Assembly (NCBI RefSeq): GCF_010725055.1 | Contig: NZ_BJKB01000003.1 | Location: forward strand, 1-64,000 | Source: Gelidibacter japonicus | Lineage (GTDB): Bacteria; Bacteroidota; Bacteroidia; Flavobacteriales; Flavobacteriaceae | Direction: 5' to 3' | Length of the DNA stretch: 64,000 nt | Part shown: one piece after another, positions 1-64,000 of the stretch | How positions within the stretch are numbered: the first letter of the stretch is position 1 | Layout: every line of letters starts with the position of its first letter | Program-made: the position numbers and the translations under genes | The notes under the pieces: model-generated | What the model was told of the DNA's origin: nothing | Databases searched by the model: none | Seen by the model: the letters and a program-made list of their open reading frames with translations, nothing else

Positions 1-41
1 ATAACATATCCAAGTGTTTGTTAATCAGTAAAAAAGATACG

Positions 42-80
42 AAAAAAGGAGTGAAAACACTACGGTTTACACTCCTTTTT
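42..80 (+). terminator. Rho-independent terminator of an upstream gene outside the window
   Basis: An 11-bp perfect stem (AAAAAGGAGTG at 43-53 with CACTCCTTTTT at 70-80) closes a short loop in which a further AAAC/GTTT pairing is possible. The 3' arm ends in a T run. It probably ends a transcript that enters from the left edge, and the A-rich 5' arm would let it work in both directions. Confidence 0.75.
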
Positions 81-352
81 ATCTCTTTTTACCCCAATAT
101 TTTTAAGGGGACTTTTTCAGTGGCCTCCTTTATGGTGGGCTTTTTTTATTCCATTGATGGTTAAAAATGTATAAGTTGCGAAGCACTTGAAATTAGGGCG
201 CATGTTTTGAAAATAAGAGAAATTACATCCTAAGAAAACTCAACTATAAGACATCTGTCTCCTTTCTAAACTTTTAAAAAAGCTTACATTGTAACAAATT
301 TTAAAAAAAGCTACTAATATCATTAAACCAATAACTTTCTAAACAAATAACT
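81..352. other. Intergenic region upstream of the ABC genes, no gene seen
   Basis: A/T-rich spacer between the terminator and the ABC ATPase gene. No convincing coding frame, RNA gene or TAnnTTTG box was found. A promoter for the downstream pair is expected here but cannot be placed with confidence. Confidence 0.5.
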
Positions 353-1228
353 ATGCTTTCTATCCAAAACCTGAATAAAACCTATCCTAACGGGACACAG
401 GCTTTAAATAATGTCAATCTTGAAATTCAAAAAGGAATGTTTGGTCTTTTAGGACCCAACGGCGCCGGTAAATCGACTTTGATGCGTACCATTGCCACCT
501 TGCAGGTTGCCGATAGTGGTACGATTGCCTTTGATGGGATTGATGTGTTTAATCAACCTGAAGAGTTGCGGAAGGTGCTGGGTTATCTGCCTCAGGATTT
601 TGGAGTCTATCCGAAAGTGTCTGCAGAAATGATGTTGAACCATATCGCCAAGATCAAAGGCATTCATAGCAGTAATGATCGTAAGGCCTATGTGGCCGAT
701 CTTTTAAATCAGGTGAATCTCTACAAATTCAGAAAACGGAATTTGGGCGATTATTCTGGTGGGATGCGTCAGCGTTTTGGGATTGCCCAAGCCTTGATCG
801 GAAATCCTAAATTAATTATTGTGGATGAACCCACCGCTGGATTGGATCCTTTGGAACGCAATCGCTTTCATAATCTGTTAAGTGAGTTGGGCGAGGATGC
901 CGTGGTGATTTTATCCACCCATATTGTGGATGATGTCGTCAACTTGTGTACCAATATGGCGGTTTTTAATGAGGGGCAAGTTGTAGTGCAGGGACACCCG
1001 CAAGAATTATCGGAGTCGTTGAACGACAAAATATATCGCAAACGCATCGAAAAGAATGAGATTGAAAAATACCAATCAGAATATACCGTGCTTTCTACCT
1101 ATTTGCGAAGTGGCAATATGAACGTCAATATCTATAGCGATGTTCACCCTGGAGACGGTTTTGAAGTGGTCAATAACAATTTGGAAGATTTTTACTTCTT
1201 CAGTATTAACCAACCTCAAACCGTATAA
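353..1228 (+). CDS. ABC transporter ATP-binding protein
   Basis: Cytoplasmic ATPase of an ABC-2 type exporter, 291 residues, the usual length for one nucleotide-binding domain plus a short C-terminal extension. Visible motifs are Walker A GPNGAGKST (34-42), the ABC signature YSGGMRQR (134-141), Walker B ending IIVDEP (D158, E159) and the switch histidine in STH (190), so ATP hydrolysis should be intact. The stop codon is followed after two bases by the start of a permease/M1 peptidase fusion, so the two are almost certainly co-transcribed and form one complex. The substrate is unknown. The family is common in Bacteroidota next to such fusions, and no specific role can be read from the sequence. 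Confidence 0.93.
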   Translation: MLSIQNLNKTYPNGTQALNNVNLEIQKGMFGLLGPNGAGKSTLMRTIATLQVADSGTIAFDGIDVFNQPEELRKVLGYLPQDFGVYPKVSAEMMLNHIAKIKGIHSSNDRKAYVADLLNQVNLYKFRKRNLGDYSGGMRQRFGIAQALIGNPKLIIVDEPTAGLDPLERNRFHNLLSELGEDAVVILSTHIVDDVVNLCTNMAVFNEGQVVVQGHPQELSESLNDKIYRKRIEKNEIEKYQSEYTVLSTYLRSGNMNVNIYSDVHPGDGFEVVNNNLEDFYFFSINQPQTV

Positions 1229-1230
1229 TC

Positions 1231-4200
1231 ATGAAGGAAATTTTCTTATTTGAACTGAAATATCGGTTAAGACGTCCAGCCACTTACATCTACATTTTTC
1301 TGATGTTCCTGATACCACTTTTAATAAGTGTTTTTGCCGATTCTGTTACGGCCCAATATACCAATAGCCCTAACGCCATCGTAGGAGTTCTGGGTGGTAT
1401 GAGTATTATAAGTCTGTTTTTTTATGCCGCAATCATGGGCGTTGCAGTCTATCGGGACGAAGAGCATAAAACCGCACAAACCTATTTCACCTTTCCTATT
1501 TCGGAAATAAACTATATTCTTGGGCGGTTTTTTGGCAGTTTTACCATTGTTACGATTATGAATATGGGCGCCGTTATCGGTGCGATGATTGGCTTCAGTA
1601 TTGGTGCTTTTTTGGAACGACCGGATTATGGCGTTTATACATCTTTTAATCTCACATCGTATGTCTTGCCTTTTGTTTATCTGCTAACGTTCAATGCCTT
1701 TTTTATAGGCAGTTTGTTCTTTTGTTTGATGACGTTTTTTAAGCGTATGTCCATCTTGTATTTAGGGGGGATTGTTATTCTCATCCTGACCATCGCCTCA
1801 GGGCAATTGTTGTCTGGGCTAGATACCGATTGGTTAAGTGTGTATGTGGATCCTTTTGGAGAAACTGCCCATGGTTATCTCACAAAGTACTGGACTGTGG
1901 ACGAGCTCAATCATACCCAGTTGTCACTATCGGGCAAATTTGGACTCAACCGCTTATTGTGGTTAGGTATTGCTTTTGCGATTTTCTTTTTCACTTTATT
2001 TAAATTTTCATACAAAGGATTTTTGACCAGTGCTAAGCAGAAATCGACAAAAGAAAGCAAGGAGGCCTACGTACCTTCTTCTTTTATCCCCAACATCACT
2101 CAAGTTTTTAATGCCAAAGCGCGTCGGGAAAACCTATTGTCCTTGAGTAGAATTGAGTTTCTATCGATTGTAAAAGAAACCGTTTTTGTCATTTTGATTG
2201 TCATGGGAATTATCGTTGCAGGATTTATTGCCTACCAATCCAATCAAACCTACGGTACGCCGTCCTTGCCGCTGACACGATATATGGTGATGCAAATTTC
2301 AGGTGGATTGTCGTTGTTTTCTGTCATCATTTTAGTGATTTATGCAGGGGAAGCGGTTCATAGGACCAGGCAGAATAAAACCTTTGAATTTTACGACGCT
2401 TTACCTGTCAGCAATATCACTTTATATCTTTCCAAGATTATTTCGCTTATTGGCGTGGCAGTGGTGTTGACCTTGCTCAATGTGGTCGTTGGCGTTTTGT
2501 ACCAAACTTTTAATGGCTACTTCCATTATGAATTGGGGATGTACCTGACCTATAATTTCACAAGTGTCTTCCCTTCTTATATAATGACCGTGCTTTTGGC
2601 ATTTTTTATTCACGTGTTGGTGAATAATAAGTTTTTGGGACATTTTATCGTCATAATTATTTATGTCGGTTTACCTATCTTATTGGCATTGGCGTTTAAA
2701 ACATCCAATCCATTGGTCATTTTTGGCGGTACACCCGGTGGTTTTATAAGTGATTTAAATGGCTTTGGACACTATTTGTATGGAAAATTCTGGTTGAACC
2801 TTTATTGGATCTTATTGACTTGTATTTTGGCAGTTGTTGGAATTGTTTTTTGGAACCGTGGCTTCTTGTCTTCGGCCAAGGAACGTTTGCAAATCGCTAA
2901 ACAGCGTTTTAGCGGGAGAATTTTGGGACTGATGCTGTTCTTTATTCTGGCATTTGTTTCAGTGGGTGCTTATAGTTACTACAACTTGAAAGTATTGAAC
3001 CAATTGGAAGATGGCAATTACAGTCAAAAACTTAATGCCGATGCTGAAAAGAAATATGGGAAATATATTGATCAGCCGCATATTCAGGTAACCGATCTTA
3101 AAGCTTTTATTGATATTTTTCCCGAAGACAGGCGCGTAGAGGCCAAAGGTGAATTCAAGGTCATTAATAATTACGAAGTCCCTATTGATACACTGTTAAT
3201 GGAAATCAAATTTCCAATAGCTGATACAAAAATCACTAAAGTGGTCTATAACGGTGCCGAATTAAAACCATTTTTGGAGGATGACGACTATCGAATGTTC
3301 ATCTACAAATTACCAACAAGCTTGCAACCAAAGGAAACTGCGTCTTTGGTCATTGAAACAAAAGTGAACACGCATGGATTCTCTATGGATTCTGAAACTG
3401 CGATATTAGACAATGGTACATTTTTTAGGGACGCGATTTTTCCTTCCTTTCATTACGAACGGACTTTATCCGACAATGGCGTTCGTAAAAAATATGGTTT
3501 GGAAAAGCTCGATTATTTATACCCACCGAGAACGGATAGCCTAGCTTTAAAGAAAAACTTGTTTAACGAAGATGCTGATTATCTGAACTTCGAAGCTGTA
3601 TTGAGCACTTCAAAAGGGCAAACAGCCGTAGCACCCGGAACACTTACCAAGCAATGGGAAGAGAATGGAAGAAGCTATTTTCAGTATAAACTGGAAGAAA
3701 AAACGGATTATTTCTTCAATTTCGTTTCCGCAGCCTATGATATCGAAAGGGATAACTGGACGGCACCAAGTGGAAAGAAAGTCGCTATAGAAATTTATCA
3801 TTCTCCAAAGCATACAAAGAATCTGGAATATTTTATCAAAGGGGTGAAAATTGCGTTGGACTATAATTCCAAAAACTTCATGGAATACCCGTATTCGGTC
3901 ATTCGCATAATAGAATTCCCTGCACATTCCACATTTGCCCAATCTTTTGCAACCACTATCCCATATTCTGAAGATTTCGGATTTGCAGCTGATTTTTCAA
4001 AAGCAGACAGTTACAATTATGCCTTTAGAATTACCTCTCACGAAGTGGCTCACCAATGGTGGGGACATATTGTGACGCCAAGTAAAACCTCTGGAGCCAA
4101 TATCATTTCAGAGACTTTGGCTGAATATGCATCATTAATGACCATGAAACAGGAATATGGTGAAAATGGGATCAAGTCGTTTTTAAAAAACTCACTGGAC

Positions 4201-4836
4201 ACTTACTTAGGGAGCAGAAAATTTAGTTTTAAACCAGAACGTACCTTAATGAATGTCGAAACCGGCGGCTATATTTGGTATGAAAAGGGCTCTATGATTA
4301 TGTATGACCTACAAGATGTAATGGGGGAGGACGTGGTCAATAGCGGGCTGAAGAGCTTTTTGGAAGAATTCAAATATAATAAGAAGGGCTTTTATCCAAC
4401 TTCTGAAGATTTGTACAAGGCACTATATGCGGTTACCCCTGATTCATTGAAATATAAAGTTGATGATGGTTTTAAAGAGATCGTATTATATGAAAACAGA
4501 GTGATGACTGCCAAAACCAAAGCTTTGGACAATGGAAAATGGGAAACGACGTTTACGGTGAATTCCAAAAAAATCTATTATGACGACAAAGGCAGGGAAG
4601 ATAGGGTAGACGACAAGAAAAACTTAATTGATATTGGTTTGTTTGGCGAAGATATTATCAATGACGATGGAGTTACCATTAAAGACCCGTTGTATTTTGA
4701 ATTGAAATGGTTGGATCCTGGAGATAATACCTTCACTGTCATTACGGATAAAAAACCCTTAAAAGCGGGAATTGATCCTTATAACAAACTGATTGATCGG
4801 AACTCTGATGACAATTTAAAAACAGTGGAAGAGTAA
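1231..4836 (+). CDS. ABC-2 permease fused to an M1-family aminopeptidase domain
   Basis: A 1201-residue inner-membrane protein. Residues about 1-275 and 310-580 are two sets of hydrophobic segments typical of ABC-2 permeases (charged cytoplasmic start KYRLRRP, then repeated membrane spans). From about 600 onward the protein is soluble and resembles M1 metallopeptidases: zinc motif HEVAH at 937-941 and a second glutamate in SETLAEY at 961, with WWGH directly after the motif. The glycine-aromatic-methionine-asparagine exopeptidase motif is not obvious. The domain order (permease first, peptidase last) is a known Bacteroidota family, annotated as ABC transporter permease/M1 family aminopeptidase. 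The peptidase part would probably face the periplasm. It follows the ATPase gene by two bases. Whether it cleaves a transported peptide is unknown. Confidence 0.9.
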   Translation: MKEIFLFELKYRLRRPATYIYIFLMFLIPLLISVFADSVTAQYTNSPNAIVGVLGGMSIISLFFYAAIMGVAVYRDEEHKTAQTYFTFPISEINYILGRFFGSFTIVTIMNMGAVIGAMIGFSIGAFLERPDYGVYTSFNLTSYVLPFVYLLTFNAFFIGSLFFCLMTFFKRMSILYLGGIVILILTIASGQLLSGLDTDWLSVYVDPFGETAHGYLTKYWTVDELNHTQLSLSGKFGLNRLLWLGIAFAIFFFTLFKFSYKGFLTSAKQKSTKESKEAYVPSSFIPNITQVFNAKARRENLLSLSRIEFLSIVKETVFVILIVMGIIVAGFIAYQSNQTYGTPSLPLTRYMVMQISGGLSLFSVIILVIYAGEAVHRTRQNKTFEFYDALPVSNITLYLSKIISLIGVAVVLTLLNVVVGVLYQTFNGYFHYELGMYLTYNFTSVFPSYIMTVLLAFFIHVLVNNKFLGHFIVIIIYVGLPILLALAFKTSNPLVIFGGTPGGFISDLNGFGHYLYGKFWLNLYWILLTCILAVVGIVFWNRGFLSSAKERLQIAKQRFSGRILGLMLFFILAFVSVGAYSYYNLKVLNQLEDGNYSQKLNADAEKKYGKYIDQPHIQVTDLKAFIDIFPEDRRVEAKGEFKVINNYEVPIDTLLMEIKFPIADTKITKVVYNGAELKPFLEDDDYRMFIYKLPTSLQPKETASLVIETKVNTHGFSMDSETAILDNGTFFRDAIFPSFHYERTLSDNGVRKKYGLEKLDYLYPPRTDSLALKKNLFNEDADYLNFEAVLSTSKGQTAVAPGTLTKQWEENGRSYFQYKLEEKTDYFFNFVSAAYDIERDNWTAPSGKKVAIEIYHSPKHTKNLEYFIKGVKIALDYNSKNFMEYPYSVIRIIEFPAHSTFAQSFATTIPYSEDFGFAADFSKADSYNYAFRITSHEVAHQWWGHIVTPSKTSGANIISETLAEYASLMTMKQEYGENGIKSFLKNSLDTYLGSRKFSFKPERTLMNVETGGYIWYEKGSMIMYDLQDVMGEDVVNSGLKSFLEEFKYNKKGFYPTSEDLYKALYAVTPDSLKYKVDDGFKEIVLYENRVMTAKTKALDNGKWETTFTVNSKKIYYDDKGREDRVDDKKNLIDIGLFGEDIINDDGVTIKDPLYFELKWLDPGDNTFTVITDKKPLKAGIDPYNKLIDRNSDDNLKTVEE

Positions 4837-4852
4837 AACATATTAAATATAT

Positions 4853-4891
4853 AAACCATAAAAGCGAGGGAAATCCTCGCTTTTATGGTTT
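4853..4891. terminator. Bidirectional terminator between convergent genes
   Basis: A perfect 17-bp stem, AAACCATAAAAGCGAGG (4853-4869) with its complement at 4875-4891, and a 5-base loop. A-rich and T-rich flanks on both sides let it stop the ABC operon (+) and the DeoR-type regulator gene (-). Confidence 0.9.
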
Positions 4892-4915
4892 CACCTAAAC
4901 AATATTGAACGACAG

Positions 4916-5665
4916 CTACACTAGGTTGATGCCGGCATTTTTATAGTCTTTAATTTTAGGATCGTTTGGATCATAATCGGTGACTACAGTGCCAATGTCA
5001 TTTATACTACAGACATCGTAATTGAGTATTGAATTTAATTTATTTGAAGTCGCCAAAAAGACCGTGTGCTGTGAGGCGTTTATCATGGCTTTTTTAACCA
5101 ATGAAACTTCGTAGCCCTCATCAGTGACGCCCTGTTCAAGACTCAAGGCACTCACACCAATAAAACAGATATTGGCTCTTAGGCTTGATAAATATTGAAT
5201 CACATCAATTCCGGTGGTGACCATGGAACTTCTATGGATTTTGCCTCCTATAAAGATGGTTTCAATTGAATGATGCTCCGTTAACTGCATGGCTATGGGC
5301 AAGCTATATGTGTAAATGGTAGCTTTCAAGGATTTAGGCAGCATTTTGGCCAGCATTAAATTTGTGGTACCTCCGCTCATTATGATTACCATCCCATCCT
5401 CAACTAAGTTGATCGCTTTAAGGGCAATTCGCACTTTATTTTCTCTATTATAAATAATGTCTTCATTATAATGATAAAGCTTTTGAATGGTAGAGATGGC
5501 ACCACCATGTACTTTGGTAAGAAGGCCCCGGTCGTCCAATTCCTTAATATCCCTTCTTATGGTATCTTCAGATACCTTAAGTTTCTCCGACAAAAAACTA
5601 GAACTCACTCTTCTATTGATACTGACTTCATCAATTATTTTTTGCTGACGCTCTTTTTTCTTCAT
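4916..5665 (-). CDS. DeoR/GlpR-family transcriptional regulator
   Basis: A 249-residue cytoplasmic regulator. The N-terminus (about 1-57) is a classic DeoR winged helix-turn-helix with the pattern RQQKIIDEV, VSEDTIRRDIKELD and GLLTKVHGGA. Residues about 75-235 form the sugar-phosphate-sensing domain with the MVIIMSGGTTNLMLAK and FIGVSAL segments of the isomerase-like fold. DeoR proteins usually repress sugar catabolic genes and are released by a phosphorylated sugar. The gene is divergent from the amino-sugar locus that begins with a decayed NagX-like gene and susC, so it is the likely local repressor, with an amino-sugar phosphate as a plausible effector (inference). Palindromes in its upstream region (5722-5778) are candidate operators. 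Length and domains look complete. Confidence 0.92.
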   Translation of the reverse strand: MKKKERQQKIIDEVSINRRVSSSFLSEKLKVSEDTIRRDIKELDDRGLLTKVHGGAISTIQKLYHYNEDIIYNRENKVRIALKAINLVEDGMVIIMSGGTTNLMLAKMLPKSLKATIYTYSLPIAMQLTEHHSIETIFIGGKIHRSSMVTTGIDVIQYLSSLRANICFIGVSALSLEQGVTDEGYEVSLVKKAMINASQHTVFLATSNKLNSILNYDVCSINDIGTVVTDYDPNDPKIKDYKNAGINLV

Positions 5666-5721
5666 GAAAACTAATATTTTCTAACTAAATTAAATCCAAG
5701 TGCAGAAGATTATATAAATAT

Positions 5722-5778
5722 ATGCAAAATGATGCATGTTTCAATAACAAATAGCGCACAATGTAATAAAATATTACA
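5722..5778. promoter_or_regulatory. Two palindromes upstream of the DeoR-type gene, candidate operators
   Basis: ATGCA (5722-5726) and TGCAT (5733-5737) form an inverted repeat, and TGTAATA (5762-5768) and TATTACA (5772-5778) form a 7-bp inverted repeat around a 3-base spacer. Both lie 57-113 bases upstream of the regulator start, where autoregulation or divergent control would occur. Binding is inference from position and symmetry only. Confidence 0.4.
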
Positions 5779-5827
5779 CACTACAAGGTGGTAATTTGTA
5801 AAATTTCGCTAAAATAGTGAATTATAG

Positions 5828-6501
5828 GTAATTCTAACCGATTATTTCAACCCACATCTTGCGGAGATGCTAATTCTTATGGCTATATACAATACGCCAG
5901 GAAGCTGGGGTGCGGTCATTGCACACTTATGTAACCCAGCTTTGCTCGGATACTCTTCTACCGATTTTGTTTTCGCATTTTATTGGTCATGGTATTGGTT
6001 GTCATTTATATAATATTTAGGGGACTTAGAAAGTTGGAGTCAGCTTCAGACCGTTATTCATTGGAGGGGCAAACAGAAAACGGTTGGAAAGATTGTGGTT
6101 TTCAGGACTATAGATTGTAAAAGGTTGAAGATTTTCTTTCTTTTGATGAAGTGCCCATCACATTAAAAAACAAAAACGTATTCAATTTTAAGGCCTCACT
6201 AATTGCGTTGGTTAGCATGCGGGGAGTATTATTCCCAATTGAGCTGTCTTTTGAGACTAACCCCGATCTGTATTATTCAACTGGTGTGGAAACGCTTTTT
6301 TTTTGCCAAGTTTACTTAATGGCATTGGATATAAAGAGTGTCATTAGTGATCCAGGACGTTTGTCCATTTTAGATCTTTTCCTTTGTTTGTTTTTGGGTT
6401 TTCTGGTATTACGTGACAATGTTTTTTTTTTTTTTAGATCCATTCTGGAGGGGCTAAGGTTGTCGTTTTTGCAGGTAACCATTTATGTTATAAGGATTTG
6501 A
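5828..6501 (+). pseudogene. Decayed NagX-like (DUF5009 / HGSNAT-type) membrane acyltransferase remnant
   Basis: The gap between the regulator and susC is not empty. Frame 5828-6010 reads ILTDYFNPHLAEMLILM, then IYNTPGSWGAVIAHL and GYSSTDFVFAF, which follows the N-terminal signature of NagX/heparan-alpha-glucosaminide N-acetyltransferase-like proteins (a DxFRGLTI-type start, then VNNPGSW, then TPTDLVFPFFLF). At about 5985 the similarity moves to another frame (LLVMVLVVIYIIFRGLRKLESASDR), which meets a stop at 6118-6120 and stays open to 6501 with a segment RGVLFPIELSF that resembles the family's RIPGVLQRIAL stretch. No start codon, an apparent frameshift, an in-frame stop and only part of the usual length of about 370 residues remain. 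NagX genes accompany GlcNAc catabolic loci in several bacteria, so a former locus member is plausible. The assignment is from memory of the family, made by eye. Confidence 0.6.
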
Positions 6502-6677
6502 CGCCGCTTTTCGGTGAACCGACAGGTTTTTTGTTGATGGATAGAGAACATAATCCATAAATTTGGTAACCCAGGGTTTTGCTGTATAGGACAAAGATTT
6601 TCGTTAAAGGTTGGTCTTTTGAGCAGTTTATGTAAATCTCAAGGGATGTTTTTCGTGATAAGAACATTAAACGTGCA
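6502..6677. other. Intergenic region before susC, no gene seen
   Basis: Follows the pseudogene remnant. No recognisable coding frame was found. It may hold further, unrecognisable remains of the decayed gene and upstream control sites for susC. Confidence 0.4.
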
Positions 6678-6685
6678 TAAGTTTG
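6678..6685 (+). promoter_or_regulatory. Possible -7 box for the susC operon
   Basis: TAAGTTTG fits the Bacteroidota -7 consensus TAnnTTTG and lies 65 bases before the susC start. No well-spaced TTTG or TTG -33 element was found, so this is tentative. Confidence 0.3.
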
Positions 6686-6750
6686 CGAAAAACATGCGTG
6701 TTTTGATTTATTTTACTATTTTTATTAAAAATTAACTAAATCTTAACTGT

Positions 6751-9700
6751 ATGAAAAATTATTGTTATCAATTAATTGCCATGTTATTTTTGTTGGTTGC
6801 GCAGAGTTCGTTTGCTCAAACGGCATCAGTATCAGGTATAGTCACGGATAAGGCCACCGGCATCCCGTTAATAGGTGTGAATGTGGTTGTTGAAGGCACC
6901 TCAAACGGCGGTGTCACGGATTTTGATGGGAAATATACCATTACTAGTGCCAATCCACTACAAGGTAAAACTCTCGTTTTTAGTTTTGTTGGTTACAAGA
7001 CGGTTTCGTTTAGTATCCAGAGCAACAATCAAGAGCTAAATGTTGGAATGGAAGAAGATGCTACAAGTTTAGACGAAGTGGTTGTAACGGCTTTAGGTAT
7101 TAAACGTGAATCAAAAGCCCTGGGATATTCTTTGACCCAAGTTGATGGTGAGGAGATTTCGCAAGTAAAGACAACAAGTGCGGTTAATTCATTGCAAGGA
7201 CGGGTTGCTGGTGTCAACGTATCTACGACTAGTGCCGGAGCTGCAGGTTCAAGTAGAATCGTGATTAGAGGGGCTAGTTCCTTAACAGGAAATAATCAGC
7301 CTCTTTATGTGGTGGATGGGATTCCTGTGATTAACAATACCAAAAGCTCTGTTGTTGGACCAACCAATGACGGTACTGGCGATGGTGGAGATGATATTTC
7401 GTCAATCAATCCAGATGATATTGAATCTATTTCGGTGTTAAAAGGTAGTTCTGCGGCGGCATTGTATGGTTCATTGGCTTCCAATGGTGTCATCATGATT
7501 ACCACAAAATCCGGTAAGGGCCAGCAGGATCTTGGAATTGAGTACTCTAGCTCGTATACTTTTGACAGAGTCAATACCTCTCTTCAAGACATTCAGACCA
7601 TTTATGGACAGGGTGATAACGGATTGAAACCTGGTTACGAATTTGATGTCAATAATAATCCTGTGGAAATTGCAAATATGGAAAATGCTATTGATGACTC
7701 CTTTGTCAGTACGTTGCAATCGTGGGGTGCTTTGATGGACGGTTCAATGGTTTATAATTGGGACGGCGTCAAAAGACCCTATTCCTATAAGGGTAATAAT
7801 CTAGATAAGTTTTATCAAACTGGAACAACTGCCGTCAATACCTTGGCATTGTCAAAAGGTGGAGATGGTTATAATTATCGTTTTTCTATGTCCAATTTGG
7901 ATAACAGCGATATTTTTCCAAATTCTACTTTAAATAGAAAGTCGTTATCGTTGAATGCTTCTGCCAAGATCAATCCTAAATTGACTTCCACCATTAACGC
8001 GAAATATGTTATTGAGAAAGTACATAACCGTATAAACATAGGGGATACACCTGGAAATGCGAACACGGTGGCTAATGTGCTTCCTAGTTCGTTAGATATA
8101 TACGATTTAAAACCAGGGTCAAATGAGCAGGGTACAGAGCTTCTGTTTCAGCCAAGCCAATTCATTTCCAATCCGTATTGGGCGGTCAATAATTTTAATA
8201 ATGACGATAAAAAGAATAGGCTAACCGCATCCACTGTTTTGCGATATGACATTACCGAGTGGTTATATGCTACGGGTAGAGCAGGTATAGACACCTATGA
8301 TTTTGCCAGAAGAGCAGTAACACCTTACGGAACAGCATACCGTCCAGGTGGTGAGATGAGTCAGTCAAAAGCGACATATACCTCATTTGATGCCGATTTC
8401 ATGTTGGGAATTGAGAAGAGTATCACGGATAGAATATCTACAAACTCCATCATTGGTGCCAATACACGATCTTCTACTTATGAACAGTTGAGTGCCCTTG
8501 GAAGAGGATTTATTGTGATTGGTTTAGAGGATATCAATAACACTACCTTGCCAGAGCCTAAGAATGATTATTTCAAAACCAAGACCAATTCTATTTATGG
8601 TTCTTTTGAAGTGGATTACAATAAATTCTTTTATTTAACTTTTACGGGTAGAAATGATTGGTTCTCAACACTTTCTTATCCTGGTAAAGACACTCCAAAT
8701 AATGATTTCTACTGGTCTTTGAGTGGTAGTTTGCTACTTAGCGAGGCTTTTGATCTACCTTCAGCATTTAATTATCTTAAGCTAAGAGGAAGTTATGCGC
8801 AAGTAGCTGGTGGTGCCCAAAATGCCTATGCCTTAAATCTGGATTACGCCGTTACAGGATCATTCCAGGGGCAGTCCTTTGGTCAGCTGAACGGGAATTC
8901 CATTCCCAATCCAAATTTAGTGCCGTTTCAAAAGGATGAAACAGAGTTTGGTTTGGAAGGCAGGTTTTTCAATAACCGTTTGAATTTGGATGTGGCCTAT
9001 TATCAAAATGAAACTACCAATGATATTGTAAGGGCAGCAGCCTCTCAATCTTCTGGTTTTACATCATCAATCTTGAACATTGGTGCCCTACAGAACAAAG
9101 GTATTGAGTTGCTGATCGGTGGTTCACCTATTCGTACGGATGATTTTTCATGGAATACGTCCTTCAATCTAGGGTATAACGATAGTAAAATACTCAGTAC
9201 GGATGAAGAAGATACCCCAATTAACGTTGATGGTAGCCAAACACGTTCCAGAACCGCAATCATCTCACATATAGTGGGAGAGCACTACGGAGTTATCTAT
9301 GGTTCTTCTTATAAAAGAGACGAATCTGGTAACATCATGTATGATATTACGGGTAGCATACCAAAACCTATTCAAGGAGAGAACAAAATATTGGGACAAG
9401 GGGTAGCACCGTATACCTTAGGATTCTCAAATTCTTTTAGATATAAAAATGTGACCTTAGGATTTTTGATCGATGCTAAATATGGCGGAAGTGTGCATTC
9501 TGGTACCAATAGAGAACTGTTGTTAAGGGGCTTGCATAAAAAGACATTGGAAGGCCGTGAAAATGGACTGGTAGTTTCAGGAATTGATAATGCAACAGGC
9601 GACCCCTTCACCATGACGGTGGCCCCTGAAAACTTAAGAACCTATTATGGGGTAATGTTGGAAGAAAGTAGAGGGATCTCTGAAGAGGTTGTTTATAGTA

Positions 9701-9942
9701 CGGATTTTATCAAATTCAGAGAGTTGAACCTCTCTTACAGTCTTCCTAGAAAGGTTTTGAAAGATCTTTTTATTAATGATTTAAGACTTTCGTTAATTGC
9801 CAGAAACCTATTTTTCATTTCGAAAGATATTGATAACGTAGACCCAGAGGCAGCACTGAACAACTTGAATTCTCAGGGTATTGAAAGATTCGGTATTCCA
9901 TCAACCAGGAGCTATGGATTTTCTGTAAATGTTAAATTTTAA
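6751..9942 (+). CDS. SusC/RagA-family TonB-dependent outer-membrane transporter (locus 1)
   Basis: A 1063-residue outer-membrane import channel. A signal peptide (1-22, ending SSFAQ) is followed by a carboxypeptidase-regulatory-like domain (about 26-110, with GVNVVVEGTSNGG and VTDFDGKYTI), then a TonB plug whose start carries DEVVVTALGIKRE, a typical SusC motif, and VVDGIPV; the remainder is a beta-barrel ending in an aromatic-rich strand (SVNVKF). With the SusD lipoprotein 12 bases downstream it forms a surface complex that takes up oligomers using TonB energy. Genes behind it (DUF1343, MurQ, NagZ-type GH3) suggest the cargo is a MurNAc- or GlcNAc-containing fragment such as disaccharide or muropeptide; this is inference from context. 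Confidence 0.95.
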   Translation: MKNYCYQLIAMLFLLVAQSSFAQTASVSGIVTDKATGIPLIGVNVVVEGTSNGGVTDFDGKYTITSANPLQGKTLVFSFVGYKTVSFSIQSNNQELNVGMEEDATSLDEVVVTALGIKRESKALGYSLTQVDGEEISQVKTTSAVNSLQGRVAGVNVSTTSAGAAGSSRIVIRGASSLTGNNQPLYVVDGIPVINNTKSSVVGPTNDGTGDGGDDISSINPDDIESISVLKGSSAAALYGSLASNGVIMITTKSGKGQQDLGIEYSSSYTFDRVNTSLQDIQTIYGQGDNGLKPGYEFDVNNNPVEIANMENAIDDSFVSTLQSWGALMDGSMVYNWDGVKRPYSYKGNNLDKFYQTGTTAVNTLALSKGGDGYNYRFSMSNLDNSDIFPNSTLNRKSLSLNASAKINPKLTSTINAKYVIEKVHNRINIGDTPGNANTVANVLPSSLDIYDLKPGSNEQGTELLFQPSQFISNPYWAVNNFNNDDKKNRLTASTVLRYDITEWLYATGRAGIDTYDFARRAVTPYGTAYRPGGEMSQSKATYTSFDADFMLGIEKSITDRISTNSIIGANTRSSTYEQLSALGRGFIVIGLEDINNTTLPEPKNDYFKTKTNSIYGSFEVDYNKFFYLTFTGRNDWFSTLSYPGKDTPNNDFYWSLSGSLLLSEAFDLPSAFNYLKLRGSYAQVAGGAQNAYALNLDYAVTGSFQGQSFGQLNGNSIPNPNLVPFQKDETEFGLEGRFFNNRLNLDVAYYQNETTNDIVRAAASQSSGFTSSILNIGALQNKGIELLIGGSPIRTDDFSWNTSFNLGYNDSKILSTDEEDTPINVDGSQTRSRTAIISHIVGEHYGVIYGSSYKRDESGNIMYDITGSIPKPIQGENKILGQGVAPYTLGFSNSFRYKNVTLGFLIDAKYGGSVHSGTNRELLLRGLHKKTLEGRENGLVVSGIDNATGDPFTMTVAPENLRTYYGVMLEESRGISEEVVYSTDFIKFRELNLSYSLPRKVLKDLFINDLRLSLIARNLFFISKDIDNVDPEAALNNLNSQGIERFGIPSTRSYGFSVNVKF

Positions 9943-9954
9943 AAAAAACTGAAA

Positions 9955-11442
9955 ATGAAAAAAATACTTATTTTACTAGCAATAGTCGTCATGTTTGGAT
10001 CGTGCGATGAAGGTTTTGAGGAGCTCAATGTCAACCCCACAAAACCAACACAACTAGATCCGTCAACAAAGTTGACATTCATTCAATTGTACACGGGTGG
10101 GAGTAGTTATGTGGCAACTTTATTTTACAACGTGATCCATTTTATGCAGAATATCCAGCATCTTAACAACACTTCTTATGTTTCATTCCTATACAAAGAA
10201 GGTAATACTCATCAGCTGTTTGAAGAACAGTTCTCAAATACTGTAAAAAACGTTGTGGACCTAGAGACGCAATTGGCTAACAGTACGAGCCCTACCGCAC
10301 CGGTAGATTTGGCCATTGCCAAAGTGCAAAGGGTACTTATCTTTAGTAGGCTTACAGATGCCTATGGAGATATTCCTTATAGTGAAGCAGGAAAAGGCTT
10401 TATAGAAGGCATCCGGTTTCCAAAATACGACAGACAAAGCGAAATCTATAAAGATATGTTGGAGACCTTGGAGAGCTCTGCAGCAATATTAAGTCCTGGC
10501 ACTGTTAGCTCTTATGGCTCAGCCGATTTATTATTTGCCGGCGATACGGATAAATGGAGAAAGTTTGCCAACTCACTGATGTTGCGTTTGGCCATGAGAA
10601 TGGTGAAAGTTGATAATGATGGAGCGAAGGCTTGGGCAACCAAAGCGATTGCAGGCGGGGTAATGGAAAGTAATGATGATATTGCCTTTACTCAATACGA
10701 AAACTCTGCCAATGATGGTGGTCCTAATGTCAACCCACTTACAAAAAGCTTTACTTCAAGGTCGGCTACACAAGTTAAAATATCTAAGACGCTTATGGAT
10801 TATATGAAAGATCGGAATGATCCACGGGTTTCAGTGTTATTCTCCACAGTGGATGGCGATACAGACTTTGCGCTTCAATCGGGTCAAGACATTAATGTCG
10901 CCACTCGTGGGAATGCAAATTCTAAACCTAATATTAACATTTTTGGTGGCTCAGGTATCATTATCTATGATGCGCCACTCTTTTTCCAAACCTACGCTGA
11001 AGTTGAATTTATGCTTGCAGAAGCGGCAGAACGCTGGGGATTGGCCGGTGGCAATGTAGAGGCTCATTATAACGCAGGGGTCACTGCGGCCATGCAATAC
11101 CTTTCTCTGTACGGGCACGGTGTTGAGATTACAACAAGCCAGATCAATGATTATTTGGCAGCCAATCCTTTCGTGCCGGCCGATGCATTGAAGATGATTA
11201 ATGAGCAATATTGGGTCGCCACTTTTGGCAACGGGCTAGAGACATTTTCAAATTGGAAAAGATCAGGCTATCCTGAGTTGGTACCTGCAAATGTTGCAGC
11301 CTTACTTACAGATGGGCAAATTCCAAGAAGATTGCCTTATCCTGGTTCTGAAAAGTTGAATAACCCAGAAAAGCTTGCGGAAGCAATTCAACAACAAGGT
11401 GGCGATGGCCTTTTGACAAGAATGTGGTGGGATAAAAATTAA
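9955..11442 (+). CDS. SusD/RagB-family nutrient-binding lipoprotein (locus 1)
   Basis: A 495-residue surface lipoprotein. The N-terminus MKKILILLAIVVMFGSCDE has a lipobox with lipidated Cys17, followed by the FEELNVNPT segment that opens many SusD-like proteins. The body carries TPR-like helical segments, including SRLTDAYGDIPYSEA (about 123-137) and QTYAEVEFMLAEAAER, a hallmark of the family. SusD covers the SusC channel and binds the glycan. It lies 12 bases after susC. A strong terminator hairpin follows its stop codon, so the pair can be made in excess over the downstream enzymes, as is common for SusCD pairs. Confidence 0.93.
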   Translation: MKKILILLAIVVMFGSCDEGFEELNVNPTKPTQLDPSTKLTFIQLYTGGSSYVATLFYNVIHFMQNIQHLNNTSYVSFLYKEGNTHQLFEEQFSNTVKNVVDLETQLANSTSPTAPVDLAIAKVQRVLIFSRLTDAYGDIPYSEAGKGFIEGIRFPKYDRQSEIYKDMLETLESSAAILSPGTVSSYGSADLLFAGDTDKWRKFANSLMLRLAMRMVKVDNDGAKAWATKAIAGGVMESNDDIAFTQYENSANDGGPNVNPLTKSFTSRSATQVKISKTLMDYMKDRNDPRVSVLFSTVDGDTDFALQSGQDINVATRGNANSKPNINIFGGSGIIIYDAPLFFQTYAEVEFMLAEAAERWGLAGGNVEAHYNAGVTAAMQYLSLYGHGVEITTSQINDYLAANPFVPADALKMINEQYWVATFGNGLETFSNWKRSGYPELVPANVAALLTDGQIPRRLPYPGSEKLNNPEKLAEAIQQQGGDGLLTRMWWDKN

Positions 11443-11467
11443 TATCAATTTAGTTAGTTTGATGACT

Positions 11468-11519
11468 GAGGTGAGGGAATTAAAATTTCACGACATTAAT
11501 TGCTCTCACCTCTTTTTTT
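11468..11519 (+). terminator. Terminator or attenuator after susD, ending just before the next start codon
   Basis: GAGGTGAG (11468-11475) pairs with CTCACCTC (11505-11512), and inside it AATTAA (11478-11483) pairs with TTAATT (11496-11501). Seven T residues follow (11513-11519). The next gene's ATG is at 11523, so transcripts that stop here never include that gene. Partial read-through would set the ratio of SusCD to the enzymes. Confidence 0.8.
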
Positions 11520-11522
11520 ATA

Positions 11523-12740
11523 ATGCTCAGTTTAAAGAATAATCCATATATTTTGAAAAAAGTGAGTCTAGGGCTTGATGTTTTGGTGGCGGATGGCCAC
11601 CTTCAAAAAACATTTCGGGGGAATGTCGCCTTATTGGCCCACAACGCCTCTGTAGATTCCAGTCTCGTTCATGCTGCAGTAAGGTTGAAGTCAATTTTTG
11701 GTACGCGCTTTATCAAATTATTTGGTCCTCAACACGGATTTACGACAGATGCCCAGGATAATATGATTGAAACAGATCATTATACACACTCTTATTTTAA
11801 CATTCCCGTATATTCACTGTATTCTGAAGTTAGAGTGCCAACAGATGAGATGCTTGAAGGTGTTGACCACCTATTTGTCGATCTACAAGATATAGGCTGT
11901 AGAATGTACACCTACATCTATACACTCACTTTACTTCTCGAAAAATGCAGCAATAGCGGGATTGAAATTATCGTTTTGGATAGACCAAATCCGTTAAATG
12001 GTGTGGATCTGGAAGGAAATATATTAGATCTGCAATTTGAATCGTTTATAGGCCGACATCCAATTCCCGTGCGTCATGGTATGACCATTGGTGAAGTGGC
12101 GCTGATGCATCAAACCTATTGGGCCAAGGAGAAAGCCAATTTGAAAGTCATAAAAATGCAACATTGGAATCGTCATATGTATTTTGATGACACCGGATTG
12201 CATTGGCTTTTACCGTCCCCTAACTTGGGACGAACAGAAAGCTCCTTAACGTTTCCGGCCATCGTTCTATTTGAAGGCACTAATTTAAGTGAAGGGAGAG
12301 GGACCACCCAAGCATTGGAAATTATGGGTCATCCCAAAATTGAACCTTTTTCATTTTTTAAAGGTTATTTGGAAGCCAAAATAAAGCAATCAGAGTTAGA
12401 GGGATTTATACTGAGGCCTATAACTTTCATTCCTACATTTCAAAAGCAAATGGATCAGGTGTGTGGTGGACTACAACTTCATATAACAGACCGGACTAAA
12501 TATAAACCTTGGCGTATTGGCCAATTTCTGATAAGGGAAACCTATCATTATTTGGGAGATGACTTTGAGTGGCTTCAGCCACCCTACGAGTATAATTACA
12601 CGCAGGAACCTATTGATATTATTAACGGAACAGACAAATTAAGACATTGGATCACTACAAACGGTTCTATGGAAGCATTGAATGATTTTGAAGATTTAAA
12701 AAATTATAAGTTGCAGCTTGAAGACATTAAGATCTATTGA
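11523..12740 (+). CDS. DUF1343 / NamZ-family protein without signal peptide
   Basis: A 405-residue member of DUF1343 (GH171), the family of exo-beta-N-acetylmuramidase NamZ, which removes MurNAc from the non-reducing end of peptidoglycan fragments. Conserved blocks are visible: GPQHGF (about 77-82), VDLQDIGCRMYTYIYT, VLDRPNPLNG, PSPNLG and EGTNLSEGRGT. There is no signal peptide or lipobox, so it is predicted to be cytoplasmic, unlike its paralogue at 18452. In that paralogue the first block is SPEHGF; here the glutamate is glutamine, though a QDNMIE block follows. The annotated ATG lies three bases after a terminator T run and has no room for a ribosome site, so a later GTG (codon 14) or TTG could be the real start; the conserved domain begins near residue 17. 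Followed by a transporter after 102 bases. Confidence 0.82.
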   Translation: MLSLKNNPYILKKVSLGLDVLVADGHLQKTFRGNVALLAHNASVDSSLVHAAVRLKSIFGTRFIKLFGPQHGFTTDAQDNMIETDHYTHSYFNIPVYSLYSEVRVPTDEMLEGVDHLFVDLQDIGCRMYTYIYTLTLLLEKCSNSGIEIIVLDRPNPLNGVDLEGNILDLQFESFIGRHPIPVRHGMTIGEVALMHQTYWAKEKANLKVIKMQHWNRHMYFDDTGLHWLLPSPNLGRTESSLTFPAIVLFEGTNLSEGRGTTQALEIMGHPKIEPFSFFKGYLEAKIKQSELEGFILRPITFIPTFQKQMDQVCGGLQLHITDRTKYKPWRIGQFLIRETYHYLGDDFEWLQPPYEYNYTQEPIDIINGTDKLRHWITTNGSMEALNDFEDLKNYKLQLEDIKIY

Positions 12741-12842
12741 AGTATTTTTAACCATTATACTTGGAGGGACTTAACGACGGAGTTATGATCTGAAAATTTA
12801 AAAATCAAATAAACCAATTTAAAATAAAAACAGGATACACCA

Positions 12843-14312
12843 ATGAGCGCAACAATAATTCTAATAATAATAGCCTTATATTTTGGACTTTTGATGTTGA
12901 TATCACACATCGTTTCCAAGAACACCAGTGAAGAATCCTATTATACTGGCGATAGAAAATCGCCATGGCAGATCGTAGCGTTTGGGATGATTGGTGCCGT
13001 TTTGTCTGGGGTTACTTTTGTGTCTATTCCTGGGATGGTAGGCAATAGCTATTTTTATTATTTACAGTTTGTTTTTGGTAATGTTGTTGGTTATGTTTTT
13101 ATAACTTATGTCTTGGTTCCCATTTATTACGATTTGAAATTGGTATCCATATATACCTATTTAGAAACGCGCTTTGGTGTTAAGACCTATAAGACGGGCT
13201 CCATGTTTTTCTTGATTTCGCAATCATTTGGAGCGGCTTTACGGTTGATGCTCGCCGCGAAGATTTTGCAATATGCTGTTTTTGATGCCTTTAATATTCC
13301 ATTTTTTGTTACGGTCATCCTTATATTGGCACTTATCTGGTTGTACACTAACAAATCAGGTATAAAAACCATCGTTTGGACAGACACTTTGCAAACCTTT
13401 TTCTTGTTACTGGCGGTCATCGTATCCATTTATATTGTCAAAACCTCTTTGGACTTAAGTGTAATGGACACCGTTGCTGCAGTAACCAACCACGAGTACT
13501 TTAAAGTGTTCGATTGGGATTTCCATTCGGGAAACAACTTCTACAAACAGTTTATTTCAGGGGTATTGATAGCCGTGGCCATGGTGGGTCTTGATCAGAA
13601 TATGATGCAAAAAACCTTGACCTGTAAATCTAAAAAGGAAGCCCAGAAAAACATCCTTACTTTTAGTATTTTTCTGGCCATCACCCAGTTTTTGTTTTTG
13701 GGCTTGGGGGTCATGCTCTATTTATATGCCGAGCAATTTGGGATCCAATTGGAAATGGAAAACGGAAGTTTAATCAATACCGATAATTTATTCCCAATGC
13801 TTTCGTTGAACCATTTCGGCATTATTGCCGGGGTTAGTTTTATACTGGGAATAACGGCCGCTTCTTTTTCTAGCGCCGACTCTGCTTTGACTGCATTGAC
13901 AACGTCATTTACGCATGATTTTTTGAATATCAAAACGAAATCGTCCAAGAAAAAACTTCAGCTAAAAAATCGCACTTTGTTTGGCTTCTCAGCATTTATT
14001 TTTTTAATCATTATGCTTTTTTCAGAAAGTAAAGGCGATGTTATTTCAACCATTTTTAAAGTGGCAGGTTACACTTATGGCCCTTTGCTAGGATTGTATT
14101 TATTGGGCATTTTTACCAAAGTTAAAATTTATGATAGCGCTGTGCCCTATATCTGTATTGCTATGCCGTTGGTGACTTACTTTTTGAACTACTTTTTTAT
14201 TGAATGGTATAACTTTGATTTTGGGTTCATGAATATTTTCGTCAATGCCTCGCTAACTATAATATGCTTGTTACTGGTAAAGAATCCCCATAAAACCAAA
14301 AGCCTAACCTAA
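12843..14312 (+). CDS. Sodium:solute symporter (SSS family), probable amino-sugar importer
   Basis: A 489-residue inner-membrane protein with about 13 hydrophobic spans and the SSS-family pattern: an N-terminal span followed by SEESYYTGDRKSPWQIVAFG, GAVLSGVTFVSIPGMVG (sodium-site region of the first inverted repeat), IVWTDTLQTFF, and the later FSSADSALTALTTSF segment where sodium-coordinating serines lie in SSS proteins. It is placed between a DUF1343 gene and murQ. In Tannerella forsythia a MurNAc transporter (MurT) is encoded next to murQ, so import of MurNAc or a related sugar from the periplasm is the likely role here (inference from context). It could also take sialic acid or other sugars. 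Domains appear complete. Confidence 0.85.
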   Translation: MSATIILIIIALYFGLLMLISHIVSKNTSEESYYTGDRKSPWQIVAFGMIGAVLSGVTFVSIPGMVGNSYFYYLQFVFGNVVGYVFITYVLVPIYYDLKLVSIYTYLETRFGVKTYKTGSMFFLISQSFGAALRLMLAAKILQYAVFDAFNIPFFVTVILILALIWLYTNKSGIKTIVWTDTLQTFFLLLAVIVSIYIVKTSLDLSVMDTVAAVTNHEYFKVFDWDFHSGNNFYKQFISGVLIAVAMVGLDQNMMQKTLTCKSKKEAQKNILTFSIFLAITQFLFLGLGVMLYLYAEQFGIQLEMENGSLINTDNLFPMLSLNHFGIIAGVSFILGITAASFSSADSALTALTTSFTHDFLNIKTKSSKKKLQLKNRTLFGFSAFIFLIIMLFSESKGDVISTIFKVAGYTYGPLLGLYLLGIFTKVKIYDSAVPYICIAMPLVTYFLNYFFIEWYNFDFGFMNIFVNASLTIICLLLVKNPHKTKSLT

Positions 14313-14335
14313 TAGCTAATTAAATCTTAAATCCT

Positions 14336-15157
14336 ATGAAACTTAAATTGACCACCGAACAAGCGTCGGATTATAATGATTTGGAAAAGATGGACACTCT
14401 CCAGCTGCTATCAAATATGAATAAAGAGGACAAAACGGTTCCTCAAGCCATTGAAAAAGCCATTCCCCAAATTCAAAAACTAGTGGATGCCATATATTCT
14501 AAAATGAAAGATGGTGGACGTTTATTTTATATAGGCGCAGGAACCAGTGGTCGTTTGGGAGTGTTGGATGCTTCTGAATGTCCACCAACTTACGGCGTCC
14601 CTGATAATATGGTCATTGGCATCATTGCAGGAGGGGATAGCGCACTTAGAAAAGCGGTCGAAAATGCGGAAGACAATACCGAATTGGCTTGGCAAGATTT
14701 AAATAAATATGCCATCACAAAAAACGACGTGCTGATAGGAATTGCAGCCTCTGGAACCACACCCTATGTGATTGGAGGTATTAAGGAAGCTAAGCAACAC
14801 GGCATTGTTACGGGCTGTATTACCTGTAATAAAAATTCGCCTCTGTCCTTGGAAGTGGATCATCCTATCGAATTGGTCGTTGGTCCAGAGTTTGTCACCG
14901 GAAGTACCAGAATGAAAGCGGGAACCGCTCAAAAAATAGCTTTAAATATGATTTCTACTACGGTAATGATCAAATTGGGTAGGGTTCGAGGCAATAAAAT
15001 GATAGACATGCAGCTGTCAAATAAGAAATTGGTCAATAGAGCAGTTCAAATGATCATGAACGAACTTCAAGTGGATGAAGGCATGGCTGGTAAATTGTTG
15101 GCCGAGCATAAAAATGTCAGAAAGGCGATTGATAGCTATAATTCTCATAAAAAATGA
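14336..15157 (+). CDS. murQ: N-acetylmuramic acid 6-phosphate etherase MurQ
   Basis: A cytoplasmic lyase that splits the D-lactyl ether of MurNAc-6-phosphate to give GlcNAc-6-phosphate, the committed step of MurNAc catabolism. The SIS fold is clear: YIGAGTSGRLGVLDASECPPTYG (with Glu81, matching the catalytic glutamate in the DASECPP block), then AVENAEDN (Glu112, the second conserved glutamate), AASGTTPYV and GSTRMKAGTAQK. At 273 residues it is somewhat shorter at the C-terminus than the E. coli enzyme of about 298. The last four bases overlap the start of the GH3 gene (ATGA), indicating translational coupling. A MurNAc kinase is needed to supply its substrate and is not in the window. Confidence 0.95.
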   Translation: MKLKLTTEQASDYNDLEKMDTLQLLSNMNKEDKTVPQAIEKAIPQIQKLVDAIYSKMKDGGRLFYIGAGTSGRLGVLDASECPPTYGVPDNMVIGIIAGGDSALRKAVENAEDNTELAWQDLNKYAITKNDVLIGIAASGTTPYVIGGIKEAKQHGIVTGCITCNKNSPLSLEVDHPIELVVGPEFVTGSTRMKAGTAQKIALNMISTTVMIKLGRVRGNKMIDMQLSNKKLVNRAVQMIMNELQVDEGMAGKLLAEHKNVRKAIDSYNSHKK

Positions 15158-16845
15158 AAAAAACTTTACCGATACTGAGTCTTGTGATTCTCATGATGGC
15201 GTCCTGCGCAAAGGTGCCCAGCAAACGTCTGATAGAAATTGACGAGCAGGCACATTGGGTCGATAGTATCTATAGCAACATGTCCTTAAAGGAAAAAGTG
15301 GGACAGTTATTTATGGTCAGTGCGTATTCCAACAGAAATGATTCACATACCGATTCTATTCAAAAACTGATCAACGACTATCACTTAGGCGGTCTTATCT
15401 TCTTTCAAGGTGGACCAATCCGACAGGCAACACAGACCAATCACTACCAATCGATTTCTAAAATTCCTTTATTTATTGGAATTGATGGTGAATGGGGGCT
15501 AAACATGCGCTTGGATAGTACGTCAAGGTATCCTTATAATATGACCTTAGGTGCGATAACTGATCATAAAATCATTAAAAAGATCGGAGAACAAATTGGA
15601 AAAGATTGCAAACGAATGGGCATTCATATCAATTTTGCGCCCGTGGTTGATATCAATACCAATTCAAAAAATCCTGTCATTGGTGTGCGCTCCTTCGGTG
15701 AAGATAAAGTTAATGTCACAGAAAAAGCGTGGGCATTTACCGATGGACTACAAAGCGTTGGAGTTTTGGCCTGTGCGAAGCATTTTCCTGGACATGGGGA
15801 TACTGCTTCCGATTCGCATAAAACCCTGCCAACAGTGTCGTTTTCAAAAGAAAGAATTGACGCGATAGAACTCTATCCATATAAAGAGTTATTCAATAAA
15901 GGCGTTGCAGGCGTTATGGTCGCCCATTTGAACGTCCCCAATTTAGAAAGTCAAGAAGGATTGCCTTCTTCATTGTCCTACCAAATAGTTACGGAATTGC
16001 TTAAAGAACAATTGGGCTACGAGGGACTTATTTTTACGGATGCCTTAAACATGAAAGGTGTGGCTGATTATGGGCAGCCCGGAGATATCGATCTGGCGGC
16101 CTTTAAAGCTGGTAACGATGTGCTTCTCTTTACGGAAGACGCACCAAAGGCCATCTTGAAAATCATGGCAGCTTATGAACAAAATGACATTTCTGAAGCT
16201 CGTTTGGCACATTCTGTTAAGAAAATCCTTGCCGCTAAATTTGATGCAGGACTAAATCGCTATGAACCTATTGAAACGGAGGGTCTTATTAATGATTTAA
16301 ATCAAGATGTGAACGCTCAGTTGTACGATGAAGCCATTAAAAACGCCATTACCTTAGTTAAAAATGAGGGTCAATTAGTGCCCATGAAAAACAATACTCC
16401 AGAAAAGATTGGGTTTTTGAAGTTGGGTGACGACTCCGCAGAACTATTCTTAGAGTCTTTAAAGTTAAAAGGTGACATTACCGATATGTCTAATCTATCT
16501 GCTAAAAAATTATCGGAGGAACTGAGTAAATACGATAAAATTATCATAGGCTACCACCGAAAAAACAGCAGGATCACGAGTGCCATTTCAAAGAAAGACA
16601 AAAAAACCATAGAAAACATTTCAAAAAAACATAAAACCATCCTATCCGTCTTTGCGAGTCAGTACAGTTTAAAAGAAACAGATTTAGAAGCCGTGGAAAC
16701 TGTGCTCATTTCGTACGAAAATTCAGAAATAGCGAATAAAGCTACTGCTGAAATTATTTTCGGAGAATCGGGGGTGAATGGTACATTGCCTGCGTCAATT
16801 TCAAAAGAATATCCTGTACGATTAGGGATTAACATTGCACAGTAA
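15154..16845 (+). CDS. nagZ: GH3 beta-N-acetylglucosaminidase, NagZ type, lipoprotein
   Basis: A 563-residue exo-glucosaminidase expected to remove non-reducing GlcNAc from peptidoglycan fragments. The leader MKKTLPILSLVILMMASCAK has a lipobox (Cys18), so it is membrane-anchored and outside the cytoplasm, unlike the cytosolic E. coli NagZ but like Bacillus subtilis NagZ, which is exported. The NagZ-specific loop KHFPGHGDTASDSH (209-222) includes the Asp-His dyad (Asp220, His222) that acts as acid/base in this subfamily, and the nucleophile is Asp296 in IFTDALNMKG. A C-terminal domain follows (about 385-560), shorter than in long GH3 enzymes. The B. subtilis murQ-murR-murP-amiE-nagZ-ybbC(namZ) operon has the same three partners. 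It overlaps murQ by four bases. Confidence 0.9.
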   Translation: MKKTLPILSLVILMMASCAKVPSKRLIEIDEQAHWVDSIYSNMSLKEKVGQLFMVSAYSNRNDSHTDSIQKLINDYHLGGLIFFQGGPIRQATQTNHYQSISKIPLFIGIDGEWGLNMRLDSTSRYPYNMTLGAITDHKIIKKIGEQIGKDCKRMGIHINFAPVVDINTNSKNPVIGVRSFGEDKVNVTEKAWAFTDGLQSVGVLACAKHFPGHGDTASDSHKTLPTVSFSKERIDAIELYPYKELFNKGVAGVMVAHLNVPNLESQEGLPSSLSYQIVTELLKEQLGYEGLIFTDALNMKGVADYGQPGDIDLAAFKAGNDVLLFTEDAPKAILKIMAAYEQNDISEARLAHSVKKILAAKFDAGLNRYEPIETEGLINDLNQDVNAQLYDEAIKNAITLVKNEGQLVPMKNNTPEKIGFLKLGDDSAELFLESLKLKGDITDMSNLSAKKLSEELSKYDKIIIGYHRKNSRITSAISKKDKKTIENISKKHKTILSVFASQYSLKETDLEAVETVLISYENSEIANKATAEIIFGESGVNGTLPASISKEYPVRLGINIAQ

Positions 16846-16877
16846 ATGGCTAATAATTCAACCTAAAACAGATAAAA

Positions 16878-18347
16878 ATGAAAAGAATTCTACACAACAA
16901 GCTCATCGTTTTATTGACCTGTATGACGATTCAAACCATGTTTTCTCAGGAGGTTATTATGGAAGGTCCACACCAAATGCAAAAAGAAGAGTTTGGTAAA
17001 GTTACGACAGATGCTACCCGACGGGATGCCAGTAAAAAAGCTGAAAAAATAATTGGTTTAAATGCTTTAAGAGCGCCCGCATTGAATAAAAAGGTATTTG
17101 GTTTCTTGCCTTACTGGGAGCAAAGCTCTGGGGCCCATAACAATATTCGCTATGATTTGCTGACTCATTTGGCCTGTTTTGATTTTTTGGTGCAATTGGA
17201 TGCCTCTATTGCTACACCTGCGGGATGGCCATGGACGGCTGAAATTAATGCCGCTCATGCACAAGGAGTAAAGGTAATTATGACTGTAGTTAATTTTGGT
17301 GGCGCCGATGGTGCAGATGCCGTGGTTTGGGAATTGATCACCAATCCGACCAAGAAAACCCTATTTTTCAATAATGTCAAAAGCTTAATTGAAACCTACA
17401 ATTTGGATGGAGTCAATATTGATTTTGAAGGTATGGCCACCAATCATCGGGGTGCAGAACTGAATGCATTTTTGTCTGACCTAACCACATTTATTCATGT
17501 TGAACTCCCAGGGAAAGAGGTGTCTTTTGATGGACCGGCTGTCAATTGGGGCGGATGGGATATAGAGGGTTTGGTGGATAGTGTGGATTACGTGGTCATT
17601 ATGGCTTATGATTATACGTCTGCAAACAGTGCGAATTCTGGTCCAGTTGCTCCTTTGATACATCACACTTCATGGAAACGATTTGTTAAACGCACTATAG
17701 AAACAGGAACCTATGCCGTACCTACTGCAAACAATCCTGAAAAATTGATTATGGCCGTTCCTTATTACGGGCAACATTGGAAAACAGAGACCAGCGTCTC
17801 CGAATCGGCAACCATATCGCATGTGTCATCCACACGTTATAGAAATACGGTAACCGAGGCAGATAGCCACGGTGGTTTTATATGGAATTCAGATTTCGAA
17901 TATCCATGGTACAGATGGAACGACGGGACCAATTGGAACCAAGTTTGGATAGATAATGAACTGAGCATCTCAAAAAAGTTCGATTTGGCCATAGCCAACA
18001 ATCTTGGAGGCGTAGGGATGTGGGCCTTAAATTATGACGGTGGTCGCCCAGAACTTTGGGAATTGATCAATACTAAGTTTGGTGCAACGGCCTCTGTTGG
18101 TGATGCAACTTTAAATCAGATTAAAATCCATCCCAATCCAACATCAGGTTATATAAACATAACACATGCTAACGCTGTCAAATTCACTAAAATGGAATTG
18201 TTCAATGTTATGGGTGCTTCTGTTTTAAAAGTGACCTCTCATTTTGAAAATATAAACATGACGTCATTGGAAAACGGTTTGTATTTTTTAGAAGTTGAAG
18301 ATGAACAAGGTGGCCAAGCCACATTTAAAATCTTAAAATCCAATTAA
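16878..18347 (+). CDS. GH18-family glycosidase with type IX secretion sorting domain
   Basis: A 489-residue exported enzyme. The signal peptide (1-23, ending TMFSQ) is followed by a GH18 barrel (about 70-400): VFGFLPYWEQ opens it, DGVNIDFEG (177-185) holds the catalytic Glu184 with Asp182, and VVIMAYDY and MWALNYDGG are later family motifs. The C-terminal 75 residues (IKIHPNPTSGYINI to FKILKSN) are a type A sorting domain of the type IX secretion system, so the protein should reach the cell surface or medium. GH18 includes chitinases, endo-beta-N-acetylglucosaminidases and peptidoglycan-active enzymes; the setting favours a GlcNAc-containing substrate such as peptidoglycan. It is the only enzyme of this locus with a sorting domain, so it may make the first endo-acting cut. 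Confidence 0.88.
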   Translation: MKRILHNKLIVLLTCMTIQTMFSQEVIMEGPHQMQKEEFGKVTTDATRRDASKKAEKIIGLNALRAPALNKKVFGFLPYWEQSSGAHNNIRYDLLTHLACFDFLVQLDASIATPAGWPWTAEINAAHAQGVKVIMTVVNFGGADGADAVVWELITNPTKKTLFFNNVKSLIETYNLDGVNIDFEGMATNHRGAELNAFLSDLTTFIHVELPGKEVSFDGPAVNWGGWDIEGLVDSVDYVVIMAYDYTSANSANSGPVAPLIHHTSWKRFVKRTIETGTYAVPTANNPEKLIMAVPYYGQHWKTETSVSESATISHVSSTRYRNTVTEADSHGGFIWNSDFEYPWYRWNDGTNWNQVWIDNELSISKKFDLAIANNLGGVGMWALNYDGGRPELWELINTKFGATASVGDATLNQIKIHPNPTSGYINITHANAVKFTKMELFNVMGASVLKVTSHFENINMTSLENGLYFLEVEDEQGGQATFKILKSN

Positions 18348-18451
18348 TTCATTCTGAGCCATTTGCAGCACTTGGTAAAACATAGTAAATTTTAAAAAAT
18401 AAGACTGCAATATCATTTTATCTTTTAATCACAAATTAAAACTCGAATATT

Positions 18452-19669
18452 ATGAAATATCTTTTTTTATGTTTTATTAGCCTTTTAGCTTGTAATGAAA
18501 CGACTAAAAAAAATCAAGTTAAAGACGACAGTATGGTCGCTGCCGAGGTTGAAAAATCGGCAATTGTAACAGGTGCAAATCAGACCGATGTTTATCTTAA
18601 GCTTTTGGAGGGTAAGAATGTGGGTGTAGTAGCGAATCAAACCAGCGTTATTTTTAAGGATGAAAGCGAACAAAACCACACCCATCTTGTCGATTCCTTA
18701 TTGGCATTGGGCATCAAGGTGACCAAAGTCTATTCACCTGAGCATGGCTTCCGTGGCACAGCAGATGCTGGCGAATATATAGAGGACGGTATTGATGAGA
18801 AAACAGGTTTACCTATATTTTCCCTGTATGGCAAAAACAGAAAGCCGCCGAAGGAATTTTTAAAGGATATTGATGTGATGCTGTTTGATGTTCAGGATGT
18901 TGGCGTTCGTTTTTACACCTATATCTCCACTCTTCATTATGTGATGGAAACTGCAGCAGAGCTCAATATTCCAGTTATTATTTTAGATCGTCCAAATCCG
19001 AATGGCCATTATATTGATGGACCTATTCTGGAAAGCGAGGTTAAAAGTTTTGTGGGTATGCACCCAGTGCCTATTGTATATGGGATGACCATTGGTGAAT
19101 ACGGAAAGATGATCAATGGCGAAAAATGGCTAGAGAATGGTATTCAGTGTGAACTTACAGTAATACCATTAAGGAATTACACTTATGATTCTGAATACGA
19201 CCTGCCTATAAAGCCTTCACCAAACCTTCCCAATGCCACATCCATCAATTTGTACCCGAGTGTTTGCTTTTTTGAAGGCACCACATTAAGCTGTGGGCGT
19301 GGTACGGAAATGCAGTTTCAGGTTTTTGGAGCCCCGTTTTTACCAAAAGACAAATTCGATTTCAGCTTTACGCCAGAACCCAATTTTGGCGCAAAAACGC
19401 CAAAACACCAAGGGGAAGAGTGTTATGGAAGAGATTTAAGAAATGTTGAACGGCTCAATGAAGTCAAATTGGATTGGCTGGTTGAGACATACAATTCTAC
19501 ACCAGATCAAAAAACATTCTTTAATGATTTCTTTCCAAAACTGGCAGGGACGAAAATGCTACAGAAACAAATTGAAGAAGGAGTGTCTATTGAGGATATT
19601 AAAGAAAGCTGGGCATCAGGATTGGAGTCCTTTGCTAAAACTAGAGCAAAATATTTGATGTATAACTAA
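18452..19669 (+). CDS. namZ: DUF1343 exo-beta-N-acetylmuramidase (NamZ type), lipoprotein
   Basis: A 405-residue lipoprotein (MKYLFLCFISLLACNE, lipidated Cys14) of the DUF1343/GH171 family. All conserved blocks are present: SPEHGFRGTADAGE, DVQDVGVRFYTYISTLHYVM, ILDRPNPNGHYIDGP, PIVYGMTIGE, PSPNLPNATS and FEGTTLSCGRGTE. NamZ enzymes release MurNAc from non-reducing ends of peptidoglycan glycan, the complement of NagZ, and with the GH3 enzyme upstream could take short glycans down to single sugars in the periplasm. It is a paralogue of the gene at 11523 but has a lipobox and the canonical PEHG block. The spacing of 104 bases from the GH18 gene allows its own promoter, though none was recognised. 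Confidence 0.88.
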   Translation: MKYLFLCFISLLACNETTKKNQVKDDSMVAAEVEKSAIVTGANQTDVYLKLLEGKNVGVVANQTSVIFKDESEQNHTHLVDSLLALGIKVTKVYSPEHGFRGTADAGEYIEDGIDEKTGLPIFSLYGKNRKPPKEFLKDIDVMLFDVQDVGVRFYTYISTLHYVMETAAELNIPVIILDRPNPNGHYIDGPILESEVKSFVGMHPVPIVYGMTIGEYGKMINGEKWLENGIQCELTVIPLRNYTYDSEYDLPIKPSPNLPNATSINLYPSVCFFEGTTLSCGRGTEMQFQVFGAPFLPKDKFDFSFTPEPNFGAKTPKHQGEECYGRDLRNVERLNEVKLDWLVETYNSTPDQKTFFNDFFPKLAGTKMLQKQIEEGVSIEDIKESWASGLESFAKTRAKYLMYN

Positions 19670-19697
19670 CCGAATAAAAAGTGAAATCTTTTTAGGG

Positions 19698-19726
19698 AAT
19701 GCTATTGATTAACAATAGAAAGCATT
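19698..19726 (+). other. Stem-loop between the NamZ-type and GH9 genes
   Basis: CTATTG (19702-19707) pairs with CAATAG (19713-19718) over a 5-base loop, and AATG outside it can pair with CATT with a small bulge. It has no T run, so it may be an mRNA processing or stability element rather than a terminator. Confidence 0.35.
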
Positions 19727-19801
19727 GGCGTTTCGAGACGATTTATTATTCTATACCTTTAATCGCCAAGGCTTCTATTTTTTAAAATTATTTGTAGGAA
19801 A

Positions 19802-22321
19802 ATGAAAAAGATGTTATTTGTTATTAGTATTGGTTTTATTTTGTGTTCAGCAGTCGCCAGTCCGCCTATCACAAAGGATAAAGGGAGTTCGGTCATTCGG
19901 ATCAATCAGTTGGGATATACGCCAAATTCCATAAAAGTGGCCGTCTTTGGTGCCATTGAGCACGCACAGATTGATTCCTTTTCACTTCATGATGCAACTA
20001 CGGACAAAGAGGTTTTCAAATCGCGAACACCGGTTTCAAAAGGAGCTTATGGCCCGTTTAAATCGTCGTATCGATTAAATTTCAGTGAATTTCAAATCCC
20101 AGGCAAATTCTATCTTCTGGCAGGTGGTATAAAATCGCCCGTATTTAGAATAAATACTGATGTTTATGACCATACTGCCGATTTTCTATTGGAATATATG
20201 CGTCAGCAACGTTGCGGATATAATCCGTATCTAACTGCGACTTGTCATTTGGATGATGGATATATTTTGTACAATCCTGGGAAGGAAGGAGAGCGTATTG
20301 ATGTGACCGGCGGCTGGCATGACGCTTCCGATTATTTGCAGTACACGGCCACTTCAGCCAATGCTGTTTTTCAATTACTGTTTGCCTACCGCGACAACCC
20401 AGAAGCCTTTGACGATGCCTATGGAGCTGATGGGCTACCTGGGCCAAATGGGATTCCGGATATTATCGATGAAGCAAAATTTGGCATGGATTGGCTAAAA
20501 AAGATGAATCCGTCATCTACTGAGTTTTATAACCAAATTGCCGATGACCGTGATCATTCTGGTTACCGATTACCAAATAAAGATTCGGTTATCTACGATC
20601 CTAATCGGCGTGGTCGACCTGTGTACTTGGCGAGTGCAGAAAAACAAGGCGTTTTAAAATATAAGAACAGATCAACTGGAGTGGCCTCTACCGCAGGAAA
20701 ATATGCTTCTGCTTTTGCCATTGGTGCTACGGTTTTAAAGGAGTTTTATCCTGAATATACTGACGACCTGACCAAACGGGCGGAGGAGGCATATAAGTAT
20801 GGCAAATTACATCCAGGCGTAAGCCAGACCGCACCCGGACGCTCTCCTTATTTTTACGAAGAAGACAATTGGATTGATGATATGGAATTGGCAGCGAGTA
20901 GTCTTTATAAACTTACCGGTGATGAAAGCTATAAAAAAAGTGCGCTGAAGTATGCTTCTGAAGAAAAGGTGACGCCTTGGATTGGAAGGGATACCATATT
21001 GCATTACCAATATTATCCCTTCTTGAATTCAGGCCATCATGAATTGGCCTCAACTCTCGAATCCAATAAACGAAAAGAAGTAACGTCCTATTATGGCAAG
21101 GGATTACAGATGCTTCATGAACGTGGCAAAGACAATCCTTTTTATATAGGAATTCCTTTTGTTTGGTGCTCTAATAATTTTGTGACTGCTGCGGTTACAC
21201 AAAGCAGACTATATCATAAACTGACAGAAGATGCTACCTATCTTGAAATGGAAGCAGCACTAAGGGATTGGCTATTTGGCTGTAATATTTGGGGAACTTC
21301 CATGATTGTGGGGCTTCCCGCCCATGGAGATACGCCTACAGACCCTCATTCGTCGCTTTATCTTCTGGAAGGATACCAAACCAATGGTGGGTTGATTGAT
21401 GGACCGGTTTACGCTTCAATCGCGAACAGCTTAATAGGGGTCGAACTTCACGAGGAAGACGAATATGCCCAATTCCAATCAGACTTGGTGGTATATCAAG
21501 ATGATGTGGGGAGTTATTCTACAAACGAGCCAACCATGGATGGTACGGCTTCTTTGGTCTATTACCTATCATCATTAGAAAGTGAAAGCTTTAGGCATGG
21601 AAATAAAAAGAAACGACACACTTATGATTCGAGTGGTGCCATTGTTAGGGGGAACAGGTCCGAAAAGAAAATCAGTCTATTGTTTTCAGGTCATGAATAC
21701 GCCGATGGTGCTGCAGAAATATTAAGAGTTTTGGATAAACACGATATCAAAGCCTCTTTCTTCCTTACTGGGGATTTCTACAGGAACGGAAACTTTGCGA
21801 CATTTATCAAAAGTGCAAAGAAATCGGGTCACTATCTTGGTGCACATTCCGATAAGCATTTGCTTTATAACGATTGGACAAAAGAAAAGAAGCGCTTGGT
21901 TACCCAGGATGAATTCAAAAGCGATTTAAAAGCAAATTATTCAGAAATGGAAAAGTTTGGCGTCCAAAAGGAAGACGCACCCTACTTTTTGCCGCCTTTT
22001 GAATGGAACGATAACATCATCACCCAATGGGCAGATCAAATGAGTATTGCAATGATCAACTATAGTCCTGGCACAATATCGCATGCAGATTATACGACTC
22101 CAGAGATGGAGAACTATAGAACTACCGAAGACATTGTAAGCTCTATCCTTACTTTGGAGGAAACAGAAGGATTGAATGGATTTTTGCTGCTTTCCCATAT
22201 AGGTACACATCCTAATCGTACGGATAAGTTTTATGACAAACTTGACAGTCTCATAACTCTCTTAAAAGAACGAGGTTATGAATTTGATGCCTTGACCAAT
22301 AATTTGAATTTAAAGAATTAA
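19802..22321 (+). CDS. GH9 glycosidase fused to a CE4-type polysaccharide deacetylase domain
   Basis: An 839-residue exported protein (signal peptide 1-19, ending AVAS). Residues about 28-115 form the CelD_N immunoglobulin-like domain (IRINQLGYTPNSIKVAV). The GH9 domain (about 120-600) has GGWHDASDY, with the paired aspartates at 174 and 177 in the DxxD position of GH9, and NEPTMDG with Glu576 in the catalytic acid position. Residues about 620-835 are NodB-like: HSDKH (682-686) matches the metal-binding HxxxH motif, PPFEW the RxPF-like block and LLLSHIG the last histidine. The first NodB motif, normally TFDD, reads FSGHEYADG here. Some GH9 members, in Vibrio-type bacteria, are exo-glucosaminidases, so coupled de-N-acetylation and removal of GlcN is an attractive but unproven idea. 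Last gene of the operon. Confidence 0.85.
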   Translation: MKKMLFVISIGFILCSAVASPPITKDKGSSVIRINQLGYTPNSIKVAVFGAIEHAQIDSFSLHDATTDKEVFKSRTPVSKGAYGPFKSSYRLNFSEFQIPGKFYLLAGGIKSPVFRINTDVYDHTADFLLEYMRQQRCGYNPYLTATCHLDDGYILYNPGKEGERIDVTGGWHDASDYLQYTATSANAVFQLLFAYRDNPEAFDDAYGADGLPGPNGIPDIIDEAKFGMDWLKKMNPSSTEFYNQIADDRDHSGYRLPNKDSVIYDPNRRGRPVYLASAEKQGVLKYKNRSTGVASTAGKYASAFAIGATVLKEFYPEYTDDLTKRAEEAYKYGKLHPGVSQTAPGRSPYFYEEDNWIDDMELAASSLYKLTGDESYKKSALKYASEEKVTPWIGRDTILHYQYYPFLNSGHHELASTLESNKRKEVTSYYGKGLQMLHERGKDNPFYIGIPFVWCSNNFVTAAVTQSRLYHKLTEDATYLEMEAALRDWLFGCNIWGTSMIVGLPAHGDTPTDPHSSLYLLEGYQTNGGLIDGPVYASIANSLIGVELHEEDEYAQFQSDLVVYQDDVGSYSTNEPTMDGTASLVYYLSSLESESFRHGNKKKRHTYDSSGAIVRGNRSEKKISLLFSGHEYADGAAEILRVLDKHDIKASFFLTGDFYRNGNFATFIKSAKKSGHYLGAHSDKHLLYNDWTKEKKRLVTQDEFKSDLKANYSEMEKFGVQKEDAPYFLPPFEWNDNIITQWADQMSIAMINYSPGTISHADYTTPEMENYRTTEDIVSSILTLEETEGLNGFLLLSHIGTHPNRTDKFYDKLDSLITLLKERGYEFDALTNNLNLKN

Positions 22322-22322
22322 A

Positions 22323-22354
22323 AATCCCAGTTGGACTAACTAACAACTGGGATT
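22323..22354 (+). terminator. Terminator of the amino-sugar locus
   Basis: AATCCCAGTTG (22323-22333) pairs with CAACTGGGATT (22344-22354), an 11-bp perfect stem with a 10-base loop directly after the GH9-CE4 stop codon. The following T run is weak, but placement between convergent genes supports termination. Confidence 0.75.
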
Positions 22355-22414
22355 ATATTCAATTGGCCTGCAACTGAAATTGATGTTTAATTATCGAATG
22401 ACAATAGGCCAATG

Positions 22415-23251
22415 CTAGCTTTGATGTGGAATCACCATAAAAGGAATCAGCGAATGATATCCCATTTTTTTTATAATTGGTTCATTGAGTACATATTCGA
22501 GGAAGCTATGTTCGTAGTTTATCATGGTAATGAGGTTGATATTGTTTTCTTCAATAAAAGCAGAAATAATCTCCTCTTTAGTGCCTATTTCTGGAATCCA
22601 ATGCACATTATGAGGCTGATCTTTTAGAAGTTGGGTGAGTGTATTTAAATTGACCTGTTGCTTCTCAGTCAGATCATCAGGACCGTTAATATGTAAGATT
22701 TCGAGATTGGACTTTTGCAACTTCGCTAAACTTATGAGAGGAAGAATTTCATCACCATAAGGTCGTTTAAAATCAGTAGCGAATGCGATGCGGTCTGTTT
22801 TGGCATATTCATATTTATGTGGCACTAATAAAATGGGGCAAAGTTTAACTTTTTTAATTACGTTCACACTATTGCTGCCAAGAAGAAACTCCTTAGCCCC
22901 TGTAGCCCCTTTGGTACCCATGACCACTAAGTCTATAGCATGATCCTTAATTGCTGTTTTGATGGACTCAGACAGGAAATCCTCACTAAAAATGGTTTTA
23001 AATTCATGCTCGCTATGCGGACTTACAAATTGAGCACGCTGTTTTAGAGTTTCCAATTGTTCTTTGGAGGTGTTTTGAAGTGTGTCAATATAACTAGGCG
23101 AAATATACGTTCTGGATCCAGTATTGACGAAGGTCCAGGCATGCGAAAAATAAAATGTACATGGCACTTTGGCGTACATCCTTATGGCATAGAGTGCCGC
23201 GCTCCAAGCATTTTCGGAAAAATCTGTGGGAAGTAAAATATGATGTCTCAT
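22415..23251 (-). CDS. Tandem universal stress protein (UspA family)
   Basis: A 278-residue cytoplasmic protein made of two Usp domains. The first (about 1-145) begins HHILLPTDFSENAWSAALYA and contains the ATP-binding pattern G-2x-G-9x-GS in VMGTKGATGAKEFLLGSNS. The second (about 150-278) keeps the fold (RIAFATDFKRPYGDEIL) but not the nucleotide motif. It is closely similar to the protein at 24575-25411, and both end in a near-identical I-x-x-PFxVIP stretch. Tandem Usp proteins are usually induced by stress, starvation or low oxygen. No promoter was recognised. Confidence 0.9.
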   Translation of the reverse strand: MRHHILLPTDFSENAWSAALYAIRMYAKVPCTFYFSHAWTFVNTGSRTYISPSYIDTLQNTSKEQLETLKQRAQFVSPHSEHEFKTIFSEDFLSESIKTAIKDHAIDLVVMGTKGATGAKEFLLGSNSVNVIKKVKLCPILLVPHKYEYAKTDRIAFATDFKRPYGDEILPLISLAKLQKSNLEILHINGPDDLTEKQQVNLNTLTQLLKDQPHNVHWIPEIGTKEEIISAFIEENNINLITMINYEHSFLEYVLNEPIIKKMGYHSLIPFMVIPHQS

Positions 23252-23484
23252 ACTATAATCATTTTGTTTTTATGGCGTAAACATAATAGTTTATCAGAAA
23301 AGATAACATGATTTAGGTCATCTAACAGTGTTAATCAAGAAGAGGCGCAGAGTGTTAATGATTTATTATTTATGATTGCGATTTAGAGTGCTAATTTAGT
23401 TAATTGGTATCGAAAAGTAGTGAACGATAATTTCTTGTGATGGTGATCAGCTTCGGCAATTGCAATAACAACGCTTTCACCAAG

Positions 23485-24378
23485 TCATTCGCACAAAGTC
23501 ATTCGCAATCTTAATATTTCAGATGGTGATCCATCATTGTCTGTAACAAGGACCAACTCAGTTTCAGCATCGGATATCACTTTATCAATAATTACAGATT
23601 CTACTTTTAAGGGACTTCCTGGATTGGGAATCTGCCGAATTAAATAGTCATTGTCAAGCTGTCCGTTTTTTATTTTTATGACACCTATAAAACTGCCTAA
23701 AATATCGCCATCATCATAAGCGTTAGGTGAATCCTCAACAGAAGCCGTAAAAATGAGATAAGGTTGGTCTTGAAATGAAGTTGCGCCAGAAAACCCAGCT
23801 TGTAAACCCTTGATTTTAGGTAATGAAAATAAATGGGCTTTAGGAATAGGGAAGGGCGCCTTTGTTTTACAATAAGCTAAAAAGTCCTGAAGTGAAAAGC
23901 TAAAGATAATATTTCGATCTCGGTTAAAAAGATGTAGCAAGTCTCCAACAACGGCGAGAGCTTCAATATCGAGTTCGTAGCCCTGCATGATATCCATCTG
24001 TCTTATATGGTCATAAAAAAAAGAGACGTCATATTCCTGATAGGTAGTTTCTTTTCCAATTTCGATCCATACACAAGCATCTCGTTCAGGCGATTTGGAT
24101 CCAGAACCAAAAACAAGAATTTCGGTAGCACTGATCATCTCTATGGCTTCAAAATCGGGTTTGTTGATTTTTGGAATTCTAGTCCCTTGTAACTTTTCGG
24201 TAGAAAAAATCGGAGTTTTTGAAAGCAGATCAAAATTCCTATCCAAGTGAAATAAATACGGAGAATCATCACCTATTACATAAAAACCATCTTTAAATTT
24301 TATGATCCCAGAGGCGCTTGGGATGTCTTCCAAAATCTGGCGACTCAATATTTCAATATCTAATTCGATAGATCGCAA
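23485..24378 (-). CDS. DUF6929-like predicted beta-propeller protein
   Basis: A 297-residue protein without signal peptide. Repeated short strand-turn segments (GIIKFKDGFYVIGDDSPYLFHLD, ALAVVGDLLHLFNRD, GATSFQDQPYLIFTASVED, ETELVLVTDNDG) suggest a beta-propeller, and the DFEAIEM and DIEALAV pairs are typical of a family I recall as DUF6929. No catalytic motif is visible. It lies between two paralogous Usp genes on the same strand with gaps of about 200 bases, so it may share their stress control, but function is unknown. Its 3' end carries a 14-base tandem duplication (23482-23507) that alters only the last few residues. Confidence 0.72.
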   Translation of the reverse strand: MRSIELDIEILSRQILEDIPSASGIIKFKDGFYVIGDDSPYLFHLDRNFDLLSKTPIFSTEKLQGTRIPKINKPDFEAIEMISATEILVFGSGSKSPERDACVWIEIGKETTYQEYDVSFFYDHIRQMDIMQGYELDIEALAVVGDLLHLFNRDRNIIFSFSLQDFLAYCKTKAPFPIPKAHLFSLPKIKGLQAGFSGATSFQDQPYLIFTASVEDSPNAYDDGDILGSFIGVIKIKNGQLDNDYLIRQIPNPGSPLKVESVIIDKVISDAETELVLVTDNDGSPSEILRLRMTLCE

Positions 24379-24574
24379 TAATTTAATTTTTAAACGGTAG
24401 AATTATGGTGAAATCGATAGAGAATGGGTCACAATAGTATGACCTATAGAGATTCTTGTATGAACACCTATGAAAAAGCCACCTATAATTAGATGATTAT
24501 TTAATGTGGTTTTAATAACTAATTTTTTATAAGCTGAACGGTAAGAACGATTAAGCTATTAAAAATGAAAAATC

Positions 24575-25411
24575 TTAGTCTTTACGTGGAATCACCAGAA
24601 AAGGAATTTTAGATTTAAATCCTAATTTCTTTATAATGGGTTCTTTGATAATGTTTTCGATAAAACTATGCTCATAGTTGATCATGGTAAGGATCTTAAC
24701 GTTGTTTTCCTTAATGAAATCAGCAATGACATCTGCTTTTGTTCTATGGCTTGGCAACCAATTAAAAGTGTGCGGATAGTCTTTTAGATGCGCTTTAAGC
24801 ATCTCGAAATTGGTGTTTTGTATTTCTGTCAACCCGTCCTTTCCTTTGATATGAAGCACGTTGATGGTCGCCTTGGTCATATCGGCCAACTGTGTTATTG
24901 GAAGTAGATCTTCACCAAAAAACCTGCTAAAATCAGAAGGGAAGGCAATCTGATCTGGTTTTACATACGTACAATTATTTGGAACCAATAATATTGGGCA
25001 AAGCCTTACTTTATTAATTACAGATACGGTATTACTCCCAAGAATATACTTTTTGGCCCCTGTAGCACCTTTTGTACCCATCACGACGAGGTCGATATTG
25101 TGCTTCTTAATAGATACTTCTATACAATCTTCTAAGGAACCGACAGTATAAATGGTTTCAAACTTATGGTCTTGATTTTTACTTTCCTTTACAGCGCGTT
25201 CCTTTACATCAGCTAATTGTTCTTTGGATTGATCTATCAATGGATCTATATAACTTTGAGAAATATGTGTTCGCGCCCCTGAATTTAAAAAGGTCCAAGC
25301 ATAGGAAAAATAAAAGGTGCAAGGTTCATGGCCATATAATTTGATCGCATATTGTGCTGCACTCCATGCATTATCTGAAAAATCTGTTGGTATTAAAATA
25401 TGATGTCTCAT
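24575..25411 (-). CDS. Tandem universal stress protein (UspA family), paralogue
   Basis: A 278-residue two-domain Usp protein, the same length as the one at 22415 and similar along its whole length (HHILIPTDFSDNAWSAAQYAI; VMGTKGATGAKKYILGSNT with the G-2x-G-9x-GS nucleotide pattern; C-terminal IPFLVIP). The second half again lacks the motif. The two probably arose by local duplication and may form heterodimers (inference). A 21-bp direct repeat lies 59 to 101 bases upstream of its start, overlapping a possible -7 box on the minus strand, and suggests specific control of this copy. Confidence 0.9.
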   Translation of the reverse strand: MRHHILIPTDFSDNAWSAAQYAIKLYGHEPCTFYFSYAWTFLNSGARTHISQSYIDPLIDQSKEQLADVKERAVKESKNQDHKFETIYTVGSLEDCIEVSIKKHNIDLVVMGTKGATGAKKYILGSNTVSVINKVRLCPILLVPNNCTYVKPDQIAFPSDFSRFFGEDLLPITQLADMTKATINVLHIKGKDGLTEIQNTNFEMLKAHLKDYPHTFNWLPSHRTKADVIADFIKENNVKILTMINYEHSFIENIIKEPIIKKLGFKSKIPFLVIPRKD

Positions 25412-25462
25412 GCGCGTATTGGTTTATCCTTCTAAATTGATATGATGATTTTAGGTCTTGTA

Positions 25463-25512
25463 CAAAACTAAGGCTTTATCTCTATATATAAAAGGCTTTA
25501 CCTCTATATATA
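25463..25512 (-). promoter_or_regulatory. Direct repeat and possible -7 box upstream of a Usp gene
   Basis: AAGGCTTTATCTCTATATATA (25470-25490) is followed by the same 21 bases with one change (25492-25512), a 22-base period or about two helical turns. On the minus strand TAGTTTTG (25470-25463) fits TAnnTTTG, so the repeats would sit across and above the -33 region of the Usp promoter, as expected for an activator or repressor site. Confidence 0.45.
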
Positions 25513-25813
25513 GCGTGACTTATGGCAGCCTAAAGATAAGGTAATTTAAAAAAGAAATGATTGGTATAGGACTAATATTTCCTTTCTATTATAAGAACGC
25601 TATAAATAATGTGTTCCTGACGGAATTTACCACTAAACTCAGACAGACATAAGTTTTATAAGAATCAGATGTTGGAAATATGACGATGTTGAGCCTAAGC
25701 AATTTTTATGGTAAAAGAGCCTTTTCCAATAGGCATTTCTTGATAATTTAAAATTAATCTAAAGAGTTTTTTTCTTATCTTAAATCTTATATTCAACTTA
25801 TAATAAGTACATT
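25513..25813. other. Divergent intergenic region, no gene seen
   Basis: Spacer between the Usp gene (-) and the cytochrome gene (+). It is A/T-rich with no recognisable coding frame or stable hairpin. It should contain the cytochrome promoter, which could not be placed. Confidence 0.4.
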
Positions 25814-26335
25814 ATGAATAAATATAGAAAATTTCTGTTTTTTTTGTCTTCCATTGGAGTTTTGGTCGTGGCGTTGAGCTTTTTTTCTTTTAAGACCGAT
25901 ATTCGTATTCACGAAGGCTACGTCGCCCAAACTCCTTGGGAAAACCTAAAGGTTCTTCCACAAAACATTTCGAAGGACAGTTTGGACCACCTTATGAAAA
26001 ACTATGCCATGTCTCTTGGAGTAAAGTGCACTCATTGTCATGTGCCCAGTAAAGCGGATCCCAAAAAATTGGATTTTGCCAGTGACGAAAAAATGGAGAA
26101 GGAGATTGCACGTGGGATGATCAAAATGACCGATGATCTAAACGACAATTACTTTAAGCCGTACTTCCCAGAACCTAAACCAAACCAGGTGCATGTGGTC
26201 AATTGTGTGATGTGTCATCGGGGGACTGTCAATCCGGAAAAGTATTTATCACAAATGGGTGGAATGTACAAAACTTATAACCCTGAAAGGGATAACAGAA
26301 AAGAGAAAATAATGGAGGAAAAACGAAAACACTAA
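25814..26335 (+). CDS. Small dihaem c-type cytochrome
   Basis: A 173-residue periplasmic or membrane-anchored protein. An N-terminal hydrophobic segment (about 7-25) acts as uncleaved anchor or signal. Two covalent haem sites are visible: CTHCH at 72-76 and CVMCH at 131-135, spaced 54 residues apart. The layout, with ENLKVLPQNIS before the first site and VNCVMCHRG at the second, resembles the small family that NCBI links to the photosynthetic reaction-centre cytochrome c subunit domain, found in many non-phototrophic Bacteroidota. The role is probably electron transfer in the periplasm; the partner is unknown. It stands alone, with no cytochrome oxidase or maturation genes nearby. The C-terminus is highly charged (about 155-173). 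Confidence 0.88.
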   Translation: MNKYRKFLFFLSSIGVLVVALSFFSFKTDIRIHEGYVAQTPWENLKVLPQNISKDSLDHLMKNYAMSLGVKCTHCHVPSKADPKKLDFASDEKMEKEIARGMIKMTDDLNDNYFKPYFPEPKPNQVHVVNCVMCHRGTVNPEKYLSQMGGMYKTYNPERDNRKEKIMEEKRKH

Positions 26336-26487
26336 TAAGGTAACTTCCCCATATTCCAATTAACGACGAAGTAGGGCTACTAAAAATTGTCCGTATAGTA
26401 TTGGTTTATTTGGTTAGACCTACCTAATAGGAGGCTGGTTAAGAATTTAAAATCTATAGAGGGGTACGATCGTTGAATGTACACGGT

Positions 26488-27486
26488 TCAGTTTCCTTTT
26501 ATACGAGCCCATAAATCGCTCATCAATTTCCTCCCGTCCCGATTGGTTTTTTCCTGTTCAATAAATTGGACCTGACCGTCGGCATCACGAACAATTTCAT
26601 ATTGAAAAACAAAATTCTGGGCGCCTTTCTCCATGCTCAATAGACCAAACCTCAAATCGTTGAACAACAGCTTACTGTCTTTATAAGAAATGGTGTACCA
26701 ACCTTTTGAAATGCCAATCATTTGTTGAACCTTTTTGTTGTCTGCAAGATTTCCTAAGAGTTCATGATCTTTTTTATACGTTTCAAAAGTAATAGGCTGG
26801 GTGTCAAAAAAGGAATAATAGGCCAATAAATACGCGTCTTCAGTTTCAATATTGGCGCTCCAAAGAATGGTATTTAATGGAGAAGGCCTTGTATCAATCT
26901 GTTTGTAGGCAATATTTTGATCAATTAACGCCGATTCGAATTGATTATGGGCTACCCATTTCAATACTAATGTCAATGCTAAATAGGAGGAACTGACAAT
27001 TAAACCAATATGGTTATACCTACGGCGTTTGGTGGAGGTTCTTTTTTGGAACATCGCCAAAATTAAAAAAATCAAAAATGGCACTGTGTACAGTGGATCT
27101 ATGACAAAAATACTTTTAAAGGCAATTCTTATGTCCAATGGCCAAAACAGCTGGGTGCCCCAAGTTGTAAACGCATCCAGTAACGGATGGGTGAAAAGTG
27201 CCCAGAAAAACAACCAGGCCCATCCTTTAAAATCCTTATAGACCTCATAGCGCGTTACCACCCATGCGAGGATGGGAGCCGCCATTGCAGAAAACACTAT
27301 AGAATGTGAAAATCCTCTGTGGATTGCTAAGGCCGATACAGTGTCTGTAAAATAGGAAGCGAAGATATCCAAGTCGGGGATTGTGCCGGCAATAGCACCG
27401 TATAACATGGCTTTGTTGCCCACTTTTTTCCCTAAAACAGCTTCGCCGACGGCAGCACCTAATATGATTTGTGTGAGTGAATCCAT
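26488..27486 (-). CDS. Membrane-bound metal-dependent hydrolase (YdjM / DUF457 family)
   Basis: An inner-membrane protein of about 332 residues. The start is placed at the ATG at 27486 because the family begins MDSLTQ; an ATG four codons upstream (27498) is possible. The first half has the family pattern MDSLTQIILGAAVGEAVLG, AGTIPDLDIF and HRGFSHSIVF, with conserved Asp and His residues thought to bind metal, then membrane spans with FTHPLLDAFTTWGTQLFWP. The second half (about 185-332) is a soluble domain. E. coli YdjM of this family is LexA-controlled; the reaction is not known. It is convergent with the cytochrome gene and divergent from an exported unknown. Confidence 0.85.
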   Translation of the reverse strand: MDSLTQIILGAAVGEAVLGKKVGNKAMLYGAIAGTIPDLDIFASYFTDTVSALAIHRGFSHSIVFSAMAAPILAWVVTRYEVYKDFKGWAWLFFWALFTHPLLDAFTTWGTQLFWPLDIRIAFKSIFVIDPLYTVPFLIFLILAMFQKRTSTKRRRYNHIGLIVSSSYLALTLVLKWVAHNQFESALIDQNIAYKQIDTRPSPLNTILWSANIETEDAYLLAYYSFFDTQPITFETYKKDHELLGNLADNKKVQQMIGISKGWYTISYKDSKLLFNDLRFGLLSMEKGAQNFVFQYEIVRDADGQVQFIEQEKTNRDGRKLMSDLWARIKGN

Positions 27487-27735
27487 AAATTCCGGCAAAA
27501 ATAAGCCAAATAATAGATTAAACCATCCTTATTTTAAATAGGATAAACTTAAGGTTTGAATGTGTTGTTAAATTAAAAGCCATTGTAGGTACTTATAATA
27601 GATAAAATGATCTTGCGGATTATATTTCCAAGGAGAAAGACTTTAATGCAAGCATGAGCTTTTTTAGATGAATAAACTAAATCTCAGTCTTTTACATTCT
27701 TACATCTAAATAAACAAAAAATAATCGACCAAACG
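27487..27735. other. Divergent intergenic region, no gene seen
   Basis: A/T-rich spacer between the YdjM-type gene (-) and the small exported protein (+). No coding frame or strong hairpin was found apart from the promoter at its right end. Confidence 0.4.
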
Positions 27736-27766
27736 CTTGTTTTTTTCGTTTAATTGCATAAATTTG
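27736..27766 (+). promoter_or_regulatory. Bacteroidota-type promoter
   Basis: CTTG (27736-27739) and TAAATTTG (27759-27766) are separated by 19 bases and match the -33 TTTG/TTG and -7 TAnnTTTG elements of the primary sigma factor in this phylum. The ATG of the next gene is 25 bases downstream, giving a short leader. Confidence 0.6.
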
Positions 27767-27791
27767 CTTTTAGAACCCTTAAATCTCAGTT

Positions 27792-28235
27792 ATGAAAACT
27801 AAATTTACTCTACTCTGTGTGGTATTTTTATTGACAACCTTTGGTTTTGCGCAAAAAGAACCTCAAAGCATTATCACAGGAAAAGTATCCATTGCAAAGT
27901 ATCACGATCGTTCCGAATTGGATCAATTGCCGAAAGGAGATCTTTTAACCCTATACAATGAACGCATTGAAGTAATAGTCAAAATATTGCCTAATATAGC
28001 TTTCGCCACCAAGCCTGGTGTTACAATGTCTTCTTTGGGGATTCCTGACACAAAAGACAACAGAAAAGCTTTAGAAGATAATATTAAGGCAGTCAATACT
28101 TATTTTGACAGTACCATGTCGTTCCAAAACAAGGTTTTACCATATTCTGATAAATCCAACCTCATTGCTGCTATATTATTTTATGAAGAAACCTTAAAAT
28201 CGCTTCATACTTATAGTGAGTTCAATAAATATTAA
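27792..28235 (+). CDS. Exported protein of unknown function, 147 residues
   Basis: The N-terminus is a clear signal peptide (MKTKFTLLCVVFLLTTFGFAQ, cleavage after residue 20 or 21). The mature part is about 126 residues, predicted mostly helical, with segments such as LLTLYNERIEVIVKILPNIAF and TKDNRKALEDNIKAVNTYFDSTMSF, and lacks cysteine. I do not recognise the family. A good promoter lies directly upstream and the next gene is 325 bases away, so it is probably a single-gene transcript. The codon use and A-rich start look like its neighbours. Confidence 0.75.
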   Translation: MKTKFTLLCVVFLLTTFGFAQKEPQSIITGKVSIAKYHDRSELDQLPKGDLLTLYNERIEVIVKILPNIAFATKPGVTMSSLGIPDTKDNRKALEDNIKAVNTYFDSTMSFQNKVLPYSDKSNLIAAILFYEETLKSLHTYSEFNKY

Positions 28236-28481
28236 GTTGGGTTGATTTTCTGATTTTAAAAAACATTTATTTTACCAAAATCCACTATCCTGAAACCCAT
28301 GGATTAATTATGGGGTATTTTATGGATAAAAAATGGTAAAAAGGTGACCGCTTAAAAATAAAAAAGTCTTTTTTGAATAAATAAAAAACAAAAAAAACGT
28401 GTAGGCCTATTCTCTATAAAATTATAATTTGTAAGAAATACCCTATGTCATAAAATTAAATATTGCATTTCATCGACTTTA
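28236..28481. other. Intergenic region, no gene seen
   Basis: Very A/T-rich spacer between two exported-protein genes. No coding frame or convincing terminator hairpin was recognised; the promoter of the next gene is at its right end. Confidence 0.4.
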
Positions 28482-28513
28482 TTTGTATTTCATGGAATTT
28501 GTTTATATGTTTG
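28482..28513 (+). promoter_or_regulatory. Bacteroidota-type promoter
   Basis: TTTG (28482-28485) and TATGTTTG (28506-28513) with a 20-base spacer are a near-ideal match to the -33/-7 consensus. The ATG at 28561 is 47 bases downstream. Confidence 0.65.
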
Positions 28514-28560
28514 AATCAAATAGTTAATATATCCTAAATCTACTACTAATTCACTTACTC

Positions 28561-29865
28561 ATGAAAAATATTACTCAAACCATATGTCTATTCCTTTTGA
28601 TTGCGAGCAGCAGTTTTGCTCAGCAGGAAAAAGGAATTATTGGTAAGAATAACTGGCTAAACAATTGGACAGAGTTTAGACCTAACCATGTTGACCATAG
28701 TGAGCCAACCCAAATTTTAAGTGGAAATATAAGCCAAGACACCAAACTTGTCAAGAGAGATACTTACCTCTTATTGGGAAGTGTATTCGTTACGGATAGT
28801 ACAACTTTGACCATTGAACCAGGAACAGTAATCATTGGCGATTACAAAACAAATGGAGCACTTATCATTTCTAAAGGATCAAAAATTATGGCTGAAGGAT
28901 TGGAAACTGATCCTATAATTTTTACATCAAACAGAAGTGTGAAGAAAGAAGGCGATTGGGGTGGTATTTTTATATTAGGAGATGCCCCAATCAATAAATT
29001 TGGTAATGCCTCTTCGGTCAATTATGGATTGCGCCCAACTTCTTTTGATAATATCAGCTACGGCGGTGAAAACACCGAAAGCAATTCCGGTGTCTTTAAA
29101 TATGTAAGGATTGAGTTTGCTGGAAGGCGTACTCGCGAGTTCGGTTATTTTAACTCGCTTACCTTGGCCGGAGTTGGAAGTAAGACTGTAATAGAGAACG
29201 TGATGGTGAGTTATTCTGATGGAAATTCCTTTAACGTTATAGGTGGTAAGGTCAATTTAGAAAAAATGATCTCCTTTAGAACCAGGAGCAACGACTATGA
29301 ATTCAATTTTGGGACTCAATGTAACATTAGCAATTCTTTGGCCATTAGATCTCCTTATGTGTCTGGCTCGGATGGATCACGCTCTATGTATATAGCTTCT
29401 TATGATAAGAAGGATGAAGTAGATTTGAGTAAGAAAGGCACTTTCGTACATGCTGAAAACATGACCTTAATTAATGTTAGCGACAATTTGGAATCTGATA
29501 TTAAGGTAGGCTTGGTTAAAGAGGCCTTGTATATTTCTGAAGATGCTTCATTGGACCTTCGTAAAAGCGTGATTTCCGGCTATAATCCAGCAGTTATTAT
29601 TGATGATAAGGTAAAAATAAACGCTAAGAATTTAGAACGTATAAAGTTCAGTGATATGTATTTCAATAATTGCAATGGAAATATTTTTACTGAAAACGAC
29701 TCCAATAATGCCGATTTAGAAAATTGGTATGGTAACAGTATCTTTTTTAATGTGTATTCTAAGGGGAATGACTCCGAGACTTTTATTGATGTTAAGAACC
29801 CCAGACGTCCCGACTTTAGACTTCGCATTAACAAGATCATTGCATCCAATGAAAGAGAAGAATAA
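28561..29865 (+). CDS. Exported parallel beta-helix-like protein
   Basis: A 434-residue exported protein (signal peptide 1-20, ending SSFAQ). It contains the segment TYLLLGSVFVTDSTTLTIEPGTVIIGD, then ALIISKGSKIMAEG and DPIIFTSNRSVKKEGDWGGIFILGDAPIN, which is the repeated-strand pattern of right-handed beta-helix proteins widespread in flavobacteria. Later segments (FKYVRIEFAGRR, TVIENVMVSYSDGNSFNV, FRTRSNDYEFNFG) continue the coil rhythm. No catalytic residues or C-terminal sorting domain can be identified, so it could be periplasmic or surface-bound by another route. It has its own promoter and a terminator hairpin downstream, so it appears monocistronic. Function unknown. Confidence 0.82.
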   Translation: MKNITQTICLFLLIASSSFAQQEKGIIGKNNWLNNWTEFRPNHVDHSEPTQILSGNISQDTKLVKRDTYLLLGSVFVTDSTTLTIEPGTVIIGDYKTNGALIISKGSKIMAEGLETDPIIFTSNRSVKKEGDWGGIFILGDAPINKFGNASSVNYGLRPTSFDNISYGGENTESNSGVFKYVRIEFAGRRTREFGYFNSLTLAGVGSKTVIENVMVSYSDGNSFNVIGGKVNLEKMISFRTRSNDYEFNFGTQCNISNSLAIRSPYVSGSDGSRSMYIASYDKKDEVDLSKKGTFVHAENMTLINVSDNLESDIKVGLVKEALYISEDASLDLRKSVISGYNPAVIIDDKVKINAKNLERIKFSDMYFNNCNGNIFTENDSNNADLENWYGNSIFFNVYSKGNDSETFIDVKNPRRPDFRLRINKIIASNEREE

Positions 29866-29922
29866 CCGATAGTATTGTAGATATAGATGACCCCAAATCT
29901 TTACACGCTTTCCTTCTTAAAT

Positions 29923-29947
29923 ACTTGTCAGATATCTGGCAAGTTTT
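29923..29947 (+). terminator. Terminator of the beta-helix gene
   Basis: ACTTGTCAG (29923-29931) pairs with CTGGCAAGT (29936-29944) through one T-G wobble over an ATAT loop, followed by TTTT. The hairpin is 57 bases after the stop codon and separates this gene from the gliding cluster. Confidence 0.6.
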
Positions 29948-30042
29948 CCTGATATAAGATAGTGGTATTGAGTTTTAGTAGGCATTCTTTCTGCAAAGAG
30001 CGATTAAGAAAAGTTAAATAGATAATTACTAATACACCCTGA

Positions 30043-31506
30043 ATGCGTAAAACTACTACTCTAAAAAGATGTTTTTTTGTACTTGGTATTTTTGTCTTTC
30101 TGTTATCGGGACAAATAAACGCCCAGATTGTTATTGGTACTCCTAATTTAGGGTACAGCCGAGCTTGTGCGAGCGCTTCTTTTAATACCTACAATGTCAC
30201 TTTTGTATTTTCTCCAGAATCAGAACTCAGTCCGACCAATCGGTTTATAGTCGAAATGTCTGACGCCACGGGGAATTTTTCAAATGCCACAGTGGTCTTT
30301 ACTTCAGAGCCAGGAGCAGTAACCACTTCTCCTGCTACGTTAAACTTTGCGATACCAGAAACATCAGCTGGTGAAGGGTACAGACTTAGAATAAAAAGTA
30401 CTGGGCCTGTAGCTAGCAGCTCAAGTTCTATAGCCTTTGCTGCCTATTATAAACTTCAAGACAGCCCATTTACTATCAACAACATGGTTTCTACTGGCGC
30501 TTATTGTACCGGTGGGAGTTATTTGTTGTCCATTGATAATCCTGGAACTGGGTCTAACGATTCACCGCTAAACTATCCGTCACTTACTTATAAATGGTAC
30601 AAGGAAACAAGTCCAACAACTTCAGTTTATGTGGGTGATGGGAACACGCTATCGGTAAACCAACCAGGCACCTATTTTGTAAAAACAAATTATGGAACTT
30701 GTACTTCGAGTTCTTTTTCAAACCGTGTAAAGATAAGCGAGGCCACTTCAGGTCAGGCTGATGCTGCCATAGTTTCTAGTCTGGGAAATCCATTTTGTCC
30801 TGCCGAAGGTATGACCACTCTGAGCACACTTGGTGGCGTTAGTTACCAATGGTTTAAGGATGAAACTCCAATAACAGGGGCCACCAATCAAATGTACCAA
30901 ACGAATGAATCTGGAACTTTTTCGGTAAAAGTGGATTTGGGAAGTTGTACGGCATCAGGATCAATAGATTTGGAAAGCACAGGTTTTGAAAGCACAATAG
31001 ATGTGGATGAGGTCAATATTATAGAATCAGGTGAAAGTTTATTGGCAACGGTATCCACCAATGCGAACAATCCGAAATTTGAATGGTATCTCAATGATGT
31101 GATTATTTCTGGTGCTCAGGATAATTTTTATGAGGCCACTTCTTTTGGTGATTATAAGGTCATTGTTGCCCAGACTTTAGGTTGTAAGGTTTCTGAAGAA
31201 TTTAAGTTTTCAGTTAGTGAAGCCATGGATCCATTTCCGGACGTAGAACATATTCCAAATCTGATCAGCCCCAACGGAGACGGTATCAATGACACCTGGG
31301 TCATTCCCACAAAATATGTGAGTGGTACCAATACGGAAGTGATCATTATGACAAATCAAGGTAAAGTAGTGTTGCAGACTAAAGAGTATTTGAACAATTG
31401 GCCTGAAACATCATTGAATTTAAACAGTATCAACCAAGTGTTTTATTATATCATAACCACTCAAGATCAAAAAACCAAAAAAGGTTCCATTACAGTTGTT
31501 AAATAG
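30043..31506 (+). CDS. Surface protein with Ig-like repeats and gliding-type C-terminal domain (SprC-like position)
   Basis: A 487-residue exported protein (signal peptide about 1-28, ending GQINA). The body has several Ig-like or PKD-like modules with paired cysteines; three segments share the form YxWYK or YQWFKD, then LSVNQPGTYFVKTNYGTC. The C-terminal 85 residues (IPNLISPNGDGINDTWVIP to KKGSITVVK) are the gliding-motility-associated type B sorting domain, so export by the type IX system is expected. It is first of four genes whose order and architecture match F. johnsoniae sprC-sprD-sprB-sprF, so it may take the SprC role; this rests on order and domain type. The stop codon is one base before the next ATG. 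Confidence 0.85.
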   Translation: MRKTTTLKRCFFVLGIFVFLLSGQINAQIVIGTPNLGYSRACASASFNTYNVTFVFSPESELSPTNRFIVEMSDATGNFSNATVVFTSEPGAVTTSPATLNFAIPETSAGEGYRLRIKSTGPVASSSSSIAFAAYYKLQDSPFTINNMVSTGAYCTGGSYLLSIDNPGTGSNDSPLNYPSLTYKWYKETSPTTSVYVGDGNTLSVNQPGTYFVKTNYGTCTSSSFSNRVKISEATSGQADAAIVSSLGNPFCPAEGMTTLSTLGGVSYQWFKDETPITGATNQMYQTNESGTFSVKVDLGSCTASGSIDLESTGFESTIDVDEVNIIESGESLLATVSTNANNPKFEWYLNDVIISGAQDNFYEATSFGDYKVIVAQTLGCKVSEEFKFSVSEAMDPFPDVEHIPNLISPNGDGINDTWVIPTKYVSGTNTEVIIMTNQGKVVLQTKEYLNNWPETSLNLNSINQVFYYIITTQDQKTKKGSITVVK

Positions 31507-31507
31507 T

Positions 31508-34288
31508 ATGAAAAAGACATTCCTAAATATCAATCGGACAAGACAAGGTCTCTCGGGAATGTTCCATGGGTGCATTAAACATGCGTGCATTAAAATAGAT
31601 GTTGGATATAGCCAAATTAAGGCCGTTCTATTGACCGTATTATGTAGTTTCTTTTCTGTACAGATGTTCTATTCCCAAGAAGAAGATGGCGTGGTATCGC
31701 TTGCGATTCCTGTGAGAAATTCGCTAACGTTCAATCGCTTTACCATGAACCCAACTTTTAGCTTTGTTAGGGAACAGAACAAATACATCAGCCTTTATAA
31801 CAAGAGGGAATGGGTTCAGTTTGATGATGCACCACAAACCTATTTGGCTGGTTATTCTGGCCGTTTTGCAGAGAATATTGGTGCAGGAGTGGGGCTGTTT
31901 CAACAAAATTATGGTGTACTTACAACTTTTGGCGGCATCTTGAACTTTGCATATAACGCAAGATTGAAGCGCGATAGCAATTTAACTTTCGGGTTAAATT
32001 TAGGGGTATATAAAAGCGGACTGAACACAGGTAAAGTAGTCACAAATTTTTCGGACCCTTCTTTGGACAATGTTCCGTCACATCTCTTGCTAACTGTGAA
32101 TCCAGGCATTAATTATGGAACCGAATTCATGGATTTTGGTGTTTCAATTAACAATCTGGTCCTTTATAATGTACAATCGTCAGAACTTCTTAAAGACGAT
32201 CCACGCCAAACCCTTCAAGCACATATCATGTACACAGGTTACATCTATAGTGGAGGATTTTTTGATGAGTCCAAATTCTCAGGATTGCTAAGGTCTGAAT
32301 TTGGAACGGACAACACCACAATTTCAGGAATTGCCATGTTAACGGTGCCCAAAGGAATTTGGGGTCAGGTAGGTTACAACACCCTCTACGGTGCATCTGC
32401 TGGTATTGGACTTAATATTACAAAACAAATTGCCATTGAATATAATTTTGAAAAGGCCGTTGGCGACCTGACTCATTTCGGACCTTCACATGAAATTACT
32501 TTGGCATTTAAGCTTAACAATAACTCGTATTATGATTACAGTGCCGAAGATGAGATGTCCGCACTTTTCAATTCTGATAATAAACGTGTCTTGGCATCAA
32601 GCAAGCCAAGAATGGATGCTGAAACAAGGGCTCAATTATTGGCAGAATCGGCGGCCAGAAGGGAAGAAATAAAAGAAAGAGCCAAAGAAAAGGCTCAAAC
32701 GCGAGCTAAATTAGCGGCGGAGGCTAAAGCGGAGGAGACACGTAAATCCGAAGCAAAAATCGCCTCCGAAAATAAAGCCAAACCAGAGCAAGAGCTTGCT
32801 GTAGTGGCTAAAATTGAAACAGAGTCTAATCTGAAATCAGAAACAGAGGACATAGCGGCAAACGAAATCCGGGCGAAGAAGGCCATTGAAGCTCAAGCGC
32901 AATTGGAAGCTCAAAACAAAGCTAAGGCTGAAAGTGACGCTATTGCCAAACGTGCTGCAGAAGCAAAAGCGGCGTTGGCAGCTCAGGAAAAATCAAAAGC
33001 TGAAGAAAAGGCCAGATTAGAAGCACAGGCTAAATTGGCTGCAGAAGCAAAAGCCAAGGCAGACCAGGAAGCGAAAGAAAGATTGGCCGCTCAAAACAGA
33101 GCCAAAGCAGAAGCCGAAGCCAAATTAGCTGCAGAAGCCAAAGCAAAAGCTGATGCTGAAGCCAGGTTGGCCGCAGAGACCAAAGCTAAAGCTGATGCCG
33201 AAGCCGCGGCCCAATTGGCTGCTGCTGCCAAAGCCAAACAAGAGGCTGAGGCCCAATTGGCATTGGAAGCAAAAGCAAAAATTGAAGCAGAAAAAGCTGC
33301 AAAGCTGGCTTCCGATAAAAAGGCTGAACAAGAAGCTGAAGCATTAGCCAAGATTGAAGCAGAAAATGATGCCATGTCTGAAAAAGAACTCATTCAGGAA
33401 GCGATAATAGATCCAAAAGATGCTATTGGTATTTCGATGAAATCGCTCGCTGATTTAACTGATGCTTCAAAAAACACTCAAGATGAGCTGTTGGCAAAAT
33501 TTGATGAGATGGTCGCTAGTAAAGATCAGGACTTGAAGGATTTGAAAGAGGAAAACGACTTGAGTGAGCAAGGTATTTACAGTGCTCCAAAGGCATTTAA
33601 GAGTATCACCGAAGAAAACAATGCTCTTCAGGCCGTTCACGTAGATTTGGATAATATCATAAAAACCAATAACGAACGGATTAAAGAATTGGAGCGTTTA
33701 TACGAAGAGCGTTTAAAAATACCGACTCTCAAGAATGACGAGGTTATTTTGTATTATAAAAAGACCATCGAAACCTTAAAAGCAGCACAGGCTAAGGCAA
33801 TCCAAACTAGAACACAATTGATGACAAACTTAAAAGAAATCAATGAAGCTACAGAGTTTGAGAGAAAACGAAGAATCAAACGAGCTGCGTTTAACAATGA
33901 AGAAGATAGATATGAACAAGATAGAGCAGCGCTAAAATGGATAAAGCAAAATACGCCGTTCAGCCCAACTCCTTTAAAAGCGGAAGATTTTAATTTTGGT
34001 GAAGAACAAGGAAGTAATATCCAAATTATTAAAAATGTCAAGAATGTTGAAAGTGGCTATTATGTTGTAATCGCTGTTCATAATGATGCAGCAAAAAGAG
34101 ATGAGTTTTTAGCCAAGGCTATATCTGCTGGACGGTCTGATATCGATTTCTTTTATGATGTAAATACAAGTAGGTATTTTATCTACTATAAAAAACTAGA
34201 TAGTATTGAAGCAGCTACTGAAGCAATGAAAGCTAAAGGAAGCCAACCTTATAACGGTAAAATGTCAATTATTAAAATAGAAAACTAA
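31508..34288 (+). CDS. PorP/SprF-like protein with long Ala/Lys/Glu coiled coil and SPOR-like end (SprD-like position)
   Basis: A 926-residue envelope protein. An ATG at 31508, one base after the previous stop, is preferred to the upstream 31496, which overlaps that gene. A long basic N-terminus leads to a hydrophobic signal segment (about 40-58). Residues about 60-345 form a PorP/SprF-type barrel (FNRFTMNPTFSFVREQNKYISLYNKREW). Residues about 365-627 are an Ala/Lys/Glu coiled coil with many AEAKAKA units, followed by helical segments. The last 75 residues (GYYVVIAVHNDAAKRDEFLAKA to GKMSIIKIEN) resemble a SPOR peptidoglycan-binding domain. An outer-membrane barrel tied through the periplasm to the cell wall would fit a support role for the giant adhesin that follows. 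Confidence 0.83.
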   Translation: MKKTFLNINRTRQGLSGMFHGCIKHACIKIDVGYSQIKAVLLTVLCSFFSVQMFYSQEEDGVVSLAIPVRNSLTFNRFTMNPTFSFVREQNKYISLYNKREWVQFDDAPQTYLAGYSGRFAENIGAGVGLFQQNYGVLTTFGGILNFAYNARLKRDSNLTFGLNLGVYKSGLNTGKVVTNFSDPSLDNVPSHLLLTVNPGINYGTEFMDFGVSINNLVLYNVQSSELLKDDPRQTLQAHIMYTGYIYSGGFFDESKFSGLLRSEFGTDNTTISGIAMLTVPKGIWGQVGYNTLYGASAGIGLNITKQIAIEYNFEKAVGDLTHFGPSHEITLAFKLNNNSYYDYSAEDEMSALFNSDNKRVLASSKPRMDAETRAQLLAESAARREEIKERAKEKAQTRAKLAAEAKAEETRKSEAKIASENKAKPEQELAVVAKIETESNLKSETEDIAANEIRAKKAIEAQAQLEAQNKAKAESDAIAKRAAEAKAALAAQEKSKAEEKARLEAQAKLAAEAKAKADQEAKERLAAQNRAKAEAEAKLAAEAKAKADAEARLAAETKAKADAEAAAQLAAAAKAKQEAEAQLALEAKAKIEAEKAAKLASDKKAEQEAEALAKIEAENDAMSEKELIQEAIIDPKDAIGISMKSLADLTDASKNTQDELLAKFDEMVASKDQDLKDLKEENDLSEQGIYSAPKAFKSITEENNALQAVHVDLDNIIKTNNERIKELERLYEERLKIPTLKNDEVILYYKKTIETLKAAQAKAIQTRTQLMTNLKEINEATEFERKRRIKRAAFNNEEDRYEQDRAALKWIKQNTPFSPTPLKAEDFNFGEEQGSNIQIIKNVKNVESGYYVVIAVHNDAAKRDEFLAKAISAGRSDIDFFYDVNTSRYFIYYKKLDSIEAATEAMKAKGSQPYNGKMSIIKIEN
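32690..33370 (+). repeat. In-frame Ala/Lys/Glu coding repeats
   Basis: Degenerate 15-30 base units encoding AEAKAKA, AKADAEA and similar, inside the coiled coil of the SprD-like gene. Reading frame is kept throughout. Such a tract is prone to length change between strains. Confidence 0.75.
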
Positions 34289-34359
34289 AATAACTAAACG
34301 CCCATTCGCTTTTGACAATGCCCCTTGGAGAAAGCGAAACACATAAATCTACCAAAATC

Positions 34360-37300
34360 ATGAAAAAACCTACTTTTTCTAGAATTGCCTTAATTGCACT
34401 GCTGCTGTTTATGGGTCTGGAATCCATTGCGCAGAATTATGTTCCGTTCGTGCCAAGATATGATGAAGCGATTAAAGGCGACATGCTTTTAATCGGGAAT
34501 AATAATCTAAGTGTTCACCGGACAAATCCTTATAATGGAAGCACAAATAATGAGAGTAGTACTCATAGGGATAGAATGGTATATGTTGACATTGATAGTG
34601 ACAGCAGTACATTTAACTCTAGCAGTGCCGATTTGAATGTGCCGAGTGAAACCAATTGTTATCAAGTGGTTTACGCTGCTTTATATTGGACGGCCGTTGT
34701 GAAGGGAGACACCCCAATGTCAGATATTAAATTTAGGACCCCAGAAAGCGGTAGTTATATTGACCTCACTGGAACGCAGATTTATTATCAAAACTCTTCA
34801 AATAATAGAAATTCCAATGCCTATGTGTATTATAGAGATGTAACGGACATTATATCAGGATTAAGCGACGCAGACGGGACCTATACGGTTGCCAATATAT
34901 CTTCGGCAACTTCTGCCATGATGACTGACGGACGCAACACAGAAGGTTTGTCTGCTGGATGGTCTCTTTTTGTCATTTATGAGGATCCATTGTTGCCAAG
35001 TAAATACATCACTTCTTTTGATGGGTTTACAAAAATCAATAATACTGGTCCCGTTGCAGACAGAGAGCAAAGTTTTGATATCGTTGGGTTCCGAACGATA
35101 CCAGTAGGCCCTGTGCGCGCAAAGTATGCATTTAGTGCTTTGGAAGGAGATAAATCATGGACAGGTGACTATTTAGAGATTAATGGCACACGAATCAGTG
35201 CCACTACCGCAGGTGGAACGACCATACGACCAGCCAATAACTTTTTTAACAGTTCGGTCTCCATCATTGATCCCATTACGAATTCACCCATGCCTTTTAC
35301 GGATAGAAATCCCGCCAGTTCCAATACATTAGGTTTTGATGCCGGGATTATCAGTATTCCTAATGCTGATAATAAAGTGATTGCAAATGGCGATACTTCA
35401 GCTACTATTAAGTTAGGAACCAACGTAGATATTTATTATTTCTACTTCAGTGCTTTTGCCATTGAGATCATTGCCCCCAAAATAGTTCTTACCAAAATTG
35501 TTGAGGACGCCGCAGGTAATGACATCGGAGGTCAGTTAGTCAATCTGGGCGATGAATTGAATTATGTCATTGGTTTCCAGAACGTGGGGAATGATGATGC
35601 CACCAATTTGATTATTAGGGATGTTCTTCCGCAAAACATTGTTTTTAACTATCCGGAAGATATGGGCTTGCTTCCTACAGGGGTCAGCGTTCAAAGCTAT
35701 AATCCTGCTACGAGAGAAATCATATTTGCAGTTGACAATTCCGTAGTTGAAATAAATGATCCAGTACAAGAAATTCGGTTTAAAGTGACCGTAGTAAAAA
35801 CCTGTAGTCTTCTTAATGACGCCTGTTCTAATATTATTAGCAATCAAGCATATTCGACATATAATGGTACGGACAATCCGAATTTCATCATTACGGATGA
35901 TCCAAGTTTTAGCTCAAATACAGGTTGTTTATTAACGCCTGGAGCCACTAACTTTTTGGCAGATATTACATGTGATTTTGAAGAGGAAGTCATTTTATGT
36001 GGTTCAAGTGTCACGCTAACAGCGGGTAGTGGATATGACTCTTATAGATGGTCAACAAGCCCTACGGGTTCACCGGTAATCGGGACCACACAATCGATAA
36101 CCGTTACAACTACAGGCACTTATTATGTTCATAATACAGCTTCGGCGCCTTGTCAGTCCATTGACCAAAGATTTGTTGTAGTTACCTATGGTGAAAATGA
36201 CGTCAATCCGCTGATTCCGTTTGCTGATGAAGTAGTAACTTGTCCAAACGATGGTAAACAATTGCCAAATTTCTTTTTATGTGGCGCCAATGATATCCGT
36301 AACATTGAAACCAATATTACGGATACATCGTCAATTATATGGGAAAAGTTGGATGAGACCAGCTGTTCCGCTGTGCCATTAGAAGACTGTGCCAATGAGG
36401 ATAGTTCATGTACGTGGAATCAGGTGGCTATAGGTCCTAATTATAATATTAATCTAGCCGGGCAATATCGGATCACCTTAAATTATGAAGGAGGATGTTT
36501 CAGTCAATATTATTTTAATGTGTACTCGAACATTCTAATTCCAACGGCAACGTCAAAAGATATTATATGTGACATACCGGGCGAAATTGTCGTAGGTGGC
36601 GTGCCAAATGGTTACGAATACAGTATTGACGGTTCAAATTATCAAACCAGTAATTTGTTTTCAGTTGCTACACCGGGCGTTTATAGTGTATATGTTAGAC
36701 AAATTGGTTTCGATTCAAGTCCATGTATTTTTTCAGTACCGGACATCCAAATAAGAGAACGTAATTTTACAGGAACGGCCGTTGTTACACAGCCGCTCTG
36801 TCATGATGATAAAGGGAGCGTCAAGTTGGCCGCTAATGATGCACGTGCTCAATATTTTTATTCTCTTTCACAAGGAGCAACTCTCATCAATGAGGTGGGG
36901 CCTATTATGGAAAGCGATTATTCCTTTAACAATTTAAATCCGGGAACGTATACAGCAACCATTTCAACCGAAGATGGCTGTAGTGAAACTGTTGATTTTG
37001 AAATCGTTAATCCAGAGTTATTGACCGCTACCTCCGCCATAACAAGACCTTTATTGGCTTGCGATTATCCAGATGATGGCGACGGAGATGATGGAAAGGA
37101 AGGTGATGGCGATAGTGATGGTGACATTGGAGCAGAAGTGAGAGGAGGTATTATCACGGTGTATCCAAATGGAGGAACTCCACCTTATTACTATTTTGTA
37201 AATGGCTCTACTGAATTCCAATCTGAATCAGAAATCATTGTAACGGCCCCTGGCACCTATACCATTAGGGTGGTTGATGCCAACAACTGTAGCACTGAAA

Positions 37301-40300
37301 CAACCATTCAGATTGAAGAGACACCAGCACCGGAATTTACGGTTGCATCAACTGATATTTTGTGTGCTGACCCTAATTCTGGAACAATTAATATCAATGT
37401 TACCAATGCTCACGGAACGACTTTAAAATATAGTATTGATGGCGGTGAAACTTTTGTGAATTCAAGTGCGTTTTCAGGACTTACAGCAGGCTCTTATGAG
37501 GTGGTGGTTGAATACATGATTGGAACTGCTTCCTGTTGGACCGATCCGGAAACAGTGATCATAAATCCTACCGTGGCTATGGAAGGTGTTGCAACTTTAG
37601 CGGCGCCATTTACTTGTGATACCTACGGTACCATTACGGTTTCTGGGGTTAGTGGAGGCGTAGCACCACATCAATACAGTATTGATGGGGTCAATTTCCA
37701 AGCATCACCTACGTTTTCTAATTTAACGGCTGGTACGTATACCATCACCGTTAAAGATGCATTGGAATGTACTTTTGCGACCAATAGCATTACTATTGAA
37801 GCGTTAAATCCACCAACGAATTTAACCTTTGACAATACGTCTTTAACCTGTCCGAGTAACACTTCCGATGTTAGCATTACTGGAACAACCGGAGGAACTG
37901 GCGCTTTGGAGTATCAAATTATCGCGCCAGCAACTGCTGCAACATCATACCAAAGTTCGCCAACATTTGCGGGATTGGCACCGGGCACTTATACCTTCCA
38001 GGTAAGAGATGCCAATAACTGTACCTATAGTGAATCTTATACAATTGCACCATTACCGGCAATCCAAGTCGTGGCACAACCTATAAGTGATGTGACGTGT
38101 TTTGGTGCCGATGATGGCTCAGCACGATTTACGGTATCAGGAACTACGAATTTTACTTACACAATCAATGGAGGTGCTGCAACTTCAGGTACTTCGCCAA
38201 TTGTTTTAACAGGATTGGCTGCAGGAACCTATGCTATTGTGGTGACAGATACTACAACTAATTGTACTGCTACTGCTTCGGTGAGGATTAATAGCTCAGC
38301 ATCAGCATTGACAATGACCACAGAAATCGAACCAATCACTTGTTTACAAGATGGTAGCGTCAGAATTAATGCATCTGGTGGTTGGGGCGGAAATACCTAC
38401 AGTTTAACATTGCCTAACGGCACGGTTTTACCGGCTCAGGCAAATAATACGTTCTCCAATTTAACTCAAGATGGAACTTATACGGTTAGCGTTACTGACT
38501 CTAAGGACTGTACCGTGACCGATACGTTTGTATTGTCTACACCTGATGCAATTGTAGCCACCATAAGCAGTGCCTCTGACTTTTGTTATGCTGCTGGCAC
38601 GGGTGCCACTATTGAAGTGACCACAACCGCAGGTCAAGCTCCATTTGAATATAGTATCAATGGAAGTGCATTTCAAAAGAGCAATAGTTTTACGAATCTT
38701 GTTCCAGGGTCTTATGTGATTGTGGTAAGAGATGCGTATGGCTGCGACTTGACTTTGCCTGCAGAGCTTGTAGAGCCTCAATTATCATTGAGCACTGTAT
38801 TTACAAAGGATTTAGACTGTACTTCATCTCCTGATGCCGTCATAACCGGAACCATCACAGGAGGTTATGCGCCGTTTACCCATGAAGTGTCTATTAATGG
38901 AGGAGCTTTTGCAACTTTAGGGACCACAGGTTCACCATTTGTATATACCACCGCCAATTCAGGAACTTACCAATTTAGAGTGACTGATGCCCAGGGATGT
39001 ACAGTAGAATCTGGCATTACTACAATCGATCCACTTTCGCCACCAGCGATTAGTGCGGTGGTACAGGCACAGGATATCCTGTGTTTTGGTGATGATAACG
39101 GCTCAATTACGGTGACAATAGATACATCCGTGGGAACACCTCCTTTTGTGATCAATGTCCATAATGATACTACTGGTACCAACTATGGCGCCCAGACCTC
39201 TGGATTGGCTGCTGGAGCCTATACCGTAACTGTTACAGATGCCAAATCATGTACAGCTACTGAGACTGTTGTAATTGCACAGCCAGATGCTATTTTGGTA
39301 GATCATCACGCCGAACCTATAACATGTGATCCTGTTGGTGGTATATCAAAAGGGTCGGTCATAATAGACGGCGTCACAGGTGGTACGCCGCCTTACAACT
39401 ATTTTGTGACCGGAACCAATGGTTATAATGCGTCTGAATTAAATACTGACGGTTCAACTTCCCATACGTTTGATGTTGTTGATTTTGGTCTGTATCAAAT
39501 TAATGTCATTGACGCTAACGGTTGTTCAATTCTAATACAAGATGTACTGGTTGCATCACCACCAGATGATTTGCAAATTACCATTCAACCATCGGTAGAT
39601 TGTATTAATGGAGGAGAAGCAATTGTGAGCGTGGGAACTGCTTTGGCCAGTGCTGGACCATTCTATTTTAGCACCTATCCAGCGACGGGTACTGCACCGG
39701 GAGGATCATGGATCCCTGAAGATGCTATGGGGTCTAAATCGACAACATTTACCAATTTAACTCCTGGTGTTACTTATACCTTTATTGTTTATGATGTGTC
39801 CACAGGGTGTAGTCATTATGAAATAGCTTCACAGCCTATTCCAACGAACTCTAACCTAACGGCAACTCCAGATACCGTGAATAATATCACGTGTACTGGA
39901 AGTGCAGATGGGAATGTGTCATTCACTATAGATAGCCCTTACGGTGTAGCAACTAACGTCAATTATGAAATATTTGATTCCCTATCGCTTACTTCAACTG
40001 GAATTAATGGTTCTGGAAGTGTGCCAGCTAATGGTTCTTTAAGTGTCACAAATTTAGGCCCGTTACCATTCGGAAATTACTATGTATTGATTTCAGAAAC
40101 TTCAGGTCCAAATACGGGATGTAGTGTGGTTACCGTGCCTTTTAATATCACGGAATCTGCAATTCCATTAAGCTTGACGACTTCAGTTGACCAAAATGCA
40201 AATTGTAACGCCAATTCAGGATTGATCAGCGCTGTTGGTCGCGATGGTACTGCACCTTATACCTATCAATTGACGACCTCAGCTACTGCGCCATTGGCGA

Positions 40301-43300
40301 CAGATCCAGCTTGGGCCTCAGCCAATACCTTCAACAGAGATGCTGGCAGCTATTTTGTTCATGTCATGGATGCTTATGGGTGTATTGTCTCAAGCCCCGT
40401 GGTCGTTTTACCACAAGATCCAGCACCTCTTGTAGCGCTCAATCTAACCAACCAATGTACTACTGCAGAAGGTAGTTTTGAAATCGAGGTTTCTTTACCA
40501 ACGGCTGGAATTGCGCCTTATAGTTTTAGTATTAATGGCGGGGCCTTCCAAACAAGAACTGCACCATTTACCATTACAAATTTAACGTCAGGTACTTATA
40601 CCGTGGAGGTTAGAGATGCCAATGGTTGTGGAAACTTGGATACGATTACAATTGAGCCTCCTATCGGCATCACTCCAGCCATCACTGCACAGCCAACCTG
40701 TGCAAATGATGATGGTGTGATTACGGTCACTGCAATAGGTGGATCTGGTAGCTATAGCTATGCCATCAGTCCGAATGCAGGCTCGATAGTGTTGACCGGA
40801 AACGTATTCTCCGGAGTGCCTTTTGGGACTTATACGATTACGGTAACAGATACCAATACGTTATGTACTACTGATGTTTCAGCAACTTTAGAGGCCGCAA
40901 CCCCAGTAGCATTTACTGCAGATCCAACCCCTGTATCTTGCTTTGGTGGAGCTGACGGGACCATTACGGTCAACCTTCCAGCAAGCAATGACAATCCAGT
41001 ATATACTTATGCCATAATAGCAGGACCATCTACGGTGCCAGCTCAAAACTCAAAGGTGTTTACAGGACTTTCAGCAGGGACATATACGGTTGAAGTCACT
41101 TCAGGAAGAGGGTGTTCGTCAACAGTAGATGTTACGATTACCGAACCTACTGAATTGACGGTTTCCGGTGTTGCTACCGATTTTGCCTGTGCCTTGGACA
41201 ATTCCAAAAGTGTTTCAACACTGACCATTACTGCGGTTGGAGGCACTACCGATTATGTTTATAGTATTGACGGTACTAATTACTTTACTACAAATACCTT
41301 CGAAATCATCGATACGGGAATTGTACAAACCATCAATGTTTTTGTAAAGGATGCCAACGGATGTGAAGCAACAAATACCGTGACAATCAATCCTTTGCCT
41401 GAATTAACCGCTGTGTCTGTCGCTATTGTCGATGCTATTGATTGTAATGAAACAGGCTCGGTGAGAATTGACGTTACTGGAGGTTCAGGTAATTTCCTAT
41501 ACCAAATGCTTCCGGATGGAACACCTCAGGCTTCAAATACCTTTAATATCACATTACCTGGCGATTATTACTTCCAAGTGACCGATGTTACTACAGGATG
41601 TTATATGGAAACCCTTGTATTTACTGTAGATCCATTTGATGTCATTGATGTTGTGGCAACACCTACAACGGCGGTCACCTGTTATGGAAATACCAACGGC
41701 GCTTTGGAGATTGATGTGTCGGGGTATTCCGGGAACTATACCTATGAGGTTTTAGACAGTGCAGGTGCTTCAGTTATTGCGCCAACAAATGCAAATACGG
41801 CTACAAATCCACAAATCATCAATGGATTAGCCGGTGGGAATTATACCATTGTGGTTACAGAAACAGACTCTCCTTTCTGTGCAACCATTACCAATGTGGT
41901 GACCATTGCATCGCCTGCGACACCTTTATTACTTCAAGTTTCCGAAACTTCCAATGTCACTTGTGATGATGATCAAGGCACCATAACTGCTCTTGCGAGT
42001 GGTGGATGGGGAAGCTACGAATATGAATTGACCGGAGCGGCAACAGTGGCCTATTCTCCAAACGGAACTTTTACCGGCTTATCAGCAGGTGTTTATATCA
42101 TTAATGTTAGAGATGCTGGTGGATGTGTTGAGACAGAAACGGTGACGCTGGTTGCCCCAACGCCAATCGCTGCTAGTTTTACGGCAAGTGCAACACTATT
42201 ACCATGTTTTGGTGATCAAAATGCGAGCATCACCATCACCAATGTTACAGGTGGACAAGGCAGTAATTATACGTATACTTTAAATACGGTGTTGCCTACA
42301 CCAAGTTCTTCTGGCCCGCAAACCTCTCCCGTTTTTAGCGGATTGGGTGCTGGAACCTACAATTTCACCGTTACCGATGGTTATAATTGTAGTTATAGTT
42401 CAGGAGACATCGTGATTGCACAACCAACTCCTGTAGAAGCGAACTTAGTTGCTGTTACAAGTCCAACATGTACCACACAAGCTACGCTAACTTTGAGTGC
42501 CAATGGAGGAACTGGGCTCTATACGTATAGTGATACGAGCACCTTTACAAATATATTGGGAACCTTCACAAACTCAACAACTATTTCAGTGACTGCCGGC
42601 ACTTACAAATATTATGTAAGAGATGCCAATGGATGTACCGCTACAGTAACCAATGATATTAAGATTGATCCGATTCCGGATTTAATCTTGAATTTATCAT
42701 TGACCAATGCCACTATTAACTGTACCGGAGACAATTCGGCAGTTATTGTGGCCACTGCTCAAGGTGGGTTGGGTAATTACGTATACACCTTATTAAATGC
42801 TTCGGGGAATCCAATTCCTTCTGCGGTTCAAAATTCACCAGGCGTCTTTACTGAGCTTGTTGCAGGGACTTATTATGTTAAGGTGGATAGTGGCGACTGT
42901 GATACCACTTCACGGATGATTGAAATCAATGAGCCATTGGCAGCACTTGACGCCACTGCTATAACTGCAAACGTGAGCTGTTTTGGAGGCAACAATGGTT
43001 CCGTTGAAATTACTGCCACAGGCGGCACGGGAATAATAAAATATGCCATTTCTCCACAATTGAATCAATTCTTCGACAAAAATGTATTTGAGAATTTGGC
43101 TCCTGGCACTTATGACATCATCGTTCAAGATGAATTGGGCTGTTATGTGAACCTCAATGTGACCATCACTGAACCCGATGCGGTAATAGTGAGTATCATC
43201 CCGTCTTCAATCATACCTGAAATTTGTGAGGGTGACACTGATGGCATGTTTAGCATTACAGTTACAGGCGGAACAGCACCCTACAGTGTAAGCTTGGATG

Positions 43301-44163
43301 ATTACGATGGTCCTTATATCACAGGGACGGCCACCCAAACACAGTTTGATTTTACCGGATTGAAAGGAGGAGACCATAGTGTCTTTGTACGTGACAGTGA
43401 GGGTTGTGAGTCTGAATGGAACATCACCTTCCCTGAATCGGTTAAAATTGACCCCGTTGCCGTCATAGAGTATCTATGCGAAAACAATATGCCTGGCAAT
43501 AGAGTGACCGTAACTTTTGACGATAGTATTCAGGATATGTCTGACTTGGATTTCTCCTTGAATGGAGGAGCTTACCAATCAAGCAACGTCTTCAACAATA
43601 TCGTTCCAGGAGTAGGACATTATATTGATGTGAGACATTCGAATGGTTGTATCCAAAGAACCGCATTGTTTGACATTGGCCATATTGAACCATTATCGCT
43701 GGTATTGAATGATGGTGATATGAATCAGATTGTAGCCATAGCTTCGGGTGGCACAGAGGGATATCAGTTCACGTTGAATGGTGAGGATATGGGCGCTACG
43801 AGCACTTTTATCATACGCGAATCTGGAAACTATACGGTGACTGTTACCGATAGCAGTGGCTGTGTTGCAACTGCCACAAGGTATTTTGAATATATAGATA
43901 TCTGTATTCCAAACTATTTCACCCCTAATGGCGATAATCATTTGGACACTTGGGCCCCAGGATGTTCCAACAACTATCCAAATTTGGAGTTCAAGATATT
44001 TGATCGTTACGGGCGTGAAGTAGGATCCTATCGTCAAGGAGGGTATTGGGACGGAAAATATAGAGGGAGAGAACTTCCTACGGGTGATTATTGGTACCTC
44101 GTTAAATTGAATGACGGAAAAGATGATCGTGATTTTGTAGGACACTTTACACTATACAGGTAA
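34360..44163 (+). CDS. sprB: Giant SprB-type gliding adhesin with about 29 repeats
   Basis: About 3267 residues. The start is set at 34360 because it opens a proper signal peptide (MKKPTFSRIALIALLLFMGLESIAQ); an ATG 48 bases upstream gives an unlikely 16-residue leader. Residues about 27-370 form a surface-protein head, about 375-500 a DUF11-type module (LTKIVEDAAGN, GDELNYVIGFQNVGNDDATNLIIRDVLP), then about 29 SprB-type repeats of about 80 residues with the signature xGTYxVxVxDxxxC up to about 3175. The last 90 residues (CIPNYFTPNGDNHLDTWAPG to DFVGHFTLYR) are the gliding-type sorting domain. SprB moves along the cell surface and carries gliding in F. johnsoniae, where it is twice as long. 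An Asp/Gly-rich insert lies at about 902-924. Ortholog status rests on architecture and on the SprF-like gene that follows. Confidence 0.85.
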   Translation: MKKPTFSRIALIALLLFMGLESIAQNYVPFVPRYDEAIKGDMLLIGNNNLSVHRTNPYNGSTNNESSTHRDRMVYVDIDSDSSTFNSSSADLNVPSETNCYQVVYAALYWTAVVKGDTPMSDIKFRTPESGSYIDLTGTQIYYQNSSNNRNSNAYVYYRDVTDIISGLSDADGTYTVANISSATSAMMTDGRNTEGLSAGWSLFVIYEDPLLPSKYITSFDGFTKINNTGPVADREQSFDIVGFRTIPVGPVRAKYAFSALEGDKSWTGDYLEINGTRISATTAGGTTIRPANNFFNSSVSIIDPITNSPMPFTDRNPASSNTLGFDAGIISIPNADNKVIANGDTSATIKLGTNVDIYYFYFSAFAIEIIAPKIVLTKIVEDAAGNDIGGQLVNLGDELNYVIGFQNVGNDDATNLIIRDVLPQNIVFNYPEDMGLLPTGVSVQSYNPATREIIFAVDNSVVEINDPVQEIRFKVTVVKTCSLLNDACSNIISNQAYSTYNGTDNPNFIITDDPSFSSNTGCLLTPGATNFLADITCDFEEEVILCGSSVTLTAGSGYDSYRWSTSPTGSPVIGTTQSITVTTTGTYYVHNTASAPCQSIDQRFVVVTYGENDVNPLIPFADEVVTCPNDGKQLPNFFLCGANDIRNIETNITDTSSIIWEKLDETSCSAVPLEDCANEDSSCTWNQVAIGPNYNINLAGQYRITLNYEGGCFSQYYFNVYSNILIPTATSKDIICDIPGEIVVGGVPNGYEYSIDGSNYQTSNLFSVATPGVYSVYVRQIGFDSSPCIFSVPDIQIRERNFTGTAVVTQPLCHDDKGSVKLAANDARAQYFYSLSQGATLINEVGPIMESDYSFNNLNPGTYTATISTEDGCSETVDFEIVNPELLTATSAITRPLLACDYPDDGDGDDGKEGDGDSDGDIGAEVRGGIITVYPNGGTPPYYYFVNGSTEFQSESEIIVTAPGTYTIRVVDANNCSTETTIQIEETPAPEFTVASTDILCADPNSGTININVTNAHGTTLKYSIDGGETFVNSSAFSGLTAGSYEVVVEYMIGTASCWTDPETVIINPTVAMEGVATLAAPFTCDTYGTITVSGVSGGVAPHQYSIDGVNFQASPTFSNLTAGTYTITVKDALECTFATNSITIEALNPPTNLTFDNTSLTCPSNTSDVSITGTTGGTGALEYQIIAPATAATSYQSSPTFAGLAPGTYTFQVRDANNCTYSESYTIAPLPAIQVVAQPISDVTCFGADDGSARFTVSGTTNFTYTINGGAATSGTSPIVLTGLAAGTYAIVVTDTTTNCTATASVRINSSASALTMTTEIEPITCLQDGSVRINASGGWGGNTYSLTLPNGTVLPAQANNTFSNLTQDGTYTVSVTDSKDCTVTDTFVLSTPDAIVATISSASDFCYAAGTGATIEVTTTAGQAPFEYSINGSAFQKSNSFTNLVPGSYVIVVRDAYGCDLTLPAELVEPQLSLSTVFTKDLDCTSSPDAVITGTITGGYAPFTHEVSINGGAFATLGTTGSPFVYTTANSGTYQFRVTDAQGCTVESGITTIDPLSPPAISAVVQAQDILCFGDDNGSITVTIDTSVGTPPFVINVHNDTTGTNYGAQTSGLAAGAYTVTVTDAKSCTATETVVIAQPDAILVDHHAEPITCDPVGGISKGSVIIDGVTGGTPPYNYFVTGTNGYNASELNTDGSTSHTFDVVDFGLYQINVIDANGCSILIQDVLVASPPDDLQITIQPSVDCINGGEAIVSVGTALASAGPFYFSTYPATGTAPGGSWIPEDAMGSKSTTFTNLTPGVTYTFIVYDVSTGCSHYEIASQPIPTNSNLTATPDTVNNITCTGSADGNVSFTIDSPYGVATNVNYEIFDSLSLTSTGINGSGSVPANGSLSVTNLGPLPFGNYYVLISETSGPNTGCSVVTVPFNITESAIPLSLTTSVDQNANCNANSGLISAVGRDGTAPYTYQLTTSATAPLATDPAWASANTFNRDAGSYFVHVMDAYGCIVSSPVVVLPQDPAPLVALNLTNQCTTAEGSFEIEVSLPTAGIAPYSFSINGGAFQTRTAPFTITNLTSGTYTVEVRDANGCGNLDTITIEPPIGITPAITAQPTCANDDGVITVTAIGGSGSYSYAISPNAGSIVLTGNVFSGVPFGTYTITVTDTNTLCTTDVSATLEAATPVAFTADPTPVSCFGGADGTITVNLPASNDNPVYTYAIIAGPSTVPAQNSKVFTGLSAGTYTVEVTSGRGCSSTVDVTITEPTELTVSGVATDFACALDNSKSVSTLTITAVGGTTDYVYSIDGTNYFTTNTFEIIDTGIVQTINVFVKDANGCEATNTVTINPLPELTAVSVAIVDAIDCNETGSVRIDVTGGSGNFLYQMLPDGTPQASNTFNITLPGDYYFQVTDVTTGCYMETLVFTVDPFDVIDVVATPTTAVTCYGNTNGALEIDVSGYSGNYTYEVLDSAGASVIAPTNANTATNPQIINGLAGGNYTIVVTETDSPFCATITNVVTIASPATPLLLQVSETSNVTCDDDQGTITALASGGWGSYEYELTGAATVAYSPNGTFTGLSAGVYIINVRDAGGCVETETVTLVAPTPIAASFTASATLLPCFGDQNASITITNVTGGQGSNYTYTLNTVLPTPSSSGPQTSPVFSGLGAGTYNFTVTDGYNCSYSSGDIVIAQPTPVEANLVAVTSPTCTTQATLTLSANGGTGLYTYSDTSTFTNILGTFTNSTTISVTAGTYKYYVRDANGCTATVTNDIKIDPIPDLILNLSLTNATINCTGDNSAVIVATAQGGLGNYVYTLLNASGNPIPSAVQNSPGVFTELVAGTYYVKVDSGDCDTTSRMIEINEPLAALDATAITANVSCFGGNNGSVEITATGGTGIIKYAISPQLNQFFDKNVFENLAPGTYDIIVQDELGCYVNLNVTITEPDAVIVSIIPSSIIPEICEGDTDGMFSITVTGGTAPYSVSLDDYDGPYITGTATQTQFDFTGLKGGDHSVFVRDSEGCESEWNITFPESVKIDPVAVIEYLCENNMPGNRVTVTFDDSIQDMSDLDFSLNGGAYQSSNVFNNIVPGVGHYIDVRHSNGCIQRTALFDIGHIEPLSLVLNDGDMNQIVAIASGGTEGYQFTLNGEDMGATSTFIIRESGNYTVTVTDSSGCVATATRYFEYIDICIPNYFTPNGDNHLDTWAPGCSNNYPNLEFKIFDRYGREVGSYRQGGYWDGKYRGRELPTGDYWYLVKLNDGKDDRDFVGHFTLYR
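36541..43890 (+). repeat. About 29 tandem SprB-type repeat modules (coding)
   Basis: Repeats of about 240 bases, each encoding a cysteine-bearing start (xxxCxGxxxGxI), then GGxxxYxYSIDGGxF, then GLxAGTYTVxVxDANGC and a T-rich strand ending in I. The count comes from reading the GTYxVxVxDxxxC signature by eye and may be off by one or two. The modules have diverged strongly, so they are old. Confidence 0.8.
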
Positions 44164-44205
44164 TAAGAACTAATGAAGATGAGGTTTAAAAATAAAGCTA
44201 TTCAG

Positions 44206-45186
44206 ATGAAAAAAATTATATTATATACGATCTTATTAGTGATGACTTATGGCTATGGCCAAGAGTTGAATCTACCTGTTTTTACCCAATATTTGGCCGA
44301 TAATGATTTTGTGATTTCTCCAACCTACGCGGGTATTGGCGATAATTTCCGGATCAGGGCCAATGGTTTGACCCAGTGGGTGGGTATTAAAGGTGCGCCT
44401 GATAATCAATCATTATATGCAGACTTCAGGATTTCTGACCGTTCAGGAGTTGGGGTGTCCTTATACAATGACAAAAACGGGAACACCAGACAAAAAGGTG
44501 CCAAGTTTTCTTTTGCGCACCATTTGATCATCGATTATTATTCAAAGCAATATCTGTCTTTCGGGGTTTCCTATAACATCAATAGTTTTAGAATTGATAT
44601 TGAGAATTTCCAACCCAATTATGAAACGCCAGTTATCGATCCTTATGTCACAGATGACCGAGCAACCACCAACAACAATTTTGACGCTGGTGTGCTATAC
44701 AGGAATAAAGGCTATTATTTCAGTTTTAATGCCAATAATATCCTGAAAAAGGATATTGACGATTTTACAGGTATTGAACCAAGTTTGCTCTTAAATTATC
44801 AAATTTACACAGGAATTGTGATACCGAGCAAGAACGATAAAAGTGTGGAGTTTGAACCTTCTGTATATTACCAAATGTTCAGTAGTGACAAACGTTCCAG
44901 TACCGATGTCAACTTTAAATACCGAAAATATACCGGAAGAAATGATTCAGGCGATTATTATTGGGCGGGGGTATCTTATCGCTTCCTCAATGATCAATTG
45001 TTTAAGCCATTAAATATCGGACCAATGGTAGGACTAATGAAGAACAAGTTTTATTTTGCCTATTCCTATCAGATCACCACCAACGCAATGGCAGGTTATA
45101 ACTCGGGGACGCATATGGTGACCATCGGATTGGATTTCTTGCAGGGCATTAGTAATTGTCCATGTACGATGAGTCCCATCCACTAA
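44206..45186 (+). CDS. sprF: PorP/SprF-family type IX secretion outer-membrane protein
   Basis: A protein of about 326 residues, taking the ATG at 44206 because it opens a good signal peptide (MKKIILYTILLVMTYGYGQ); the ATG at 44173 would add 11 charged residues. The mature part begins ELNLPVFTQYLADNDFVISPTYAGIGDNFRIRANGLTQWVGIKGAP, the signature of PorP/SprF, and continues as beta-strands ending in YNSGTHMVTIGLDF. In F. johnsoniae SprF is specifically needed to export SprB. Directly after the adhesin gene (42 bases), with a terminator downstream, it closes the cluster. It lacks the coiled-coil extension of the related barrel at 31508. Confidence 0.9.
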   Translation: MKKIILYTILLVMTYGYGQELNLPVFTQYLADNDFVISPTYAGIGDNFRIRANGLTQWVGIKGAPDNQSLYADFRISDRSGVGVSLYNDKNGNTRQKGAKFSFAHHLIIDYYSKQYLSFGVSYNINSFRIDIENFQPNYETPVIDPYVTDDRATTNNNFDAGVLYRNKGYYFSFNANNILKKDIDDFTGIEPSLLLNYQIYTGIVIPSKNDKSVEFEPSVYYQMFSSDKRSSTDVNFKYRKYTGRNDSGDYYWAGVSYRFLNDQLFKPLNIGPMVGLMKNKFYFAYSYQITTNAMAGYNSGTHMVTIGLDFLQGISNCPCTMSPIH

Positions 45187-45241
45187 GAAATAAATTAAAT
45201 ATTAAGATAGATTCTAAAAAAACTTTATACCAACCAACAAA

Positions 45242-45276
45242 AAAAACCTCAATAGATGCAAACTATTGAGGTTTTT
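45242..45276. terminator. Bidirectional terminator after the gliding cluster
   Basis: AAAAACCTCAATAG (45242-45255) and CTATTGAGGTTTTT (45263-45276) form a perfect 14-bp stem with a 7-base loop. A and T runs on opposite sides serve both the gliding cluster (+) and the small exported protein gene (-). Confidence 0.9.
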
Positions 45277-45303
45277 AACTGCTGGGGAAATATTTACACC
45301 TTT

Positions 45304-45822
45304 TTAATTTAAATCAATTTTTACAACCTTTGTTTTGTTGTCCTTCTTAAGTTGGATCTTATAGATTATTTCAGAGGTTTGGCCAGCCTTAAAAGAGCTG
45401 AAACACCATGATTTATGAAACTCCCACCCTGGATATTTCTTAGCCAATTCATAACCGATACGGTAAGGTATGGGAACGTTTTCAAAAACGCCTTCTGATT
45501 GGATAAAACTACCATCTTTAGCATAAATAGCGTCAATATGATTGATACCTTCAGTAAAATTCACGGTGTAGGTCGTGTTTGCCTCGGGTGAATAAACCTT
45601 TGAGCTCTTAATGTCATAATTAAGAACCTGTAATTGTAACTGCATTGATTTTTCTGCTAAAAACAGTGCTTCATTCGAGGAAATGGATGATGGGAGATTG
45701 AATTTTCTTTCAAGACCTTTTCTATTGGTCAGGTTGGTGTTTTCGGCGTAGGCAATGTCAACTTGGGAATACGTTACTTGTGCATATCCTATAAATAGGA
45801 TGGTAGCGAGAATTGTTTTCAT
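45304..45822 (-). CDS. Small exported protein, possibly PepSY-like
   Basis: A 172-residue protein with a cleavable signal peptide (MKTILATILFIGYAQVTYSQ). The mature part is about 152 residues with a pattern of helix (SNEALFLAEKSMQLQLQ) followed by strands (TYTVNFTEGINHIDAIYAKDGSFIQSEGVF) and a second helix (PYRIGYELAKKYPGWEF), then strands ending in KVVKIDLN. The YELAKKYPGWEF segment is reminiscent of PepSY-like or putative beta-lactamase-inhibitor-like domains common in Bacteroidota, but similarity is weak and function unknown. It faces the gliding cluster across a shared terminator and lies downstream of the TPR regulator on the same strand, 195 bases away. Confidence 0.7.
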   Translation of the reverse strand: MKTILATILFIGYAQVTYSQVDIAYAENTNLTNRKGLERKFNLPSSISSNEALFLAEKSMQLQLQVLNYDIKSSKVYSPEANTTYTVNFTEGINHIDAIYAKDGSFIQSEGVFENVPIPYRIGYELAKKYPGWEFHKSWCFSSFKAGQTSEIIYKIQLKKDNKTKVVKIDLN

Positions 45823-46017
45823 GAGGGTTAAATTTAAAATGATTAAAATAAGATGTTTTTGCTATCGTATTTATAAGGGAATAATCATTATTAAAATCTT
45901 CCATAAATTTACGCTATGCTTTTGTTAAAATGCTGATTTCTAAATAGACACCTGATGGACAAGCCATAGACAATTAATAGACAACTCAAGAATTTACGGT
46001 AGCGGGAGGTGGTTTTA

Positions 46018-47805
46018 TTATAACTGCTGAATAAAATCATCGAGATGGACATCATCCGCTAATTTCATTTTTTTTCGCATTCTATAACGGCTTGTATTTA
46101 AGGAGGCAAGTGTAATATTTTGAAGGGTGGCAATATTGTGGCTTTCCATTTTTAACCTGATAAGAGAACACAATCGGATTTCGTTTTTACTTAAATTCGG
46201 GAATAAACCCATCAAATGTTTATAAAAGGCATCATTAAGCTTATCTAACCGTTCATAAAACACTTGAGAATCAGTGTCAAATTGGATCTTGTTTTGTATA
46301 TCGAGCTCCAATTGCTCTAAAATCATGGCTGTGTCTTTGGAATTTCCAGATTTCAACTGCTTAATCTTGGTTGCCAACATTTCCGCCCATTGTTGATTTT
46401 GCAATAAATTAAGGGCGAAATCCGATAGATCACGTTGTTTTGATTGAATTTCTGAATTAAGTTGATCCACCTTTAATCTCGTGTTTTCCAGTTGGTGTTC
46501 CGCCAATAATTTCTTGTTTTTAACATTTATCAGATGCTGTCTACGACCTAATAAAAGGAGTAACAAGAGTATGATAAATGATAGAGATATCAGCGAAATA
46601 ATCCACAAGGTGGCCTTTTGACTCTTAATTTTGTTTTCTTTTTCCAAACGGTCAAGTTCAGATTTGAGCGCTACTCGATCTACAGTAATGGCATTGAGTT
46701 CTTCACGCCATTGTCTATCCTGATGTCTCGCAACCTTTGACAGACTATCAGAAAAGAACGCTTTATACCTTAAAGTAGAGTAGGCTTTGGGAATATCGTT
46801 TTGCGCTCTGTATAGGTTCTCTTTCACCGAAAGGTATTCCAGTTTTGACTCTGGCATCAGTTCCTTATTATCCTTAGTATCCATAACTATGGAATCAAGT
46901 TGTGCGAACACCTGTTGTGCCGTCTCTAATTTTCCCAAATCAAGATGGGTCTGCACTAATTGACACCCTGCGCTGATGAGCCTTGGAAGGTCCCTCGACC
47001 CCGTTATTTCTATAATTCCTGTTTTATAGAATTCGAAATTCATCGCATACAAAGATTGAGCCTCAGTACGTCTGCCTTGCTCCGTATATACATCTGCAAT
47101 ATTATCACGTATGCTGGCTAGGAGTGAATGATGAGGAAATGCTTCTTGGGTAATGGCAAATGCCCTTTTAAAATGAAGCAGTGCGGAGTCAAGATCTCTT
47201 TTAGTCAAATAATAAAATAATCCATAATTGTTTACTGCAGAAGGATATGAAATAATAGAAAGTGTATCGTTAAAACGAATGTTCTTTTCATGTTGGGCCG
47301 CAGCACTGTCAATATAATTCAATTGCGCATAATTATCGGCCAAATTGCTATGGGCATAACTTACCATGGACACGTAATCATTGACTTGTCTTTGACTTAA
47401 TTCATGTTGATGGACATCATAATACCTGAAAAAATCTTTATAAGAATTAATGGATTCTTTTATTAAACCAATGTCACGAAACCAATTGCCAGAATGTAAA
47501 TAGGCATCAATAACAAATGCAGGTTTGCCTTTTATAAAGGGCAACAGGTCCATACGTTGCAAATGCTGCGAGAGGTAAGCTTCCAATTGCTGTTCGGTAA
47601 AAGAAGTACGTCGGTAGGTTTTCATCTCATCTTCGGGAAATGACTTTGCCATGTTCGCACTCAGTTGCTGATATTTTTCAAAAGCACTAACACTGGTAAT
47701 GTGCTCTTGAGCGACGACGAAGATGTGACTGCACAAAAAAATAATAACAGATAAAAGATGGAAGGTCTTCAAAACTGAGGATTGGTACTTTGTTGTATGA
47801 ACCAT
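46018..47805 (-). CDS. TPR-containing membrane regulator with LuxR-like HTH
   Basis: A 595-residue protein. An N-terminal signal or anchor segment (about 12-32) precedes TPR-like helices (about 90-330, with NYGLFYYLTKRDLDSALLHFKRAFAI and IADVYTEQGRRTEAQSLY). One transmembrane span (about 398-420, with SLSFIILLLLLLLGRR) leads into a cytoplasmic coiled coil and then a C-terminal HTH (FPNLSKNEIRLCSLIRLKME, ITLASLNTSRYRMRKKM). The HTH closely resembles that of the propeller regulator at 48092. Such proteins sense periplasmic signals and bind DNA directly, without a kinase step. The target is unknown; the genes on either side or distant loci are possible. Divergent from the regulator at 48092. Confidence 0.82.
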   Translation of the reverse strand: MVHTTKYQSSVLKTFHLLSVIIFLCSHIFVVAQEHITSVSAFEKYQQLSANMAKSFPEDEMKTYRRTSFTEQQLEAYLSQHLQRMDLLPFIKGKPAFVIDAYLHSGNWFRDIGLIKESINSYKDFFRYYDVHQHELSQRQVNDYVSMVSYAHSNLADNYAQLNYIDSAAAQHEKNIRFNDTLSIISYPSAVNNYGLFYYLTKRDLDSALLHFKRAFAITQEAFPHHSLLASIRDNIADVYTEQGRRTEAQSLYAMNFEFYKTGIIEITGSRDLPRLISAGCQLVQTHLDLGKLETAQQVFAQLDSIVMDTKDNKELMPESKLEYLSVKENLYRAQNDIPKAYSTLRYKAFFSDSLSKVARHQDRQWREELNAITVDRVALKSELDRLEKENKIKSQKATLWIISLISLSFIILLLLLLLGRRQHLINVKNKKLLAEHQLENTRLKVDQLNSEIQSKQRDLSDFALNLLQNQQWAEMLATKIKQLKSGNSKDTAMILEQLELDIQNKIQFDTDSQVFYERLDKLNDAFYKHLMGLFPNLSKNEIRLCSLIRLKMESHNIATLQNITLASLNTSRYRMRKKMKLADDVHLDDFIQQL

Positions 47806-48091
47806 ATAAATATAATGAATATTGGGTCATTGTAAATTTATTTTATGAATTTAATTTGAAATAACCTTCTAATAATCAGAGCAGTCTGTTTATTTGATGA
47901 ATATGTTGGTCACCATCTTCAATTTGAACTTGGGCAGTATCCATTGGCCATTAAATGAATATAAATAGAAGGAATGTATCCTTACGGCATGGTTGTATTC
48001 TCTAATTGGAATTCTTATTAAACCAACGGTCTCCTTATACAATTTCAATACATTTAGTTTTCTTTAAACTATAATTGATATTTTTATAGCG

Positions 48092-50908
48092 ATGAAATCA
48101 AACAGACCAATACTATTGCGCCTACAGATGTGCATGGCACTTCTTTGTTGCTTATTGTTTCAAAATAGGCTAGTGGCCCAGTATGCGCCATATTTTCAAA
48201 ATTATGATCTCTCGCAATACAATGCCGGAAATCAGAACTGGGGTATTTCTAAAGCTGAAGATGGTCGACTTTATGTTGCCAATAGCAAGGGTTTATTGGA
48301 ATTTGATGGGTTAAAATGGACATTGAGCATGCTTCCCAATAAGACCACTTTGCGCTCCGTCCATGCGGTAGGTAAAAGAATTTATATTGGCTCGTATGAG
48401 GAATTTGGGTATTGGGAACGCAATAAATTTGGCCAACTAAATTACACCTCTTTGACGGATAGCTTGAAGCCAGAAGGAATTTTGAATGAAGAATTTTGGC
48501 AGATCATCAGTATGGGGGATGCCGTCATCTTCAGATCCTTCTTAAATATATATATTTACCAAAATGACCAGATAAAAAAAATTGAACCACCTTCAACTGT
48601 TCTTTCTTGCTCTGTTATAGATGGAGACTTATATATTTCAACCTTATCCAACGGTATCTTCACATTAAAAAATGACCAATTAATCTCTTTTATCGATCGT
48701 AAGGAATTAATAGATGCCAAAATAATTACGATTACCAAAACTAACGATGAACTTTTGATCGCTACCTCATTACGAGGCATCTTTAAATATAATAACGGTA
48801 TCTTAAGTCCTTTTAAATCTGAAATAAACCCGATTTTAAAAGAACAGCAACTCAATGAGTTTTCTGAGATGCAAAACGGAAATATGATTTTTGGAACCAT
48901 TAAAAATGGTGTATATATTACAGATCCCAATGGGAATCTCCTATTTCATATCCATAAGGAAAATGGTCTTATCAATAATACGGTACTGTCTCAATTTGTA
49001 GATGATGATGACCAACTATGGTTAGGACTTGACAATGGTTTGGCATCGGCTAACTTAAGAAGTCCATATTTGTTTTATAATGATGTTTCTGGAAATTTGG
49101 GTGCGGTTTACGATGTCATAAAATATAACAACACCGTTTATATAGGCAGCAATACAGGACTATATTATTTGGATGCAGACAACGCCCTACAATTTATTGA
49201 TGGCTCACAGGGCCAGGTTTGGGATTTGAATGAGATTGAAGGCGATCTTTTGTGCGGACATAATAATGGCACTTACCTTGTAAAGGAGAACCAGCTTCAA
49301 CTTATTTCTCCACATACCGGAGGTTGGGTAATAGAAAAAGTATTGGGAACACCAAACACCTATATTCAGGGTACCTACGCCGGACTGGTCAGGTTCAAAA
49401 AGGAACCTACGGGATGGACGGTAAGACATTTAGGAAAAACAACCATGCCCATTCGTTTTCTAGTGTTTGAAGATGCATACACCGCATGGGTGGCCCATGC
49501 CTACAAAGGCCTTTATAAAGTGAGGTTTGACAGTGCCTATGAGAGTATTGTTGAGCTTCGCAATTATGAAGATAAAGGCTTATGGTCACCTTATAACGTG
49601 CGGGTCAATGCGTTAAAAAATGATATCTGCATCAAAACCAACGAAGGTTGGCAAAAATATGAACCGCTATTGGATTCCATTGTTCCGTATCCTTTATTGA
49701 ACCGGAATTTCGGGAAGAGTTCCTATATCATTTCTGAAGATGACATCGCGACATTGGCCGTTAAAAATAAAAATAAAATCAACTTTAAAACCTTTCCGGA
49801 TAATGGTGTAAAATCATCACTAAGTAATAAGTATTTTGAGACACGGCTTATATTAGGTTATGAGAACATTTCTAAACTTAAAGATTCTCTATTCGCTTTG
49901 AGCTTGAATAATGGATTTATGTTGTTTGACAATACGCTAAGCCCAGACTCAGTTGAGTTATACCAACCAAATTTTGAAAATATACTCATCAACAAACAGC
50001 CTATAGCCATAGATACGGTTAAGACCGTCGAACTTCCCAATAGGTTTCAGGCTTTCACGGTGGCATTGACTTCGCCAAAATCCAAAGATCATTTTTTTGA
50101 ATACGCCATAGCCTCTCAGGATACCATGCATTGGTATAAAATGGAAAATGATAAATTGGAGTTTTCCAATATCAGTTATGGCGATTATGAATTTCTTTTT
50201 AGAACGGCCAACCAATTAGGGAACACATCAACGCCTCGCAGTCTAAAGGTTAAGGTATTGCCACCATGGTACAGGTCAGCACAAGGATATCTATTATTTG
50301 CAGCGTTATTAGTGTCAACACTCATCTTGTTCTACATTCTCCATCGCAAAAAAATAAAAAAAGAACAACGATTGTTGCAGCTCAAATTTGAAGCAGAACA
50401 AAAAATCATTTTAAAAGAAAAAACAATTGAAAATGAGAGACGTATCGTTGAACTTAAAAATGAGTCCTTACAAAACGAAGTTAAATTAAAGAGTAAACAA
50501 CTTGCCAATACTGCGATGGCCTTGGTGAAAAAAAACGAAACGCTTTTAGAGCTCAAAAGAGAAATTCTGTTGCATAAGAACTCTTTTGATAACTATTTCT
50601 CCTACAAGAATATCATCAAAAAAATAGACTCCTCTATCAGCCATAAAGATGAATGGAAAGTTTTTGAATACAATTTCAATCAGGTGCATGAAGAGTTTTT
50701 TAAAGACTTAAAGAGCAAACATCCCAAATTGACCGCAAAGGATTTAAGGATTTGCGCCTACATCAAAATGAATTTATCCACAAAAGAGATTGCGCCATTA
50801 TTAAATATCTCCTTAAGAGGCGTAGAGACTCAAAGATATCGATTAAGAGGCAAATTAGGTTTGGATTCCGATCAATCTTTAACAGATTACTTGCTTAATT
50901 TCAAATAA
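48092..50908 (+). CDS. Propeller/Y_Y_Y membrane regulator with LuxR-like HTH, lacking a kinase domain
   Basis: A 938-residue one-component regulator. After a signal segment (about 10-30) come many two-component-regulator propeller repeats (about 40-640; WGISKAEDGRLYVANSKGLLEFDG), a Y_Y_Y domain (about 660-720; YEFLFRTANQLG), one membrane span (about 733-752), a coiled coil and a C-terminal HTH (about 870-935; HPKLTAKDLRICAYIKMNLSTKEIAPLLNIS). The periplasmic part is of the type that binds oligosaccharides in hybrid two-component systems (HTCS) of Bacteroides, but histidine kinase, receiver and AraC parts are absent. The gene immediately precedes the second SusCD locus, and short repeats just upstream of that susC are candidate binding sites. 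It is the likely glucan sensor (inference). Confidence 0.86.
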   Translation: MKSNRPILLRLQMCMALLCCLLFQNRLVAQYAPYFQNYDLSQYNAGNQNWGISKAEDGRLYVANSKGLLEFDGLKWTLSMLPNKTTLRSVHAVGKRIYIGSYEEFGYWERNKFGQLNYTSLTDSLKPEGILNEEFWQIISMGDAVIFRSFLNIYIYQNDQIKKIEPPSTVLSCSVIDGDLYISTLSNGIFTLKNDQLISFIDRKELIDAKIITITKTNDELLIATSLRGIFKYNNGILSPFKSEINPILKEQQLNEFSEMQNGNMIFGTIKNGVYITDPNGNLLFHIHKENGLINNTVLSQFVDDDDQLWLGLDNGLASANLRSPYLFYNDVSGNLGAVYDVIKYNNTVYIGSNTGLYYLDADNALQFIDGSQGQVWDLNEIEGDLLCGHNNGTYLVKENQLQLISPHTGGWVIEKVLGTPNTYIQGTYAGLVRFKKEPTGWTVRHLGKTTMPIRFLVFEDAYTAWVAHAYKGLYKVRFDSAYESIVELRNYEDKGLWSPYNVRVNALKNDICIKTNEGWQKYEPLLDSIVPYPLLNRNFGKSSYIISEDDIATLAVKNKNKINFKTFPDNGVKSSLSNKYFETRLILGYENISKLKDSLFALSLNNGFMLFDNTLSPDSVELYQPNFENILINKQPIAIDTVKTVELPNRFQAFTVALTSPKSKDHFFEYAIASQDTMHWYKMENDKLEFSNISYGDYEFLFRTANQLGNTSTPRSLKVKVLPPWYRSAQGYLLFAALLVSTLILFYILHRKKIKKEQRLLQLKFEAEQKIILKEKTIENERRIVELKNESLQNEVKLKSKQLANTAMALVKKNETLLELKREILLHKNSFDNYFSYKNIIKKIDSSISHKDEWKVFEYNFNQVHEEFFKDLKSKHPKLTAKDLRICAYIKMNLSTKEIAPLLNISLRGVETQRYRLRGKLGLDSDQSLTDYLLNFK

Positions 50909-50943
50909 TACAACTTCAATTCAAGCCTTTTCACAATTTTTTA

Positions 50944-51051
50944 TACGTCATTACTACGTCAAAATCCGATTTCGCAAACGTTTTCGGTCATTTTTTAGTA
51001 ACTTAAGGCTACGTCATTATTGAAATTTAAGGTTTTTTTAACGTTGACGTA
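50944..51051 (+). promoter_or_regulatory. TACGTCA repeat array upstream of susC, candidate activator sites
   Basis: TACGTCA occurs at 50944-50950, 50955-50961 (11 bases on) and 51010-51016 (55 bases further), and inverted as TGACGTA at 51045-51051. The first and third copies extend to TACGTCATTA. A perfect palindrome AAACGTTT (50976-50983) lies between. Spacings of 11 and 55 place the direct copies on one face of the helix. The array lies 81-188 bases upstream of the susC start and downstream of the regulator gene. Confidence 0.55.
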
Positions 51052-51062
51052 CTTAAAGTGTA

Positions 51063-51093
51063 AATGAATTTATGGAAACGCTTTAAATTCATT
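51063..51093 (+). promoter_or_regulatory. Inverted repeat near the second susC promoter
   Basis: AATGAATTTA (51063-51072) pairs with TAAATTCATT (51084-51093) around TGGAAACGCTT. It lies 39-69 bases upstream of the ATG, so it covers the promoter or the start of the leader. TATATTTC (51095-51102) directly after is close to a -7 box. The repeat could be an operator or an mRNA stem. Confidence 0.4.
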
Positions 51094-51131
51094 ATATATT
51101 TCGATTAACTAACACAATAAAATTTATTTAT

Positions 51132-54100
51132 ATGAAAGCAAGACTAATTTTATTCTTATTTTTTCTTTTCAGTTATTCCGTTTCCCAGGCCCAGGAATTA
51201 ACTGTCACAGGAACGGTAACGAGTGCAGAAGACGGTTTTCCTGTTCCAGGGGTCAATGTCTTGATTAAAGGGACGTCCAGAGGAACAAGTACCGACTTTG
51301 ATGGGAACTACTCGTTGAAAGTCAATAGAGGTGAAATTGTAGAATTTTCATCATTGGGCTTTAAAACGGTTACGGTGACCATTGCCAATCAGACCACACT
51401 TAATATCAGCTTAGAAGCCGACATTGAAGCTTTAGGTGAAATTGTAGTTGTAGGTTATGGTTCACAGAGAAAGGCAGATTTAACAGGAGCGATCACAACC
51501 GTTCAGGCGGAAGATATTGAAAGAACTCCTACGAGCAACGTCATGCAATCGCTTCAGGGCAAGGTAGCTGGGGTTCAAGTGGTCGGTGTGGGCTCTCCAG
51601 GAGATTCTCCAAAAGTAAGATTGCGTGGGGTTGGAACTTTTGATGGAAGCAATAATCCGCTGTATGTGGTCAATGGAATGTTTTATGACAATATTGACTT
51701 CTTGAATACCAGTGATATCGAGTCTGTTTCTGTTTTGAAAGATGCGTCATCGTCTGCAATTTTCGGACAAAAAGCAGCGGGAGGAGTCATTATTATACAA
51801 ACGAAGTCTGGCAAGTTTGAGAAAAAACCAGAATTTGTGTATAACGGATATTCAGGCTATCAATTTGCCCAAAATGTTGTAAAAATGGCAAACACCGAGC
51901 AATTTGCCACTATGGCTTATGAGTCGGGCTCTTCAACCGATATTGCAAATATCCAGAATGCCATTCAACGCTATGGAAGAAGCAGGATCAATCCAAACCT
52001 ACCAGATGTCAATACCGATTGGTACAAAGAGATTTTACGTCCGGCAACCATTTCCAGTCACAGTATTGGTGTGAATGGCGGCGGTGAAAATGCGACCTAT
52101 TCATTGGGGGCCAACTATTTTTCGCAAGATGGTATTATGGATATGAAAAATGAGTATGAGCGTTTTAACATCCGGTCAAATGTGGATATCAAATTATCTG
52201 AACGATTTAAAATGGGAACCAATATGGTGTTTAGTAATGCCACTAAATATAATGCCGAGAATGGCGCATGGTTTCAGGCCTATTTTGCGGTACCAACCCT
52301 TCCAGTTTACGATCCTTTAAATACAGAAGCAACACCAGTGGCATATTCTGATGCCACAAAAATTGGTTATAGAGGTTCGCAAAACCCGTTCCCGACAATG
52401 AGATTCAATGAAAACCAGTTGAAGATCAGAAAATTATTGACCAATATTTATGCTGAATATTATATTGTACCTGAAAAATTGTCGATTAAAACATCTTATT
52501 ATCATGACTATTCTTCTATTGAGGAACGCAATGTTAGGATGCCATATTTCATTTCTCAAAATTCACAAAGAGAAACCTCTTCTATTAGAAAAGCGCAGGC
52601 CACTTACTCCAATCAAATTTGGGATAATGTAATCACTTATAAGGATGTCTTTGGAGATCATAATATTACGGTATTGGGCGGTACCTCTTATCGTGATGAA
52701 GCGGTTCATAATCTTTCGGCTACCGGTGAAGATATCACAGGTATTGATTTTGAAAGCTCTTGGTATTTGGATTTTGCCGACCCTGAGTCGTTTAATGGCA
52801 ACGTAAGAGATAACGGCGGACGTGTATATGGTGTGTCTTATTTTGGTAGAGCGGAATATAGTTTTATGGACCGTTACTTAATCAACGCAACCATTAGAGC
52901 GGAAGGCGATTCAAAGTTTACCGCAAATAATTGGTTATACACTCCAGCATTCGGATTGGGATGGGTTATTTCTGAGGAAAATTTCTTGAAAGACAATAAT
53001 GTCATTAATTTTTTGAAATTGAGAGCCAGTTATGGTAAGCTAGGAAATGGAAGTCTTGGTAGAAGTTCTGGTACTAGAACGGTAAGCATCGTCCAAACAG
53101 ATATTGGCGATCAACCTGTGAGTGGTATCGTCTCAACCAGCAACTTTTCCAATTTAGAATGGGAGGTAACCGAAGAAAAGGATTTTGGTATTTCTGCCAG
53201 AATGTTCAATAGCCGATTGACCTTGGAAGCAGATTATTTTATACGGACAACGGACAATGCCGTAATTCCAGTAATCCAGCCGATATCAAATGAAATTGTT
53301 AGAAAAAATGCAGGAGAAATTAGAAACCAAGGCTTGGAGGTGAGCTTGGATTATAACCAAACTCTTAATGATAATTGGAGATTTAATATTGGGGCCAATA
53401 TTTCAACACTCAAAAATGAAGTCATATCACTCGCTGAAAATCAAGAATATATTGATGGCGGCTCTGCCGAGTTCCGTCAACGCACCCGAGTTGGAGACCC
53501 TATTCGTGCGTTTTTTGGCTATGAAGTTCTTGGGGTGTACCAAAATGCAGCCGAGATCCAAAATGATCCCATTGCTATGGCCAACAACTTGGTGCCAGGC
53601 GATTTGAGATACCGTGATGTCAATGGAGATGGTGTGTTGGATGCTGATGACCGTGTCATATTAGGTTCCTATTTGCCAAACTTTATGTATGGAGGTAACC
53701 TTGGAATTAGTTATAAAAACTTTGATTTCTCTGTAAATGTTTCAGGACAGTCTGGAAACAAAATCTTAAACCGCAAACGAGGTGAAGTCATTTTTACAAG
53801 TGATACCAATATGGATGCTGATTTGGCGATCAACCGTTGGCATGGCGAAGGAACTTCCAATTCCTACCCATCCTCAGCAGGTTTAAGAAAGAGCTGGAAT
53901 CAAAAATTAAGTACTTATTTTATTGAAGATGGTTCCTATTTCAGGATTCAAAATATTCAATTGTCATACACGGTAAAACCTGGTTCCTTATTAGGAAAAA
54001 GGATGCCTGAAACGCGATTGACCTTTACTGCGGAACGACCGTTTACGTTCTTTAAGTATAATGGATTTGATCCAGAAGTACAAGATGGTGTTGATAGACA

Positions 54101-54152
54101 GACCTATCCTGTCCCAGCAGTTTACACGATGGGAATCAATATAAAAATCTAA
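51132..54152 (+). CDS. SusC/RagA-family TonB-dependent outer-membrane transporter (locus 2)
   Basis: A 1006-residue channel. Signal peptide 1-20 (ending SVSQAQ), then a carboxypeptidase-regulatory-like domain (about 23-100; PGVNVLIKGTSRGTSTDFDGNYSL), then the plug with GEIVVVGYGSQRKADLTGAI (the common SusC motif at the plug start), LRGVGTFDGSNNPLYVVNGM and VLKDASSSAIFGQKAAGGVI, then the barrel ending MGINIKI. With the SusD-like protein 6 bases downstream it imports glucan oligosaccharides. The enzymes behind it (GH144 twice, GH3, GH97) point to beta-1,2-glucan or a mixed glucan. It is only distantly related to the SusC of locus 1, so the two loci are independent. Confidence 0.95.
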   Translation: MKARLILFLFFLFSYSVSQAQELTVTGTVTSAEDGFPVPGVNVLIKGTSRGTSTDFDGNYSLKVNRGEIVEFSSLGFKTVTVTIANQTTLNISLEADIEALGEIVVVGYGSQRKADLTGAITTVQAEDIERTPTSNVMQSLQGKVAGVQVVGVGSPGDSPKVRLRGVGTFDGSNNPLYVVNGMFYDNIDFLNTSDIESVSVLKDASSSAIFGQKAAGGVIIIQTKSGKFEKKPEFVYNGYSGYQFAQNVVKMANTEQFATMAYESGSSTDIANIQNAIQRYGRSRINPNLPDVNTDWYKEILRPATISSHSIGVNGGGENATYSLGANYFSQDGIMDMKNEYERFNIRSNVDIKLSERFKMGTNMVFSNATKYNAENGAWFQAYFAVPTLPVYDPLNTEATPVAYSDATKIGYRGSQNPFPTMRFNENQLKIRKLLTNIYAEYYIVPEKLSIKTSYYHDYSSIEERNVRMPYFISQNSQRETSSIRKAQATYSNQIWDNVITYKDVFGDHNITVLGGTSYRDEAVHNLSATGEDITGIDFESSWYLDFADPESFNGNVRDNGGRVYGVSYFGRAEYSFMDRYLINATIRAEGDSKFTANNWLYTPAFGLGWVISEENFLKDNNVINFLKLRASYGKLGNGSLGRSSGTRTVSIVQTDIGDQPVSGIVSTSNFSNLEWEVTEEKDFGISARMFNSRLTLEADYFIRTTDNAVIPVIQPISNEIVRKNAGEIRNQGLEVSLDYNQTLNDNWRFNIGANISTLKNEVISLAENQEYIDGGSAEFRQRTRVGDPIRAFFGYEVLGVYQNAAEIQNDPIAMANNLVPGDLRYRDVNGDGVLDADDRVILGSYLPNFMYGGNLGISYKNFDFSVNVSGQSGNKILNRKRGEVIFTSDTNMDADLAINRWHGEGTSNSYPSSAGLRKSWNQKLSTYFIEDGSYFRIQNIQLSYTVKPGSLLGKRMPETRLTFTAERPFTFFKYNGFDPEVQDGVDRQTYPVPAVYTMGINIKI

Positions 54153-54158
54153 AAAAAA

Positions 54159-55703
54159 ATGCACGATATGAAGAATTTCAAACAACTATTAAACCCACTA
54201 GTCTATGTGCTAGTTGCAGGTTTGTGCTTTACATCCTGTGAAGACAAACTCAAAGAACAAGATGGCCAGCTGGGAACTGGCGATTTAGATTATACCAAAA
54301 CCAGTGATATGATTATGCCGTTGATTGGTGCCTATGCCCAAATATATTCAAGAGGTTGGGAAGACCCACTGTTGATAGGGGTAAGAGGAGATGATGTCAA
54401 CGCTGGAGGTCTGGGAGATCAACAACCCTTTGCGGAAACAGATTTGTTCAATTATGATAAGGGGTATTGGATGTATAATTCGCTATGGACCAATATGTAC
54501 AGTGATATCTTAGATATTAACAACGCCAGGGAAACCATTCAAACCTATAAGGACTTTGCTCCAGAGAGTGCCTATGCCAAAGCCGATCAATATATGGCAG
54601 AAACTAAAGTGTTGAGTGGATGGACCCATCTTCAAATGTCTCGTGTATGGGGCAGCGTATTTATTATTACCCAGTCTGATGTTACTGATGACTTGGCGAA
54701 CGGTGTTGCAACAAAAGCAGAGGTCATGAAGTATGTGTCTGATCTGATGGATGAGGCCCTGCCGTACCTACCTGATATGAGACCAAACCAACGTACCGAT
54801 GTACCTGGCGGTGTCACCAAATACACGGCTCTGGCTGTAAAAGCTTTAGCCAATTTGGAACTCGAAAATTATCAAGAGGTGGCGAATGCTACAAGTACCA
54901 TAATCAATTCTAATAAATTCATGTTGTTCAATGATTTCTATCAGTTATTTAAAATGCCTGGTGAGTTGAGCAATGAAAATTTATTTGAGTTTCAATATTC
55001 TGATTATGGTTCGGCAACAGGTTCAGTCAATAACCATCTTTACGCACCATTTGGGCCTCAAAATTGGACTCCGGCAAGGACAGGAGCAAGCTCAGGATGG
55101 GGATTTTATGAGCCGAGTTTCAAATTTATCAAGTTTATGTTGGACAGAAATGAAACGGTACGTTTGCAAACAAGCGTGTTGTTTACCGATAGAGGGATTG
55201 CAGAAATTAAAACAGATCCTGCTTATGCTACCTTACCGTCATGGATTTCAAACACTACGCCTGATGGTGATGTTATCAACGATTTTAACAGGGCAAAATT
55301 TTCCAGTGGAAAACACTATTTGCCATCCAAGCAGCTCACCGATGGCCGTAACAGCTATGGTTCAGGTAAGAACTTTATTGTTATTCGCTATGCTGAAATT
55401 CTATTGATGTATGCGGAAGCCTTGACAAAAGGAGCCAATGCTAGCGGAATGACGGCAGACCAAGCGGTTAATTTGGTAAGAAACAGAGCCGGCCTTGGAG
55501 ACTTAACAGGCGTGACCCATGCAGATGTAATGGATGAGAAATTTGCCGAGTTGGCAATGGAGTGGGGCATTCGCTATTTCGATTTGATCAGATTGAAAAA
55601 TTATGCCGAATTGAGCTATGATGGTAGAACATTTACCGAAGATAAGGCATTACTTCCTTATCCTCAGGCGCAAGTGGACTTGCTGCCATTGGGTGTTCAA
55701 TAA
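54159..55703 (+). CDS. SusD/RagB-family nutrient-binding lipoprotein (locus 2)
   Basis: A 514-residue surface lipoprotein; an ATG three codons on (54168) is an equally good start. The leader ends in LCFTSCED with lipidated Cys27. The body shows SusD features: NYDKGYWMYNSLWTNMYSDILDINNA early, GWTHLQMSRVWGSVFII (TPR-like region), then VIRYAEILLMYAEALTKGANASG and the C-terminal ELAMEWGIRYFDLIRLKNYAEL that is typical of SusD ends. It should bind the glucan at the mouth of the SusC channel. It follows susC with a 6-base gap. The next gene begins 28 bases after its stop codon. Confidence 0.93.
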   Translation: MHDMKNFKQLLNPLVYVLVAGLCFTSCEDKLKEQDGQLGTGDLDYTKTSDMIMPLIGAYAQIYSRGWEDPLLIGVRGDDVNAGGLGDQQPFAETDLFNYDKGYWMYNSLWTNMYSDILDINNARETIQTYKDFAPESAYAKADQYMAETKVLSGWTHLQMSRVWGSVFIITQSDVTDDLANGVATKAEVMKYVSDLMDEALPYLPDMRPNQRTDVPGGVTKYTALAVKALANLELENYQEVANATSTIINSNKFMLFNDFYQLFKMPGELSNENLFEFQYSDYGSATGSVNNHLYAPFGPQNWTPARTGASSGWGFYEPSFKFIKFMLDRNETVRLQTSVLFTDRGIAEIKTDPAYATLPSWISNTTPDGDVINDFNRAKFSSGKHYLPSKQLTDGRNSYGSGKNFIVIRYAEILLMYAEALTKGANASGMTADQAVNLVRNRAGLGDLTGVTHADVMDEKFAELAMEWGIRYFDLIRLKNYAELSYDGRTFTEDKALLPYPQAQVDLLPLGVQ

Positions 55704-55731
55704 AAATAATTCACTTTTAAATTATATAAAA

Positions 55732-57456
55732 ATGAAAAAAATTAACAGACTAATTTTCGGAATATTCACCTTAATGTTGATGGTATCGTGTTACGAAGGT
55801 ATTGATAAAATTTCGCAGGTAGACCCAGGACCGGATGCAGGTGCACCTATTGTAACCATAATGAGACCTGCTGACGGACTTGAAATTCAGGTTCCTGATC
55901 TGGTAACTTCCACAATGGTCCAATTTAGGGTTGAAGATGATATTGAGATTGCAACTATCACTGTCATGTTGAATGGTGTTGAAATTGCATCATATGACAG
56001 TTTTATCGATTATAGAATTGCCAACCTTGAGTTCATGCAAGATAATATCACAACTGGCGATCATGTATTGACAGTAACGGCAACCGATTTGGCCGGAAAT
56101 GTGACTACGGCATCGTCGAATTTCACAAAATCACCTCCCTACACACCAATGTTCGCAGGAGAACAATTTTACATGCCGTTTGATGGCGACTTTACTGAAT
56201 TAGTAAGCGTTATCGCGGCCGGAGAAGTTGGAAGTCCTGGATTTGGAGGCAGTAGTTATGCCGGTTCCAATTCCTACAAAGCAGGTACAGATAATTATTT
56301 GACCTTCCCGACAAGCGAACTGACTTTAGGTGAAAATTTTAGTGGCGCATTCTGGTATAAAGTCAATCCTTCACCAGACCGTTCGGGTATTTTGACCATA
56401 GGTGCCAATGCAGATAATCGAAACCAAGGTCTTAGATTGTTCCGTGAAGGAGGTGCCGAAAAACAACGGATCAAATTAAATGTTGGTACCGGAAGTGGAG
56501 AAAGCTGGAATGATGGTGGCGAAATTGATGTTGCCGCTGGAGGTTGGGTACATGTGGCGTTTACCATATCGCCGACAGAAACTAAAATTTACCTTAATGG
56601 AATGGAAGTCAATACGGGGACTTTAAGTGCGGCAGTAGATTGGACAGGTGCTTCCCAACTGGTCATTGGAGCAGGTGGTCCAACCTTTAGTTATTGGAAT
56701 CACAAGTCGGATTCGAGTTTGATGGATGAGTTGAGATTATTTGACACGACATTGTCACAGACTGAAATCACAAGTATGATTGCCCAGGGAAGTCAACGAA
56801 TGCATGTAAATTTTAATGGCAGTTATACCGATAATGTACGCGATATTGAAGCCACTATTGTAGGAACACCAGGTTTTGCAGGTGAAGGATATGCTGGTTC
56901 AAACGCCTATAAAGGTGCTGAGAATGCATATTTGACATTTCCTACAACAGGATTATTGAACAATCAATTCAGTGCTGCATTTTGGTATAAAATAAATGCA
57001 ACGCCAGATCGTGCCGGTATTTTGGTCATAGGACCTCCAGATACAGAAAACGCCAATTTCCCTAATGTTCAAAATAAGAGAACCAGTGGATTCCGTTTCT
57101 TCCGAGAGGGTGGCCCTACCAATCAGATTTTTAAACTCAATGTGGGTAATGGCACCGCAGATGCTTGGTTTGATGGAGGTGCCGTTGCTACCATAGATCC
57201 GACTGCAAATAATGGATGGATTCATTTGGCCTTTACTATTTCTTCAACCGAATGTGTGGTGTATATTAATGGAGAGGTGGTCAAACGGGGCGACTTTACA
57301 GGAGTGGACTGGACCGGTTGCGATTTGCTTTCTGTGATGTCAGGAGCACCTCGATTTACAGGATGGAACCACAAATCTGACCTGAGTATAATGGATGAAC
57401 TGAGAATTTTTGATAAAGCGCTTTCGCAGACTGAAATCCAATCTCTAATGTTCTAA
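55732..57456 (+). CDS. Surface lipoprotein with Ig-like and two LamG domains, probable glycan-binding protein
   Basis: A 574-residue lipoprotein; the start at 55732 opens MKKINRLIFGIFTLMLMVSCYE with lipidated Cys20, while the open frame running back to 55618 overlaps susD. Residues about 40-130 are an Ig-like domain (IVTIMRPADGLEIQVP, GDHVLTVTATDLAGN). Two concanavalin-like LamG domains follow (about 145-355 and 357-574), each with GSNSYKAG or GSNAYKGA, FSAAFWYK or FSGAFWYK, FREGG and WNHKSD, DELRLFD or DELRIFD; they are clear internal duplicates. The place behind susD is the usual site for SusE/SusF-type surface glycan-binding proteins. LamG domains can also be catalytic in GH16-like folds, but no catalytic motif is visible. 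Confidence 0.85.
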   Translation: MKKINRLIFGIFTLMLMVSCYEGIDKISQVDPGPDAGAPIVTIMRPADGLEIQVPDLVTSTMVQFRVEDDIEIATITVMLNGVEIASYDSFIDYRIANLEFMQDNITTGDHVLTVTATDLAGNVTTASSNFTKSPPYTPMFAGEQFYMPFDGDFTELVSVIAAGEVGSPGFGGSSYAGSNSYKAGTDNYLTFPTSELTLGENFSGAFWYKVNPSPDRSGILTIGANADNRNQGLRLFREGGAEKQRIKLNVGTGSGESWNDGGEIDVAAGGWVHVAFTISPTETKIYLNGMEVNTGTLSAAVDWTGASQLVIGAGGPTFSYWNHKSDSSLMDELRLFDTTLSQTEITSMIAQGSQRMHVNFNGSYTDNVRDIEATIVGTPGFAGEGYAGSNAYKGAENAYLTFPTTGLLNNQFSAAFWYKINATPDRAGILVIGPPDTENANFPNVQNKRTSGFRFFREGGPTNQIFKLNVGNGTADAWFDGGAVATIDPTANNGWIHLAFTISSTECVVYINGEVVKRGDFTGVDWTGCDLLSVMSGAPRFTGWNHKSDLSIMDELRIFDKALSQTEIQSLMF

Positions 57457-57514
57457 GAAAAAATGAATCGTCGTAATGGCGGGTGTGTTTTTTTATTGAG
57501 TTAGTCTAATTTGA

Positions 57515-57685
57515 TTTTGGCTGCATTCTGGCGACGGAGTGCAGCTAAAATTTATTAGTGAAACCCAAAACTCAGAAGCGTAGCGCATTGAGTTTTGATG
57601 GTTGAACTAATCCCGCTCTTTAGCGGGATCCAAACCCCTGTCTGCCGATAGGCAGGCAAAACTTAAAAATTGGTGCTCCTGGCAC
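57515..57685 (+). repeat. Five consecutive stem-loops, REP-like palindromic cluster
   Basis: TTTTGGCTGCA (57515-57525) pairs with 57540-57550 (one G-U); CAAAACTCA (57566-57574) with 57589-57597; ATCCCGCT (57610-57617) with AGCGGGAT (57622-57629) over a 4-base loop; TGTCTGCC (57639-57646) with GGCAGGCA (57651-57658) over GATA; GTGC (57673-57676) with GCAC (57682-57685). The CTGCCGATAGGCAG element resembles short palindromes scattered through flavobacterial genomes. The block separates the LamG gene from the first GH144 gene and could protect or cut the mRNA. Confidence 0.65.
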
Positions 57686-57704
57686 TTAAATTAAAGATTG
57701 TTCA

Positions 57705-59093
57705 ATGGACTATTTTATGAATAAAATCTCTAACAAACTATTGATGTTCTGGATACCTTTTGTACTCCTTTTTGTTAGCTGTAATACTGCCGTAAAAAAG
57801 CAAGATCATCGGTCCCTTATAAGTAAATCAGAGGTTATACTTGCTGATGATCCTCTGCTGGATACCATTCAAAAACAGACCTTCAATTACTTTTGGGAAG
57901 GAGCCGAACCCAACTCTGGCTTGGCAAGAGAACGTCTCCATATGGATGACGTTTATCCTACCAGTCCTAAAAACACGGTAACTACAGGGGGTTCTGGATT
58001 TGGATTTATGGCGCTTTTGGTAGGGATTAAAAAGGGATATATTTCAAGAGAAGATGCTGTAAATAGATTCATTAAAATGGTGGACTTTCTTGAAAAGGCC
58101 GATCGCTTCCACGGCGCTTGGCCTCATTGGCTTAATGGCGAAACTGGCAAAGTACTGCCTTTTAGCAAAAAGGATGATGGAGGCGACTTGGTGGAAACTG
58201 CCTTATTGATTCAGGGCATGCTCACCGTTAGAGAGTATTTTAAAGACGGTAATGTCAAAGAAAAACAACTCGCCAATAAAATTGACCAACTTTGGAGAGA
58301 AGTGGAGTGGGATTGGTACACCAAAGGCGAGAACGTCCTGTATTGGCACTGGTCTCCCAACTATCATTGGGACATGGATTTCCCTATTGGTGGCTATAAT
58401 GAATGTCTGATTATGTACGTACTTGCTGCAGCCTCACCGACGCATCCAATTTCTAAAGAAGTTTATGATCAGGGTTGGGCTTTGAATGGCAACATCGTAT
58501 CTAAGGATTCTTTGTATGGCATCCCATTGGTGTTAAATTATTATGAAAACGATGACGCTGATATTGGTCCCTTATTTTGGGCGCATTATTCCTATTTGGG
58601 TTTGAATCCGAAAGGGTTGAAAGATCAATATGCCGATTATTGGCAATTGGTTCAAAACCATGCCAAGATTCACCATGCTTATGCTGTGGATAACCCAAAG
58701 AACTTTAAATTTTATGGAGATAGCTTATGGGGCATGACTTCCAGTTATTCCATTAATGGTTATAACGCTCATAGACCGGGAGATGATTTAGGTGTTATTT
58801 CACCTACCGCAGCCTTAGCGTCCATCCCTTACACTCCTGAAGAGAGCATGAAAATGCTTCATTATTTATATGAAAAACAAGATTCTCTTATCGGTAAATA
58901 TGGACCTTATGATGCGTTTAGTTTAGATAAGAAATGGTACGTTAAGCGCTATCTGGCCATTGATCAGGGACCTATTCCCATCATGATTGAAAACTATCGA
59001 TCAGGAATGCTTTGGGACTTGTTTATGCAAAATAAAGATGTTCAACATGGACTTGAGAAACTCGGATTCACTTTTAAAAATAAAATAAACTAA
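57705..59093 (+). CDS. GH144 endo-beta-1,2-glucanase family lipoprotein, first copy
   Basis: A 462-residue protein; an ATG at 57717 fits the leader equally well. The leader (FWIPFVLLFVSCNT) has a lipobox Cys, so it is anchored in the envelope. The catalytic domain (about 45-460) shows family blocks: QTFNYFWEGAEPNSGLARER, TGGSGFGFMALLVGI, DRFHGAWPHWLNGETGKV, GGDLVETALLIQG, WDWYTKGENVLYWHWSPNY, GYNECLIMYVLAAASP and AIDQGPIPIMIENYRSGMLW. Proteins of this type are often listed as glucoamylase family or DUF3131-like; the characterised Chitinophaga enzyme is an endo-beta-1,2-glucanase. It is followed after six bases by a close paralogue. Confidence 0.87.
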   Translation: MDYFMNKISNKLLMFWIPFVLLFVSCNTAVKKQDHRSLISKSEVILADDPLLDTIQKQTFNYFWEGAEPNSGLARERLHMDDVYPTSPKNTVTTGGSGFGFMALLVGIKKGYISREDAVNRFIKMVDFLEKADRFHGAWPHWLNGETGKVLPFSKKDDGGDLVETALLIQGMLTVREYFKDGNVKEKQLANKIDQLWREVEWDWYTKGENVLYWHWSPNYHWDMDFPIGGYNECLIMYVLAAASPTHPISKEVYDQGWALNGNIVSKDSLYGIPLVLNYYENDDADIGPLFWAHYSYLGLNPKGLKDQYADYWQLVQNHAKIHHAYAVDNPKNFKFYGDSLWGMTSSYSINGYNAHRPGDDLGVISPTAALASIPYTPEESMKMLHYLYEKQDSLIGKYGPYDAFSLDKKWYVKRYLAIDQGPIPIMIENYRSGMLWDLFMQNKDVQHGLEKLGFTFKNKIN

Positions 59094-59099
59094 GATTTC

Positions 59100-60467
59100 A
59101 TGAAAAAAATATACGGCTTTCTTTTAATTGCATTTATAACCTTTGCCTGTTCTAAAAGTTCACCTTCAGAACCCTTTAATCCACATCCTGTTGATGATGG
59201 ACCAGTTCTTATCGATCCGTTGACCGATGTGGAGATGATGGATTTGGTGCAACGCGAAACTTTCAAATACTTTTGGGATTACGCAGAGTCAAATTCTAAA
59301 GCAGCAAGAGAACGTTATATTCCAAGTAACCCTTCCCAAGATCAACATGTGGTGACTTCAGGAGGAACTGGTTTTGGCTTGATGGCTATTTTGGTGGGTA
59401 TTGAAAGAGGCTATATAACAAGAGCTGAAGCGGTGACAAGATTACAAACGCTTTTGACATTTTTAGAAAATGCTGACCGATTTCATGGAGCATGGTCACA
59501 TTGGATCAATGGTACTAATGGAAGCACCATCCCGTTTAGCAACCAGGACAATGGTGGTGATTTGGTTGAAACATCCTTTGTGGCTCAAGGACTGATCTGT
59601 ATCAAAGAATATTTTAAAAACGGCTCTCCAACAGAGGTGGAATTGGCCAATAAAGCAGATTCACTATGGAAAGGGGTTGAATGGGATTGGTACACAAAAA
59701 ATGAAAACGTACTGTACTGGCATTGGAGTCCCAATTATGCCTTTGCCATGGATCTGAAAATTCAAGGTTATAATGAATGCCTGGTAACTTATGTTATGGC
59801 CGCCGCATCACCGGATTATTCCATTTCTCCTGATGTTTATACACAAGGTTGGGCAAGCAATGGTACTATTGAGTCTTCAAATGTGCAATATGGTTTACCA
59901 CTAATTTTAAAACATGCCGGTTCACCTCAGTTTGGAGGCCCAATGTTTTTTAGCCACTATTCATTTTTGGGTTTGAACCCGATGAATTTAGTGGACCAGT
60001 ATGCCAATTATAAAGATGTTGTGACCAATCACGCTAAAATCAATTATCAATATGCGGTTCAAAATCCGCAGAACTTTGAAGGTTACGGAATGGATTGCTG
60101 GGGGTTATCAGCAAGCTATTCCCGAAATACGGATGGATCCTTAGGTTATTCGGCACATAGTCCAGTAAACGATAAAGGTGTTATTTCACCTACGGCAGCT
60201 ATTAGTTCTATCGCCTATACACCTACGGAATCTTTACGCGCCATGCATTATTTCTATCAGAACAAAGATAAATTATTGGGAAAGGCCGGATTTTACGATG
60301 CGTTCAGCCCTGAATATAATTTTTGGGTCGCTCAGGCTTATCTGGCTATTGATCAAGGCCCTCAGATCATTATGATTGAAAATCACAGAACGGGTTTGTT
60401 ATGGAACTTATTCATGCAGAATGAAGATGTCCGTAACGGACTTGATAAACTTGGGTTTACCTATTAA
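59100..60467 (+). CDS. GH144 endo-beta-1,2-glucanase family lipoprotein, second copy
   Basis: A 455-residue lipoprotein (MKKIYGFLLIAFITFACSKS, lipidated Cys17). It carries the same blocks as the upstream copy: QRETFKYFWDYAESNSKAARERY, TSGGTGFGLMAILVGIE, DRFHGAWSHWINGTNG, GGDLVETSFVAQG, WDWYTKNENVLYWHWSPNY, GYNECLVTYVMAAASP and AIDQGPQIIMIENHRTGLLW. The pair clearly arose by tandem duplication and is well diverged, so the copies may differ in chain-length preference or in position (surface versus periplasm). A lipoprotein leader with a Pro/Ser-rich linker follows the Cys. Both aromatic and acidic family residues look intact. Confidence 0.87.
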   Translation: MKKIYGFLLIAFITFACSKSSPSEPFNPHPVDDGPVLIDPLTDVEMMDLVQRETFKYFWDYAESNSKAARERYIPSNPSQDQHVVTSGGTGFGLMAILVGIERGYITRAEAVTRLQTLLTFLENADRFHGAWSHWINGTNGSTIPFSNQDNGGDLVETSFVAQGLICIKEYFKNGSPTEVELANKADSLWKGVEWDWYTKNENVLYWHWSPNYAFAMDLKIQGYNECLVTYVMAAASPDYSISPDVYTQGWASNGTIESSNVQYGLPLILKHAGSPQFGGPMFFSHYSFLGLNPMNLVDQYANYKDVVTNHAKINYQYAVQNPQNFEGYGMDCWGLSASYSRNTDGSLGYSAHSPVNDKGVISPTAAISSIAYTPTESLRAMHYFYQNKDKLLGKAGFYDAFSPEYNFWVAQAYLAIDQGPQIIMIENHRTGLLWNLFMQNEDVRNGLDKLGFTY

Positions 60468-60512
60468 TAACTAAAGTTTTTAACTTTTTGGAGAACTTAA
60501 ATGATTAAATAA

Positions 60513-61307
60513 ATGAGCTTAAACTTTAAAAATATAATTTTTATAGTTGCGATACTTCTTTTAAATACTATAAAGATATCGGCGCAACATCAAGACCATT
60601 ATCTCCAAGAACAATTTGTTTGTGGAAATGACACCTTAAACTATCGGATATTGATGCCTAAAAATTTTGAATCTCCCAATCAATTTCCGGTTATTTTGTT
60701 TCTTCATGGTGCTGGCGAAAGAGGCAGTGACAACTCACGGCAATTAATTCATGGCAGTGAATTGTTTTATAAAATGAAGGATTCCTTTCCTGCAATCGTC
60801 ATCTTTCCACAATGTCCGCAAAACGATTATTGGGCAAATGCTACAATTGATCGAAACACAAAACCCCTTTCGTTAAGTTTCCCATTGGATAGCGCTCCAA
60901 CCAAATCTATGACCTTAGTTATGCAATTACTGGACGAAATGCTGACCAAGCCCTATGTCAAAAAAGACCAGGTTTATGTTGGTGGACTTTCGATGGGCGG
61001 TATGGGGACTTTCGAAATCCTTTACAGAAAACCTGAAGTTTTTGCGGCGGCCTTCGCCATTTGTGGTGCAGGAAATCCTGAGGCTACAAAAGCTTATGCC
61101 AAAACCGTCCCGATGTGGATTTTTCACGGTGCCAACGATGATGTGGTCTCACCGCAGGAATCTGTGGATATGGTTTCCGGAATTTTAAAATATGGAGGGA
61201 AGCCTAATTTTTCGCTTTTTGCCAAAGACAATCACAACAGTTGGGATTCGGCATTTGCTGAACCAGAACTGATGCCTTGGTTATTTTCTAACTCTAAATC
61301 TAAATAA
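60513..61307 (+). CDS. Exported alpha/beta-hydrolase (carboxylesterase type)
   Basis: A 264-residue exported esterase (signal peptide 1-24, ending KISAQ). The catalytic triad is visible: Ser160 in GLSMGGMG, Asp209 or Asp210 in GANDDVV, and His241 in DNHNSWD. HGAGERGSDNSRQLIHG provides the oxyanion-hole segment of the phospholipase/carboxylesterase and PHB-depolymerase-like group. In glycan loci such enzymes remove acyl groups that block glycosidases; here it may remove succinyl, acetyl or other substituents from the glucan (inference). Its stop codon overlaps the next ATG by one base (TAATG), so the two are translationally coupled. Confidence 0.85.
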   Translation: MSLNFKNIIFIVAILLLNTIKISAQHQDHYLQEQFVCGNDTLNYRILMPKNFESPNQFPVILFLHGAGERGSDNSRQLIHGSELFYKMKDSFPAIVIFPQCPQNDYWANATIDRNTKPLSLSFPLDSAPTKSMTLVMQLLDEMLTKPYVKKDQVYVGGLSMGGMGTFEILYRKPEVFAAAFAICGAGNPEATKAYAKTVPMWIFHGANDDVVSPQESVDMVSGILKYGGKPNFSLFAKDNHNSWDSAFAEPELMPWLFSNSKSK

Positions 61308-63619
61308 TGAAATTACAATCTTTTAACTCCGTTTTTTTTAGCATCCTGCTTATCGGCTTGTTTTCCTGCAATACCTATCAGGCACAAACCCAAGTGAAAC
61401 CTCAAAAATCCATTGAACAGAAAGTAGATTCGATTCTGAAATTGATGACTTTGGAAGAAAAACTGGGTCAGCTCAATTTGCCTTCTGCTGGAGATATCAC
61501 AACGGGTCAAGCCACAAGTTCCGACATCGGAAAAAAAATTGAAGAAGGTAAAGTGGGCGGATTATTCAATATTAAAACGGTCCAAAAAATCAAAGAAGTC
61601 CAAAAAGTGGCCATGGAAAAAAGCAGATTGAAAATTCCGTTATTATTTGGCATGGATGTGATTCATGGTTACGAAACGACATTTCCAATTCCTTTGGGAT
61701 TATCAAGTTCTTGGGATATGCCCATGATCGAAAAGACCGCGCGTATTGCAGCTATTGAAGCCAGTGCCGATGGCATCAACTGGACCTTTTCACCTATGGT
61801 TGATCTGTCTCGTGATGCGCGATGGGGTCGCGTTTCTGAGGGGTCTGGAGAAGATGTTTACTTGGGCAGCCAAATCGCAATAGCCATGGTTAAAGGGTAT
61901 CAAGGTACAGATTTGACCGACAACAAGACTATCATGGCCTGTGTGAAACATTTCGCATTATATGGTGCTTCAGAGGCTGGACGCGATTATAACACCGTCG
62001 ATATGAGCCGGATCAAAATGTACAACGATTTCTTACCCCCTTACAAAGCAGCGATTGATGCTGGTGTGGGTTCAGTGATGGCATCATTTAATGAAATTGA
62101 TGGGATTCCTGCCACAGGAAATAAATGGTTGATGACCGATTTACTACGCACCGATTGGGGATTTGACGGATTTGTGGTAACCGATTATACTGGCATCAAT
62201 GAAATGGTTGATCACGGAATGGGGGATCTTCAGGCGGTTTCCGCAATGGCAATTAACGCTGGAATTGATATGGACATGGTTGGTGAAGGCTTATTGACGA
62301 CCTTGGAAAAATCGTATAAGGAAGGTAAAGTTTCTATGGAAACAATTGATACAGCAGTGAAACGCATGCTTACGGCTAAATATGAATTGGGCCTTTTTGA
62401 TGATCCTTATAAATATTGCGATGTCAACCGAGCAAAAACAGAAATCTTTACTGATGAGCACCGTGCATTCGCCAGAAAAGTATCGGCGGAATCGATGGTA
62501 TTGTTGAAAAACGACAATCAAACCTTACCCTTAAAAAAATCAAGAACTATTGCATTAGTTGGACCTTTAGCCAATAATGCGGTGAATATGGCAGGCACAT
62601 GGTCTGTGGCCACCAAACAAGAAAAATCCATTCCGTTGTTGGAAGGCTTGAAAATCGTGGTCGGTGATAAAGCTAAAATTTTATACGCCAAAGGCAGTAA
62701 TCTTGCTGAGGATTTGGAGTACGAAAAACGCGTCACCATGTTTGGAAAGGACATTCCTCGTGACGGACGTACAGACAAGCAAATGCTTGATGAAGCTTTG
62801 GAAATCGCCTCCAAATCGGATGTGATTATTGCGGCTTTGGGCGAATCGGCTGAAATGAGTGGTGAAAGCAGTAGCCGAACCAATCTTGACATTCCGCAAA
62901 TTCAAAAGGATCTGTTGCAAGCACTTTTAAAAACAGGAAAGCCTGTCGTTTTGGTCATGTTTACCGGTCGTCCCTTGACCATTGAAGAAGAGGTGGAAAC
63001 CGTTCCGGCCATTTTGAATGTATGGTTTCCTGGAAGTGAAGCTGGTTTGGCAATTTCTGATGTCTTGTTTGGCGATGTGAATCCTTCAGGAAAATTAACG
63101 GCGACGTTTCCACGGAATGTGGGACAGATCCCTATTTACTATAACCATAAAAACACCGGACGTCCATTAAACAATAAAGAAGGCGTTTTTGAGAAATTCA
63201 GATCCAATTATCTGGATGTCCGCAATGAGCCATTATTTCCTTTTGGATATGGATTGAGCTATACCACCTTTGACTATTCGAACTTAAAATTGAGCACCAA
63301 TCAAATCGACATGAATGGTACTATTTATGTTTCCGTGGATGTTAAGAATTCAGGGAATTATGATGGGAAGGAAGTCGTTCAGCTCTACATCAGAGATTTG
63401 GTGGGGTCAGTGACGCGTCCGGTGAAGGAATTAAAAGGCTTCGAAAAAGTGGAAATCAAAAAAGGCGAAACTAAAACAATAAGATTCAACCTGACTGTTG
63501 AAGATTTAAAATTCTACAATTCCAATTTGGATTTTGTAGCGGAACCCGGACAGTTTGAAGTTTTTGTGGGCACCAATTCTGACACCACTATGAAAACTGG
63601 ATTTGAGTTGAAAAATTAA
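61307..63619 (+). CDS. bglX: GH3 beta-glucosidase (BglX type), lipoprotein
   Basis: A 770-residue periplasmic lipoprotein (MKLQSFNSVFFSILLIGLFSCNT, lipidated Cys21). It has the full GH3 arrangement: barrel domain (about 35-385), with VDLSRDARWGRVSEGSGEDVYLG, KHFALYGASEAGRDYN and nucleophile Asp293 in FVVTDYTG; the alpha/beta sandwich (about 395-620; VLLKNDNQTLPL, AALGESAEMSGESSSR); and a C-terminal fibronectin type III-like domain (about 660-765). It should trim gluco-oligosaccharides to glucose. In Bacteroides thetaiotaomicron a GH3 beta-glucosidase specific for beta-1,2-gluco-oligosaccharides (BT_3567) sits next to a GH144-type gene, which supports the same role here. It overlaps the esterase gene by one base. 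Confidence 0.92.
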   Translation: MKLQSFNSVFFSILLIGLFSCNTYQAQTQVKPQKSIEQKVDSILKLMTLEEKLGQLNLPSAGDITTGQATSSDIGKKIEEGKVGGLFNIKTVQKIKEVQKVAMEKSRLKIPLLFGMDVIHGYETTFPIPLGLSSSWDMPMIEKTARIAAIEASADGINWTFSPMVDLSRDARWGRVSEGSGEDVYLGSQIAIAMVKGYQGTDLTDNKTIMACVKHFALYGASEAGRDYNTVDMSRIKMYNDFLPPYKAAIDAGVGSVMASFNEIDGIPATGNKWLMTDLLRTDWGFDGFVVTDYTGINEMVDHGMGDLQAVSAMAINAGIDMDMVGEGLLTTLEKSYKEGKVSMETIDTAVKRMLTAKYELGLFDDPYKYCDVNRAKTEIFTDEHRAFARKVSAESMVLLKNDNQTLPLKKSRTIALVGPLANNAVNMAGTWSVATKQEKSIPLLEGLKIVVGDKAKILYAKGSNLAEDLEYEKRVTMFGKDIPRDGRTDKQMLDEALEIASKSDVIIAALGESAEMSGESSSRTNLDIPQIQKDLLQALLKTGKPVVLVMFTGRPLTIEEEVETVPAILNVWFPGSEAGLAISDVLFGDVNPSGKLTATFPRNVGQIPIYYNHKNTGRPLNNKEGVFEKFRSNYLDVRNEPLFPFGYGLSYTTFDYSNLKLSTNQIDMNGTIYVSVDVKNSGNYDGKEVVQLYIRDLVGSVTRPVKELKGFEKVEIKKGETKTIRFNLTVEDLKFYNSNLDFVAEPGQFEVFVGTNSDTTMKTGFELKN

Positions 63620-63630
63620 GGTTAAAAAGA

Positions 63631-63673
63631 GACCTCACAATCCTGAGAGCTATCGGGATGAATCTGTGAGGTC
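63631..63673 (+). other. Nested stem-loop between the GH3 and GH97 genes
   Basis: GACCTCACA (63631-63639) pairs with TGTGAGGTC (63665-63673), and inside it ATCCTGA (63640-63646) pairs with TCGGGAT (63653-63659) through one wobble. There is no T run and a start codon follows within six bases, so an intra-operon mRNA processing or attenuation element is likelier than a full terminator. The AGCTATCGGGA core resembles palindromes common in flavobacteria. Confidence 0.55.
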
Positions 63674-63678
63674 TAATC

Positions 63679-64000
63679 ATGTTAGCTATGAATAAATTAT
63701 TTGTAATATTATTTTGTTTCGTGTTTACTTGCGTCAACGCACAGCAACTGCAGTCCCCATCAAAGGACATTGTGGTTGATTTCTCGTTGGATGACCAGGG
63801 GGAACCAACGTATCAAATTATGTATAAAGGGAAAGAAGTCCTCAAACCAAGTAAAATGGGGGTTCTGTTGAAGGATGGAAATACATTGAACAAAAACTTC
63901 AGGATCCTTGATGTTGAAACCAGCACATTTGACGAGAATTGGACGCCAGTTTTAGGTGAGGAAGCAGTGATAAGAAACCATTACAACCAAATGACCGTGC
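63679..64000 (+). CDS. GH97-family glycoside hydrolase, partial (5' end only)
   Basis: Reads to the right edge of the window. Two in-frame starts exist, 63679 and 63688; the second gives the cleaner signal peptide (MNKLFVILFCFVFTCVNAQ). The following residues (QLQSPSKDIVVDFSLDDQGEPTYQIMYKGKEVLKPSKMG, then LNKNFRILDVETSTFDENWTPVLGEE) match the N-terminal beta-domain of GH97 enzymes, including the SPDGKI-type start and the E-x-W-x-P-V-x-G-E-E stretch. GH97 includes alpha-glucosidases and alpha-galactosidases, so specificity cannot be told from this part. It presumably extends the second locus by one gene. Confidence 0.88.
   Translation, partial: MLAMNKLFVILFCFVFTCVNAQQLQSPSKDIVVDFSLDDQGEPTYQIMYKGKEVLKPSKMGVLLKDGNTLNKNFRILDVETSTFDENWTPVLGEEAVIRNHYNQMTV

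Follow-up and report, generated by a model that had tools for sequence, protein, structure and literature searches.

A SusCD gene cluster with MurQ and NamZ in Gelidibacter japonicus, a probable utilization locus for extracellular murein sugars

A run of nine same-strand genes in Gelidibacter japonicus probably constitutes a polysaccharide utilization locus (PUL) for the sugars of extracellular murein (peptidoglycan). The run occupies positions 6751-22321 of the window, that is, of the whole 64,000-nucleotide stretch of DNA that was analysed, and combines a SusC-SusD pair with a sodium:solute symporter, the MurNAc-6-phosphate etherase MurQ, two NamZ-family proteins and three further glycosidases. 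The first-pass annotation had read it as a likely murein-sugar locus, and this reading is strengthened by comparison with related loci, in which SusDs of one clade travel with MurQs of a clade of their own and with a symporter subfamily linked to MurQ. In addition, some related loci contribute AnmK, a D-2-hydroxyacid dehydrogenase, NagX, NagB, an AmpG-like permease and murein-peptide enzymes.

In the sea, the murein of dead bacteria makes up a large pool of carbon and nitrogen. Its uptake across the outer membrane of Bacteroidota has hardly been described, and one matching cluster was found in the literature searched (PMC10199937). The present locus is compact, comes with its own regulator and operator-like site and is carried by named type strains, so that murein-sugar uptake by SusCD could be tested directly.

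Gene content and layout

Profile searches with Pfam and NCBIfam bear out the gene order and strand first proposed for the run, with all nine genes in place. Both proteins that had been called DUF1343 match Pfam NamZ_N and NamZ_C, and are referred to here as NamZ-a and NamZ-b.

6751..9942, + strand: SusC/RagA TonB-dependent outer-membrane transporter (TIGR04056, 625.5 bits, cut-off 368)
9955..11442, + strand: SusD-like_2 lipoprotein (PF12771, 4e-82), in a clade with other MurQ-linked SusDs
11523..12740, + strand: NamZ-a, NamZ family, without visible signal peptide (PF07075, 7e-74), PQHG replacing PEHG
12843..14312, + strand: sodium:solute symporter (SSF; PF00474, 7.6e-22), putative MurT-like carrier of MurNAc or MurNAc-GlcNAc
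14336..15157, + strand: MurQ, MurNAc-6-phosphate etherase, locus-type paralog by tree (TIGR00274, 341.9 bits, cut-off 302)
15154..16845, + strand: NagZ-type GH3 beta-N-acetylglucosaminidase lipoprotein (PF00933, 4.3e-79)
16878..18347, + strand: GH18 glycosidase (PF00704, 4.6e-33) with a T9SS sorting tail (Por_Secre_tail, PF18962, 1.3e-11)
18452..19669, + strand: NamZ-b, NamZ-family lipoprotein, predicted exo-muramidase (PF07075, 1e-79; PDB 4jja, 4.6e-107)
19802..22321, + strand: GH9 - CE4-like fusion, exported (GH9, PF00759, 5.1e-67; polysaccharide deacetylase, PF01522, 7.4e-11)

The intergenic gaps along the run measure 12, 80, 102, 23, -4, 32, 104 and 132 nt, short enough to make a single transcript plausible. 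The run shows two features of a PUL, namely adjacent SusC and SusD homologs and linked same-strand carbohydrate-active enzymes (GH3, GH18, two NamZ and GH9, with gaps of at most 132 nt). Judged by eye and with a simple pattern, SusD, GH3 and NamZ-b have the look of lipoproteins, and GH18 and GH9-CE4 that of exported proteins. NamZ proteins are classed in GH171. Within the run there is no kinase, GlcNAc-6-P deacetylase or GlcN-6-P deaminase, and no amidase or peptidase. An Rfam search of positions 4800-23000 at gathering scores gave no match; sigma-70 matches stood at chance level and terminator matches below those of shuffled sequences.

Conservation of the SusCD-MurQ linkage

In what follows, L plus a number denotes a fetched locus, G plus a number a genome in a draw of 149 genomes of the family, and C plus a number a contig. 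Named genomes were scanned with an alignment of six SusDs, and the best 80 of 201 relatives were analysed. Among these 80, a SusD of at least about 60% identity occurs in 32 loci and one of at most about 50% in 48; at least 5 kb of sequence downstream of SusD was available for 25 of the close and 45 of the distant loci.

MurQ was found in 22 of the 25 close loci with such a flank (22/32 overall), 1.5-5.3 kb from SusD; the loci are not independent, five of the 32 being from Gelidibacter. Carriers of the locus include Gelidibacter mesophilus DSM 14095 (L092), Algibacter miyuki CECT 8300 (L100) and Gelidibacter salicanalis IC162. The three with sufficient flank and no MurQ are L112, L113 and L114, and the seven others are short of flank; L112 and L114 belong to this SusD clade and have neither MurQ nor NamZ. 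By comparison, MurQ is absent from all 45 distant loci with at least 5 kb of flank (0/48 overall), NamZ is absent from the fetched flank of all 48, and the symporter occurs in one of the 48. On a SusD tree built by a quick method, MurQ linkage amounts to one change (SH-aLRT 97), against a mean of 19.8 for shuffled labels. The joint recurrence of SusC, SusD, symporter and MurQ in many other genera shows that the arrangement is not due to chance.

The gene order that the first-pass annotation had proposed to look for elsewhere in the Flavobacteriaceae thus recurs, and SusCD and MurQ are joined by a NamZ-b type protein in 18 of the 25 loci and by NamZ-a in 11. Across the same 25 loci, the symporter is present in 22, GH3 in 21, a DeoR-family regulator in 21, NagX in 13, GH18 in 10, a D-2-hydroxyacid dehydrogenase in 9, DUF6259 in 6 and GHL10 in 5. 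Less frequent are GH9-CE4 and a NagB-like protein (3 each), AnmK and an epimerase (2 each), and an AmpG-like permease, NagP and SH3-NlpC/P60 (1 each). No homolog of MurK was found in any of the 32 close-SusD loci.

The family draw agrees with this picture. A SusD of at least 78% identity occurs in 6 of the 149 genomes, each time within 7 kb of a window-type MurQ. Eleven further genomes have a SusD at 35-55% identity beside varied genes, and neither MurQ nor NamZ lies near it in any of the nine regions fetched, which do not include those of G080 and G127.

MurQ and the sodium symporter

MurQ is present in 142 of the 149 family genomes, and the window genome has two copies, the second on contig C24. 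A quick-method tree of 54 MurQs from the fetched loci places the window copy in a 22-row clade (SH-aLRT 95) and the genome's other copy in a separate 19-row clade (97). For 19 of the 22 members of the window clade the symporter lies within the fetched stretch, and the remaining three have it 2.4 kb off; in the 19-row clade it was found in none, most of these loci being covered for 1.5 kb either way. The MurQs of L098, L107 and L111, three loci of the same SusD clade, fall outside the 22-row clade, and SusCD and MurQ have therefore not always moved together.

The symporter subfamily is also tied to MurQ. Proteins at least 61% identical to it occur at 13 places in 12 of the 149 genomes, and 10 of these places are within 2.4 kb of MurQ (the exceptions are G133:C1, G080 and G030). 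Among the matches listed, paralogs at 42-50% identity lie near MurQ only in G134, and in G031 and G111 the distance between MurQ and the 52% symporters is 7-12 kb. In the window run the two genes adjoin (14312 to 14336). MurT of Tannerella forsythia, encoded in murTKQ, is described as belonging to the sodium symporter superfamily and transporting MurNAc (PMC5790795; layout in PMC5388701), and by analogy the window symporter would carry MurNAc or MurNAc-GlcNAc.

A divergent regulator and an operator-like site

Upstream of susC lie three further features.

4916..5665, - strand: DeoR-family regulator, divergent from the run (DeoRC, 7.2e-40; HTH_DeoR, 7.5e-15)
about 5867-6608, + strand: decayed nagX remnant, glucosamine N-acetyltransferase-like (tblastn and translation by eye)
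6669..6703, + strand: operator-like near-palindrome ahead of susC, core GCA-N6-TGC-N8-TGC

The operator core is present in 17 of the 22 MurQ-linked SusC promoters, including that of the window, and in none of 42 control promoters of SusCs at 44-60% identity. In 200 shuffles the mean was 0.055 and the maximum 2 of 22, figures that overstate independence because the pattern was picked from the very sequences on which it was counted, which are themselves orthologous. The clean controls and the near-constant distance to the SusC start codon (15 of the 17 sites lie 51-56 nt from it, that of L096 66 nt and that of L104 32 nt) are the better support. The remaining matches to the pattern in the window genome, including those on C5 and C4, all carry three mismatches, and the one on C5 sits among genes that match no locus query. 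The DeoR-family protein, a likely sensor of sugar phosphate, is also the likely reader of the site at 6669-6703.

Between the regulator and this site, positions 6324-6608 of the nagX remnant match NagX of L044 (tblastn E 2e-6), and an N-terminal piece at about 5867-6011 was read by eye in a three-frame translation. Several sister loci have an intact nagX at the same position; the intact L044 protein scores 161.9 bits with the NCBIfam NagX model, below its 480-bit cut-off.

The NamZ pair

Both NamZ proteins contain both NamZ domains over the Pfam cut-off, and they differ in two respects. NamZ-b has the PEHG motif and a lipobox pattern, and the Glu of the motif is kept in 30 of 32 NamZ-b-type rows. 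In NamZ-a this Glu, reportedly the proposed catalytic residue of Bacillus subtilis NamZ, is replaced by Gln in 13 of 13 rows, and many residues common to NamZ-b are retained. No signal peptide could be seen by eye in the window NamZ-a or in any of the others whose N-terminus is complete, 13 in all (that of L111 is incomplete); as judged from orthologs, translation of NamZ-a may begin at a TTG slightly downstream, by a few codons, of the annotated ATG. NamZ-a may act in the cytosol on another form of the substrate, or may be no hydrolase at all. GH171 (NamZ) has been reported in the Bacteroides core set (PMC12131861), and its commonness there means that NamZ alone is no proof of a murein locus.

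GH3, GH18 and the GH9-CE4 fusion

Among solved structures, the GH3 protein matches the GH3 N-acetylglucosaminidase 6k5j (2.1e-71) and YbbD (9.3e-60). GH18 and GH9 are families that act mostly on chitin and cellulose. For the window GH18, the best PDB match is YdhD (2.6e-20), with a cortical-lytic enzyme and YaaH also matching below it, and chitinase 8hw6 reaches 2e-14. Its motif DGVNIDFE is found in 13 of 14 distinct rows, L045 having GVNMDFE; the Asn variant of this motif is usual in spore-cortex GH18 enzymes. G119 and G146 have homologs of about 50% identity as well; the contigs or stretches concerned lack the locus genes.

The combination with GH18 and GH9-CE4 had been called the unusual part of the run. 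Among the loci examined, GH9-CE4 lies within this locus only in Gelidibacter (L091, L092 and L094; 3/25 loci). The fusion exists in 5 of the 149 genomes (G000, G013, G080, G119 and G135) and outside Gelidibacter stands far from MurQ, its neighbour being GHL10 in G080 and, in G135, a gene with weak likeness to NagX. GH9 and CE4 are encoded by separate adjacent genes in G133 and give neighbouring matches in G125; G031 and G111 have a GH9 without CE4, flanked by symporter and epimerase.

Deacetylation by the fusion is doubtful, as CE4 motif 1, canonically TFDDG, was found neither in the window protein, which reads FSGHEYADG, nor in the kin examined. Motif 2 (H-S-x-x-H) is present, as HSDKH in the window and also in the kin. 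An attempt to distinguish a GH9 exo-glucosaminidase from an endoglucanase by way of solved enzymes failed: the best matches are J30 and other endoglucanases, and 6gdt (titled 'endoglucanase-related protein'), which we take to be a Vibrio exo-glucosaminidase, matches more weakly (7.7e-4 for the window fusion, 8.6e-10 for the GH9 of G031).

Proposed pathway

From gene content and family assignments, we infer the following route. The GH18 enzyme, secreted by the T9SS, would cut glycan strands at the cell surface, and SusD and SusC would bind and import the resulting murein fragments. In the periplasm, the NagZ-type GH3 and NamZ-b, whose activities are predicted from their families, would release GlcNAc and MurNAc in turn; GH9-CE4 might help with GlcN or GlcNAc ends, which is the weakest step. 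Entry into the cytosol, a possible site of NamZ-a action, would be by the sodium symporter, with MurNAc or MurNAc-GlcNAc as its cargo. MurNAc-6-P would be made by a kinase encoded elsewhere, either the MurK homolog on C6 or AnmK on C18, and by established chemistry MurQ would convert it into GlcNAc-6-P and D-lactate. The D-lactate could be oxidised by a dehydrogenase that is encoded in some sister loci and here on C6. DeoR probably represses susC through positions 6669-6703 until a sugar phosphate appears.

Contig C6 of the window genome carries the kinase beside gapA (28 bits, Pfam BadF cut-off 31.5) and a 63% homolog of the dehydrogenase, and AnmK is over the cut-off on C18. The best PDB match of the C6 kinase is 1zxo, a 'conserved hypothetical protein' (1e-47). 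It also matches 8oqw (3e-44), titled 'ATPase', and 8ow9 (1e-43), titled 'Putative novel MurNAc kinase'; these two are presumably chains of the T. forsythia study PMC10465942.

Alternative explanations

A rival reading is a locus for chitin, chitosan or another GlcNAc glycan, in which SusCD, GH18, GH3 and GH9-CE4 do the work and MurQ and NamZ are passengers. GH18 enzymes and GH3 N-acetylglucosaminidases are indeed typical of chitin use, and the distant-SusD loci carry NagB-like (8/45), NagP-like (13/45) and GH20 (7/45) genes. Against this, MurQ, NamZ-b type and NamZ-a occur in 22, 18 and 11 of the 25 loci, and the MurQ has a clade of its own; moreover, GH18 matches YdhD better than a chitinase, the window SusD is only distantly similar to 8j0p, a SusD that binds chitin (8e-32, against 1e-68 for the best match), and a few sister loci hold AnmK and murein-peptide enzymes. 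A chitin locus is accordingly improbable. So, to a slightly greater degree, is an operon that recovers sugars shed by the cell's own wall, with SusCD merely recapturing leakage. Other bacteria use NagZ, NamZ, MurQ and AnmK for recycling, and almost every genome of the family has a MurQ, but the genome has a separate MurQ of another clade on C24, the locus type is patchy (the six genomes in 149 noted above), and the T9SS-tailed GH18 and SusCD point outward.

It is very unlikely that SusCD imports some other substrate, such as peptides, and is just co-regulated with the MurNAc genes. The nearest solved relative of the window SusD, an unspecified RagB/SusD protein, says nothing about the ligand, and the varied neighbours of the 35-55% SusDs, together with L112 and L114, would suit such a view. 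Against it, the MurQ-linked SusDs form one clade, and different kinds of SusCD (in G031/G111/G100 and in G134) are also found in MurQ clusters. Uptake of extracellular murein sugars is thus the reading that we prefer.

Comparison with known systems

The closest published counterpart is a SusCD-murein cluster in a Urechidicola symbiont of Idas mussels (ISME Commun 2023; PMC10199937), described from genome, transcript and sparse protein data. It comprises deoR, a sodium co-transporter, murQ, nagB, ampG, bioF, an epimerase, ampD, dacA and nhaC, along with GH3, 18, 171 and 10 enzymes and two SusCD pairs; the figure legend assigns most of the genes to murein metabolism, and the text leaves the source of the substrate open (PMC10199937). 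The window run, likewise from a Flavobacteriaceae genome, shares SusCD, deoR, sodium transporter, murQ, GH3, GH18 and GH171. Only the Urechidicola PUL unites two SusCD pairs with ampG, nagB, bioF, epimerase, ampD, dacA and GH10, and GH9, present in the window run, is not among the enzymes listed for it in PMC10199937. Unlike that PUL, the window run is confined to sugars and has no murein-peptide enzymes, such genes lying on C4 with another SusCD.

Given the 2023 description (PMC10199937), the idea of a SusCD-murein locus is not new in print. SusCD import of murein had been called poorly described, which is fair insofar as a single matching cluster was found; no other published SusCD-murein locus was recognised among the matches listed in the literature searched, which mostly excludes subscription journals. 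New as far as searched are the conserved core, the operator, the cytosolic NamZ paralog with Gln in PEHG, and GH9 in other MurQ clusters.

In Bacillus subtilis, the products of a murQ-murP-nagZ-namZ group, NagZ, NamZ and MurQ, reportedly act in turn on murein strands. The window run has the same three, whereas B. subtilis, which lacks an outer membrane, relies on a PTS, MurP. The ybbC gene of T. forsythia is presumably of the NamZ family. It stands in an ampG-ybbC operon contiguous with murTKQ (PMC5790795, PMC5388701, PMC10465942, PMC7670621), and the likeness extends to a transporter of the sodium symporter superfamily, MurQ and, elsewhere in the window genome, a MurK-kind kinase. The T. forsythia kinase gene lies within the operon and those of the window genome on C6 (MurK kind) and C18 (AnmK); SusCD is not named for that operon in the portions of these four sources consulted, and the window run adds NagZ, GH18 and GH9-CE4. 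Finally, the run resembles classical Bacteroidetes PULs in having a SusC-SusD pair followed by glycosidases (PMC6499787). In that survey the murein families GH23, 24, 25 and 73 are under-represented in PULs, though present in several; the murein signal of the window rests on NamZ and MurQ, which are not named in the part of PMC6499787 consulted.

Related clusters and the rest of the pathway

Among the related loci, AnmK (L058 and L096) and the NagB-like proteins score over their NCBIfam cut-offs. The NagX- and NagP-like proteins, the AmpG-like permease of L111 and the FAD/Fe-S D-2-hydroxyacid dehydrogenase (with its best model) fall below; the dehydrogenase would fit the D-lactate released by MurQ. 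The epimerase is below the cut-off for L-Ala-D/L-Glu models; among solved structures it is closest to 3iji (6e-58), a muconate cycloisomerase by title, and the next chain is titled dipeptide epimerase. For example, L096 (a Lutibacter MAG) reads DeoR / SusC, SusD, NamZ-a, symporter, MurQ, AnmK, dehydrogenase, epimerase and GH3, and L107 (Gillisia sp. CAL575), of the same SusD clade, has MurQ, GH20, a second SusCD, GHL10, a 53% symporter, an epimerase and SH3-NlpC/P60.

Other SusCD types also occur in MurQ clusters. In G031, G111 and G100, a SusC of 31-32% identity has MurQ on one side and GHL10, epimerase and YkfC-like genes on the other, and G134 has a SusD_RagB-type pair followed by GHL10, NamZ, MurQ, symporter, GH3, AnmK and NagX. 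Epimerases of at least 63% identity were found in four of the 149 genomes (G111, G031, G007 and G100), in each case no more than 17 kb away from MurQ; the stretch fetched from G007 contains no SusCD. The dissimilarity of the pairs suggests that SusCD probably joined murein-sugar clusters more than once.

A wider proposal is speculative, and on balance we doubt it: murein feeding would be recurrent in the Flavobacteriaceae through at least three SusCD lineages recruited to MurQ/NamZ clusters, with GH9 a murein-sugar glycosidase and NamZ-a a new activity. Were it true, GH9, known as a cellulase family, would perhaps supply an exo-glucosaminidase for de-N-acetylated strands, the amino group being dealt with by NagX and the CE4-like domain. 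The cytosolic NamZ-a, in which Gln replaces Glu, would then have imported MurNAc-GlcNAc, or the phosphate of this sugar, as its substrate. Two proteins of the run are singled out as worth assaying, GH9-CE4 and the NamZ-a paralog.

A cluster on C4 of the window genome (L198) encodes an epimerase, a BioF-like protein, SusD-like_2, SusC, an S13 D-Ala-D-Ala carboxypeptidase, an M14 carboxypeptidase and Amidase_2, and is perhaps the murein-peptide partner of the window run.

The glutamate of the PEHG motif is replaced by glutamine in NamZ-a, the NamZ-family protein encoded at 11523-12740 of the window, and in its orthologs (13 of 13 sequences, window copy included), and these proteins are without a visible signal peptide. 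Elsewhere in the same genome, three NamZ-family genes lie in tandem (L007, G000:C4:34000-53000, at 8135-12321), and the PEHG motif is absent from one of the three products. A single protein of 587 residues at L170:6180-7943 joins an Amidase_2 domain to a NamZ domain.

Upstream of susC, the interval next to deoR contains intact nagX in the sister loci L044, L047, and L091, and in the window the same position is occupied by:

5867-6608, decayed nagX remnant, between deoR and susC

Other sister loci (L045, at 6930-9224, L046, L048, and L050) encode a DUF6259 lipoprotein of ~760 residues between the symporter and MurQ (in L050, next to NamZ-a).

Other SusCD and SusD genes

The window's genome also carries:

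L198 (G000:C4:214000-233900), 666-11131, second SusCD cluster

Its other genes encode an epimerase, a BioF-like protein, S13 and M14 carboxypeptidases, and an amidase, and the cluster perhaps serves in murein-peptide uptake.

In genome G021, a BadF-type kinase gene and a NagB-like gene (L083, 1293-4089) lie near a SusD of 45-49% identity, a neighbourhood suggesting that the amino-sugar link of the SusD family extends beyond window-type loci. Genome G146 possesses a SusD gene split in two pieces with a NagB-like gene adjoining (L087, 3766-5258), and a symporter-MurQ pair located elsewhere.
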